A stretch of 64,000 bases of DNA. It comes from Allacma fusca (lineage: Eukaryota; Arthropoda; Collembola; Symphypleona; Sminthuridae). Both the position numbers and the translations under genes were made by a program. The notes beneath the pieces were generated by a model, which was not told the origin of the DNA, made no database searches, and saw only the letters and a list, made by a program, of their open reading frames with translations. The stretch lies in assembly GCA_947179485.1 (NCBI GenBank), contig OX359247.1:57819131-57883130 (forward strand), given 5' to 3'. This document shows, one piece after another, positions 1-64,000 of the stretch. Numbering within the stretch: the stretch's first letter is position 1; each line of letters starts with the position of its first letter.

Positions 1-3000
1 CTTTGTGTAACTTTGTCTCTTCCGTTGTGAAAGCGGCGTGAAAATTAAAATGATTTAAATACTTCTCCAAACTTTCTCACAGCTTCAATGCCACCTCATC
101 TTCTCACGAGCTCCTTCCCTCTTTTCATATACAGTATCCACAAATTTAATCACATTTCTCCACACGCCTTTCTCCCCACTCTCTTAAGCCCCTGTGTTGT
201 CCTTCCATTGGACTCTTTCTGGAATATTGTTCCAGACTGGCCGTTATAGCGAGGTTAAATTTTGAGACCCTTAAAAAGCAAACAAAATATAATTTTATAT
301 TAACAGAAAATTTTTTGAAATTATTTTTGAGCCTGTAAATAAAAATTGGCCCATAAAATTGGGTTTGAAGTTTTGACCGTTATAGCGAGTCTATATTTAA
401 TTTGAGGGATCTTAAGCTAGATTGCGTCTCTACGTCAGCTATAAATCTATGACCTCATCTTCCACAAAAACCTGAAAATCGTAATTACTCCTACAGGACC
501 GTTATAACGAGGTTCTGCTCTACTCTGTATGTAAGAACCTGACACTATGAGTTTATTATACATTTTATAGGGAAAAAAAGCAAATTAAATGGAAAATGAC
601 CTTTGACCCCGAGAAAAGAATTTAAAATACTCAATCAAATGAGAGCTAGACAGTAATCCCCACGTTATTTAATACTACTGTAATAAAATTGCAATTCCGG
701 CCGTAAATCTTCAATAGGGGAAAATATGGGTTAATATTGGGTTGGGGGGGAAAAATTCTAAAAATATTTTTCTAATTAATATGAACGTAAATCGTAAATG
801 CTTTGGAGTGTTATAAGGAGGTTTTTTTCGTTTATTATAGAGGACTAGAGGATTTGGGCTAGTTGTAATAATTATTATTGAGAGTTGGTGATATATTTTG
901 TGGAGGATTTGTGAAATTTGAGCGGAGCCTATGAGGTTTGGAGAATTTTCTGTGTTTTGTGCTCTGCCTCCCTGGTAAAGTCTCGTTTGAACGGTGGGTG
1001 CATTGGAGAGTGAGGGAGAGTGTTACATGTGTTTTGAGTGAGATGATAGAGTGCGGAGCAGTGATGTAGGAAATGAGAAAATTGACTGGCTGTTTTCTCT
1101 TAAGGAACATGTCAACAACCATGTGCTAACCATCTGATTACATCCCACTCCTCTTTTATGACCCACAACTCATCTTTCCAATCTCGGCTGACACAAACGA
1201 CCGCTATGAATCCCATCTTCAATTCCTACTCCAACACATACATAAATTTCCCTTTTTCCATCTTCATCCTTACATTCTCCTCCTCACCCAATTTTTCCCC
1301 TTCACTCCCTCCAGGAGAAAAAAAAATCCCGTCCTCTTTTATTTCACTCTCCGTCGCACACTCTCATTTCTCCATTTTTACATTTCATTTTTACACACAC
1401 ACAAACACACTCTCTCTCTCTCTCTTGCCTTCTACAGTCCAGTCGCGTTATAACGGTCCCGCTGCTAATCCTTGTGTTAGGAAATCCTGGACAACAGATC
1501 GGTATAGTAGACAAAAGTTGGAAGCAATTTATTGCGTGGCGTTGAAGTATAACAAAATTTTTATTTATTTTAAATTGGGATTTAATTCAATTTTTAAATA
1601 GACACTAATGTAAGTAATTTAAAATGATTTGTTCATGTTAACTTGGCAAGTTTCAAAGTTGGGAGCGTTCGTTGTAAAGAGTCTTTAGGAAGGAAGGAAT
1701 GTTCTTACTCTCTGAGTTTTGTGAGATGTTAAATTCCCAGAAACGAATAAGATTTTTCCCAATAAAAATTCCAACTTACTCTCAGTAGAGAGTTCCTCGT
1801 TCTGAAATAATTCTTCGTTTTAAGAGAATCTCTGAAAATCCGGATTTGTAGAAAAATTCCCCGTATTTTAATATTGAGCTCGAGAGAGGGAACTTAAAAG
1901 GGGATTTGGGTCAATCAAATATGACTATTCCTTGAAAGCTTGTAATCCCCAAATTATTACTTCCTATGCGGATTTTTAGTAATCTTAAAATAAGGGATTC
2001 CTGGTATTATTTGATTGGAAATTTTGCATTTAGAGGAAGTCTCGCTATAATGGACCCGCTTGTTTTCAGAGCAAACTCTGCAAGGACATATAGATTGACA
2101 CATGCTAAAATAATGGGGAACATTCAAAATTTGAACAATGTTAATTTTTTGAGTTATAATGTTCGTGATGGGTGAGAGCTCGTTACAGTAAAGAAGCCTG
2201 GAGTCCGTTATAAGGAGAGGGGAGAGGGATATGAGCAATGCGGAGGAAATGAATTGCGGGCGGAGGAAATAAAATGTGAATATTGAGTTTGGAGAGGATT
2301 TTCGTCAGTGCTGAGGCGGACAAGTTCTGGGGCATTTACAGCTCAGTCTTGTTATAAGGATCCGAGGGAAAGAATTTTTATTTCAGACGGGGAAACATTT
2401 TGATGCGGGTTGTATGGAATGTTGGATTTTGAGGCTGTGAGAGCAGAGAGGATTAATTTGAAGAGTAGATTTATGATGGGTTGTGGGGGGCGTTATAAGG
2501 AGAGCGAACTGTATTTGAATGGGTGTGTGTTTTTATGGTTGTAGTGGAGTGGGATGAGAGTACGATGAGTAAATGGAGTGGCTGCGCAGGATGGTGGATG
2601 TTGGGATTGGATAAGAAAGGCGAGATGACCGCAAAATAAAATCAGGAATAATGGGAACGATAAAGCGAGTCCTAATGTGGAGCATTCAGTTTGTAATTCG
2701 ATATCTCCTCATGTGTGTACTCTCTCTCTGACCATTTTTCTTTATTTTCTTCATTGAGTGATGGTTTCCACTTTTTCTCTCTCTTTCCCCCCTCTCACTG
2801 TCAAACTATACATTGGCAAGGACCGAGCTTAGACCGGGCTAGGGGATTTTTGGTGCAAGAATAAAGAAATGATTACCTGAAATGGATTCAAAATTTAAAC
2901 GCGATATGACATGATTCAAAAATTTTAAATTGACCTGAAATGAATCCAAAATATTAGCTTGACCTGAAGTGAACTCAAATGTTAAACCTGAACTGCAATG

Positions 3001-3068
3001 GTCTCAAGGCTTAAAATTGATCTAAAATCTAAAAAAGCATTAAAAATGTAAACTTGACATGAAATGGA

Positions 3069-3290
3069 TTCAAAATTTGAACGACCTTAAATTGACTCAA
3101 AATTTGCACGACCTCAAATTGACACAAAATTTGAACGACCTCAAATTGACTCAAAATTTGCACGACCTCAAATTGACTCAAAATTTGAACGACCTCAAAT
3201 TGACTCAAAATTTGAACGACCTTAAATTGACTCAAAATTTGAACGACCTCAGATTGACTCAAAATTTGAACGACCTCAAATTGATTCAAA
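3069..3290. repeat. 27-bp tandem minisatellite, about 8 copies
   Basis: The unit is about 27 bp and reads AATTTGAACGACCTCAAATT followed by GACTCAA, with C/T and A/C variants between copies. Since 27 is a multiple of three and the unit lacks stops, both strands show spurious open frames with a 9-residue repeat. These are not genes. The core TTGAC motif recurs in the other arrays of this window. Confidence 0.9.
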
Positions 3291-6200
3291 TTAATAACCT
3301 ATATAGGAACTTGAACTTGATCAAAATTTGAGACTGGCAGACACTTGACTCTAAGCATGAAATTGACAGTAACTTGCCCCAAAACGAGCATGAGTGATAC
3401 TCGAATACGATTTAACCTCACCTGAAATTTAAAACTGACCTGCACTTGACGCAATCCTTGAACTTGAGTGACCTAAGAATAATTCAAAACATGAACACAA
3501 CTTTAAACTTCACCTCAGCTTGAATAAAATCGAGCCTAAATGTTAAACTTTACGTGAATTTACTTCAAAGCCATAAATTAAATAATACTTGACCAGAAAC
3601 TTGAACTTGACCTGGTCGTGGTTCAAATACAAACTTCAATGTAGTGTGATGCAAAATATAAATGTGAACCATAACTTGAACAAATATTAGCACACAATTC
3701 TACCTGCGACCAAAATTGACTCAATATTTCAACTCGACCCCAACTAAATCCAACCAAAGTACTAACTTGACCCCAACTTCAACCTAAATCGAACTCAGAC
3801 TTAACACTCCCTGTCTGAGCTTCCTAAAAATCCTCGGTCAAAAATTGACCTAACTTTAAAACTGATCGGAACCTACCACAGGAATTCCGGAGTAGCACTT
3901 CAAGTTGACCTCCACTTGACATTTGAGAAACACAACTGTAGCCTGAACACATCTCCAAAATAGACTTCAATAAGTCCCTTCTAAACTGTTATGTAGCTCA
4001 ATGTATTTCCATATGTTCAAAAACCTCAATTGTAATGACATACGCTGTATAAAAAACGTTGTTGCTCAATACAGTAGGGTCTCGTTATAGCGACCCTTGC
4101 AACAGCCGATGGTCTTTCACAATATTTCCGCAGAATCCCATTAGAGCCTTAGTTACTTTTTTGTGTGTGTCACAGGGAACCCGATCATGACACTCTGACT
4201 GTAAAAGTGTAATATGAGCTGTATAAGAAACGGGTACTGAACAGAGGTCTGATGCGAAATAATAGGAAGGACCTTTTCATGTTGGGTCCATATGTGTGTG
4301 ACGGTATGTACGCCCATGTGTTGCTATGTGCGTGTGTAAAGGAACGGGAATAAATGGGACAAAGAAATGAATTCGATGGCATTGCATTTGGTCGCATTCA
4401 ATTTCAATGTCGTACTTGGACTTTATCTCTCGCAAGGAAATCACTCTGATTCCATTCATTGAGTGAGGGAGCGAGCGAGGACTGGACGACGCGGAGCCAG
4501 CCATTCCTTATTACTCCAATAGTAATAATAATAATAATAATATGGACACAAAAAAATTTAACACAAAGACTGGAATTCCCGAACCCTCACACACTCATCC
4601 CAATCCTTCCATCTTAATGCATTCTTACGGTCACGTCTGCGTCCCCATTTCCTTTACTTGTTATTGCTTTCTCATTTAGTCCCGAGTGTCAAGAACTAAT
4701 CTTTCTTCTTATCAGCTCCATTTCATTAATCAGTCAAATCTATAGTCCAAAGTGCGCACTCTCTTCAATTTCATCCCAAAATCTCTTGCTAAAGAAATCC
4801 ATTATTTTACGAAATTCATAGCAAAGGTTGATCCCGTCAATTGTGAATTTGTTATTTAATCCTGGTCACTCATTATCCTTTGAAAATTGACCGATGCGGT
4901 TTTTTGTTTCGGTGCATAATTTTTCGTCTCTCGATGTTTCTTAAAGTACGGAGTTGATAAAAAGCATTGAATCTTTTTAGTTTGAACCCATTTTGAATTT
5001 AAAATTACACACTGGTGATTTGATAACTGCAATAAATGAGCGATGCGAGTTTTTGAACTACAAATATCGATCTTTCGGGGTAATTTTTGTAGGAGCGATG
5101 TAAATCTCTCGTGCAGTTTCAGGACGTAATATTCTGTTTGAATAAATACAAAATAAAAGTAGTTTGTAATTGTAGGATAAACTTCGATTGACTGCAGAAA
5201 TCCTCGCATCGAGGTTCTCCAAATCGATATCTAAGATATACTTCTGCAGGATCAATGAGCAAAGCTGGATCAATTGAGTGCTCGACACATGCGATTAGGT
5301 AAGACGTAATATCACCCGATATACGTAATCCGAGTGGATTAAAATGTCCTGGTTATTGTATCCATCCACTTCATAGTAACCTTCAAAATATCTGTCCATG
5401 TTTCACCGATGCAAATCACATAAGTGCATTTTAAGCATTTGATTGTATGAATGGAGCAAATGAATGAGCTCTAGTTTCCATTCTGTTGCCCTTCAATGTT
5501 GATAACAGTTGAAAGTTTCAAACTGTAAGAGTGGATGAGATTATGCATCGTTTGCATCGTTCAAACCTAAAAAAAAATAAGAATTACTTGCAGAATGAGC
5601 AGCAAATCAGAGTCAAGGCTTTTGCGATCTCATATACTTGAGTCACTTTAGCAGGTGTTGGTCTGGGAGTTTTTGTGGTGAGAATAAATTTCCATGTACA
5701 ATATCTAGGCATTCGAAATAGCTCATAAAATTTCAAAAACTTTATGAGAAACTCCAAAAATCCGATGTAGATATTTACATTGTTCTCCAACAATTCCCAG
5801 CCCTCAAGCCCCCTCAAGGAAGACAATGAGGGATGGAGATGCTTGTGAAATTGAAAATTCAAGATGGTTTGGAGCTATATAGCTCCTTAAAAACGTAATG
5901 GGATGAGACCTCTTGTGAATTCATCGATGCAAAAGCGAAGGGCACGCGAAAGGAAAGTGTTTACGAGCGAAGTATTGAGTGTCGGACATGTCCACAGGGC
6001 TGAGCTGTCAAGTTGCTGGAGTCAGCGAGGCATAATTGATCCCAGCATATGCTTTATTACCAACTCAAGTGTGTCTAGTGTCCTCTCAGGGAGTCGATGC
6101 AGTCCACTCTCGATGTGACGATCCCTCTCTACGAACAATCCTCCCAACGATATTCTGCTCCCATTCTAATTCTCTTCCAACATTCCCATTTACCACAACG

Positions 6201-7149
6201 TTAATTCCCATCCCCTCAAAAGCACGTGCTTTTACACATGAGTCACATTTTGATATTCATCCAGCCCTTATAACGAGACTGGACTCTATCCCATGAGGGC
6301 ATGTCTCCTCCATAGGAAATTAGCACTGTCAGTGGTTTATCAAGTGTTACTTAATTTCCACGTGTAACCTTATATTGCCTCAGCAATCTTATCCCCCTGC
6401 ACCTCCCCAGTGTACCCTCGTTATAACGTCCCTCTTTAAAAGAACAGAAGTCTAGCCCTTGTAGCAGCTCCTGCAATGAGAAAAATAGCATTGTAGTGTT
6501 CAGGAATGTTGCAAAGGATTTTCGTCCCTCTGGTGAGCATGCTATTATTTGAAGGGAGACTCTTATAGGGAGAGTGCTCTGTAGCTACCTATGTAAATAC
6601 ATGTACGTCTGACAATGAGTAGATGTGAGTGAGCATAAGTTAACTGTACACGTTATGTAAATGGAGGGGACACTATTCTGTAATAAGGAGTCGTGATTTG
6701 TCTTTTTGCAATTTCTGGAGTCACTCGACCGAGCCAATGGAATTGTGATTTTGTCATTCGTGGAGCGTTGAGCAGAGGTGACAGATTGGGATTGGGAAAT
6801 GAAACTGAATTAGCATCTCGAGTGTCATGTGATATGTGCGTGTAGCCGTTGTAATGAGGGCTCGCTCATTGTCTTCAGGCCCCTCCGGTGTCATCTCCTC
6901 CAACTCATTCCCAACCATACGGACCAGATCACATTACATCCACTTCTCTGTACAATCCAATTATTATTTATGAGTGGGACATCAACCCAGGGCTTCTTAG
7001 CCCCGTAAAAGGCTTTCCCTACATCGTCCGTGAACAAGCAAAATGGACCGGATCCACATTCCATTCAAAGCAAAATGTGCTTTGAGCATTTCCATCTCCC
7101 TCGTAAATTTACAAAGGGCAAGGCTCCTCTAAAACAAAATGACTACATT

Positions 7150-7340
7150 AAGTACTCTGTAAATGCAAAATGTGCTATGTGCATGTTCAAAATTTATAAA
7201 ATAAAATGACTATAGTCAGTACACTGTAAATGCAAAATGTGCTATGTGCACGCTCAAGTACACTGTAAATGCAAAATGTCCTATGTGCATGCTCAAGTAC
7301 ACTGTAAATGCAAAATGTCCTATGTGCATGCTAAAATGTA
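7150..7340. repeat. 39-bp tandem repeat, 3-4 copies
   Basis: Copies of a roughly 39-bp unit containing CACTGTAAATGCAAAATGT and CTATGTGCATGCTCAAGTA follow each other. The first copy is interrupted by an unrelated stretch. No coding potential is visible. Confidence 0.8.
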
Positions 7341-10300
7341 GTATAGTAAAACTTAGTCCCTATTATTAAAACACTTCTTAGCAAAATGACCTTAATACTT
7401 CAAAATTGTAATACACTTAGCCCAATTAGCATTTCGCAAACCTCATCAATCCTTTTGAATTTATTGAGACGGAGTTTGAACGAAGAGATGACTTTGTGTC
7501 AAAATTTTCCTACAATCGGATTACGTATAACCTGGACCCTGACTACAGAAATAGCATGTAGTAGATTGTTAAGAGGGAAAAGTAAGAATATTTAACCCGT
7601 GGAGCACTCCCAAGCATGGTGTTGTTTATAGCCCGTCTTGTAAATGAATACTCGTTGATTTAAATACATGGGACTTAAGTGTGGGTATAAATTGTTGAGT
7701 GGTATTTGGGATTGGGTCCATTGAGGGTCCAAAATGGAGAGTCAAGTGTGACTCTGATTACTTTTGATGGATGAGACTTTTGAGGGGAGGAATAATTGGC
7801 TCAAGTGGCCCATCATCGTCATTGTAGCTTCACGATGGAGGTTAATCAATGGGACGGTGGACTGTCACTCCATTTAAGCGGTCCACACAATGTAGCTCCA
7901 TTTCATTACAATCCAATTCAATTCCCTCCAATCTTAATCAAATACATATCACATCCCCTGGACCCATAGTGCCACCCACAGTTAACCCAATTCTCCCTAT
8001 TATTCAGCCCTTCCAAACGGACACATACATACTTATACATACATATATTATTATATACAGAGGCTAAGAAGCCAAAGGGGTCAAATGCAAATTTTACAGT
8101 CACAGTACATCTCACATATAAGGAATTTCTAAAGGCGCGAAAGTAAGTTGACAAATAGTAATCTCCAGCGAGGAGAGACAAAACTATTTCAATCATTTTT
8201 TATAACAAACAAAATGATTCAAATTCAATTTCCACTCACTGCAAAAAAGTCCAAAAGCATTTTGGAGTAGATGCAAAATGATCTACATACAATTGTACTA
8301 AATTGCAAAAATGAACAAAATGCATTTTTTATGAGAAGTAAATTGATCTAGAAATTTCACTTCATTCAAAGTGTCCCATAAAAGGAATTTATTACTACAT
8401 GCAAAATGATCTATTTACAGTCTCACTCAATAGAAAAAAATTAGCAAAAATATTTTTTATTGGAACAAAAGGGATCTGGGTAGATTTTCAGGAAATGCAA
8501 AACGTTTTAAGTATTTTCAGCATATATCTGTAGTTTTAGCCTACAATAATAAATAGTCGGTTCTGCTTTGATTGAACCTATGCGTGTATTCCATTTTAAT
8601 TTTATGGACACTCTTGACTCATTTTTCCCTACCGCAAAGGGTCATTTAACACATTTTGCGTTTAATGGAAAACCTGGACGTGAGATTTCTAGCGCTTGTT
8701 GACTTTTGTGGGGAAAATGGTTGTAAATGATTTTGAGGATGTGTTGTATCCCGACTGGACGAACGTCATTTGGAATCATGAGGAATGGGAATTGTTCGAT
8801 TGGGAAATATTTCCTAAGGTTTCAATGGCAAGGACGTGAGGACAAGTGAATGGATAAGGGGGATTTGGCTCGATTTCGAATTCGACAATTTCCCCCCAAT
8901 TCGACTCCCTGCTGTTGCCTTGTGCTCAAAACCAATAGGTAATTTATGGGTTAACCAAATCCATCCCAACATCCCAGAGCCCAGTTAATAATGAGGGAAA
9001 ATGAGGGAATTTATCCAGACATCTCCCTCAGTATTTTCACGCACGTCAGGATCCCTAGAAATGACAGCTAAATGAAGGGTCTCGTGGGGGAGCCCGTGGG
9101 AGGGGCGGAGACCCACTAACAATTTTATGACTATTTTTCATTCCCCTTTAAATGAATTGAGATATCGGGACTTGGGCCCCGGGAATTAAAACCTCGGGTA
9201 CAGTCCATTATCTCCCGGCCACTTTCTCCCCAGTAGCTTATGCAGGGAAGTATGTACCTGCCATGTATGTCTTTGGACTGGTAATAAGTGGACTGGAGGA
9301 ATAAATGGTCCTCACTGGGCCTATCTCCGGCTCTTTAAGTCACTTCTCCCAGACCGGGCTCATCCATACTAAGCACATCTTCTCTGGGGCAGGTCCATTA
9401 TTGACGTTCCGTCCGTCCTTTTTCCCATTGGAGGATCCACTGGACTAATAATTATTACAAGGTCCTCATGTTGGGACGAAGGGAGAGCTTGTCCTTTTTT
9501 GAATTTTCGTGAAAATTCCGTTCTGTAGAAGGGTCCCTTGTAGCGAGATCGGACTGTATGACTTTTCCCTTGGGAAGCATTTTCGTTCTTATAAAAATGA
9601 ATCCCAGGATACGGATTAATGTTCTTGTGTGAAGGGATGACTTCAAATCATAGTTTTTATAATGAGGGTTCCCTTGTAACGAGATGCATGTTTTTTTTTA
9701 ATTTTTGAAGCTTCGACGCCGATCGTTTTGTTTCTCACAGAAATTGCTGTGTAGAAAATTGTGGTCCACAGACATTAGGAACACGTGGGTTCCATTCATA
9801 GTAGAAGTAGATACTTTTAGTGTATTTGATATGCACAGAAAAGCATCTCAAATTTTTGTCACCATAGTTTGGATAATTTGAATTCAAATTGACCGAATTT
9901 TAAAGGTTTTTTTCTAGAATATGTTTTCAAAAATCTCAAGTACAAAAAATGTTTCTCACATTGGCCCTTTTTGAACAATACTAATTTCCCAGAGCAACTT
10001 GTTACTAGTAGGATTTAGCGCACTCAGGGACTGGGGTTGTAAAAAGAGGGAGTTTATAAATCCCATAAGTGGATGTAAGTTTGTGTCCATTAAAAAAAGA
10101 CGTGAGTGGTGGACGAGCCCTGCATTATGTGAAATAAGTATTTTTGTAAGAGGGACGATTACTCCTGGCACCATATGCTCAGCCTGAGACGGGAGGACAA
10201 TTTCTATGTAAATTCATATCCCTCCCGGGCTTCCCTTCCCGTCTGTGCCTTCCAGGGTGGCAATTCCACTTAAGCATTGATGCTGGTCATGGTCCTGTCC

Positions 10301-10437
10301 CCAAGTGTCTTTTTCTCTGGCCATTAAATTTCCCAAGTCCTTCCCTGATCCGAATCTCAACTCCGAGTGTGACCGTATGGATTAGCATAAGTGGATTTCT
10401 CGGATCGGTTATTGAACGGAGGCGTCAAAGCGTAAAG

Positions 10438-10704
10438 TACCGGAGAGTCTCGTTATAGCGGACAGCCTCATGTCTCATATTTTGGTTACAGAATCCTGGC
10501 ATTTGGACACGTCATTGTAACACATTTGGCTCATATACTATGTGACACAATGCTATTTTTCTCTTACAGCCTCTGTACATAAACCTCGTTCAAGCTGCTC
10601 CTTGTTAAAGCATTGCTTACAAAAAAAACTTTGGTTTGCAACTCCAACAAAATTTTTATGTGTAGTTTGTTTTGGGGAGGCTGTTATAAAATGACTGGAC
10701 TCTA
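10438..10704. mobile_element. Pogo/Tigger-like MITE (putative)
   Basis: The left end reads GGAGAGTCTCGTTATAGCGG. The right end, read on the minus strand, is TAGAGTCCAGTCATTTTATA, so the ends are imperfect inverted repeats of the TACAGTCC..CTCGTTATAACG type known from pogo/Tigger-class elements, which duplicate TA. The interior is short and non-coding. The exact ends are approximate. Confidence 0.45.
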
Positions 10705-11567
10705 TCCAGAGGGAACATATTTGGCTGTAGGGTGGAGCACAAGGAGAGAAAAGTGAGGGAAGGGTTCAAAGTTTTCGGGTGGAAAAATAATAATTGAAAG
10801 TCTACGGAAGATTTTCGGACAGTCGTGTGTGCGTATACACTTGGGTAGGGACAAGCTTATGTACGTGCTTGTGCTTGTACGGGAGAAGTTGAGAGTTGCT
10901 GGCAAATGGCATATGTTGTTGACAGATATTGATGATGTTTCGAATTTGGCGTATATGTTTATCCCAGGACATGACACACAAGTGATCACTTCCTTTCCCC
11001 AACTTGTCTCTCAGCCCTGGCAGCTCTTTAGCCCTTTTTTCCTTTTTCCATGTGTTTACACATTATTTGCCAGTGTAGCCATTTCATTACTATGTACTAC
11101 CCATTTACATACAATGACACCTTTCATTCTCACCTTTCCCTCGCTTTTATGGACTCCCAATAAATTTCCCGCATTTTTCCCTCTCTCAGTTTTGACACTG
11201 ACTTTTTATCCTCTTTATTTATTTTTATGCGTTTTTATTATTATTCCAAGGCTCCACGCCGTTTTAAGTTTACAAGGCACTTTTTCAAACCATGTTGGAA
11301 TTTCTCTCTGGAGAAACTTTATCTCAAACGTCATTTGACACAATGTTAATTTGTAGACTTATACGAGCATTTAGAGAGACGTCTCCTTTAAACATAGTTT
11401 AAGAAAAAATATTTGTACAAGCTAATTTTTAATTTCCACATTGCCCCCACGTGAATTTCCCCTTCAAGGTTAGATATGTACATATACTTTGTAAGGCGAG
11501 AATGTGTTACTTTAAAAATGACATTGGAACTATTAATTTTAAAAATGGTGTTTTTATTTTATTTCAG

Positions 11568-14500
11568 GAAATTGCCACTTTACGGAGAAATGGAAGGGAA
11601 AGTGGTTCCAGTCCGGGATTCAGTCGCCCATAATTATTGAGAATAACAAAATCACGACGAAGGGCGAATGTGTGGAGGGTCGTGGGGACAAATTTCTCTT
11701 CGTTGAAAAGTGAGTCAAATTTTTATTCCTTGGAAATTCATTGCTATAAGAAAATCCCTTGTAAGGCACTGAAGCGGTAAATTTATTTAAATTTAATTAT
11801 CACATTTAAATGTAATAGTTTAATTTTTTATCGTGATTAATTTCTAACTGTTTAAAAGAGTATACACGCAAAAACTTTGATATAACGGACATCCTTCAAA
11901 GAATTGTCTTGGCCGAAACAATCTACGTGTCTTCTCGTGTGGTTTAAGGATTAAAGGCGAAATTTCAAAGAGTGGCGTTGAACTTTGCAAAATATTGTGT
12001 GGACCCTCGTTATAAAGACCCTTGAAGAGCTTGAATTTTCCTAAGAGTGCATTTAAAAGAAAAGCATGTATTTCATCCCTGTATAGTGGTATGGACGATA
12101 TGTTCGTTTAAATGATAAATAATTTTATGGACTGGGGCTAAAAGCGAGGGTGGACTGTAGGCTTTCCTGGAATCAATAATGCATTATTGGGGTCGTAGTG
12201 AGTGTTTAGTAAAAGCAAATGGAGGATTCCGGAAGGAAGAAAATTGACCAGGGGCAGAAAGAGGGTCAAAATGCCCCACTAAAAGCAACAAAGCGAGCAT
12301 TTGTCTCTGGACAATAAAACAAAACACAATAATGATGGGACACGAGGGTGTCCCAAAAGCCTCGGTGAATGAGGTAGAATGCATATAAAGGGACATTGCA
12401 ATTTCGGGGGGTCTGTATGAAGAAAGGTTGAGTCATGAGATGCGATGTGTAAATAATGAGTGTCCCTGACCACGGAGAATGGAAGGGTGTGAGTGGACTC
12501 TTAACTTCCACACAACGGTCTGTCCGAAGGGAGAAGAGACGTGAAGAGCTCTTCAGTCCAGCGTCGACAGCCCTTTTCAAATAAATTATTTTCCTTCAAA
12601 CACTTATACTTTTCCCCCATCCCTTCCGCTCATACCATTTCCCCTCAGAAGTGACCAGAGACAGTGATACAATTCCCTATCAACAGCATCATAGGACCCA
12701 TGTATGTATGTATATAGGGTTACAAAAATCATTTGTTCAGATGGCTTACCACATGCAGATTCTCAAAAAACTTCAATTTTTATTTATTTAAGTATTTCAT
12801 ATCCACAGTACAGTTCAGGTAAAAGACACCACAGTAAGGGAAATTTTCTCCAAATGGGTCAAATTTCTGGAACAAAATTCGTTTCGTAAAAACGTTAACA
12901 TTCGTTTCGTAAAAACGTTAACATTCGTTTCGTAAAAACGTTATAATTCGTTTCGTAAAAGCGTTAAAAGTTGTTTGAAAAAACGTTAAAATTCGATTTA
13001 AAAACCCTTAAATTCATTTTTAAAAAGCGTTAAAATTCGTTGCAGTATTTTCCCACACTAATTAGACATTTGCGGGACAAATTCTTTAAAAACGCGTCTG
13101 ACTTACAATTTGACCCTTGTGACCCAAAATATTTTCTTAGGTCAAACAAGGTCAAACTATTTGAAGAATAGTCGAAACACGAAAGTACATTAAGACAATG
13201 CAATAAAATACAAAAATTAGCGTGAAAATAAAAAATTTACACAAAATTCTTTTAAAATTCAGTTTTTTGGGGAACCTCTCCTCTGACCTTAAATATTGAC
13301 CTAGGTCAATGTAGCTCTTGCTCGAAAATTGATACAAGAAAGTTTGCTGAAACACTCAAAATAGAAATGTCACGGACTCATGTGAAAACTTAATTTATCC
13401 TTCAGTTTACTTTAAGATTTCACCCCCTTTCACTCAAAATATTTACCTAGGTCCCTGAAAATATTTTCTATAATATAATATATAATATCGTACAAAATCG
13501 AGCATATAAAAAAATCACACTTTATTTTATATTGTAAATACGTTGAGCTCGAGGACCAATGACAATAGCCACCCGGTTAGTGCATCGCATGGGTTCAGGT
13601 CGCACCCGGGTATTTGGGTTCAGGTCCAGGTTCAGGTTCAGTATGGGTGCATGTTTTTTGGACCCAATAATTTTGGGTCCTTTCTGGGTACAATATTTTA
13701 TACCCGTTAAATTGGGTACAGGTTCAGGTTCAGGACCAGGTACAGAGAAAAACCTGTTTTGATTTTACCTGTCAGGACCATGTGTAACACATGAAAGACC
13801 TGAACCTGATCACGAAAGACCTGAAATGTTTGGGTTCATTGAGTTAAAGTTAAAGGCCTGAGAATTCAAGCTTCCAAAATGATTTCCACCGCAAAAGCAA
13901 TGGCAGGGTGTCCCAGGAACCAGTGACCTTGCATTCTTATCGATTTTAAATATATTTTGTACTACAAATATCCAATTGTACTTTAAATACAAGATAAAAT
14001 TAAAAAAAGATCGGATTCTCAAGTACCCAAACATATTCAGGTCCGGTCCAAAAATACCCGGGTTCAGGTCGTCTTTTGGGTACTTTTTAGGGTTCAGGTA
14101 CTAATCAGGTGCGGGTACTACAAAAACGCAATTGGGTCAGGTTCAGGATCGAAAAATTTGAACCTGTTAAATGGGTACATTTTCAGGTACAGGTTTACAC
14201 TTTTGAGGTACCCATAGTTTGGGTGCAGGTTCAGGTCCAGGTTCGACTGTTTTGAACCCATGCGATGCACTACACCCGGTACAATGCCAGATGCACTCCT
14301 TGTTAATTTATCCCAAGCTTTAATCCAAAAATAAAGAAACAGGATTTTATATCCATGTGTTCATACTTGAGAATAGATTCTGAGAATTTTTCCCAATTAA
14401 TCCTTTTGCAAACAAAATCCAAGGATTATTGTCCAACTCCAGAAAATTCTCACATGTGGGATTCTCATTCCTTGCTCAATATCAACTTTTCCCGGGGAAA

Positions 14501-17500
14501 ATGATATCCTTTAGAGTTTTTCTGTTGTCGTGGGAAGGGAAAATTATTTGAATGATGTTTTCGTATTTTCTTAATGGAAATTACTCACGTCAACTTCCCG
14601 CAGCAGAAATTATTGCAATTTCTGTATTAATTTCCCATGGGAGAACATCCTCCATTTCATTTCCACCCATTTAATTATCATTCGCACTTCCATCCACTCA
14701 AAAGGGAGGAGTCCTTCTAGGAAATTATTTTTCTAGTTTTTCACACTTCAATAAATCTTTTGGAAAATATTTGCAACTACTATAGCAAGGCATACTATCA
14801 AACCTCGTTATAACGGATCTATTCGCAATATTCATTTTGACAAAAGGAAAATATTTCAATCGGCGTGAAAGCGTGACAATAATTACTTCAATTTTTACCG
14901 AAATTAAATTATTGGAATTTTTATGCGGAAGCAAATTTACAATTGCGTCAAATATGAATAGTGTCCGATTTTTCTATCTGAAAAAATGTAGTTTCAAACG
15001 TGATCCAATAAAAGGGATTTTACTGCTTGCTTCAGATTTCAACTTTTGAGGGAGTTTACATTTTCCGGCCTCACTGTAAAATTTTTATTGTCAGGGGCAA
15101 TTTCTGGAATTCATAAAATTTGCCCAATTGTTTGAGGATAAATGTTTCAATTGATGTAAACTTGGGAGAAGAAGTGGAGTATTTTTTTTGATGGTGTAAA
15201 TAAGCATGCGCCGTGAATGGAGTGAGGATTGGAATTGGTTTTATTGAAGGATGACTGTGTATGGGGCGGTGCGTGGGAATGTTTTAATTCTAATTAATGA
15301 AATTCCTCCGCTCAGCCATAATTCACCAGATCGTAATTTTAGTTATGGATTTTAAATGTGAGTCCTGTCGTCGAAGTCGGAGACATTTTCCGAGGGACGA
15401 GCGAGAGTCTATAGATTATAAAGGAGAAAAAAGCGGCTCTTCCAACGGGACTGAATAGAGAGCAAGAGATAAGCATTTAGATTGAAAGAGGATTGGGATT
15501 TGTGCTGGAGAAGAGGAGAGCGGAGCGAAGAGTGAGACACATTTTGTACATGAGACATGCTTCTCTACACTTCTACAGGGGGTCCCCTAAAATTATCCTG
15601 TCTCATTCCCTTCAATTTAATCCGGCACTAGACAAAATCTAAAAAAGTCACCTTACATTTTATATTGTGCCAGAATATATTTCTCATCTCTCTCGTGCAT
15701 TTTTGAAGGATATTTCCTGTGGTGATAAATACATTTCATTTGGGAATTCATTAAAAACCCGAATTTAATTTCCTACATGTGACCACTATGACCGGAAATT
15801 GACCTGGGTCAAGGGAATTATAAAGTTTCTGTGAAGAAAACAGCGACAAAGAAAGAGTCGGAAGATGTTTTTATTAAAAGTTTTTTAAACAAATAATTTT
15901 TATTTTTCAAAGGAATACATTTTTATTTTATAACGGATGAAATGCTCTGCAGTTTTATTCTGTGTGACCTGACCTGGTTTTTTGACCTAGGTCATTCAAA
16001 TTTGACTATTAAAATTGTTAAGGGAACGCTTAAAATTTTGGAAAATTCAAAGTTATAAAGTGCGGGATATTGTATAAATTAATAGTTTATTTTCTAAAAA
16101 TTTTGATTTGTGGGAAATAAGGTTTTATGAAATTTACCGGAAGATTGGAGAAATTGAATGGGATGATTTTTGAAAGGCCGGTGGAGAATTTTGAGGGTAG
16201 AGAAGGCGGAGAATTTTCGGAGGGACCTGTACATGAGGCATGCTTCCGTTGACTTGAATGTAACAGGCGGTGTGTGTGTGTGTTTTGGACTTGTGTACAT
16301 ATGTGAGGGTATATGAAGGTAGAGCTGGGAAAAGAAATGGGAAGTTGGGCTCGTAAATCTTTGGGTGGGGAAGATACATGGCTGTTACCACTCGCTCTTA
16401 ATGGTTGTTCCATTGCTGCAGACTCCTAGGATTACTCGCAGTCCCTCACCTTTTCTTCTTTCCTCTTTCCGCCCAATGTTTTCCAACTATATCAGCTTTT
16501 CCTCTCCTTCCGAGCTCCGACAGAAATTTCTCGATATATCAGAGCTAAGTCCAGGACTTCATTTTCAACTGGCTCTCATTTCAACCTTATTTTTCATTAA
16601 CATTTTCTTCCATTCAAATGTGAACTGGACCTACACATTTTACTAGTATGCCAGGATTTAACTCAATGTGACCCGAAATTGACCCGAAATTGACCATAGT
16701 TTGACCCAAACGCGATCTAAACGTACACTCAATACGACAGAAGTCTTTGCACAATGTTTTTATACCTTGACCCGAATTTTGACCTCCAGAACTTGACCCA
16801 ATGTTACACATATTTTTCTCAGTTAATAAAACTTGACCCAGATTAGTCCAGAACCAAAAGTGGAACCAGGATCAAAGATAATGTAATGTGATAGGAATAA
16901 TCTAGTGTGACCCGAAATGGACCCAGGCTCATTCCAACGGGACAAAGGTCAGCCAATTGTGACCCGAGCTTGATTCAGGCGCCACCCTACGGTGGGAGAC
17001 AAAATAGCAGTGTGACCACATTATTTATTTTACTAAGTCATAATCCTAACGCAGGAGATAGTAACTTAGTGTGACCCGGTCGTTGAAACTGGACTTATTC
17101 TCAAAGATTCGCCCTATACAACCTTTGACCCAAAATAATCCTTGATTGATCTGAACTTTACCAAATTTAGAGTACTCTATGATTGGAACTTGTTTCAGGC
17201 TGAAATGTAGCATGACCTAAACTTGACCCAAGTTAAAATGTAGTTTGACCGGAACTTGACCCAGGTTGAAATGTAGCATGACCTAAACTTGACCCAAGTT
17301 AAAATGTAGTTTGACCGGAACTTGACCCAGGTTGAAATGTAGAATGACCAAAACTTGACCCAAGTTAAAATGGAGTTTGACCGGAACTTGACCCAGGTTG
17401 AAATGTAGAATGACCAAAACTTGACCCGAGTTAAAATGGAGTTTGACCGGAACTTGACCCAGGCTGAAATGTAGAATGACCGGAACTTGACCCAGGTTGA

Positions 17501-20500
17501 AATGTAGAATGACCAAAACTTGACCCAAGTTAAAATGTAGCATGACCCAAACTTGACCCAGGCCGAAGTGTAGCATGACTGGAACTAGACAGGCTCGATT
17601 TGATGACGACCCATACTTGAACCAGATTCAATTGTATTGTGACCCAAACTTAACGCAAAATAAACTGTACCGTGACCAAATTTTGGCCAATATTTGACCC
17701 AATATTGCAGAAACTGGTGACCCGAATATGACATAAAACTAAACAGTATTTACCAATATGTTAACCTGGACATAAAAAATCCACATCCGTAACATGAAAT
17801 TAAATCCAAGTGTGAAACTAGACTTGACCCTGAGTTGACCCGAATGAGCCCGTGTATTACCAGGACGTGACCGTAGTCGTGATCTCTTTTGTTCTCGCTG
17901 GCTGACTGGAAGCTCCATGTCTAGCGTGTAGTTTTAAAGCTGGAAAGATCCTGGAGGCAACCCCGGGCTTAAGCTTGCGAGTTGCTTAGAAAAAAGCCAC
18001 ACTCTCGGGCTAATACATGATTTTTATGGAATTAAGAAAACTTTCTCCCATTTTTTCCCCATCGCCATCGTAGTCACTGGCCATGGCCAGAGTGTCACGT
18101 TAACTTGTGGTTTTATTATCGTCCGCAACCAATTCATTCAAATTCATTTCCTCTCTCCCGTCTTTTATTTGTGGCTCATAGGAAAGCTCCCTGACCGACT
18201 TTTCTTGAAATTAGAAAAATTATTGGAATCACCAGTCTCTCAATATAATGCTTTCCCTCCCGTAATAATACATACGTAATCCCCTGATTTTCCTCCCAAC
18301 TTTTTCCCATCATTAATTTCCTTTGGACTTTTACTCTCATACCCTTTTCCTGTCAATAAGTCACTGGATATTATTTCCCAAAAACTTATCCCTCCCGCTC
18401 CGAATTTCTCACCACTTTTCCCACCAAATATTTTTCTGGGCTAATGGCCCCAGTTATTAAGGGCAGCCAAAATTCCCAACCGAAATGAGCATATTATGCA
18501 ATTCAGCAAATACACGACTTCCTCACAAAATTTTCCACTGTAAAATATTCTCCTTCAAAAATTGCTTCCCCCAAAATGAAACCCAAAAAATCTACATTTG
18601 TATCCCAACATTCCCACAAAGTTTAAAAAATTAACTAAAAATCCAGCCCTCAAATTTGAATGTCAAAATATTCATCTGAAATTTAAAATAACTCGGGCGG
18701 TTAATGTTTTGGGCTCAAAAAATATATTTTCCCCGCTTATACAATTGTTTTCAAAGAATAAATTTGTTAAAAACAATTTTAAAAGAAAAAGGTACTATTT
18801 CTCATGTAAAGAAGCAGGAATTTTCAAAACACTCAAATTTACCAAAATGTATTCAGTTTCTGAATTTAAACCAAATCCTAAATTTAAAGCATAAATTGTG
18901 TGAGGAGCGCAGAAAAGGGGTGCTGAAATTTTTTTCAAAAATATTGAGTGTAAAATTCTTAAATAAAATGATCATTAAATCCTCGCATTCTAATTATTAT
19001 TTGAGGGCGAAAAAATGCGCAAAAAAACTAAAACCATCTCCTACAAGCAAAATCTAAATTTCCAGAAAAATTGCCCCTAAAATTTTAGCCAATTGAACAA
19101 AAATTAGGAATTTTCATGCGGGAAATTACACTCACAATTTTTCCTCAAGTGTAATACAATTTTCCCTGAAATAAAATATGCACTATTTCCAAGGATTCTA
19201 TTTTTGCCATAATTTTTTTCGATTCTAATTTGGAACAATGAAACGACAGTTGTCTAATTGAAATGGAAGGGCAGAGTTATAAAAAAAATTGAGGGAGTTA
19301 TTTTAGAAAGAAAGAAAAAAAGGCTCTTCTCTTTTCTCATTTTCTGTTCCGTACATATCTATATGTAGCACTGGAACATTGAGGAATAGAAAAAATGCGG
19401 AATTGCGGCATGTTTCCCATTTGGTAATGTAAGATGACGGCATGTTTGAGTTGCTTGACTTTGGCTCCGCGCCCGGATCCCCTCTTTCCCGACAGTCCCC
19501 TCCCTTTATAACAGCCCCTCCAGAATCTTATCCCTCCTGCTTCCTACATAGGACAGGAAATGCCCTTAAATTAGCATGCATTATAATAGGGAGCCGTCCA
19601 ATGGGTTCCCCCTATGACAAACGTGCCCTCTCCCAATGCGGACCGCAGTAGCGAGACTGTACTGTAGAACGGTGTAAACTGAGACTCCTGCTAAGTGAGT
19701 AATCCCTGGGATGTAAACCGGTGAGAGATTAATCTTTTTTAATTGACACCTTGTCAGCAGCCAGGAATCTATCATGCTCTGCATCATATCCCTTCTAATG
19801 AATGCTCAAACACCTGCCTATGTAAAATCTGAGGAGTCTCCTTAGAACGCACTACTTTAAAATCCCAGTCTTGCTAAGACCAACGCAGGGGTAATGCTAA
19901 ATGTGCTTACACAATGTGCTGGAGAATCCCTCCATAGGATTTTTTTTCGTACAGGGAAAAACCCCCATTTAGCCAAGATTCCCTTGTAAGGAGGTTCTAC
20001 TCCTTTGGAGCCAAGTCCAGGCCTTTGTCACTCTGCCAACCCAATAATGCTAATTCTCAATTCTGGAACAGTATCTTTTTCCGAAGCCTTCAGCCCTGAT
20101 TTATGGCCATGTTATTATCGACACTAGAGCAAATATTATAATGAAAGGGAATGTAATCACAGTCCAGTCTCGCTATAACGGCAGCTCTGAATCACTCAAA
20201 ATTTTAATTTTTAGTATAGCTATTAATATGTAAAATTACCAACAGCACCATTGCAATAACACCTATGGCACTTCACCGGGATATTGTAAAAAATTATTTA
20301 AACGGCGTCGAAATTATAATTGGCGCAATTTTAACCAGGTTAATTAAAAATTAGTTTTATTTATTTTATTATTTATTCCTGCATTTAAAATCTACTCTTT
20401 CTCAAGAAGCTTTCGTAGCGAGAGTCCACAGTATGTATGTTTTCCCATAGTATGACTCTGCCATTCAAAGTGAAATCCAAAGATAAGAAATCATACAAAA

Positions 20501-23500
20501 ATTGAGCTCCAACCCGGACAAAATTTCCCATGCCTCTGCAGAAGCAGTTTTTTCCATGAGACGGGAAATATCAATAATCTGGGAAAAGCAGAGATTTGGA
20601 CGCGGCGGACCCATTAAAAAATAACGTATGTCTGGGAAAGTGGGCAGAAGTTGCTGGGAAGGTAAAACAATAAGGAGAAGTTATGGGGAAAAAAACGGGT
20701 GGGAAAATTCTTAGGGGAAAAAAAGTTTTTAGGTGGTGGAAAATTCGGAAATAATTTTTATAAAGTAAACTTGTCATGTGTGGAGTAATTTTTTTTTCTT
20801 CCCGGGAAAATGGAGCGAGCGGAAGTAAGTGAGGGAAAACGTAGGGGGGAGGGGAGAAAACCTCAAAATTTTATTCATATATTTTTTAACAATTAAGCAA
20901 GTTCAATGTGTCTCTGAGGATGATTTTCCCTCGTGTGAGAATTTAACGCTTCAAGAATAATAAGAGCATTTACTCCCCACTTTCCACATTCCTCTCCCCA
21001 ATTTATGGGCAAATACGCAAAGGCCCCTAAAATATTTTACCCACCCCCCACCGTCCAACCCAATGGTTTTTCTAATTACAACAAATTTTTAAAAAACACT
21101 TAACACAGCTTTTTTACCCATTTTCCCCAAACCCAGTCAAAACCCTCACTTGTCAAGAACAGGGACTGATTTTGCCTGCCGGGAATGTAATCCCAAAATT
21201 TTTTGCAAAAACTTCTTTAGACGTTTTGCGGTCTGGAGTTGAATTTACTTGAAATTTTCCTACCAATAAGCTCTGAATTATTGACCCAGATTTTCAGGGA
21301 CATTTTGCAAAAATCTTTGCAAAATTTTGTAGGCAAAATTTTGTAGGCAAAATTTTATACAAATTTCCTTCAAAATTTTCAAATTCTTTAAAATGTTTGG
21401 GAAAAAATTTGAAGGTTTTTAATAATATAATTCATCTGGGATTAAAAGCATATTTTATAGATATTTTCGCGCATTAGCTTTGAAAATCGGGCGGGAATTT
21501 TTGAAATTTGGGCCTGATGTAAATGGGTGGGTGGAAATATTCTCTGGGGTTTTGGGCACTCAGAGACCTGGAAGGGAAAAAGTGTATTTGTATGTGTTTG
21601 TTAGTGCTAAGTAAACTTTGGAATTTTTTTTCCCAACGCCCCCAACAACTTGGAAAGTTTACTTTGTTATCATGTGGAGGAGATGATGATGGGGAAAAGT
21701 ATCTCCTCGGCTCGCTTTCCTTTTACCAGCTCCTTGGAGCTGACATGGAATAAAACTTTGTTGTAAAAGACCCTCCATAAAAAATTTCAGAGACCAAAAT
21801 ATCCCTACACTTAAGAATATTTTAGCACTATGGAAATTTGTCCATGTAGAAACCCCTAATATTATTAGCAAATTTAAATATGCTCTTGGAGTCTCTGCCA
21901 TTACAACTAGGAGCCCCTGTAGAAAACATAACCATAGAGATAAGAGCTCTCAAGGAGTTCCTTCAAAACCCACCCACGTCCTCAACTTCCTCAAGTTTTC
22001 TTGTAAATATGAATTTCCCGAATATTTTTTCCTCTTGCGTAAATACATATGTACCGTATGCAGATACGTATGTATGTACATGTATCTCCCATTCCTGGAT
22101 TCCACAGAGTTTTCTACAAGTACAGGCTTTTCTCGTTATAACGAACCATCTAAATATATGCGGGGAGGGGAGCGGAAATTTAGAAAAGTCCGTAATAAGG
22201 AGGTGTGACTCTATCCTTCAGATTTGAACTTTCATTTATAGCCCCCTCATGTGAATTTAATTTCCCGTTCTTTTCTCCCGCATTTTCCTACTGCGATGTA
22301 AATCCAAGAGGAAAACTTTTCCTCTCCTTTTCAATATTTCATGGGATGTTAGAATTTGGGATTTGAATTTTCAGCACATTTACATTTTATTGTGGGACCC
22401 CCCTTTTTTAGTTTTTTTTTAACTCGGATCATTTTTTTAAATACTTCTGTTTTCGTTGAGGTTTTACGCTATTAAGGCAAGTATTTAGACAGGTTCAACG
22501 GTATTGAGTCAATATAAGGAGAAAATTATTGTGATAGTTGTTTGTGGAACCCTTGTCAGTGAAGAGTTGACTGTAGGAAAAAAATGTGGACGCTATATTT
22601 GATTTGGGAAGAAATGAGGAGGAAATTAAATTGAAGCTTCTTTTTAATTATTGTTTACTTACTTAGTATTAATTTAATACGCTGGGGACTGGCAATGACA
22701 CTGAACAAAATGAGCCAGCAGTAACTCAGGATTTTGGAAAGAATTTGCTGGAAAAACAATTAATTCCTTGGAAATTCAAAGCTCTGCTCCCTTTCTCGGA
22801 ATAATAACGAGGGCAATTAAATTTGTCCTATCATCTTACATTTTCTGATATTTTCCTATATGGGAGTGAAGTTTGCTCTAATATCAAATTAATTAGCGCA
22901 ATTAATTAGACTTACTCATTTTAGTCAATAGAGTTAAGCTCGGGCTGATAGTCACTTTGCAAAGTTCGGAAGAAAGGGGTACTCAATTCTGTGAATATGA
23001 GTCCGACTAGAACTAGAAATTTAAAGTGTGGGGTGAAAGTGGTCAATGACGATGGACAAAGTTCAGAATGTCAAAGTGTTCAAACTTGACATCACTTGTG
23101 GGTTGAAACTTGATCTAACAATAAGTGAAGTTACATTTGACCGCAAGTACAGTTATACTTGACCTAAAATTGACCTTAAATTTGTTCAAACTTGACCTCT
23201 AATGTGTTTAAACTTGACCTCTATTGTGTTTAAACTTGACCTCTATTGTGTTTAAACTTGACCTCTATTGTGTTTAAACTTGACCTTTATTGTGTTTAAA
23301 CTTGACCTCTATTGTGTTTAAACTTGACCTCTAATATGTTTAAACTTGACCTCTAATGTGTTCAAAATTGACCTCAAATGGGTTTAATTTTTAACTCAAA
23401 TGGGTTTAATTTTTAACTCAAATGTGTTTAATTTTTAACTCAAATGTGTTTAATTTTTAACTCAAATTTGTTCAATTTTGACTTCTAATTAGTTCACATT

Positions 23501-26500
23501 GAAATCAAATGTTTTCAAACTTGACCTAATCTTGACATCATTCAAAGACAGACCAAACTTGAGATAAAATTTAATTAAAAAACTCTAATTCTTTCAAACT
23601 TGACCCTAACTTGACCCAACCCTTTTCTCCAACTTCCTTTGAGGCGCTCATACTTGACCCAAATCTCAGCTTGTAACACACTAAATGTTATAGTTATGCC
23701 AAACTTCCCCTCAACGTTCTGTAAAACTGATTCCCACTTGACCTAAGATTGACCTCAAATAGGTCGAAACTACATTCACAATTATTAGACTCCGTAAATT
23801 AATTTACCTCGACCTAAACTTAGTATCCAAGTTGACTTTAAACTTGACCCAAACTTGACCGGACCTTTACTAAAACTTAGCTCTAACCTCCACTAGGTCC
23901 CAACTAGATCAACCCCCAAACCCAATAAAATCCCAATTGACCTCTCACTGACCCCATTCACCGACACGACCTCCATTTGTCCTCAAACAATTATCAAGTT
24001 TGACCTGACCATGACCCCAGCACTGACCTAAAAATAAGCCTATAAATGAAAAGAATACTTTCTCAGGTCTCTTACACTAGAAATTTAATTAAAAAATATA
24101 GTTGAATATGTATTTGAATACAAGTTTAATACAAAGATAGGAAGGGACTTGACGCGAAATAATTACCAATGAGTTGTCAATCTAGAGTTATTAAACGGAC
24201 ATCTCAATTTTAGCGAACCCACTCAAGCCAGTAGCGAGTGTTGACTGTATTAAGTTATACAAAGCCCCGCCAGGTTTTGACCTGAAAATCCTCTCCCTCC
24301 CTGCATGAGATTCCACTTGGAAAGATACATACATGAAGAAGAAATCTCACTTTTTGAGTTCCCTGTGTTAATTTCTCTGGAGTGACTTTTTGCCAAGGAA
24401 ATGTTACTGAGTCTTTGTAAAGACAGAGGAAAGTTCGCTACAATGTTAAACCATAGGATCTCTCCGTACAGGCCATCCAATAAAACTTACCTCCACACCC
24501 CACATAAATCAATACTTTATTCAAAACCCCAGGTCCCAGTATTTTCTCTCAACTTCCTTGCAGTATTTTTTAAAAATTAATACAATACTCCTGACTTTGC
24601 TATTTCTGACCCTGTGGTCCGAACGTTTTACCTAGGTCATTGGAAATAATTTTATAGAATCTGCAATAAATTCCCTACCAAATGGGGGAATCAAATAAGT
24701 TTTTTCTTGTGTAATATTTGGGAGGAATTGATCCCTAATTATTACTGAAATGTAGGTCATAGCGCTGGATAAACATTTTAGGGGTCCTTGTAGGCATTAT
24801 GTTGAGGACGTAGGAGCTGGAGGGTGTATTGTTGGGAGTGATTGGCTCTGCTTTGCATATATGAAACTCTGTGTTGGAAATGTGAGCCGTGGAAGGAGTT
24901 TGGAGAGAATTAAGAAGGGAAGTGAAAAGTTGGGAGGGATTTGCGAATGAAGTTGACAGTGTGGATTTGTCATTTGGCAAATTGAATAATGACTGAACGT
25001 CCAATGCTTGTCGCTCCGTGTTGGAGATTTCTCCTCGCTCTTGTATGAAATAGCGTAAGTCACTCCATTTTTCACATTATCTCCGTCAACACTTACGCTA
25101 CATTACCGTGCATTACATTAGATTAGAGCCGAGTGTGAGAACCTGAGGACAGAGTGCCTCATGTGTCTTCGCTCTTCCATCTCCTCATTCCCTCCTTCTG
25201 TACATAGTAGTAGTCCCCTCCAACCAATAGTCAGCCTCCTCAATTATTTATTCTCCCAACACATGTATCGCATTTATTCTTTCCATGTCAACTCTTCCAT
25301 TTCATTTCCATTTCTGATCTCACTTCTCCACGTCACATCTTATCCCTCAAAAATTTCACTACACATTTTCCTACTCAAAATATCACCCGATTTTTATCTT
25401 CCCATTTTTCATTTTATTCCCTCCCTCATCATTTCCCCCCTCAAATTTCCTCCCACCCATTTCACATTCACATGTTCTTAAGCAAATTTTACTGGAATTT
25501 TCCAAAGCACTGTTTTTGGATTTTTTCAAAGCAAATTGTTTTGGAATTTTTCACTCAACTTTCAAATTCCTAAATTGAATCCTTTTTTTTATTGCGGGTA
25601 ATTGGAACTGTGAAACGAATATCCACGTTACCTATGGCTCAAACTTTTGTCTACTCACAGCAAATGTTGAAATTGGCGTTAAAATTCTAAAAATAATAAA
25701 ATAAAAATCTGTCGTAAATCGAAGCAAATACTGCATCCCAGGAAGATTGATCAGAAGGAAAGGAAGGACATTTCACTAATGAAGAGGCCCGTGATGGACT
25801 TGTCTCAAGGGAGACATTAGGGATGATGTTTTTACAAAATTTTGAAAACTTTGGCATTCCTCATACAATAAGGCCAATGCTTGCGTCATGTTTTGACGGA
25901 GAGGGAGAGAGTGAGAGGGAAACAATTTTTTTTTCTGAGGAACAAAAACAAGTGAAAAATAAAAGGGAAGGAAAATAAACGAAGGTTGTGGTTTGAGGGA
26001 AAAAAAGAAGAGTATTTGGACAGTTTAAGATTATGAATGATACATCTGAGATTTATTGACGGGATCGTATCATAGTTGCAGATGGAAAATAAATTGGAAC
26101 ATGTGAGTGGAGTTGGGTGGATCCAAATCCAAAGACGTTATATAGATATTGAGGGGAAACATAGACATGTGGGAAGATGGAATGTCTTGTCAAAAGCCCA
26201 CACTCTCCCCTCTTTGTTTTGATCGATTGTGGTTTTTCTATTAATCCATCACCATTTTTTTAAACAAAAACTTTCTCTCCCCCCATTAATTGGGCAAGGC
26301 AAATATTTTCCTCTGAATTTTGGGAAAGTTCAACGCCGTTTCAAATATTCTCTCAAGTACGATTTTCCTACGACTATGTAGATCCTATCCACAGGTATAA
26401 GAAGATAGATTAAATATTACATGCATCCAGTAGAATTGTTATAAGGAAGGAAGTCTCTCTATAACGGCCGAAAATTTTGCAACAGTGCCTGTTTGAGGCA

Positions 26501-29500
26501 AAAGCAAAAATCCCAAATTAAAATTCAAAAATGTGTACACTGCTCATAAAATTTTCTGATTTGAAAACATTTACCATATTTGTTGCAAAAATTTGACCCA
26601 TTTTTAATCAACTTTTCGTAATTATTTTCCAGCTTCCCCAATTCAAGAGGAGTGCATGGAGGAGTCTGCTATCGCTGCTTGGTCATCAATGACAGGCATG
26701 AAAATGTCCTGCAATATAAAGAATGTAAGTTTTGCAAAAAAAAAAATATTTTTAAAGTCAATTTGATAATAAGGGCAGCTGAGTAAATATGCTTTAAAAT
26801 TTTAAAGAGACTGCCCGATTCGCCCAAAATATTTTAAAATTCTAATCCCCTATTAGTTCAGAAGGTTTTAGAGGGGGAAAAAATGAATGTTTGCTCAAAT
26901 TTGCGTCACAAGTGAATTCCACCCGTTTTTATAGAAAACATTTCTCCGCCAAAACGTTTCTCAGTTAAATTTCCTGGAATTGCGTGAGGATAAATTGTAC
27001 CCAATGCTTGATGAATTTCATGGCCTTTATCAGGGACTAAACCTTTAGCCCAGGCGAGAGTTGAATGGAATTGATGGGGGAGAGTATCTACAGTATTGAA
27101 AAATTGAAAAATATTTTCCTTAAAATTTCCAGCTCCCTTCTGCGAGGATAAAAATAACTTGGAGTACCTCTGCTCCCAGATCACTGGAGATGCTCAGCTC
27201 TATTCCTTATTCCGAATAGACGGCGTTCCAGATGAATGTCCTTTTAGGTAAGTTTTTTTTTTATTTTCAGAGTAAAAAAAAATTCTTGTGGGAAAGTTTT
27301 GCCCGTATATAGGGGAGAAAAGGAAAGTGCACATAGTGTATGGAGTGGGAGAGATAAATTGGACTGTTTGTATGCAGAGGTGCCCCATTCACTTTCACGT
27401 ACAATCGGGGCTATGGAGAATGCAAAAATCCCGTCTCACATGTCGATAGCTGCACGGAGAACTCCAAACTTTTGCTCCGCTATCAAGCCTGTCCGGATGT
27501 GCAAAAAACCGAGAGTTTGGGTGAGTTTTGCAATATAAATCTATCCCTGATACGCATCACCGATGATTTTTCACGTCCTTAGTCTCCTCCGCAGTTTTAC
27601 ATGGGAGGTGCATATGGGTCCCTCAAAATATACTTTTACCCTCCCCTCTCTTTATACAGCCCGTATTAGAGAACCATTTAAAATTCATCGAGTTTTCTAT
27701 TTGTTGTAGCCCATTTTACTTCAGTTTTAGGGTCTAACCCCTAAGAGCCTAAAATATTGACCTAGGTCATTGGGAAAAAATTACAATTTAAATTAAATCT
27801 GCCCTAATCAGTTGTTACAAGATTCCTTTAAATTTCAAGGGTCATTAAACTTTTCTCTGTTGTTGAAGAAATTTTACCTGTTTTTTCGTTTCTAACCCCT
27901 GTGACCCACAATTTTAATTCACACCTATAATTAACATTTGTGAAAATTTCGAAACAAAATTTTTTTTACCGTTTAACTAATGAGGACTAGGGGATGGATA
28001 AGGTTTGGGGGCACTTTGTACATATTTGGGTGTTTTTGGCACTTGCAGAAGAGGAACTGCAATGCATTGCTCAATGGCGGGACGGATCGCAGTTTTATTT
28101 AGTGGGGAAAGTCCATCACCGCCTTGCAGCCTCCAATGAAGACAGTTATCGATGCTTTGTCTACGAGAAAATTAAGGGTCATTCCGCAAACGTGGGTCAT
28201 CCCATTGCTGTGGGGTACAGGGTGGGTCAAAGTGGGGATGCCACTTGCACCGGAGTCACTTCCTCACAAGACGGCGCGAGGACCATGACGCTTCATAGAG
28301 GTAAAATTTTCACTTGACTCAACTTACCCCTCCTATATTATTACACACCATATTCCAATAATAGTTTCGTAGGGTTCCACCAGGGTAAGATTCTCAGAAA
28401 ATTTAATGGAAACAGTGCAACCCTTCTTTCATTTGCTTCCAGTAATAGCTTCACACAGAGAATAATTGTTTTCGGGGAAATATCCCACGGCGGGAATTTT
28501 GAGCTCAAAGCGCTCCTGTTCCCGTGCAAAACGTTTTGAGCCTTTAACATTCAGTTAATTTTAAAATTTGAATTTCCCAGTGGAGCACTCCGACATCAAA
28601 TGCAAATTCCCGGCCTGGTTGGCTGCCCACCGCTGGCACACGCTGAATGGGAAATTGTCGGCGCGATTCCACCATAAAAATTCCTCCTTGCACTTGACAG
28701 ATGAGTCCCGGAAAAATTCCTCGGCTCATCAAAATCTCATTGGGGGACATGGTTTTGGGGCGCATGGGCGCGGCGGGAATGTTAATTGGTTCACCGGCGG
28801 CTCTCGGATCTTCTGTCAAAATAAGAAGGATCATTCGGACAGTCACGTGTCCATTTTGGCCCGGCATGTCAATGGATGGTGAGTTCCTTGGGGACTTTGC
28901 GTCCAATTCCCGGGAGTAATAAAATTGTAATTGATCTCGCAGTACCAAATAGTCTGGATGTTTTTTCATGTCTTAAACTTAATATTTTATTTCTCGGGAA
29001 TTAATTTTTTTTGTCGTAAAAAAATTAATCAATTTTGTCTCTAATGTTGTAAACAATTTTTATACCCTTGAAAATGTCCCGTCAAAATATATTCCTCAGA
29101 GTGTTTTTACTGTTTTTAAACTGTTTTTATAAGGCAAAATAATTCTAGAGCGAGGGAAGGTACGAAAGGAGTGTTTAATTTAATGAGATATTTTTTATGT
29201 GAAATATTGCAGCCAGAGCAAAATGATTTGTATGCAAATTTACAAGAGGGACAGTCACGTGGTGGAAGTGAAAATTCGAGCCAGGGACGATGACTCAGAG
29301 TGTGACAAGGGAGGGTCGGAGACGGGACACGGTCCTTTTGTGACTCTCGTGACGACTGAGGCAGCCACTCATCGTTGTCCATATTTGGGGAAGTACACGG
29401 CGACGAGTGTAACTCAAGACGGGAGGGGAATCCGAGATGCTTGTGGACCGGGCGGCGGTCAGAACTCCTTCAATACTCTCATCGTGGGCTGTGGGGACCG

Positions 29501-30968
29501 GGCCAAAATGGAATTCCATTCCAAGTGTCCGAGTCAAGAGCCAACCACAAGTATGTCCCAGTCCCAGGAACTCATTACCATTTCAGTCCACACGTCTCCC
29601 TTCCGTGTCTCCATCATTTTATTTATAAAAGGGTCCCAAAATATATTCCTCGCCCCCTAGCCCATTTAAACCCATTTACAAAACAAAATCCAAGAGCCTA
29701 AAATTTTTACCACATTTTTTCTCCTCTTTACGAAATTTGCCCAATTTTTGTGTCATTTTTGTCACAATGGTAAAAAATGCAGGAAACATTTCTACCAGAT
29801 TTTGTCCTCTAAATTTACAAAATTTGTTCAGTTTTTACCCCAATGTCACAATGATAAAAAATGCAGGAAAAATTTCTACCAGATTTTGTCCTCTAACTTT
29901 ACAAAATTTGTTCAATTTTTACCCCAATGTCACAATGGTCAAAAATGCAGGAAAAATTTGCTTAAATTCTTAAAAAAAATCCTTAATTATGATGAATTTT
30001 GGGTGAGACTTTTAAGGGCAAATTTTAAAGACAAGACTGTTGGACAAATTTCAGGTTTTTTATCAATAAATTTTTAAAATTCCCCTTTTGCAGAAATCTT
30101 TTTTAAACTTTTGGAGATTTTTAGAACTGCCGGACATTTGGAAATAAAATGTTTGATTTTTTTTGCCTATTCGAATTTCCTGTTCTGGGCCAAATATGGG
30201 GAGGGAGAGGACTCTTGCGGACCCTTTACATGTGGGATTATCAACACCCTGGGATGTGCTATGTTATTATTGTTTGTTTGCAGTATACTCATGTCACGGT
30301 CATTGGGAAGAGAATGGTTTGGGGTTTTTAATTGCGACTCCACAGAGTCGCTCATCCACGGCTGCCCATCGCTACTGCTTCGTGTACACTGAGTCGGCCG
30401 AGGGAAGTCTCCGTGTTTACAGTAGTAGTGAGTCCTGCCGAAGGAATATTAATGCGGCCACTGAGAGCACTTGGGCTTTCAACCTCACATCTGATGGTAA
30501 CTTCTATTTCCAAATAACATTTCCCTAACGCTTGCTCCGGAGTCTCCAAATTTTAATTATACAGATAATGCATTTTCCTCCCGTTTAGTCAACGCTAAAA
30601 TATTAAACTCGCCCTTAAAAAAAATTTTTTAAGGGGAATTGTAAATAATGAATTGACCCTTAATGATGAATTAAAATTTTTTTTCAGGTCAATGTGCCGA
30701 AGCCGTGACTGCTGGAGGGGCCAGTGGCATAAAATCCTGTGATACTCCTGTTCATAATGTAATTTATGTAATTGTCGTCCTACTCATCTCACTGTTGTCC
30801 AATACGCTAGTCAGCATCATCTTTTTCCCGCCCTCCAGCAATTATTATAATCTGACCTGGGAACCTTCCGCCAAGACCCCTGAAAAACCCAAAATTCTCC
30901 CTCCCACGACTCAAGCCAATTTCAAAACTTTCAAGGACTTGACTTGGCTCACTTTGCCAAGGCTGTGA
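11568..30968 (+). CDS. Secreted/membrane cysteine-rich DUF7042-7045-type protein (5' exon not found)
   Basis: Nine exons read in matching phase: 11568-11709, 26633-26724, 27133-27247, 27378-27520, 28049-28300, 28581-28878, 29213-29550, 30284-30496 and 30688-30968. They encode 623 residues up to a TGA. The first visible exon starts inside a codon, so the signal-peptide exon lies upstream or outside the window. Motifs in order are KWKGKWFQSGIQSP, CYRCLVINDRHENVLQYKE, APFTFTYNRGYGECKNP, LLLRYQACPDV, ELQCIAQWRDGSQFYLVGK and YRCFVYEK. From memory these match the arthropod extracellular family annotated with DUF7042/7043/7044/7045. Many cysteines suggest an extracellular, disulfide-bonded protein. 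A C-terminal hydrophobic segment (VIYVIVVLLISLLSNTLVSI) with about 45 residues after it fits a single membrane span. Function is unknown. The second visible intron boundary encloses 14.9 kb full of repeats. Confidence 0.85.
12001..12159. mobile_element. Short pogo/Tigger-like MITE (putative)
   Basis: The left end is GGACCCTCGTTATAAAGACC. The right end, on the minus strand, is TACAGTCCACCCTCGCTTTT. The two are imperfect inverted repeats about 159 bp apart, with a non-coding interior. Confidence 0.45.
12876..13043. repeat. 23-bp tandem repeat with palindromic AACGTT core
   Basis: Degenerating copies of ATTCGTTTCGTAAAAACGTT plus AAC run from about 12876. The first three are near-identical and the later ones decay (CGTTAAAATTCG forms). 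Each unit can fold through its CGTTT/AAACG arms. Confidence 0.75.
13578..14272. mobile_element. Complete non-autonomous hAT element (695 bp)
   Basis: The terminal inverted repeats are TAGTGCATCGCATGGGTTCA at the left and its near-exact complement ending TGCGATGCACTA at the right. They are flanked by a perfect 8-bp duplication CACCCGGT at 13570-13577 and 14273-14280. An 8-bp target duplication is characteristic of the hAT superfamily. Inside the ends are many subterminal copies of GGTTCAGGT/GGTACAGGT in direct orientation at both ends, and no transposase. Similar GGTTCRGGT arrays flank the 4.5-kb hAT element at 52966-57507, although the terminal repeats differ. Confidence 0.9.
17190..17585. 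repeat. 33-bp tandem minisatellite (higher-order 66 bp)
   Basis: The unit is about 33 bp with core TTGACCCAAGTTAAAATGTA. Two alternating variants (AGTTTGACCGGAAC and GCATGACCTAAAC tails) form a 66-bp higher-order period. The minus strand shows a spurious 97-codon open frame with an 11-residue repeat. Degenerate TGACCC-rich sequence extends from about 16.66 to 17.87 kb. Confidence 0.9.
20159..20433. mobile_element. Pogo/Tigger-like MITE (putative, clearest example)
   Basis: The left end is ACAGTCCAGTCTCGCTATAA. The right end, read on the minus strand, is TACTGTGGACTCTCGCTACG. The inverted ends lie about 275 bp apart around an AT-rich non-coding interior. I class it as pogo/Tigger-like from the terminal motif only. 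Confidence 0.55.
22121..22213. mobile_element. Very short pogo/Tigger-like MITE (putative)
   Basis: The left end is TACAGGCTTTTCTCGTTATA, followed by ACGAACC. The right end, on the minus strand, is TAGAGTCACACCTCCTTATT. The element is about 93 bp with no coding capacity. Confidence 0.4.
23185..23470. repeat. 22-bp tandem minisatellite
   Basis: The main unit is TTGACCTCTATTGTGTTTAA plus AC, repeated about eight times. It passes into a derived 22-bp unit TTTTTAACTCAAATGTGTTT plus AA. Degenerate TTGACC-rich sequence continues to about 24.0 kb. Confidence 0.9.
29761..29960. repeat. 84-bp tandem duplication in an intron (2.4 copies)
   Basis: GTCACAATGGTAAAAAATGC recurs at 29761, 29845 and 29929, an exact 84-bp spacing. 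The whole unit repeats with a few substitutions. It lies in the intron 29551-30283 of the DUF704x gene. The two open frames across it are by-products of a period divisible by three. Confidence 0.9.
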
Positions 30969-33900
30969 TTGTTTTTTGGAATTTAATTAATACTTAAGGA
31001 AGAATAGGTACTACTCGGATTTTCTTTTTGTGTCTCAATATGTTTTTCAAAAATGTATTATCCTTAAATTGTATTATTACTGTTGTAAATTTTAAGGCAA
31101 GTTTTGTGACAATTTTTTTTCCAATTTCCCCAATATTTTTCCCTTCGAAAATTTTCCCCCTTTTTGTTACACTAATCTGTTAATTGACGCACAGAGTCCC
31201 ATACCACATATTTCTCATTTTAGAAAATTACTGTAATTACATTTTGTGTTTGGAGGAAAAATTTACTTTGGATTTGCTCCTGTAAAAAAAAGTTGTAAAA
31301 ATATTTTGGGCGACTTTGTTTGGATTTTTCCTGCAAAAATTCCTGGCTGCCCACAATTCACGTACAAGTTCTATTTGATTGCATTTTTTTTATCATTGAG
31401 CTTAATTTAACTTGAGGACTGAGAGCATTGTAATTTGATTCCCTTTACTTATAATTTTAGTCAATTTTTGTGATTTTTATTTTACATTTAATTATTTTAT
31501 AGGTCAAGAGTAAAATGTATGAGAAAGTCCCATTTAATGTCCAACCAAAATCCTCTGGGTATCTTTGAAATGAGCAGCTCTGATAAATATTATTGTACAC
31601 TTTGAGCGTCGGCTCATGAAGGTGCGAGAATTTTACGGAAAAAATTAAAAATCTAGAAAATAATCCTAATTTCATACCACTAATCTTATATATATAAATA
31701 TACATATTATGTACATTCATGTGCATGCGCGTCTATTGAGTGCGTATTTGCAAGTATTGTGTAAATATCTATAATAATTATAGGAAACCATATACGTTAA
31801 TAATTATTATACGTACGTTATAAATGTAGAGGAATTATCTAAGGTGTGAATAATTTTAATGAAATATGAAAATTTAATCAAATATTCTACACTATTGTAC
31901 ACGGGAGTAAATATAATAATAATTACAACTGGAGGAATTTTAGGAGATCTGTAAAATATGGTGTATATATCAATTAACTTGAAACTATTGTTCTGACTAT
32001 ATATTACCATATGATTATTACATATGTATGTACATATATGTGTAGAGACACCCTCATTCTGGAGACGGTGAGACGGACTTCCTTCAGAGTCCACACCCAA
32101 ATCTAATACTGGAATCAATTTGAACGACCAAAATTTTTACAAATAAATTGCCCCAAAATTGAAACTCTTTCCCCGTTTACCATTTAAATTTCCCACTGCA
32201 TGGTTTTGACTTGAACCAAACATTCCATCAATAACATATTGCATTCTGATTTAATGCCTATCGGCGTCACAGATTTGACTGGAAAATTCGGGGAAAATAT
32301 TTTTTCCATTGGAAGTAATACAAATTTCTGGAGGAAATTTCAGGGTTAATCTGAAAAAAAGAAAATAATCGCTGTACATTGCGTAACGTAATTTCATCAA
32401 ATTTATTAACAGTGCCCGCATCATTGCGCAGTTCCTTTTGCGTAAGAATAGGTGTAATTTTAATTGATTTTGCATTTTTTAAGGACCAAGGGCACATGGT
32501 GAAATATTCACGTTGATTTAGCACGGATGCAGAATGTTTGCGTAAAAAATAGTGGCTGATTAAAAACTAGTATAGCAAATTGAAAGTTCATGTACGCATG
32601 CAATTTGTGAATGCCTTCACATGCTTGTTTACACTAAAAATAATGGTTCAATTTGCAGTACATTCTCTTAATGAGGTAGCCCGCAAAAGCTGGAAAATTT
32701 GACGTGGCAAATCATCTGCCCCAATAACCTTAGAAATTCCCATGGTTTCAAACGTGAATAATTCCTTAAATAAGATAGTCCAAATAAATAATTAATTTTT
32801 TAAGAAGGTCATGCATACTCACAATTAAATGGCTACATGAAAAGAATTATCTTTCCAGAAAATCTCCCTGCTTGGACAAATATGCCGCAAAAAAAATTCC
32901 CAGCCTAGAAAATTATAACTGTAGAGTGGGAAAAGATAAAAAAAATAGTGTCATTAAGCCGGAACCTTGCATGAAGAAGCTTTGTGAGTTTTTCATTATT
33001 ACGAGATTATTAGAGCAATGGTTAAAGGTTACCCTCAACCGCAAAATTGCACTCGAATGTAACATTATAGAATGTCTCATATACCTATGGAGAGTCATTA
33101 TAAAAATCCAGTTTTTTATACAAAACCATCAACTTTTTTCAATGAGTAAAAATTAGGAAATTTTGACGTACTCAGGTGCAAACACAAAACATTGCAATTT
33201 TACTCCCATGCTATGTACATATAAAAACGTGGAAAATTTTACTTTGTAGTGTTGTTCACGAGTGGATAAAAAATTACTGGTTTTAATGCGCGCTGCGAAA
33301 TTTACAGGACCTCATAAAATATTTTCATAGCCTTGTACATAATAGTGCCTTTTGCAAAATACGTACATAAAAGGTTTCAAAAAATGGTTTTTTGCATTTG
33401 AACACATTGCAGTTTCTATTAAATTATTTTGCAAATCTTATTTTGAATTACAACATTAACTCAACGCTTCAATTGTACCCAACTGTGGATACCCAAGTTT
33501 TTCTCAAAATTTGTCTAAAGCTTCTTTCTAGCCCCGGAATTCTTGGAATTTTCTTCAATTTTTAACCGCCAATGTCCAGCATTGAAAATTATCCTATTTT
33601 ACGCTGCCTCTTTTTGTCTGCCTATAATATTTGAGACCACAAATTGCTTAATGTTTTTGTAACTAACTCCTAACTTTGACCTCTCTGACCCTTCAAACAA
33701 ACCTGGGTCGATGGTTCTATTAAATTCTGGGATAAAATTTCCGAGGGTGTTAATTTGATGCTGTGCTTGAATGCGTTTGAGAGAGACGAAGGTTTTCATA
33801 CACCTCGTACATGTAATTACTTATACACACATGTGTTATTTATCTCTGAGTTTACTATGTGCGGAGCTGCACCACGATCTGACAAATTGGAGGAAAATGG

Positions 33901-36512
33901 TTTTAAATTACAATTTCTCATCAACGCTTTGCTCCCACATAGCGTTCTAATCTCATGTCATATTACTTGTGTGAGTCACCTCTGAGAAGGAAATAATTGG
34001 GGGTTGCAAAATTTGCGAGAGGTTTCGTCGCCAGCTCCTTTCTTTATTCTGCAGGGAGAGACTGTGTGTAGAGTGAGACGTGCATGTTTCGGCATACAAA
34101 AGTGACTATACACTACGTTGGATCATGTCCAAGTCAAGGCCAAAAGCCCTACTGTAGGAGCCCAAACTGTTGGGACGTTTGAGAGCATTTCTTTTGTCAT
34201 GCTTTGATTTAGTGCATTACAAAAACATTTTTCATTTAATAGTCAGCTTCCCCTATAGTGTCCAATTTCATGTGGACATACATACATACGCGAATGTAAC
34301 GTCCCATTAGTGCAATTATAAATAAATGTTAAGGGAATGTGAGTAGGTTAAATTACATTGAGTGCTAGATTTTGAGAGACACTTAGAATAAGTGAGACAA
34401 AGACAAATTAAAACATTAATGAATTGGACTCAAGTACATACAACAATCCCTTTGGAGTCTCATTTTGAGATGAGTCATCACCTACTTGACCAGCCTAACG
34501 TCAATCCTAATCGAATCCCTTGTCAAGTGTGGACTTTGCGTCTGTATGTTTTCTTTAGCATCTGTTAGTAATCTTGCCCTCGGTAGTGCATCGTTCGAGT
34601 CCTATTTTGCAGACCTTAAATTTAAAGTTTCACCAATTTTCCTACCATTTTTACCCCATTCCCCACAGCCTTAGCGCCAAATTTTATCAAAGGTTAATCC
34701 CGAATTTCACCGAAAAGTGACATGTCGTTTTCAAAAAATTCACCCTGGTTTTCTGCTAAATTAGGCCAAATTTTATCAAAATTTGACCCCAAATATTTGA
34801 TCCAAATACTAGCAAAACTTGTCGAAACCTGATTTAAATTGAATGCAAACTTAATCTCAATTTGACCCGAAATTGACCTGAGCTTGCGGATTTTTGACTC
34901 ATAATTATTGTAAAAATTATCAGAATTGTATTCCCAATTGGAAAATATTTAGTAAGGATTTTTGCAGAATTTGCCAGAACCTGGGCTTTGCTTCTTTTAA
35001 AACTATGCTAAACCTTCGGAGGCATTTGACGCAAATTGAACGCTTTTTTAGACCCAACTTCAACCTATATTTTGCAAATCATCTCGAAAGTTTCAAATGG
35101 GACACCCTTATGATAATCTATTTACTTTTCAAATCAACGTCAAAATATCAACCAAGCTTCACGATTATAAAAAAATCGTACCAATATTTGAGGAAATATT
35201 TACACGACTTGGGTCAAAATTTTACCGCAACAGGGGACAATTTTATTCCAATATGTGCACTTATGTCCCCATCAAATTTTACGCAAATGGTTCACAAATT
35301 TGTCTGAAATACGACACCAATTTTATCTGAATATAAGTCCAATTTTACTTAATTTGATAAATCCCGGAGCTGACGAATTGTTATGTTAGATGTGAGTTGA
35401 ACCTGTCGTTGACGGAACAAATAATTTAGACTAATTGTAAACCTATTTGTGTCATTGACAATTGACCTAGAAATTAATTCAAGCCAACCCTAACCTTTAC
35501 ATGAACTGAGCTCTAGCTCTGACAAGTAGTTTTGAGTGACTAATGTAAAATCATGAAAAAATCCATTTGCATTTCCGCAGGCTTAATCAAAGTACTACGT
35601 TATTGAGAGACGTGATTGGGAAAACCAGACTGCAAAACCTGCTCACTCCCTGAACCCAGTCTCTGATACTGGGGAAATTTAATAGAAAATAGCAAAAAAA
35701 AATAGTCTCAACCAGGTAGTACACAGGTATATAAATTCCTTTCAACATATGGTTTTCAAAGCTTAAATAATATATACGATAATTCTTTGCAACAAACTTT
35801 TATTGCAAAACTTGTAAGGGAATTTTCACAGGTTCATTCCTGGAAGTCAAGCATTTTTTTATAATTTTCATCTCTTTATTTTATTTTTTTAGAATCAGCA
35901 AATATCTGTAGATTAACCTTAGGAAACTGTACACAATACATTTACATAGATTATATTATATGCAAAGTCACCCTTTTGTTCAGACTCAAGCCTGTGACCG
36001 TATCCTTGAATTTTAATGAGGATTCACAATTCTAAAGGTGTGAAACCCCTTAAGGATTCAAATAGGAAATAAAACAAAGACGCCAAAAAGAATCGAAAAT
36101 GAATCCCCATTATTTTAATTATTGCTAAAAATGTGTCAACCCTAAAAGTGTCAAAAATTAAACACTTTCTATTCAAAATAAGATTGAAAATTTACATGCA
36201 AACCATTGACCTCATTTCGTTCCCGCTCACTTCCCATAAAAATGCTAATGAGAAAAATATTTAGGTGGGAAAAATTTACCGCCCCAAAATTATTACCACA
36301 GGAAAATGTATTCACGTGCTTTTCTTCAATGCATTTCATAATTCAATGCACCCTTCAAGGAATTTCACATGGGAGTCTTCCCAGTGGAGTTTAATAACTT
36401 TCAATATGTGTACATAAATCACGTCTATATACAAATATCCATATATAGAATACCCTTGCTATTATACACCAACTTTTAAAAAAGTATTTCTGCACGTAAT
36501 TATTTGATGGAA

Positions 36513-38200
36513 TTAGGCGCCGTTTGAGACTTTGGGTGGTATTGGACCTGTGTGTACCATGTGATTTTTTATTTCTTCTGTCAAATCATTTTGTAGAAGA
36601 TTAACCCAACTTCTGATCAAATCAGTGTAACAAGTGTTAAAGAAGGAAAAAAAGGATTTAATGGAAAAATTCATGAGTGATAAAATATATAAAAAAATAC
36701 CACCAGCAAAAACAGCTATTTTAATCAAATCTCAGTCCCATCAAAATGGAAATCAGAAGCTACTGCAGGAATTGAGCTCTCTGTCAAGGACAAATGTTAT
36801 CTCAAATAATTTTATAAGCAGTGTAATTACAATAATAGTAGTAAAGTCACATTTAATTTAAACATAAACAAAAGCTAAGCTTTTCCATTATGGGCTTTTG
36901 TTCCCATACAGAAAGGACATGCACTTAAATTTTACCTTATCTCATCTTACAAACACACATAATTGCTCTGTGGTGTACTATTATCTGCAGTACGCATCCG
37001 TGATCTCGTCCTGGGGTTAAGAATTCCTACATAAATTTTTAAGACCGCTATCATATTTCTTGTCTTATAATTGGGATAAAATATCTTACACAAAATTCCT
37101 CAAGATGGAAAAATTCTGCAAGGTTTTTCAGATGCAAGAATAATTAAACGTCGGGACGTACATATGAAGAAGCAAAATTAGAATTTCCTGGTCAATTTTG
37201 TACCAAAGTCAAATTTAATCCTTAAAAATTTTAGGGGTCAAAATTAAACCCGTAAAATATTTTGAGGTGCAAAATTTAATTCCTGAAAAATGTATAAGAA
37301 GCAAAAATTGAAATATTGTTAAAAGATTGTTAAGAAGCAGCTCTGAGTATAGTTGACACGGCAATCGTGCCTTGAATGGTGGAATTTCAATTAGAGTGAA
37401 GCCTCCATATAAGGGCTGCTCTAAATTTTGCTCTTACAATGTATTTGCTTAAAGGAGAAAAAATTAACATTGGGTTGAATGGGAAGGTGTTTAATTAATT
37501 TTGGGTCTGGAAAGAAAATGTTTAAAGTATTGGATCCCTTGTAGCGATGACGGACTGTAAATGAATAGCTGGAAAGAAAAGCCAGACTTGTAATTATTAT
37601 TATTCCTGATAATATCCTACAAAATCAAAACAATGGAAAAAAGGAAGGATTAAATTCCCTCACCTCTCAGGAAAGTTTGCGTGCAATTTTATCTGCGCAT
37701 TAAACAATGTCTTGAGACTGAGGGAGTGAGAAACAAAAGGGCATCAGTATCCTTAATTTTGGATGATTCATTATTCCACGCCGTATGGAATTACACATAT
37801 GTGAATACATATATTATGTAAGAGAATAAAAATTGGAACAAAAACAATTCCCAAGCTTCAGGGCTTCTCAGCCTCTAAATTTCCAAAGTACTTGGAAAGA
37901 AATGTTAAGGTAAAAAAATAAAAAGTTGGAGTTTGAGGAGTTATACCTCTTCATTGAATGATCCCACAGCGAAAGTAAAATAATATAAAAAGTTGTTGCA
38001 GTCAACACGGACGAAGCAGTACAGATGGTGGATTCGAGTTAGACAAGTCAACAAGAGTCCTGTTAAACTTCCAATTGTTGTTTTCGTGATTCGTATTTGT
38101 TTTTGAAGAGGGGCGTGATCTGCATCTTGGATTTCTACAAGATATTTATCATACTCAAATAAATAATACAGACGTAAGGACAACAAACCACTTTGAGTTC
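36513..38200 (-). CDS. Possible minus-strand gene fragments (weak)
   Basis: Two minus-strand open blocks look more protein-like than their surroundings. One spans 37947 to about 38200 and ends at a plausible donor (GAAGAG then GTATAAC). It includes LVEIQDADHAPLQKQIRITK. The other ends at a TAA at 36513 and reads SWVNLLQNDLTEEIKNHMVH near its end, possibly after an acceptor TTTGATCAG. I recognise no family and found no connecting exon, so this may be chance. If real, it would be transcribed divergently from the secreted-protein gene that starts at 38399. Confidence 0.2.
37392..37559. mobile_element. Short pogo/Tigger-like MITE (putative)
   Basis: The left end is TAGAGTGAAGCCTCCATATA. The right end, on the minus strand, is TACAGTCCGTCATCGCTACA. 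It is the only member of this group that I saw downstream of 27 kb. Confidence 0.45.
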
Positions 38201-38398
38201 ATAAAGAGTCGTCTTATGGGCTGACATTTAAAATTGTGCACAACAAAATATTTATGAGATCGTCAATCCTGACCTTTCCAAACTAGTTTCCATTTGGGTC
38301 TCCTCTCTTGCACATCTCAAGCCATTATTGCTCAAATATATTTACGTTCTGTTACAAAACTTCGGAAAGTTCACTCGTTTTGGAATTTCAGGGGCAAA

Positions 38399-39852
38399 AT
38401 GAACATGTCAGCAATTTTGCTTATTGGACTCATCACAGTCGCTAGTGCGGTAAGTTTTGGATTCTGTTTTTAGGATTTGACTCAAACCTTTTAATTTAAA
38501 TACGGGATTCCGAATGTTTTAATTGAATCAAAATTGAGAAAGTACTAAAAAATTTGAATTTTTTCTTAAAACATTGGAAATATTGTTGGAAATGTTTTTT
38601 TGTTTGCATAATTAAATGAACACCGTATTTTAATATTTTGAAAATTGAGTAAATTTCTGGATTTTATTCCAACTTATAAGCATTAGGAGCGGAAAAGTTT
38701 TACCGCAAAATTTTCTTATTTCAACGCCGCTTAAACTATTTGTTACGTCTATCCCGAGTTATATTATACACATAATGCCTTATCGAAATGAAAAAAATAA
38801 AATCACAAATGTTGATTGGGAAGCAATGACTCGGCATGACTTATACAGTGCACTCAGTTTATAATAGCTGCCCTAAAAGCTGTAAAATTTGTCCCTAATA
38901 GTGTTATTAAAGGAAAAAAATTATTACGCTGCGTTCTGTCAAATATTAATGTCATCGAATATTTTTGATCCAGGACAGAAACTGCTGTTACAAGATACAG
39001 TCTCCTATAGAATGAACTCTGGATATTAGATCAACCTGAAAAACAAATATTTACCTAATATTGTATGAGCGTATATGGGAAAATAATATTTTGTCAAATA
39101 CATCTGGTGCCCATAACGTGTTTAGAAATATCTTTGCCCTTAAAAAGAAAATGTTTAGAATTTATAGAATTTATAGAAATTCCCTTATCCCCAGATTTGA
39201 CATTCGCAAAAATGCATTCTACATTTTAAGTTAATCGCTCATGATTGCTCATTTTTGTTATCAACCTGTTCTGTCACAGATTGCCAGCCCTCACCACAGT
39301 GATGAGGATGACCGGTACACCCCATTGATCAGACTACTGAAGCAGTTGCGAAGACGTGACCGCTACCAGAATTACTACAACGATGATAGTCAGGCGGCGA
39401 TCAGTAACAGTCCCAACACCGCCACCAGCTCAGCCCCAATCACCTCCACGTCCGACGTCCAGACCACAGAATTCCTGGGTCAAAGGCCCCAGTCTCAGAG
39501 TTACAACACAAAAAATTACAATTCCGGCAGTTTTTCCTCCCCTGACCAAATCAGGAAAATCCTAGGACAGAGTCAACAGGCCTCAAGTCAGTCGACGTCC
39601 CAGTCCCTGGGTGATATTGGTAATTTGGACAATCTCCCGAGCTACAAGCCCATTCCCTCGTACCCAGTCACGGCCGTTCCTCCTCAAAGGATTGAGCAGA
39701 TCAATCGCGGAGTGAGTACCATCTTGAACGGGGTGGGTCAGGGGAGCTTGGATCAAATCTTAAGAGGCTCCTTTATGTTCACCAGGAACGAGAATGTGAG
39801 GAGTGTCGCGAATACAGTTCTGGACTCCATTTTTGGACGCCGAACTAATTAA
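38399..39852 (+). CDS. Secreted Q/S/N-rich protein, unknown family
   Basis: Two exons, 38399-38449 and 39280-39852, join in phase 0 and encode 207 residues. Exon 1 is a clean signal peptide (MNMSAILLIGLITVASA) ending exactly at the GTAAGT donor, a common layout for small arthropod secreted proteins. Exon 2 begins with a charged stretch (HHSDEDDRYTPLIRLLKQ, then a dibasic RRR). It continues into low-complexity Q/S/N/T-rich sequence (about residues 45-125) and ends in a better ordered region (IEQINRGVSTILNGVGQGSL). The RRR could be a processing site. TTTCAG just before GGGCAAAATG hints at a non-coding 5' exon upstream. I recognise no family; it could be a secreted structural, salivary or peptide-precursor protein. 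Confidence 0.8.
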
Positions 39853-42800
39853 AGAGGGGTTGTTGAGAGTCCCGTTGTAATGTTAATGTTCTATCGCTAT
39901 GAATAAAAATCCAAACAAATTATTTAATTCTCAAAGAATTTTTCTCTCTTGTTTTTTACATTATTTTCACGCCGTTTAGAATAATTAGTATATTTTTTAT
40001 GAGCATGTTTGTAATTTTTTCGTAACCGGTATTTAAGGATTTCCCAGCTACAGATGTAACTGTTTGTACAACAATGCATGTTTTATAAGAGTGTTTTCTG
40101 GGTATGAGAGATCCCTTGATATGAGAGCAGTAGTGCTACAGGATCAGTTGACACTTTAATTTACAAGGTTAATTTTTCTAATTATTTATATCTAAATTTG
40201 GCTTCACAACTCCTTCAAAAACCTAAAGATGCTCAGTGAGTATCTACTGGAATAATTATTCCTAATTTTAAGTGCTAAAGGATAAATTGTACTCCCTGTC
40301 AGGCTCCCTATCCGGGATTAAAGAAGTTTACAACTTTTAATGTCCCTGATGGATTGGGACAGCAGATTTCCTGTTAGTTTTTCTGAAATTTTGTTTACTG
40401 GTAGGGATCAAATTTTTGAAGTTTTTAGGAAAACATTTAGCAGTGGCATGAAATTTAGCAAGGCTACATAGGGGAGTAAACATTCAATATTTGAGTCCCC
40501 CAGTTTGTAGCAAATTATTTTCCGGATTTGCTTAAAAATTCTTGGAAAACAATTCTTTATAAAACAGGGGGTCAAATAGTGAGTCAATTTCTTATGTGGG
40601 CAGTAGAGGAGGACCGATTGTTTTGCTGCGACCTGTGCATGCGTGGATGCACATTGCACAAATAATTTATTTTACGAACTTAAAGTTGACGAAGGTTTCC
40701 TTTTCGCAGAAGGCAGCACTCGCAGACAGAACATTAGCCTCAATTTTTCAACTGCTAACAACGTGTCAATGAGTCCTAATGAGTAATTAGAGCTACCGCG
40801 TTCCACTATTTCTTCCTTTGTTCGATTAATGAAAATTAAGATAATAAAGTAACGTTCAGCTCGTACATGAAGTTAGTATAAAGTGGCGTCTTGTCATAAA
40901 ATACTTCGTTATAAAAACATTTCTTAAATACAGTGGCAACACAATTTACAAACACCTCCATTTATATGTATAGGTAATTACTACAACATGTTGGACCATC
41001 AAATTTGTGAACCTTCAAACATTCTATTGTTAAAGGTGAAGTATATGTGCACAGTCAAAATACTTTAGAACAACAATCCTGCGAGCTAAATGCTTTAGTA
41101 TACAGATATACTTGAAGATGTCATGGTTCAATGTTTCGGCATAAAATTAAAATTTTATCTATGCTGGGCATTTCCATGTATGTACATCTCAGGATACTTT
41201 GGTACTTTTTTCTGTTGAGATTAGCTCTTTCCACACCTGAACATGAAAGCGTTTCTAATTTTTAACACGTTATTTTGCACCGGGTGGATTTTATTTCTAT
41301 GTCTTGACATAATTTACTCCTATATTTAATGATTTGACGTAACTAGTAAATAGAAACATAAGAAATACATTTTTCCCTCCCAATTTGTTTCCAAATAATT
41401 TTTGTCCTTTTTGTAGGAAAATTCACGGGCTTCTCAAAGAGTTATCTGGCAAGTTCCTACATTAAAAATTACGGGCATCCGGGAGCCCAAATTGCGACAA
41501 GATTAAAAAAACGTGTTTTTTCTGGTATTATCTCTGAAAAATTTAGTACAACCCAAACGTCGCATGAAAAATATTGAATTCAAAATTTTATTACCAAGAA
41601 AGCAACAAATACTGTACTATACTAAAGGCACTTGCCTGTACGTACATATACATACATAGGTATATACAAATATATACTGTTTGTACTAAAATTTTTATTG
41701 TTGCTAGCAAAGTAAGCCTCTGGAGCAGTGGGGAACGTTCTCTTGTGAGATAATATCTAAGCAATCAAATAAATCTGCTTTACAACTTACTTAGCCAATG
41801 ACACGAAAGCATCTTGAATCGAATAGAACTATTGGTCTCCATATTTTCCTACGGCATGTGGTTGTGCAGCAATCATTAGATGCAGCGGAAGTCCTCCTTG
41901 GACTTATTGCTTACGCCTAGATACGTAAGGAAAATTACAGGTTTTGTTCTACGGATAGTGGTATGCAGGGTGAACTAATGGAACGAGCTATCTGTATTTT
42001 TATTTACTCATCCGATATGTTAATGCTCCTGCCTTGCCTATAGTCTGCCTCTGCCCTATGAAAATTGGACCAACCGAAGCATCCACAGTGCGAAATTGAC
42101 ACGGAACAAACAAGAGACCAGCTACTCCAACACAACTATTTTCGTTTTTAAATTAATTAATCCCAGCCGCAGTTCTTAGCTGGAGGCACATCGAGAGGAT
42201 TTTAACAGGAGGACAAGGACTACTGTACATCAAAGCAAAGCAAGTCAGGATTAAGCAAAAGATAAGGGTAATGAAATGAGAGCTGATAAGGGTTCAGTCA
42301 ACCTACTCCCAAAAATATACCAAAACGCATCTCCGCGTCCTCCGCAGGGGTGCAAAAATCCACACTGTCATGAAAGTACCTCAAACTATGTTAGGTATTT
42401 TCTATCAGATACACGGATGTAAATATTTTTGTAGGTGTACCTGTTACTGCCAGGGACACACTTTTGAAGCGTTTGTACCTTCATCTTTAGCCGTTAAAAG
42501 TCAATAACAGGATATTTTTCGTAGTTTTATTTCTTTTTTAAGCTAAACGCCACCCGAGAAGAATGGCCAGCGCTGCCTACAATGATAATAAGATTATGAC
42601 CCCATAGTTACGTTTCAAACCAACTGAATAGAAAATAATGGTTTTAATTTTGCCAGTTTCGTTGACAATGTATAACCTTTAAGAGTCATTCATGATTTTT
42701 TTAACGTGCTTTTTCTGTTTCAGTACTATACAATTGGATTCACATGAGTAAAACGAAATACAGTGTGAAAATCATAAACTACAAAATTTTGGCACATGCT

Positions 42801-44238
42801 TTAAAATAAAGATCGGTTCATGAGGCCACTATGGATTCAGATCACGAATATCTATGTTGACATTTTTAAAGAAAAACACAAGAGAGCAAGGATTTTTGCC
42901 TTGCAGGCCCTTCGCTGCCTTTCTTTCTCTCCTTGACCCGAGAGTTTCAGTGGCTAAGGATTTAAACAGAAAATTCAAATCCTCAAGTATTCAGAAATTT
43001 CCAGAAATCTACAAAATGTTGCCCAGAATTCACTTTCGGCATGACCTTGATATTTATAGAACCATCAAGTAATACTACACAGTACTGGCTTTCTTGGAAT
43101 AAAGTAACTGTTAAATATAGCTACTTTATCAGTAAATTTTACAACTTCAAAATATTTTAAATTGAAGAGTTAGATGTTACTGTATTTGTTCATTCGAATG
43201 TCAATGGCATTGTTTGGTCCGAACGTCTGACCCAGACCAGATCAACGACCATGGCCCATATAAAACCATGGAGTTAAATTTAATAATCACCAAAAATGAC
43301 GTTTTTAACGTGTTTCTCGGGATTTTGTTAAACAAACAATTTGCATTTCGCATACTGCTACAATGACATTGGTCCTGATTTTGGACTAATTTATTGTACC
43401 TGATCTGGCCCAAGTTTTCGACCAGCTCATTAAAATCTAGGACAGGGTCCGACCAGACAAAGAATCAATTCCTCGAATGAGTCTAATGGCATCTCGATTG
43501 TACTTATTCAGAAGCACGAACAGGAATAGACAATTAGACCTGATATGAAATAGATACAAAATGTTGTGACAATTATTTGTTTACCTTAATTTGATTTTTT
43601 TTTACTTGGAAGGAGGTATGAGCTGAAATTCAAATTTAACTACTTCGATGAGCGCCACTATGACAAGTCTTTATTGTATAAGGGAAACCCTGTCAAGAGC
43701 ATTCTTATATTCCATTAGATATATAAACACCTTCCCTTTGTAATACATTTTATTATATGGGTGGGAAGACCAGGGATAAAAGAACAACAATATTCTTATG
43801 TCACTCCCATGGAAACAAGGGGCAACTGTACCGACCAAGATCATGACAACTGGTAAATTCTGGCAATTCACATGGTCATTGTTTGAGGCGTAAGTACCGT
43901 AAGAGCAACATTGTTTATTGGAGTGGCATTTGTACCCGTAATGTATGCCTGTATGTAATTACATAAAAAGTATAAGGAAGGGAAAAATAACACAAAAGTA
44001 TCTCACCTAGAAAGATTTACTCCTTTAACTACTGTGGACGTACGCTAAGTGGTTGGCGGTAGCAGTACTGAAATTAGCAAGGGTCCGATAATCTCCTAAA
44101 TGTTGCAGAAACTCTATACATGGACATTTCCCAATTCCACAGACCAAATATACTTGTCAGTGTGTACCTCGGAGGTGTCGGTGGCAGGACCGGTTAATTG
44201 TTCCTTCAGATCTGTTTCAAGTTCTTTTTCTTTTAAAA
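39853..44238. other. Intergenic region, nothing recognised
   Basis: After the polyadenylation signal of the upstream gene the sequence is AT-rich with only short open frames. Tracts such as CATACGTACATATACATACA near 41.64 kb are simple repeats. I see no RNA gene or mobile-element end that I can support. Confidence 0.5.
39902..39907 (+). promoter_or_regulatory. Polyadenylation signal AATAAA of the secreted-protein gene
   Basis: AATAAA lies 50 bases after the TAA stop, the usual distance for a short 3' untranslated region, and is followed by a T/G-rich tract. Confidence 0.7.
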
Positions 44239-47200
44239 ATGTTACGGTTCCTAACTTTCTTAATATTTTTAAGTTTTTACGCACTGGATCAACATGCTAG
44301 TGCAAAATATTACAGCAAAGGGAAGACAAAATGTGAGTGTTGTAGTGGACATCAAAATAGCATTTTCTTTCCTTCAAATTTGAAACCCTGGGCATTATGC
44401 TCTAATTGTTTTGACTTTTTCAATTAATTTTGAAGCATACTTTGGGATTTTGAATTATTTCTACGTAAATATTCAAGCAATTTGGCTTTCAAAGTTGTTA
44501 CAATATTTTCTAAATAAAGTTTTCACAAATTGGTATTGTGTCGGAAAATTTTCGAGCTTGTGTATTTTCGTCAATTTGTAACGTACTGGGTTTTTTAATG
44601 TTTATAACTTAAGTTTTATTTTTTTCCAAATTAATTTTGTACTTACGTTTGTGGATTATTTTGGATTTTTGGGCTTTTAGTACCATTTTATGTGCTGGTG
44701 AAAATCCCGAGCGGGACGTGCGATTCAGAGTATCTACGGACGTCCGGAGTTTGTGTGGCAAGGTGAGATTTAATTTGTCATACTTTTATATAGCCAGACA
44801 ACCGCTATGGGCGTTTTGTAATTTAAAATAAAATACATAACTTCCCTTGTTATTGTACAGCAACCGAGCCTGCACGCGCTTAAATGGAACTGAGTCCGGA
44901 ACCTGTGCTATGGGATATGGAATTTGCTGTTTGGGTATGTTCAAAAAATCGTAAACTCTTCCGTATTCGATTGTAAAATATTTAGAGCCAATTTACAAAT
45001 TGTTTTTATTGTATTTAGTGCAGACCACATATTGTTCTAAATTTTATACACTGTTCCTGTAAGGAACACCCTGATGGTTTTTGATACGAGGACAAAATTA
45101 CTTAATTAATGCCTATCCCATATGTACATAATTTGTTATCCAGTATGCGGATACGGTTCATATCACTATTAGCAATCATTGTATGGAAATTTGACCGTGA
45201 AGATTGTATTGTACTTAGCAAGAGGTACCCGTTGCTCTACGACTTGACTTTGTAATATTTTACAACAATGGTGCTAAGAATTCCTAAGTCTGGGTATGCA
45301 CCTTAATATTCAAAAGTTAATTCCAGGTGTGCTCGTTTCGGGGAAACAATTCAAGTTACTTTTTTACCGTACTCGCTTGATCGCCTCACATAAATTTAGC
45401 CACCTAGCTTTAAAATTTGCTAAACGATTTTCACCCAAATTATTCCACTATATTTAATGAAACCATTTTATGACATGTAGAATTCTTTTCATGATCCTGG
45501 CTCACGTTTGTAAGTTTCTTCGTGGGGATTAAGTCCACATTTAAATCTCAGGCAGACAGAAATGCTAATGGTAATTTGCCAGTCATAGGTCTAATGTCGT
45601 GCATAGTCCATTTACAACACCACTCTTACACAAAGCCAAAAATACAAGTCCAAAATTTTACAGCATGCAATTCAAATATTAAATTCCTGTCCTACAACCT
45701 AACAAATAATTATGACAGTGACTCTCAACTGCGCTACTAGTCCAGAAGTAGTCAAAGCCAATGGGACACACCTGGTCAACCCGTCCAATTTAAAGAACCA
45801 AACGAGCTGCGAATTTCAGTTGCCGAGACCCCCCGGAGTGTGTCAAGTTCGTTTGGACTTCAACAATTTCAACACGTCCCTTGGGGATCAGCCCTTTGTG
45901 GGGGATTGTCAAACGGACACCTTTAACATTGTGGGGGCTGACAATACGAAATATTTAGGCCCTCTCTGCGGGAACTTAACGGGGCAACATGGTACAAATT
46001 ATTTGTGCTTATAAAAAACAAACCTTGATTTTCATATTCCTGTATTACCATTTTATCGAATATTTAATACGTGACGTCGTGTGAATAATATTTTGGGATA
46101 TTTGATCCCTAGTTTATCTGGACTATGGAAATAGCAACACAATAAGTCTCTTCAATTACATTTCTCAGGCCATGGGACAAACCTGGGACATTAAAGTCAC
46201 TTACATTAAGTGTGACTCTCCGGACAAAGGTGTACTTTTGTCGTAGTTTCTTAGGATTAGCATTTTACTGTCATAGGAGTTGTTGCCATTGTATGCTCTA
46301 CTCCCTTGTTTAACATAACGCACAATTGTTTTGTGTATGATTCATAAAGTGTGAATTGTTTGCAGCTCCTCCGGGATGTTTACAGTATTACACAGATCCT
46401 TCAGGCACTGTCAAGTCCTTTAACTTCAATGGGATGCAGCAGCTGAATAATGAGGACTACACAGTTTGCATCAAATCTCAGCCCGGAATGACTAAGATCA
46501 CTGTGAGTGAGATATATGACTATGTTTATAAAAGCACCTTAACAAGAGGAACCAAATTTACAGCTTATAATAGCAAATGTGTCAAATATAGTATATGTTA
46601 AATATTTTCAAATCCTTTGCATCTTTCGAGACAGTACTTTTATAATCGTGTCTAATTATACCGTATACATATATATATTTATGTATCCTCCTATACAGTA
46701 GTTCCTTTATTAAGTTGAGGCCGACTGTAAAATGGATGATTCATTTTGTTAGTGGAACTCTTGCGGAGGACTAAATGACTTTTTCATAACTGGAACCGGA
46801 GCCATTGCTCCACCACCAGGAACCGACTTTCCACCCATTACAAATCCCGTCAGTGGAAATGACTGCATGTATGACTGGGTCATGATTTTGGGAGCGAACA
46901 AATATTGCGGAAACACTTTCGACGGTCCAGTGACATGTAAGTAAATTGTTGTACTTAAATTGAAACAAGTTTGTTATACTGCAGCATGTGAAGGAATAGT
47001 TTTACAAAAATTCGATTTCAAGTTTATCAAAATCATAATTTAAAATTCTTCCTTGGATAAAAATGAACATTTCAATTTTCGACATAACTCAAAGTAGGGA
47101 TTTTGAATAAGTTATATACATTTGTTATCCTTTTAATTGGGAAGAAAATATTTTCTGAAAAATTGACGATTTAAAGAATGGTTTCAAAATCTGTACGATT

Positions 47201-47847
47201 TTTTTTCATCCACCATTGTCGTCTACGTCCATGAATGTGTCAAATGGTGTGTATTTATAGCCATTCAGCATGCTTTAATTTTACTTAAATATTTGTGTCA
47301 ACTTTCAAAAACGCAATTTTATTTTGGGATTTAATTTGTACAATTTTAAGTCGTTGAGAGAATTGACATATTCTTCCAATTTGACTAGTGCAGTACATTT
47401 GTGTCGGTAATATTTAGCAAAAGGATGTCCAATGGCATAGTACAGCAATTCTGAAAATTTGTATTACTTTTTCGAAATCACTACTTGAAATTGAAATGAC
47501 CGTTTTTTTCGATTCTAGTACACCGTGCGTTGGCTAAATTTTAAAAAGTACAATTTGCACGGGAGATCCCATTTGAAAAACATTGGCTGTAAATGGTACT
47601 TTCTAAAATGTAGTCAATTGTACATATGTACATCCTGCGTGTCTAAAATTCAGCTCGCGAAGCTTGTAAAATTTTAGGTAGGTAAATTCTCAAAATTACA
47701 TTAATTATGAACGTTCTTACAGCAACATCTCAGCCCTGGATTCTTCAAGTGCATTTTAATGATTGGGAACTTTCACCTGATGGGAATGGCGACATTTCAG
47801 ACGATAATAATTGGGGGTTTTGTATGATGTACACTACAAGTCCTTAG
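44239..47847 (+). CDS. Secreted CUB-domain protein
   Basis: Eight exons in matching phase encode 361 residues: 44239-44332, 44681-44762, 44861-44934, 45719-45991, 46113-46229, 46366-46502, 46753-46936 and 47723-47847. The protein starts with a signal peptide (MLRFLTFLIFLSFYALDQHA). A short cysteine module follows (IPSGTCDSEYLRTSGVC, then ESGTCAMGYGICC). Next come CUB-type segments with GVCQVRLDFNNF, a glycine/cysteine-rich PLCGNLTGQHG, APPGCLQYY and a final NWGFCMMY before the stop. This order is that of the arthropod family of secreted CUB proteins of about 350-400 residues with an N-terminal GTC..GVCC motif. CUB domains bind proteins and glycans outside the cell. No protease domain is present, so a binding rather than catalytic role is likely. 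The specific role is unknown. Confidence 0.9.
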
Positions 47848-47908
47848 GTATTGCACAATAGTACACATGTGTGTATTTATGCATTAGGAATTATAAATGA
47901 TCCGTCAA

Positions 47909-47914
47909 AATAAA
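47909..47914 (+). promoter_or_regulatory. Polyadenylation signal AATAAA of the CUB gene
   Basis: AATAAA sits 62 bases after the TAG stop of the CUB gene and fits its 3' end. Confidence 0.7.
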
Positions 47915-48255
47915 AATAAGTACTGTGGTTTCAATTGTTTGGTTTCCATTTTTTAGAACTAATATCCGTTATTAAACAATTTCCTTCTATAGCTAAGGGT
48001 ACGACCTCAGGATTCTGAATTTATTTTATTTAAAATATTTATTAATACTATGCGGCTACGTTTGGGCGCTGATTATCCATTGTATTATGAAATCCCGTAA
48101 ATGCTGACACACTAATTACTAAGAAAACTAAATAATTACACAAATGAATTGGATCCAAATCTTCAATTTTGTACTAGCAGATGTGTAAAAGTATAAACGA
48201 ATAAATTAAAGTATTTGTAATGTCATTAACCTGTACGATATATGTATACGTGTAG

Positions 48256-48542
48256 CTCCAAAGCCTTTGCTCCAAAATTTTATTGACTGGCTAGCAACGG
48301 ATAAAGTGAGTCTTACAACAAAAACAACCGAACCGTTATCTTGCATTTCATTGTAGATATATTTTTATTATAAGTTGTAGTAACTCACAAAATTGTAAAT
48401 AAACTAAACATTTGAATGAACTGAATGATCTGAGATGGAGGTCATTCGCAATAAAGTTTAGGAGTTTATTCGTAGAATAGATCCGTCGAATCCTAATAAA
48501 CTGTTTTCTCAAAATTATTTACCATCAATATTTTATAATTAT
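48256..48542 (+). CDS. Possible 5' exons of the NB-ARC gene (weak)
   Basis: 48256-48305 follows an acceptor (ATACGTGTAG), reads APKPLLQNFIDWLATDK and ends at a good donor GTGAGT in phase 0. 48462-48542 follows an acceptor AAAGTTTAG, reads EFIRRIDPSNPNKLFSQNYL and seven more residues, and ends at GTAATT in phase 0. The large NB-ARC block can start in phase 0 after the acceptor at 49847, so all three could join. If so, the receptor has an additional helical N-terminal segment, conceivably a death-fold domain as in Apaf-1-like proteins. Composition and phase are the only support, and no start codon was found. Confidence 0.3.
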
Positions 48543-49853
48543 GTAATTATTACACTTAACATTACAACGCAATCCCATGCAATGAAATACTGCCGTAGTG
48601 GTTGGCTGAAATGTGGTTGTTTACATTTTTACTGTTGAAATTCATATCCCAGGCCCTCTTCGTATCTGCTTATAAAAAAATTCAGAGATACTCCACTCAA
48701 ATATTGAGCAAGTTCTAAAGACGAATTTTCTTGAGCCCGCTTCAGTTTTCACAGTGCTAAATAAACTGCATTTAAGGGGAAATTTTCATTGTAAACAGAA
48801 CCTCTGGTCCCTGGGTTTCTGAGTACACGAAAATTAATATGATATTCACTTCTGTATTTTGATTTCGTGTAAATAAGCTGCGGGCGGGCCACACAATAAA
48901 GGAAAGGAAACCAGTTGGAGAGATAACAGGAGATATGCGAAATAGCTGATAATAAACTTTGGGACACCCACGAGCTTTGAAAGTATAGTTATTTAATCGG
49001 AAGTCAAATTACGAAGTGCTATTGTACCTACTTTATAAGGCGGCTGCTGACCACTAGGGCACCCTTAACACGAGCGTCTTATTTATTGAATAGGTTTAGA
49101 GGATTTGGACTCACAACAATCGTAAATTGTGCTGCAACAAGAGCTTTAAAATACTGTGATTTATCTATAAGGAGCCCATTTATAAGAGTTTTTTTGCACT
49201 GACTGTGAGCTGCACAAATATTTGGACTTATCACGGTATGCCTATTTACATTAACACAGTAATAAATTTTCTTCTGTTCGCTTGAGTATGATATTAATAT
49301 CTTACAATTAGCCAAACTATTGCTAGGTGATTCTGTAGTAAATCTCGTAGTAAGGGACTTGCAAGAAACAATTATTTGTTTTATGTAGAAAATATTTTCC
49401 TGTACAGTAAATTTTCTGTATACGAACTGGTTTAAGCTGAACTGGATGACAAAACATCTGCAATATGTATATACTTAGAGTTACCACTTCCCACTATACA
49501 TAATCACACAATATATACTGCTTATACAACTCTGAGGAGTCTTCAACCACACCGTACTATCTTTATAAAGGAAACGATAGCTACAAGAGGAAACAGGAAA
49601 CCGTAAAATAAGATGCACATGTATCAGTATATATTAACAATTTGTTAAAATTTGGGTAAATCGCTGGTTACACTTATTATGCATTCGCATGTTATAAGTT
49701 ACCCATATTAATGTCGTAGTTAACTTAGAATCGTGGAAATGGATCATTTTTTCGCGAAACCAAAATGTTAGGAAATTAATTGGCAACACTGATGTATACA
49801 TTAAGAATATTATGAGTGCGACAATATTTTCTTTTATCCTACAATAGTCCATA

Positions 49854-52800
49854 ATGTGTTGGCAGTGCGTATTTAAGAAAGCTCCTGGAGATACAGATGT
49901 CCCACTTACAGTTCCCACCACTAAGACACCAGCCAAAACTCAAAACCAGCCCCGTGAAATAGTTTCCGAAAATATTTCAGAAAAGGTCGGCTCCCAACGT
50001 ACGAAGATCTCAACACCTGGACTTGATTCTTCTGCAGCAACAATTGTACTCGGTGCTGCTACAACGCTTAATGAACAGGACGCTACGACAACGATCCCAC
50101 CTGCGGTAGCTGCCATAACTATTGGAACTGGTGCAGCTGCAGGAATCATTGCCAACAATTACCAGAACCTTGGAACTGTCTACAGTACAGTAATTGTTGA
50201 ATCCTCATCAAGCACAAAAGGGTCCTCATTCCCGCTCTACAAATTTCCACCAACAAATGACAATTTTTATGGGCGCGAGGATACACTCCAGGAAATTGAG
50301 GAAGCATTGAGGTCATGCCAATATGAAGAAAATATTTATAAGCGAGTGATTGCAATAACTGGATTAGGTGGAATGGGAAAGAGTGAAATGGTGACCGTGC
50401 TGTTGAGCAGATTAAAATCCCAATACGACTACATTTACTGGTTTAATGCAGAATCTGAAGCAAGTTTGAATCGTGATTTTGAGGGATTAGCGGCGGATCT
50501 TAACATGGAATTTGTATCAGTTTCTGATCTTTTGAACATATACCGCCACCTGGCCAAGCATGACAAGAATGGTATATTTATATTTGACGATGCACCAGCA
50601 TTGAAGTCCGACGGTGACAATTTCGGAATCGAAGAATACCTCCAACCCAATGCTCAGTGCGGAAAGCCATTATTTATCGTGACCTCTCGGAATCCCTGGG
50701 GCGACGTGAGAACAAAAATCAAGTGCATTCCATTAAACCCACTCTCTGACAAGGACTCCCGAGCTTGTATTCTTAAATATCTGGGAATCGAAGATCAAAT
50801 ACTCCCCGAATGCTTAAAGTTGGCTGTGTCATCCTTGGTTGCATTAGTTGAAGGGCATCCATTGGGTATGTCCCTACTCGGTATCAAAATGGCTGAGAAG
50901 GGCGAACAAATTTGTTTCGGTGGTATCGAGTCTAGAGTAAATAGCTACATCGAACTCTTGCAAGATCAGCGTATCGAGGACTTGTCAGAGCAAATGAAAT
51001 ATGAGGCCAGATTGCAAATCATTTTCAATGAAACCTTCAAAAATTTGGAAGCTTCAGACGATGTAAAAATTGTAATCGAACTATTAAATATTTCGGCGCT
51101 CTTATGCCAAGGCCATATCTCTGTTGGCTTTATCAATGGTATAATTTGCGGGAAAAATTACGTACCGGAAGGTGTTTTCAATGCACGTTTTGGAATTGCC
51201 GACGCTGATACCCGTGTAAAAGTTGGATTGAAAATATTACAGGCGAACTCTTTAGTACGATTGGAAACTCACAAATATCGGGATTTTTACAAAGGGAACG
51301 TACAGGTTCACGAATACGATATGATCGGGATCCACGGGCTTCTTCAGCAATGTGCAAGAAATAGGATTGTCACCGATGTCAATTTGCCCCAAGTGCTCAA
51401 AAAACTGTTTCAATTTTTTGAACTAAATATTTTCATTCCAAATTTGAAGGACCTTTTTATAACGGAGTATACGTTTGGTATTCATATTTTTTATATTTGG
51501 AAATTTCTGGAAGCAAACAGTTATGTTAAAATTGAAACATCTTCGCTACTTATGTTTGCTTACCGACTGAACGACTTTTACGGAGATAGACCCAATCTGT
51601 TTAAAAAGCTGCAGGACTTTCTGAGAACTAGGGGATTAACTAGGGATGAAGCACTTCTTCTGCGTTTGGTACAGTTGCGTATTTGTCAAGAATCATTGTG
51701 GGAGTTCAGATATGACCGTTTTCAGGTGAATGAAATTCGACGGTCAATCCTGGCTCTTTCTCATGAACATTCCAGCAAATATTGGGTTATTGTGCTCTGT
51801 GCTGAGTTATTCGTGAAAATCCCAGAATACTTGGATAAGGTAAACAGGGAATAAATTTACAGAATAATTTCATATTTTTAATAGCTAACTCTTACAGCGG
51901 CAAAAGTAAATGCTGTCGCATTGGGTTTGTATATTTTTGTTCGTATTGCAATAATAACGAAGCGGTTTTTACAGGTTTTAAACCTACACCGGGTCGCATT
52001 TAATGCGTCACACCATCCATTTACGCAATTCCAATTTTATAACAGGTAATTTACCCGAATCCTTGTAAATGCAGAATTTATATGTGTAACATTGCAGACT
52101 ATTCGATTTGAGGGTCTTCCTGATTGGCTGGTCAAAAATTATTTATGCTGCCGACAGAATATGCGCGGTTATTCTGGCATCCTTAGAATTGTATTCCAAT
52201 ATTGGGACACCCCTGACCGCGACACTACACTTGACCAGAAATTCATTTGGAAAGTTTTTGCTTGTACTGCCGAGCAGGAACGGGGGAAATTCTGGGAGGA
52301 TATGGTATAGCAAACCAATCTTCAACGATTGATATTATTTTATTAACATCATTAAGTACTCAAAATGTAAAAAAAACTATTATGTACACTATGTGAGAGC
52401 ATCGATATTTGAGACCGATTGTATGGAATGGTACTTCAAAAGGTGAAAAATTACAACGCTGTTTAATTTTATATTGGAAAGTATGCAATAATTATGGGGT
52501 TTTATAGACTAGCATCTTATTAAAAGCCCTGCATAGCGTTAAAGAAATTATTAATTCTTAATTCCTTTCAAAATCCCAAAGTGCTTTGCATTTTTGGCAA
52601 CACATATTTCTGTCATAATCAATACGTACAAATTCCCTACAAAATTGATCTTTTGAGTATCCCGTCAAAATTTAACTAAGATATAATGTTGTCAATTTTT
52701 ATTGTTTTGCAAATATTTTAATTTACAATGAGCTCTTAACTAACCACACGTAGTAGGGTGGCCAGTATGGTTTGTATGAAATAATAAACTTAAAAAAAAA

Positions 52801-55800
52801 AATCTAAGTTTAGATTTTTAACTTCACTCACTAAGCTTCTGTGTGAAGTTTCGCTTTTGGAAAACGCCAATATGACCACTTAAACTTTAAAACCCATATT
52901 GTTAGACTAAATGTCCAAAATTGTTGTTTCATTATTTCATTTTCGCATTGTTTTCTAACCTTAACCAGAGCTGCTTGCAGGTATCAGGTAGTACCTGAAA
53001 AATACCCGCCGGGTCGGGTTCGGGTCAAGTTCGGGTCAGCTACAAAAAAAAGTACCTGAGGTTCGGGTCAAGTGCGGGTACATCAAGGATCCGCACCTGA
53101 AAGTACAGGTCGGGTTACGACCAAGTTCGGGTTTAAAAAATATACCTGAGATCAATGTCAGGTACAAGTTCGGTTCGACGAATTCAAAATACCTGAACCC
53201 GAACTTGCAATTTCAGGTATGCAAGTTTTTTTCCCGCAATAATTTAACTGTAAGTTCACGTGAATGAAACTCAAGCTCAACGCAACGTTAATGTAGCTTC
53301 ACATGGCCGAAGAGCACGTGGGAGCTAGTGATTAGAACTTCCATATCAATTAAATTTACAAACAACCAAACTTTTCTAATTAATTTCAGGATATAGTATT
53401 AACGCTATAGCAGACATCATCACATTTGGATCTTTTTCGAGCATAATAAATTCACAGTAGAATCATTATTTTACTTTGGTAGTGCTTATTTGTTCTCCAA
53501 AAAGTAGTGCTATAATGAGTGAAGGTGGAGCTTTGGAAATTGGCGAAGACTTAGATGAAAGTACCGATGACCCCGTCATACCTCACAATTCACAAAAGAA
53601 GTCAATAGTTCACCAGCATTTTACATTCAACGAAGAAAGCAACAAGTACATCTGTAAAAATTGCAAGTAAGTCTTTAAGTAAATTATTAAATATTATTAT
53701 AAACATTTTTACGTATATATTATTTGCTTATTAATTGCTTTTGGTATGTTAAAATACTAAATGGTAGAATTTTTACATCTCGACTAATGTTACAGGAAAT
53801 CCTTCAAAAGGGAACCGAGATCCAGTACTGGAAATTTGATGAAGCATTTAAAAACAAAACATGCTAATAAATTAAATGTGACCAACAATGATCATCTTGC
53901 TTTGAAGGGGCCGCTACCAGTGGCATTTAGCAAGGCATTTATATTAAAATATTGGCATTCTCTTGAGATAGGATATTCTAATCGTAGTAGCTAATTAGAT
54001 AACAAGGAGGACTGATAGGACTAATTATTATTTTTTACAGACATCATGCGATAAAGATTTATTGCGACTCCTCGGGGAGTTCATAATTATGACCAATCAG
54101 CCCTTCAGTATTGTTGAAGAGGAATCATTCAGAGCATTGATGTTATTGGGTAAACAATACTCGCTGCATATCCCCCAACGAGAAACCATTAAGGGAAAAA
54201 TTCAATCTATGTATCTTGAAAAGAAAGAAGGAATTAAAGCAAAATTACAGGTAAATTATTTCAGTTATATACTCAGTCGCAAGACCAATGAAAATAGTAT
54301 AAATTTTATTCCTGAATTAATAATAATTAATAAATTTGCTGCACTTGATATCAGGCTCATTCAGGAAAAATTTCCTTAGTCGTGGACTGCTGGTCTTCGA
54401 GGTCTGGAAAGTCATTTCATGGGATACTAGCGACCTTCATCGATTCAGATTGGAATTTCCAGCAATTAATTCTCGATTTTGATATTTTAAGAGGATCGCA
54501 CAAAGGGAAAAATCTAGCTAAATCTGTCCATGATGTTCTATGCGAATATGATATAACTAGTAGATTACTTGCAATTACTAGCGATAATGCTTCAAACATG
54601 AACACTATGTTTGCAGAGCTTGGAAAACTGCTTCAACCGGTAAGTACAAGAATTTTGCTTAATTATGCGAAGACTAAAATGTCTATTTAATGTTTGTAAT
54701 TAATGTATTTTTTACTATGAATTCACCACAAGGAGGTCAATCTGAATTGCGAGGACCAAAGGGTGCGATGCTTGGCGCACATAATAAACTTAGCATGTCA
54801 AGCCGCCCTCAAAATTTTAAAAGAAACTGACAAAAAACAAGTAACCTCCGAAACCCTTTCATCATTGGACACGGAAGAAGAGTCAGATGATCTGGATTCT
54901 GAGGAAGAGCCAACTCGTTCTAATGGAGCAAGAAATGTGTCCATATATGATAGGGTAATTAATCTTGTTTGTACACTTAAGAACTTAAAAGTCCCATGTT
55001 GACGTACTTACCTCTCGTGAAATACATGGCATAAGCGACATTAAAGCATACCTTTATCATGGCATGCATTTAATGCCTCGTGATTCCTATTAAACCTATT
55101 CTGTTTCCCCTTGCAATGAAAAATATGGGCCACTCAAAATATTTACCATAATTAATTAGTTATAATCCAGATTGGTTTCTAGCACGTTATAGTTAAATTA
55201 TAATATGTGGATTTATGCAATTGAAAATGTTTTTAGCTAAAAAGATCCATTGGGAAAATTCGTAAGTCTAGCATTCTGAGGGATTCAATGGACCATTTCT
55301 GTGAAACTTTTAAAATTCCAAAACTCCAGCTTTTACAGGACATGAAAGTCAGGTGGAACTCAACGCTCAAAATGTTACAACGTTGCCTTACTTTGAGAAA
55401 AGTAAGTTACAAATAATCATCATTTTGAGTTTATAAAATTGTTTACTAAATCTAGACAAACCATTTTTGCAGGCCCTCGATGCCACTATGATGAGCGAGT
55501 TGACGCTTCGTTCCCTTGTTTTGTCGGAATGGGATTGGAAAGTTGTCGCAGATATGGTTGAATTACTAACTGTGAGTTTCCTATTTTGCTCTCTTAAAAA
55601 AGTAACCCATTTTAAGGAAGCGTCAGTCAGTGTTGAAATAGTATTGTCCGTGGGTCCGTGGGCCGGTCTGTTCCGCCGTTTTCTTCCAATTTTGTTCAAA
55701 TGATTTGTGAATACTACTTTTGCAGTTGAGTTCGTTACTGGTTGAAATCGGTAGGCGTGTTCGTACGGAAAAATATAAAAATAATAAAATCTGTATTTTT

Positions 55801-58355
55801 TCCCGAACTGTTCCACTGATATTAATGAAGTTTAATTTACGCATACCAGCGCTACTACTTTTATTCTTTCCAAATATTTAGATTGTTTCGTTTTTATTTT
55901 TAAAAAGAGCTCGAATCAATACTATTAATGTGGTAAGGAGAGATGGCAGTGGCTTACGCCGCCCTACGCAACAGGCGTAAATAATCGCGAAGCTTTTAAT
56001 TTTAAATTTATTAAGACAAGTTTATAATTTTAGCCTTTTAGCAAGATTACTGAAAGGATGTCCAAGCAATATGAGCCTCTGATGTCGTTGACAGCTGCAA
56101 GTTATATTGATTTATATAACCATTTAGAATCATTCAACGTAACGTTTATATATTAAAATTTTAATAACCCATTACTTACAATATAAATGTTTTGTTTTTT
56201 ACCATTCAAATGTCAAATTCGTTAATGATTGCAGGGAAAGACCGAGTTTCATCCCAACATTCTTGCTGCAGCAAAACTAGCTTGCGAAAAGTTGAATGAG
56301 TATTACCCTAAATCAGATGGTTTCGTTTACTTGGCAGGAATTGGTATTGGTCCATTTTTTACTGAATTGAAAAAAATATTTGATTTTCGTTACAGCAGGC
56401 TTCAAATTTTATTTAGTTTTAGATCCTCGCTGCAAGTTGGAGTGGCACCGATCCGTTGGATTCAAGTCGCTGGTACAAGGTTATAAAACGTAATCCTGTA
56501 CTTTATTGTTCAGTTGCATGTCTTGTTTGCTTGTTCATATACTATTTTTATTATTTTAGTACTATTACAAAGTATTGGCAAAAGTTCTACAAGCCAGTTC
56601 AAGAAATGGGCGCCGAAGAACCGGCAACAGCGGACATCTTTGAACGGCAAATGAAGCGAGCAAAGTATGATTGCAAAGATGAGCTGGAGAAATATTTATC
56701 CTTACCCCCAATAAAATCGTCGGATTTACCCAATGGAGTCTTAACTTGGTGGAAGGTTTCCGATATCTTCTTTAATGTTACTAGTTTTTAGAATTTGGGC
56801 TGAATTTATTATACCTGGGTGTTAATAAAGTGTTTCTATACTCTATTACAGGAGCATTCGTCTATGTATCCCAATCTCTGTAAAATGGCACGGGACTTCT
56901 TAGGTGTATCAGCAACTGGAGTGCCCATCGAGTGCTTATTTTGTATGGGAACGGATCTTTTGACTCCGAAACGACTGTCGATGCTAGCGGAAACAATTCG
57001 CGTATGCTTGTGCCTGAAGGCTTGGTTGCAGTTCGAAAAACGTGATGACTATCTGCGGTCTCGTGCTGAAGCTATCGCTCAGAGAATGCTTGGGGAAGCT
57101 TAAACTTGCTTTTTGCATTATTTTTGTACTGCTTGTGACTTAGAATTAATAAAAATTTACGCATTCATAACTTATCGTATTTTGTGAGTGAGTAGTATTT
57201 ACTTGGATCAAGTATTAGGATAGAACGTATCTTTATAAGTTAGCTCTGAAAAATACGTGAAAGTCAGGTTCGGGTTCAGGTGCGGGTTCAAGTTCGGGTC
57301 GGGTTGGTTTTGGGATCCGCACATCAGGTATTTTTTCAGGTGCGGGTAGCCAAGCAATACCTGATTCAAAAATACCTGACAGGTGCGGATATTACCTCGG
57401 CTTCTGAGTGACAAGTTCGGGTCGACGAAAAAAATTAACCTGATATTTCAGGTGCGGGTCGGGTTCAGGTGCGGATCCTAATTTTTTGCTACCTGAAAGC
57501 AGCTCTGACCTTAACCATCGTTGTGAATAAAAACGATCAGGTGGTCGTATTAGGATGAAACACTGTGTATTACATCCCTTTGACATGTACCCTGGAAATA
57601 TATACTTAAAATTGACACGTCAATACTTAAGTTTTCTAAATATACTTTCAGTGGATGATCTTACGCCATCTCCATGGGAATCAAAGGAAGGAATTCTTGC
57701 AACATTTTTTCGCTGTCACAGAAATTAATCTTTTTAAGCAGACACTTCAATTTCTGGATGAACTTCTGCTCCAGAATTTTTTATTGAACTGGTGTTGCTA
57801 TTTCTGTGGTAAAGGGCTTTATCAAAAACGCATTTAAAAATAGTATTAGTTGATTTAAGCTAATCTAAGTGATTTAATGTTTCAAAAGAATGCAGCACCC
57901 AACTTGTAGAATTTCCAGACTTGAAGAAATTGCTGTTCGATAATACAGATTTCATTGATACACTTCTCAGCATCACATATCTCAGCCTGGAATTTCTTTC
58001 CTCGGTCTACACCAGCAACGTAATTTCAGAAGTGGCGCAAGCTGATATGGTATTTATATGTTGTATGCATTCAAGTTACGATATCCCAAATATGATTAGG
58101 TTTTTAGTTTATGTGTCTTTGAAAAGGAAATATTGCCCAAACAGGATAGTATAATTTTTCCAATTCTGGAATTTTGTTTTTGATTAGGAAACCAGGGGTA
58201 TTTTTTGTATTTTTGAACTATTGTTCACCTTATTTCTACATGATGTGAACTTATACAAATCTGTCGGGGACAAATTGGATTCTCAGGTGGAAGATTGGCT
58301 AGCTAAACGTGGCCATAGTCCGAAGATACCAAGGAGAATGAATCTCACGTCGTAA
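49854..58355 (+). CDS. STAND/NB-ARC NTPase, NLR-like receptor, with a hAT element in an intron
   Basis: The model joins 49854-51839, 51885-51974, 52098-52304, 57652-57808, 57910-58049 and 58188-58355, all in phase, for 915 residues. The first block has a hydrophobic low-complexity N-terminus (about 82-116). Then comes NB-ARC: FYGRED at 138, Walker A GLGGMGKS at 170-177, Walker B IFIFDD at 241-246, TSRN at 277-280 and GHPLG at 334-338. The following helices (to about 660) and the small 3' exons look like a winged-helix plus helical-repeat sensor. Such proteins are ATP-driven switches that oligomerise on signal, as in Apaf-1 and NLRs; an immune or cell-death role is inference. The start is uncertain because a strong acceptor lies just upstream. 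An alternative ending uses 51885-52045 and 52098-52332 (stop TGA), but it strands the three downstream exons and gives a less protein-like frame. Confidence 0.75.
52985..53225. repeat. Left subterminal repeat array of the hAT element
   Basis: About 240 bp of clustered GGTTCGGGT, TACCTGA and CAGGTNCGGGT motifs lie just inside the left end. hAT transposases of other families bind short subterminal repeats, so this is a likely transposase-binding region (inference). Confidence 0.7.
53515..57103 (+). CDS. hAT transposase, BED zinc-finger type, 12 exons
   Basis: Twelve exons join in phase with no stop: 53515-53666, 53796-53919, 54041-54250, 54355-54639, 54733-54954, 55237-55401, 55473-55571, 56034-56138, 56235-56343, 56423-56489, 56560-56755 and 56852-57103 (661 residues). 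Exons 1-2 form a BED finger (YICKNC ... HLKTKH). Next are QPFSIVEEESF, the first catalytic Asp in SLVVDCWSS, the second in ITSDNASN, the VRCLAHIINLACQA signature, KVRWNST, LSEWDW, DPRCKLEWH and the C-terminal hAT dimerisation region with the catalytic Glu in GVPIECLFCMG. In most hATs that motif is ER-F-S, so CLFC is unusual. It would cut and paste DNA in the nucleus. So many introns in an active-looking hAT gene is unusual. Exon 2's donor (GTGGCA) is the least certain junction. Confidence 0.88.
57148..57153 (+). promoter_or_regulatory. Polyadenylation signal AATAAA of the hAT transposase gene
   Basis: AATAAA lies 45 bases after the transposase TAA stop and before the right subterminal repeats, so transcripts could end inside the element without truncating the host NB-ARC transcript. 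Confidence 0.6.
57237..57500. repeat. Right subterminal repeat array of the hAT element
   Basis: About 260 bp rich in GGTTCGGGT, CAGGTGCGGGT and TACCTGA motifs lie just inside the right end and mirror the left array. Confidence 0.7.
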
Positions 58356-59836
58356 TATTTTATACAAAGTGAATTTTATTTTCGAGCTACCAGCAATATA
58401 TATTAACGAGTTCTCTGTATAATCTAGGACAAAAACATCCCTCAGGAAATTCTCACAAGTGCAATACTGCTCGGACAGAACGAAAAAATGGATTGAAGTG
58501 ATTTTGTCAAATTGAAAGAGCTTCTGAAATTGTTTATAGTTTTATAAATTATCATAATAAATTTCATGCTGGTTCGAGTGAAGACAATTGATTCAGTGTC
58601 GGTCCTTTCTTTACATAATCATACATACCTATTTCGATACTCTTTTAAATATCTTTTATTCGTGATTTGATTTATTAAAATTAACGTAATGCTTCCAAAA
58701 GCACATTCAGTACTTGATTTCTGGTTGTCGTAAATTGTAATGCTATTGTGTGCAATTTATTATCATTGATCTGGGTACATTTTTCGATAACAGATGTTAG
58801 CACGTGATGCAAGGCAAGCCATTTTTAAGGGTTACAACTAACTTGAACTTTTGTGAGCTTGATCCTTGGTTGTAATTACTATGACGATCTGTACGTATCT
58901 AAATGTACACAGTAAGCACGCATGCTTTTGATAGGTAAACCATGGGAGACAAAAAACAAGCTCAGTAGCTTTTAAAATACGAGAAATTAATACTGGAATT
59001 TTATGAAGCTATCCAGATTTAACAGGAAATGTTGTATTTTATCAGAAATAAAATTCCTGAAAGCTGCGAAAAAGGCAGCTAATGATATCCGTTTCACACT
59101 GTTCATAGTCCAGCGTTAAATCATAATGTTTTATTTTCAAATATTTCGCTTCTGTTTGTTGAACCCAATTTTTTAGGGCGGCTTGAGCGCCCCTAAAAGT
59201 CCATAGGTACGTAGGTCTGTTTGTCCAACACTTTTACTTCGAAATTACTCAACAGATTTTGTCAAAATTGTTGTTAACATTGTTTCGGCTAAAAGCTCGG
59301 CTGTGCTATGAGTTCTTTATTGTTAGAAATCGGGCTTAAAAAAATAAAAACAAATGAAATCTGTATTGTCGGGGCACGAACTACTTGCAGTCTGCCAATT
59401 AGGGACAGGCAGGCTGTAGTCCGCCTGCTGTGTACGTAGCAAAAAAGCTTCATATATGTACATACGTGCTGTGTACTACGGGTGGCTTACCCCTTATATC
59501 TGCTTGAAATGGATTCAGAAAAATTGAAACATAACTATCGAGGGTAACGAATATTTTATTCGTTACTATTTAGCTATAACTGTTGTGTTGGCAATCCAGC
59601 CTCAGTCAGCAGTTCATCCATGTATTTCTATATTTATGAGTAAATAACTCAATATTATTGTGACCAATCAGTTTATTCGCAATTATAATTCTATAATGTC
59701 GTCTGACTCTGTCCGTCACTCCTTTACTGACATTCAACAAATAAACACATTCTTGGTTCTGGAGTCAAACTTGATTTTCCACCACTATTCTGAGTGACCA
59801 ACTATTCATTGAGCCATTAAAATAGTTCATTAAACT
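58356..59836. other. 3' flank of the NB-ARC gene and spacer to its pseudogene
   Basis: It starts with the 3' untranslated region of the NB-ARC gene and an AATAAA at 58556-58561. At about 59171-59198 a hairpin-forming sequence (TTTTTAGGGCG ... CGCCCCTAAAAG) is followed by a tract of the kind seen in dispersed repeats (TACGTAGGTCTGTTTGTCCA). No gene was recognised. Confidence 0.5.
58556..58561 (+). promoter_or_regulatory. Likely polyadenylation signal of the NB-ARC gene
   Basis: This is the first AATAAA after the modelled TAA stop at 58355, about 200 bases downstream. It supports 58188-58355 as the terminal exon. Confidence 0.5.
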
Positions 59837-61440
59837 GTAACCGTGCTGTTGAGCAGGTTAAAATCGCAATACGACTACATTTACTGGTTTAATGCAGAAA
59901 CTCAAGCAAGTTTGAATCGTGATTTTGAGGGATTAGCGGTGGATCTGAACATGGAATTCGGATCAGTTTCCCATCTTTCCAAGATTTATCGCTACCTTTC
60001 CAAGCATGCCAAGAATGGAATATTCATATTTGACGATGCACAAGCACTAAAGATTGACGGTGACAAATTTGGAATCGAAAAATACCTCCAGCCCAAAGTT
60101 CAGTGTCAAAACCCGTTGTTTATCGTGACCTCTCGGAATCCCTGGGGCGACGTGAGAACGAGAATCAAGTGCATTCCATTAAACCCACTTTCTGACAAGC
60201 ACTCCCGAGTAGGGGTGAGTATAACGAGACAACGAGACGAGAATCTCGTTTATCTCGCTCTTTATTTATCAACGAGACAGTACGAGACATCTCGCTTTAT
60301 TTAACGAGAATATCATTTGCAATTAAATCTTGTTGAAGCCCATATCAAACTGAAAAATGGGGTGTTTTTTATACCATGTTGTCAATTAAAACATTTTGCA
60401 GTTCTTGGTGCTCGCTTTTATTGCGTTAGGTTTTCATTAATTCTTTTCAAGGCTTCCATGTTTTCACATTTTATGGTCCAAACCCAAAAATAAATATTTA
60501 GCGCCTTGGGATTGTTCCGAATTGTGAAATTAAATAAATTTGTATGTTCTTTCACCAGAATTTGTGCAGTCTACAAATAAATTGCATATATTTCAACAGA
60601 AAAACCATGTTTTTGCCCTGTCTCGTTTGTCTCGTGCGTTGCTTACTCTCGCTACTCTCGTTCTTAAAATATCTCGTTCTCGTATTTTTTTCAGAAACGA
60701 GAACGAGACAAACGAGAATTTTAAAACCAACGAGATACTCACCCCTACTCCCGAGCTTGCATTATTAAATATCTGGGAATCGAAGATCAAGAACTCCCAG
60801 AACGTTTGAAGTTCACTGTGTCATCCTTGGTCTCATTAGTTGAAGGGCATCCATTGGGTATGTCTTTACTGGGTATTAAAACGGCTGAGAAGGGTGACAG
60901 AATTCATTTCGATGTTATCCAGTCCAGAGTAAATAGCTACATCGAACTCTTGCAAAATCAGTGTATCGAGGACTTGTCAGAGCAGATGAAGTATGAGGCA
61001 AGATTGCAAATCATTTTCAATGAAACCTTCAAAAATTTGGAAGCTTCAGACGATGTAAAATTTGCAATAGAATTATTAAACATTGTGACCCTCTTATCTC
61101 ATTACGATATCTCTGTTGGTTTTATCAATGGTATATTTTGCGGAAAAATTACGTGCCGGAAGGTATTTTCAACACACGTTTTGGAATTGCCGACGCTGAT
61201 ACCCGTGTAAAAGTAGGCTTGAAAATATTACAGGCGAACTCTTTAGTACGATTGGAGACCCAAAAATATCGGGATATTTACAAAGACTACGAACAGGTTC
61301 ACGAGTACGACATGATCAGAATGCATGGGCTTCTTCAGCAATGTGCAAGAAATAGGATCGTTTCAGTTTTTCGAACTAAATATTTTAATTCCAAATACTG
61401 ATGATTTTTTCTTAACCTGTTATACGTTTGGTACTCATGT
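59837..61440 (+). pseudogene. 5'-truncated, disrupted copy of the NB-ARC gene
   Basis: From GTAACCGTGCTGTTGAGCAG onward the sequence follows the parent gene (parent positions about 50391-51480) almost codon by codon. The junction falls just after the parent's Walker A, so the P-loop is absent. It keeps YDYIYWFNAE, GIFIFDDA, FIVTSRNPWGD and EGHPLGMSLLGIK. It is interrupted by a 538-bp hAT MITE at 60210-60747, carries a one-base deletion near 61140 (GCGGAAAAATT against GCGGGAAAAATT in the parent), and lacks about 40 bases near 61361. Similarity fades after about 61440. It is a tandem partial duplication of the functional gene about 1.5 kb upstream, now non-functional. Confidence 0.9.
60210..60747. 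mobile_element. Non-autonomous hAT element (538 bp) inside the NB-ARC pseudogene
   Basis: The ends are TAGGGGTGAGTAT and its complement ATACTCACCCCTA. The 8-bp target duplication CTCCCGAG is perfect (60202-60209 and 60748-60755), and the parent NB-ARC gene shows the uninterrupted site with one copy. Near both ends are many ACGAGAC/GTCTCGT motifs in both orientations. There is no transposase. The TAGGGG-type ends and 8-bp duplication place it in hAT. Confidence 0.92.
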
Positions 61441-63614
61441 TCTTAACCCTATAGTTCCTGTAGTTTTCATGTTGCATGGGCTCCCAACGTATGGACAAAC
61501 TGTCCCATGTTATTATTTCATTGGGGACCATAAGCATATTTCAACCAATGCAATCACAGTGATGTTTCTATAAACCTTGAATACTAGTGTATCTATGCCT
61601 CCATATTCCCGCCAATCAGTTTGTATGTATGTGTGTTTGACCGTTAGTCTTTATGCCCACCTGTCTCTATGGCAGCTAGACCTTATGCCCGTTTGTATGT
61701 ATGTCTGTTGCCTAGTTTATTTGTATGGCCTTTTGTCTGTGTGTTATTTTATTTGTATGCCAGCTTGTATGTATTCCAGTTTGTCTGTATGTCCGTATGT
61801 CGATTTGCTTGTATGTCCGTATGTCCGTATGTCTGTACGTCCGTATGTCCGTATGTCTGTATATCAGTTTGTGTGTATAGCCTTTCGTCTGTACATACTG
61901 GTAATGAAAATTCACGAAGTCATTATCTGATTGCAATCCAAGCATTACCCATTACTGAGCTTGACTTGAAATTATGGTGGACTACAAACCTGACGATAAA
62001 GGACAGACACATTTTGGGTCCCTCAATGTTGCCCAACTACTTTGGCCCATTTTGTCAACGATCCCGGAACGCAGGATCGGGAACGTTTTTCATACCCGCC
62101 TTAAGATTCTTAAGTCCCGATAATCGAACGAATAACCCAGAAAAATGATATTCACTCTAATCTTATGCTATAAAATTAGCTGCAATCAAAATGTTTCGAA
62201 ATATTTTTGTGAGACGGTTCAAGAAACACGGTTTCTCCCAATCATAGCTCCTAAAGATACATTTCCCCGAAATTAGTGTCAGTCCTCATATATCAGGCTC
62301 ACAATTCCCTACGTGGGAATTCAAGAATACCTACTGAAAGCCAATGAAATTTCCTACAAGCGAGCGTGAAATAGTATTCCAAACAAAATTTTAAAATACA
62401 AATTATAAAATAAAAAATATATAAGTGTAAACAATGCTTAAAGTAATAAGCACAGAGTAAAAATTCAAAAACAAAATGTAAGTTTTCCATAAAATATAAC
62501 GAATTTACTCAACTACCATCACCCGTGTCTCTAAAATTTTTTAACAACAAGTATGGAACACCGTTTAGTAAATTCTAGTATATGCCTAATTAATAACTAC
62601 AATAGTTGTAGCGTCTCGGTGAATATTTATATTTGCATCGTGTCAAAATCCGATCAAAATGAGAAGAGGTGTCCAAACGAAAGATGAGATAATATGTAAA
62701 GGGTCATTAAAAAATACAGTAAGGTGCTTTATAATGAATATATGAAATATATTCCACAGTTACATTATATCTATAGAAACTCGAAGAAATTAAGCGAATT
62801 AGAATATTATCAGTGTATAATAGTTCTTATTTCATTACGCTGTAAAGCCGCATTTCGTCTACGCATTGTTTACAATAATTTGCAAAATATACCATTACGT
62901 TATTTGTTGCTTTTTTATTATGCTATTTATAGTGATAGTGCAAGTATGCGTCATTGTTACAACCAAGCCACGTATTAAAAACAATGTATATTCTCATTCT
63001 TTTTGCGGCACAGCGTATCTGTATACATGTGCTGGATTAATTGAAGTATACCCAACATGGTTTATGAAATTGAATTCCACTCAATTCAATTCAAAATGTT
63101 GCACTGAACTGAATTAGATAGGTTTTTGCTGAATTGAATCGAAAATCTAGTTTCAGTTTAGCATATTATTTGAACTGATTTGAACGATTGAATGTCCGCC
63201 ATTTTGGGCAACTTGTCCTCGTACTATTCCCTGGCATTTTGGGCATTTTCATTCGAGGGTAAATTTGACAAATTGCGCAAAATCATCAATTAAAAAAGAA
63301 ACATTTATACGGTTTGGAGTTAGGTTAGAAAATCTCTTGGCCATTTTGGAGGCAGGTTTAGAAAATGACTTGGGTATTTTCATTGGCATGGTTTTTGACT
63401 ATGTCGCAACATTATATATTGATAACAGTTGTGTGTTAATTTTTATTACTTGAATTCTAATTCATGGCCAGTACATCTTAATTAATTACTGTTACAACTG
63501 TTTCAAGAAACTTCCTTCTTTTACTACACACAAGGATTACACTTTCGTAATAAATAGTCATCGATATTTTAAGAGCAAAAGGTCATGCTTAATACAGAAC
63601 TTGCACTTGAACTG
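61441..63614. other. Region after the pseudogene, no gene recognised
   Basis: It contains a degenerate 8-bp GTATGTCC-type repeat (61615-61885) that creates long but meaningless open frames, then AT-rich sequence. An AATTGAATTC-type low-complexity patch lies at 63068-63190. No exon with supporting splice phase was seen. Confidence 0.5.
61770..61870. repeat. 8-bp GTATGTCC minisatellite
   Basis: Copies of TATGTCCG and TATGTCTG follow each other, with degenerate copies extending upstream to about 61615. The repeat gives cysteine/valine-rich open frames on both strands that should not be read as proteins. Confidence 0.8.
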
Positions 63615-64000
63615 TACGTAAACTTTACTCGAATATTTTTGAACCTTAGCTGAACTTAAACTTGAGCCTAAACGTGATCCCACATTTGAACCCAAAATTA
63701 AAGCCACTTTTGAACCTAAACCCAAACTTCAACCTAAACGTTAATCTAAATTTGAACCTAAACTTGAAGCTAAACTTGAAGCTAAATTTGAACCTAAACT
63801 TGAACCTAAACTTGAACCTAAACTTGAACCTAAACTTGAACCTAAACTTGAACCTAAACTTGAACCTAAACTTGAACCTAAATTTGAAAATAAACTTGAA
63901 CCTAAACTTGAACCTAAATTTGAACCTAAACTTGAACCTAAACTTGAACCTAAATTTGAACCTAAATTTGAACCTATACTTGAACCTAAACGTGAACCTA
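63615..64000. repeat. 12-bp minisatellite CTTGAACCTAAA, runs off the window
   Basis: Degenerate copies begin near 63615 and become near-perfect 12-bp units from about 63755 to the end of the window, so the array length is unknown. A/T and AAC/AAT variants occur. The TTGAACC core resembles the TTGACC core of the arrays near 3, 17 and 23 kb. Confidence 0.95.

Follow-up and report, generated by a model that had tools for sequence, protein, structure and literature searches.

The window analysed here, a stretch of 64,000 bp with a G+C content of 36.7%, carries on its forward strand a gene whose product, judged by its predicted sequence, is an NB-ARC-type STAND protein. Taking the evidence together, we consider it probable that the gene encodes an NB-ARC STAND ATPase of about 880 residues and that a young hAT transposon lies in the intron following its third exon (Table 1).

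Table 1. Features of the NB-ARC gene, the hAT element and the neighbouring copy (positions in the window)
Feature	Position	Strand	Description
Exon 1: N-terminal region, NB-ARC/winged helix (residues ~132-505), start of C-terminal region	49854-51839	+	662 codons
Exon 2 of the first-pass annotation, optional in frame	51885-51974	+	doubtful
Exon 3	52098-52304	+	stop-free, in phase; in every best whole-tail chain of both chain searches
Intron 3	52305-57651	+	5347 bp; 797 bp minus the element and one target repeat
hAT transposon	52966-57507	+	4542 bp; 11-bp inverted ends CAGAGCTGCTT
hAT transposase	53515-57103	+	~12 exons, ~640-650 residues, no internal stop
Exon 4 of the first-pass annotation	57652-57808	+	stop-free, in phase; donor at 93.3rd percentile; chain search favoured 57739-57808
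Exon 5, refined start (first-pass annotation: 57910)	57919-58049	+	from chain search and splice-site scores
Exon 6 with stop TAA, as in the first-pass annotation	58188-58355	+	acceptor at 99.3rd percentile
Dead partial copy of exon 1	59837-61444	+	corresponds to 50391-51491; truncated 5' and 3'; gaps of 1 and 38 bp
Second element, within the dead copy	60210-60747		538 bp; 13-bp inverted ends TAGGGGTGAGTAT; 8-bp duplication CTCCCGAG

The frame of exon 1 is open from position 49848, with its first ATG at 49854, and an acceptor-like tract ends immediately 5' of 49848, so that an upstream exon may exist. The exon closes with the donor AAG/gtaaac after 51839, which ranks at the 97.8th percentile among the plus-strand GT sites of the window. 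Its product contains a module of NB-ARC plus winged helix with, in the usual NB-ARC/STAND nomenclature, Walker A (GLGGMGKS), Walker B (FIFDD), TSR, GHPLG and a histidine at the MHD position. All of these STAND ATPase motifs (Walker A and B, TSR-type sensor, GLPL-like motif and winged helix with the MHD-position histidine) could be aligned with bacterial relatives; GHPLG stands in place of GLPLA and IHG in place of MHD, and histidine 494 (in IHGLLQQCAR) was identical in all six rows of an alignment with five bacterial relatives. The best family match was the prokaryotic FxsT (NCBIfam NF040586, FxSxx_TPR; E 3.5e-21, residues 132-486), which at 75.4 bits covered model positions 2-320 of 830 and fell far below the model cutoff of 300 bits. 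Together with the motif alignment, this match bears out the NB-ARC identity proposed in the first-pass annotation. That annotation had also suggested a profile search against NB-ARC, TPR and Apaf-1 families: Pfam NB-ARC matched exon 1 with 22.7 bits (E 6.5e-5), just below the gathering score of 23.5 bits, Pfam recognised neither TPR nor WD40 in exon 1 or the C-terminal part, and no CARD was found in exon 1 at E values up to 1 or in residues 1-130 at E values up to 10, an upstream exon being possible. Pfam AAA_16 matched exon 1 at E 1.4e-5, below its curated cutoff. A PDB sequence search with exon 1 alone retrieved no NB-ARC chain at E 1, the one match being CooC (E 0.73), and PADLOC returned 0 families.

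Relatives of the domain were found among prokaryotes. By tblastn, 12 plasmid records among 72,556 matched with identities of 24-34%, and five of these plasmid relatives were fetched and aligned as the basis of a bacteria-only profile. This five-segment profile scored 79.8 bits against the exon 1 protein (local hmmsearch, filters off), and the same five segments, realigned and compared with PDB chains, gave 70.3 for AfsR, 49.1 for Roq1 and 43.5 for APAF1 among the 60 of 212 matches listed; both profiles have 337 positions but are separate builds, so that minor gaps between these scores carry little meaning. A comparison of profiles gave an alignment of 321 columns, at 99.4% probability, between the NB-ARC of exon 1 combined with two pieces of the neighbouring copy and the five bacterial segments. 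On these scores, the NB-ARC appears closer to the bacterial branch than to Apaf-1, and the domain itself groups with a large known prokaryotic family. APAF1, Dark and CED-4 share the NB-ARC superfamily with the present protein, which in contrast has no recognised CARD or WD40 and scores 79.8 bits where APAF1 scores 43.5; the earlier remark that the protein does not look like Apaf-1 is borne out by these scores. The likeness to FxsT and related prokaryotic NB-ARC/TPR proteins lies in the NB-ARC and winged helix, whereas the present protein is without a recognised TPR, stays far under the FxsT cutoff, has introns and differs in its N-terminal region. AfsR is a transcription regulator. The Streptomyces protein (8k60, 8jke) has an NB-ARC that reaches 70.3 bits on this bacterial profile, whereas Pfam showed no DNA-binding domain in exon 1 or the C-terminal part of the present protein. 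Among the relatives themselves, a Methylomagnum plasmid (L002:1382-5152) carries a TIR-domain gene followed by separate genes for an NB-ARC and a TPR protein, an arrangement that looks like a split NB-ARC/TPR system, and the best 80 relatives listed include Candidatus Aquirickettsiella gammari, an amphipod symbiont or pathogen, at 29% and a Rickettsiales bacterium at 27% identity (L033, L027). Placozoan, Hydra and fungal NB-ARC/NACHT proteins, compared by description only from excerpts of three papers (PMC6321704, PMC7642931, PMC4986451), would share the NB-ARC core and an NLR-like order, whereas the present protein has no recognised repeat or effector domain.

Downstream of exon 1, the first-pass annotation had placed five small exons. 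All five are stop-free in the required frame, and the six exons join into 915 residues with no internal stop, so that the reading frame of the model holds; two of its details do not. Exon 2 is doubtful given its weak donor (59.9th percentile), the rise of the tail coding score from 11.89 to 14.5 when it is skipped with the frame kept, and its absence from every best chain in both chain searches. Exon 5 starts better at 57919 than at 57910, the two in-frame acceptors ranking at the 92.1st and 57.5th percentile. The refined model, without exon 2 and with exon 5 from 57919, has 882 residues and no stop or frameshift, and an AATAAA lies after exon 6 at 58556. If exon 3 were left unspliced, its frame would end at the TAG at 52308-52310; the TGA at 52332, named earlier as the alternative stop, is in another frame.

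To evaluate the tail, a codon model built from exon 1 was applied to each downstream exon, with both strands of five presumed non-coding stretches as background. Given an open frame, the chance of an equal score was 0.12, 0.041 and 0.25 for exons 2, 3 and 4 and 0.18 for exon 6, and exon 5 outscored every open background segment tried. Exons 4 and 6 had negative scores in their own frames, below those of other frames that contain stops. A chain search with the exon-1-only codon model at an intron penalty of -6 selected exon 3 alone, extended to 52310 (52098-52310), a result equalled by 45 of 200 shuffles. In the larger search, which used more training exons, five intron penalties (-6, -4, -3, -2 and -1) and 200 dinucleotide shuffles and left the element out, the whole tail was equalled by 8, 6, 3, 3 and 4 shuffles, respectively, and the part past exon 3 alone by 33, 27, 8, 5 and 6. 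At -6 its best chain went no further than 52310; at -4 it continued across the gap into 58188-58286 plus 58428-58496, and at -3 to -1 its part past the gap consisted of 57739-57808, 57919-58049, 58188-58286 and 58428-58496, the last two segments being an alternative to exon 6. The larger search thus recovered the donors at 57808 and 58049 and the acceptors at 57919 and 58188; of the exon ends proposed earlier, both donors and the acceptor at 58188 are among these, while exon 4 came out shorter and the end of the gene differed. With the element kept in, the chain ran through the transposase region. In the exon-1-only search, and for the part past exon 3 taken alone, the tail does not clearly exceed chance. 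Together, these results make for a moderate case, and the tail beyond the hAT element is probably real as far as its sequence can tell.

The element itself was located exactly. It is flanked by a perfect 8-bp target duplication, ACCTTAAC, at 52958-52965 and 57508-57515, and three stop-free readings of its transposase (642, 641 and 650 residues, among the chains listed) were obtained, the exon borders not being unique. Two domain matches of the 650-residue reading, zf-BED at E 3.5e-7 and Dimer_Tnp_hAT at E 1.5e-15, exceeded the curated cutoffs. With these two domains, its 8-bp duplication and short inverted ends that begin with CAG, the element resembles known hAT transposons, and nothing unusual was seen in it; its transposase is spread over about a dozen exons. 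A comparison with a phage collection, an unlikely place for such an element, gave no match. The exact ends, the perfect duplication and the readable transposase confirm the hAT element that had been reported at this site, and the intron minus the element, estimated at about 800 bp, is indeed of that size. Equally, the gene and the element lie on the same strand, as had been noted, and the element has its own AATAAA at 57148, past the transposase stop at 57103. The insertion looks young and coding-intact, and the element probably sits in an intron of the NB-ARC gene. A further AATAAA is found at 52783, in intron 3 upstream of the element, and with signals both there and inside the element, transcripts may terminate early.

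A dead partial copy of exon 1 lies downstream of the gene. It is truncated, frameshifted, lacks 38 bp and is split by an element of its own, for which the NB-ARC gene provides the empty site; this second element appears non-autonomous, and hAT-like by its target-site length. Two copies of one gene have thus received one independent insertion each, within 12 kb. After removal of the insert and one target repeat, gene and copy were aligned with no insertion, one 1-bp gap and one 38-bp gap, and the compared codons of the copy contained no stop. Differences numbered 40/353, 25/355 and 68/354 at first, second and third codon positions (third positions against the other two, Fisher P 7.7e-6), and dS was 0.32 and dN 0.094, a ratio of 0.29. 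This crowding at third positions indicates that the family has been under protein-level constraint, as an average of both lineages. The copy has no tail, and so it is of no use in confirming that of the gene. Its truncated, frameshifted and transposon-split state is evidence of local duplication and local death of genes in this family.

Three other explanations were weighed against a gene that continues beyond the element. The gene may end 5' of the hAT, with exon 3 read through to the TAG at 52310 (732 residues without exon 2) and polyadenylation at, for example, the AATAAA at 52783, in which case the exons at 57652-58355 would be chance frames or belong to another gene. This end is the one chosen by the exon-1-only chain search and, at penalty -6, by the larger-model search, a poly(A) signal is present, and the coding scores of exons 4 and 6 are weak; yet five consecutive exons are in phase and stop-free, exon 5 lies above all of the open background segments tried, and milder penalties cross the gap and reuse the donors at 57808 and 58049. 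We therefore regard a gene ending before the element as unlikely, though worth keeping in mind. That the locus has lately become a pseudogene, through the hAT insertion or for some other reason, and keeps an intact frame only because it is young, would fit the death of the neighbouring copy, the young look of the insertion and several mediocre splice sites. Against it, neither the 882- nor the 915-residue model contains a stop or frameshift, and the insertion is intronic in the model and has left both splice sites of intron 3 in place, which makes a pseudogene quite improbable.

The prokaryotic likeness of the domain raises the further question whether the gene entered an arthropod horizontally, with a prokaryote or a fungus as its source, and acquired introns later. 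The best family matches are prokaryotic, and an excerpt of the report on a springtail genome mentions hundreds of foreign genes in springtails (PMC5490193), which would count here if the gene is from a springtail. A donor scan with one P-loop pattern, which the query also fits, yielded at least 593 pattern matches and at least 358 relatives, and the best 80 of these were only 22-36% identical in their best segment, so that no close prokaryotic donor was found among the species searched; a scan of IMG/VR gave 4 pattern matches and 0 relatives. NB-ARC genes with TPR repeats occur in other animals as well, according to excerpts of PMC6321704 and PMC7642931. On this evidence transfer is conceivable, and we doubt it.

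Returning to the intact gene of about 880 residues, its working can be sketched by analogy with its family. STAND ATPases use their NB-ARC and winged helix as an ADP/ATP switch, which can open and oligomerise. The present protein would comprise an unclassified N-terminal region, the NB-ARC with winged helix and a C-terminal region without recognised repeat. Residues 1-130 had no Pfam match at E 10, and among four stretches above 1.4 on the hydrophobicity scale used, residues 81-99 were the most hydrophobic (1.67). The C-terminal part had no Pfam match, and LRR, TPR, WD40 and ANK repeats were recognised neither there nor in exon 1. At rest, the protein would be closed and ADP-bound; a signal sensed by the C-terminal part or by a partner would lead to exchange of ADP for ATP, and oligomerisation would then gather the N-terminal regions in one place. 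The motifs for nucleotide binding can be read in the sequence, while switching, ligand and output are presumed from the family, as is a function as receptor. The hAT element, which lies after exon 3 in the orientation of the gene, would most likely be spliced out with its intron.

Elsewhere in the window, plus-strand exons of a DUF7042/DUF7043/DUF7045 gene were found at 27991-30525; these are arthropod families, and 27991-28314 matched DUF7042 above cutoff (E 2.4e-16) while neighbouring exons matched DUF7043 and DUF7045 below cutoff. A weak CUB match at 45703-46014 fell just below cutoff (E 5.4e-4). At 37335-37345 the hAT end AAGCAGCTCTG occurs by itself, its partner not being found in the window; this may be due to chance. 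Self-comparison revealed a tandem block at 17147-17688, whose minus strand is open as a repetitive peptide, and an array with a unit of about 12 bp by eye (cttgaacctaaa) extends from 63598 to 64000, where it runs off the window; it is open in several frames and unlikely to be coding.

NB-ARC genes are numerous in some other lineages. Excerpts of the respective papers give 39 NB-ARC genes in Trichoplax sp. H2, where NLR repeats are always WD40 or TPR (PMC6321704), 106 NB-ARC domains in Hydra viridissima with TPR on 103 of 264 NACHT/NB-ARC proteins (PMC7642931), and a preferential joining of NB-ARC to TPR in fungi (PMC4986451). Passages of two others report NACHT homologues throughout arthropods and crustaceans (PMC5062602) and the loss in insects and nematodes of much ancestral Apaf-1/NB-ARC diversity, leaving their own CED-4/Dark branch (PMC2246300). 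In the open-access literature searched, no titles or abstract openings among those listed described NB-ARC families from springtails or any other arthropod; the main text of the Folsomia genome paper (PMC5490193) has 'NB-ARC', 'NACHT', 'tetratricopeptide' and 'immune' 0 times, and the available text of a collembolan transcriptome paper (PMC4468109) has 'NB-ARC', 'NACHT', 'apaf', 'nucleotide-binding' and 'NLR' 0 times. It is possible, and we offer it as a tentative and rather speculative idea, that the gene belongs to an undescribed, locally duplicating arthropod, perhaps springtail, family of NB-ARC switches distinct from Apaf-1/Dark, with a C-terminal sensor of a new type and an NLR-like birth-and-death repertoire repeatedly hit by transposons. 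As transposon biology, the hAT insertion is nothing out of the ordinary, yet splicing across so young an insert can be tested cleanly here. In an arthropod-type genome, an NB-ARC gene that is constrained, is not Apaf-1 and has a dead sister copy would provide a test case for whether NLR-like intracellular receptors have been kept or regained in some arthropods.
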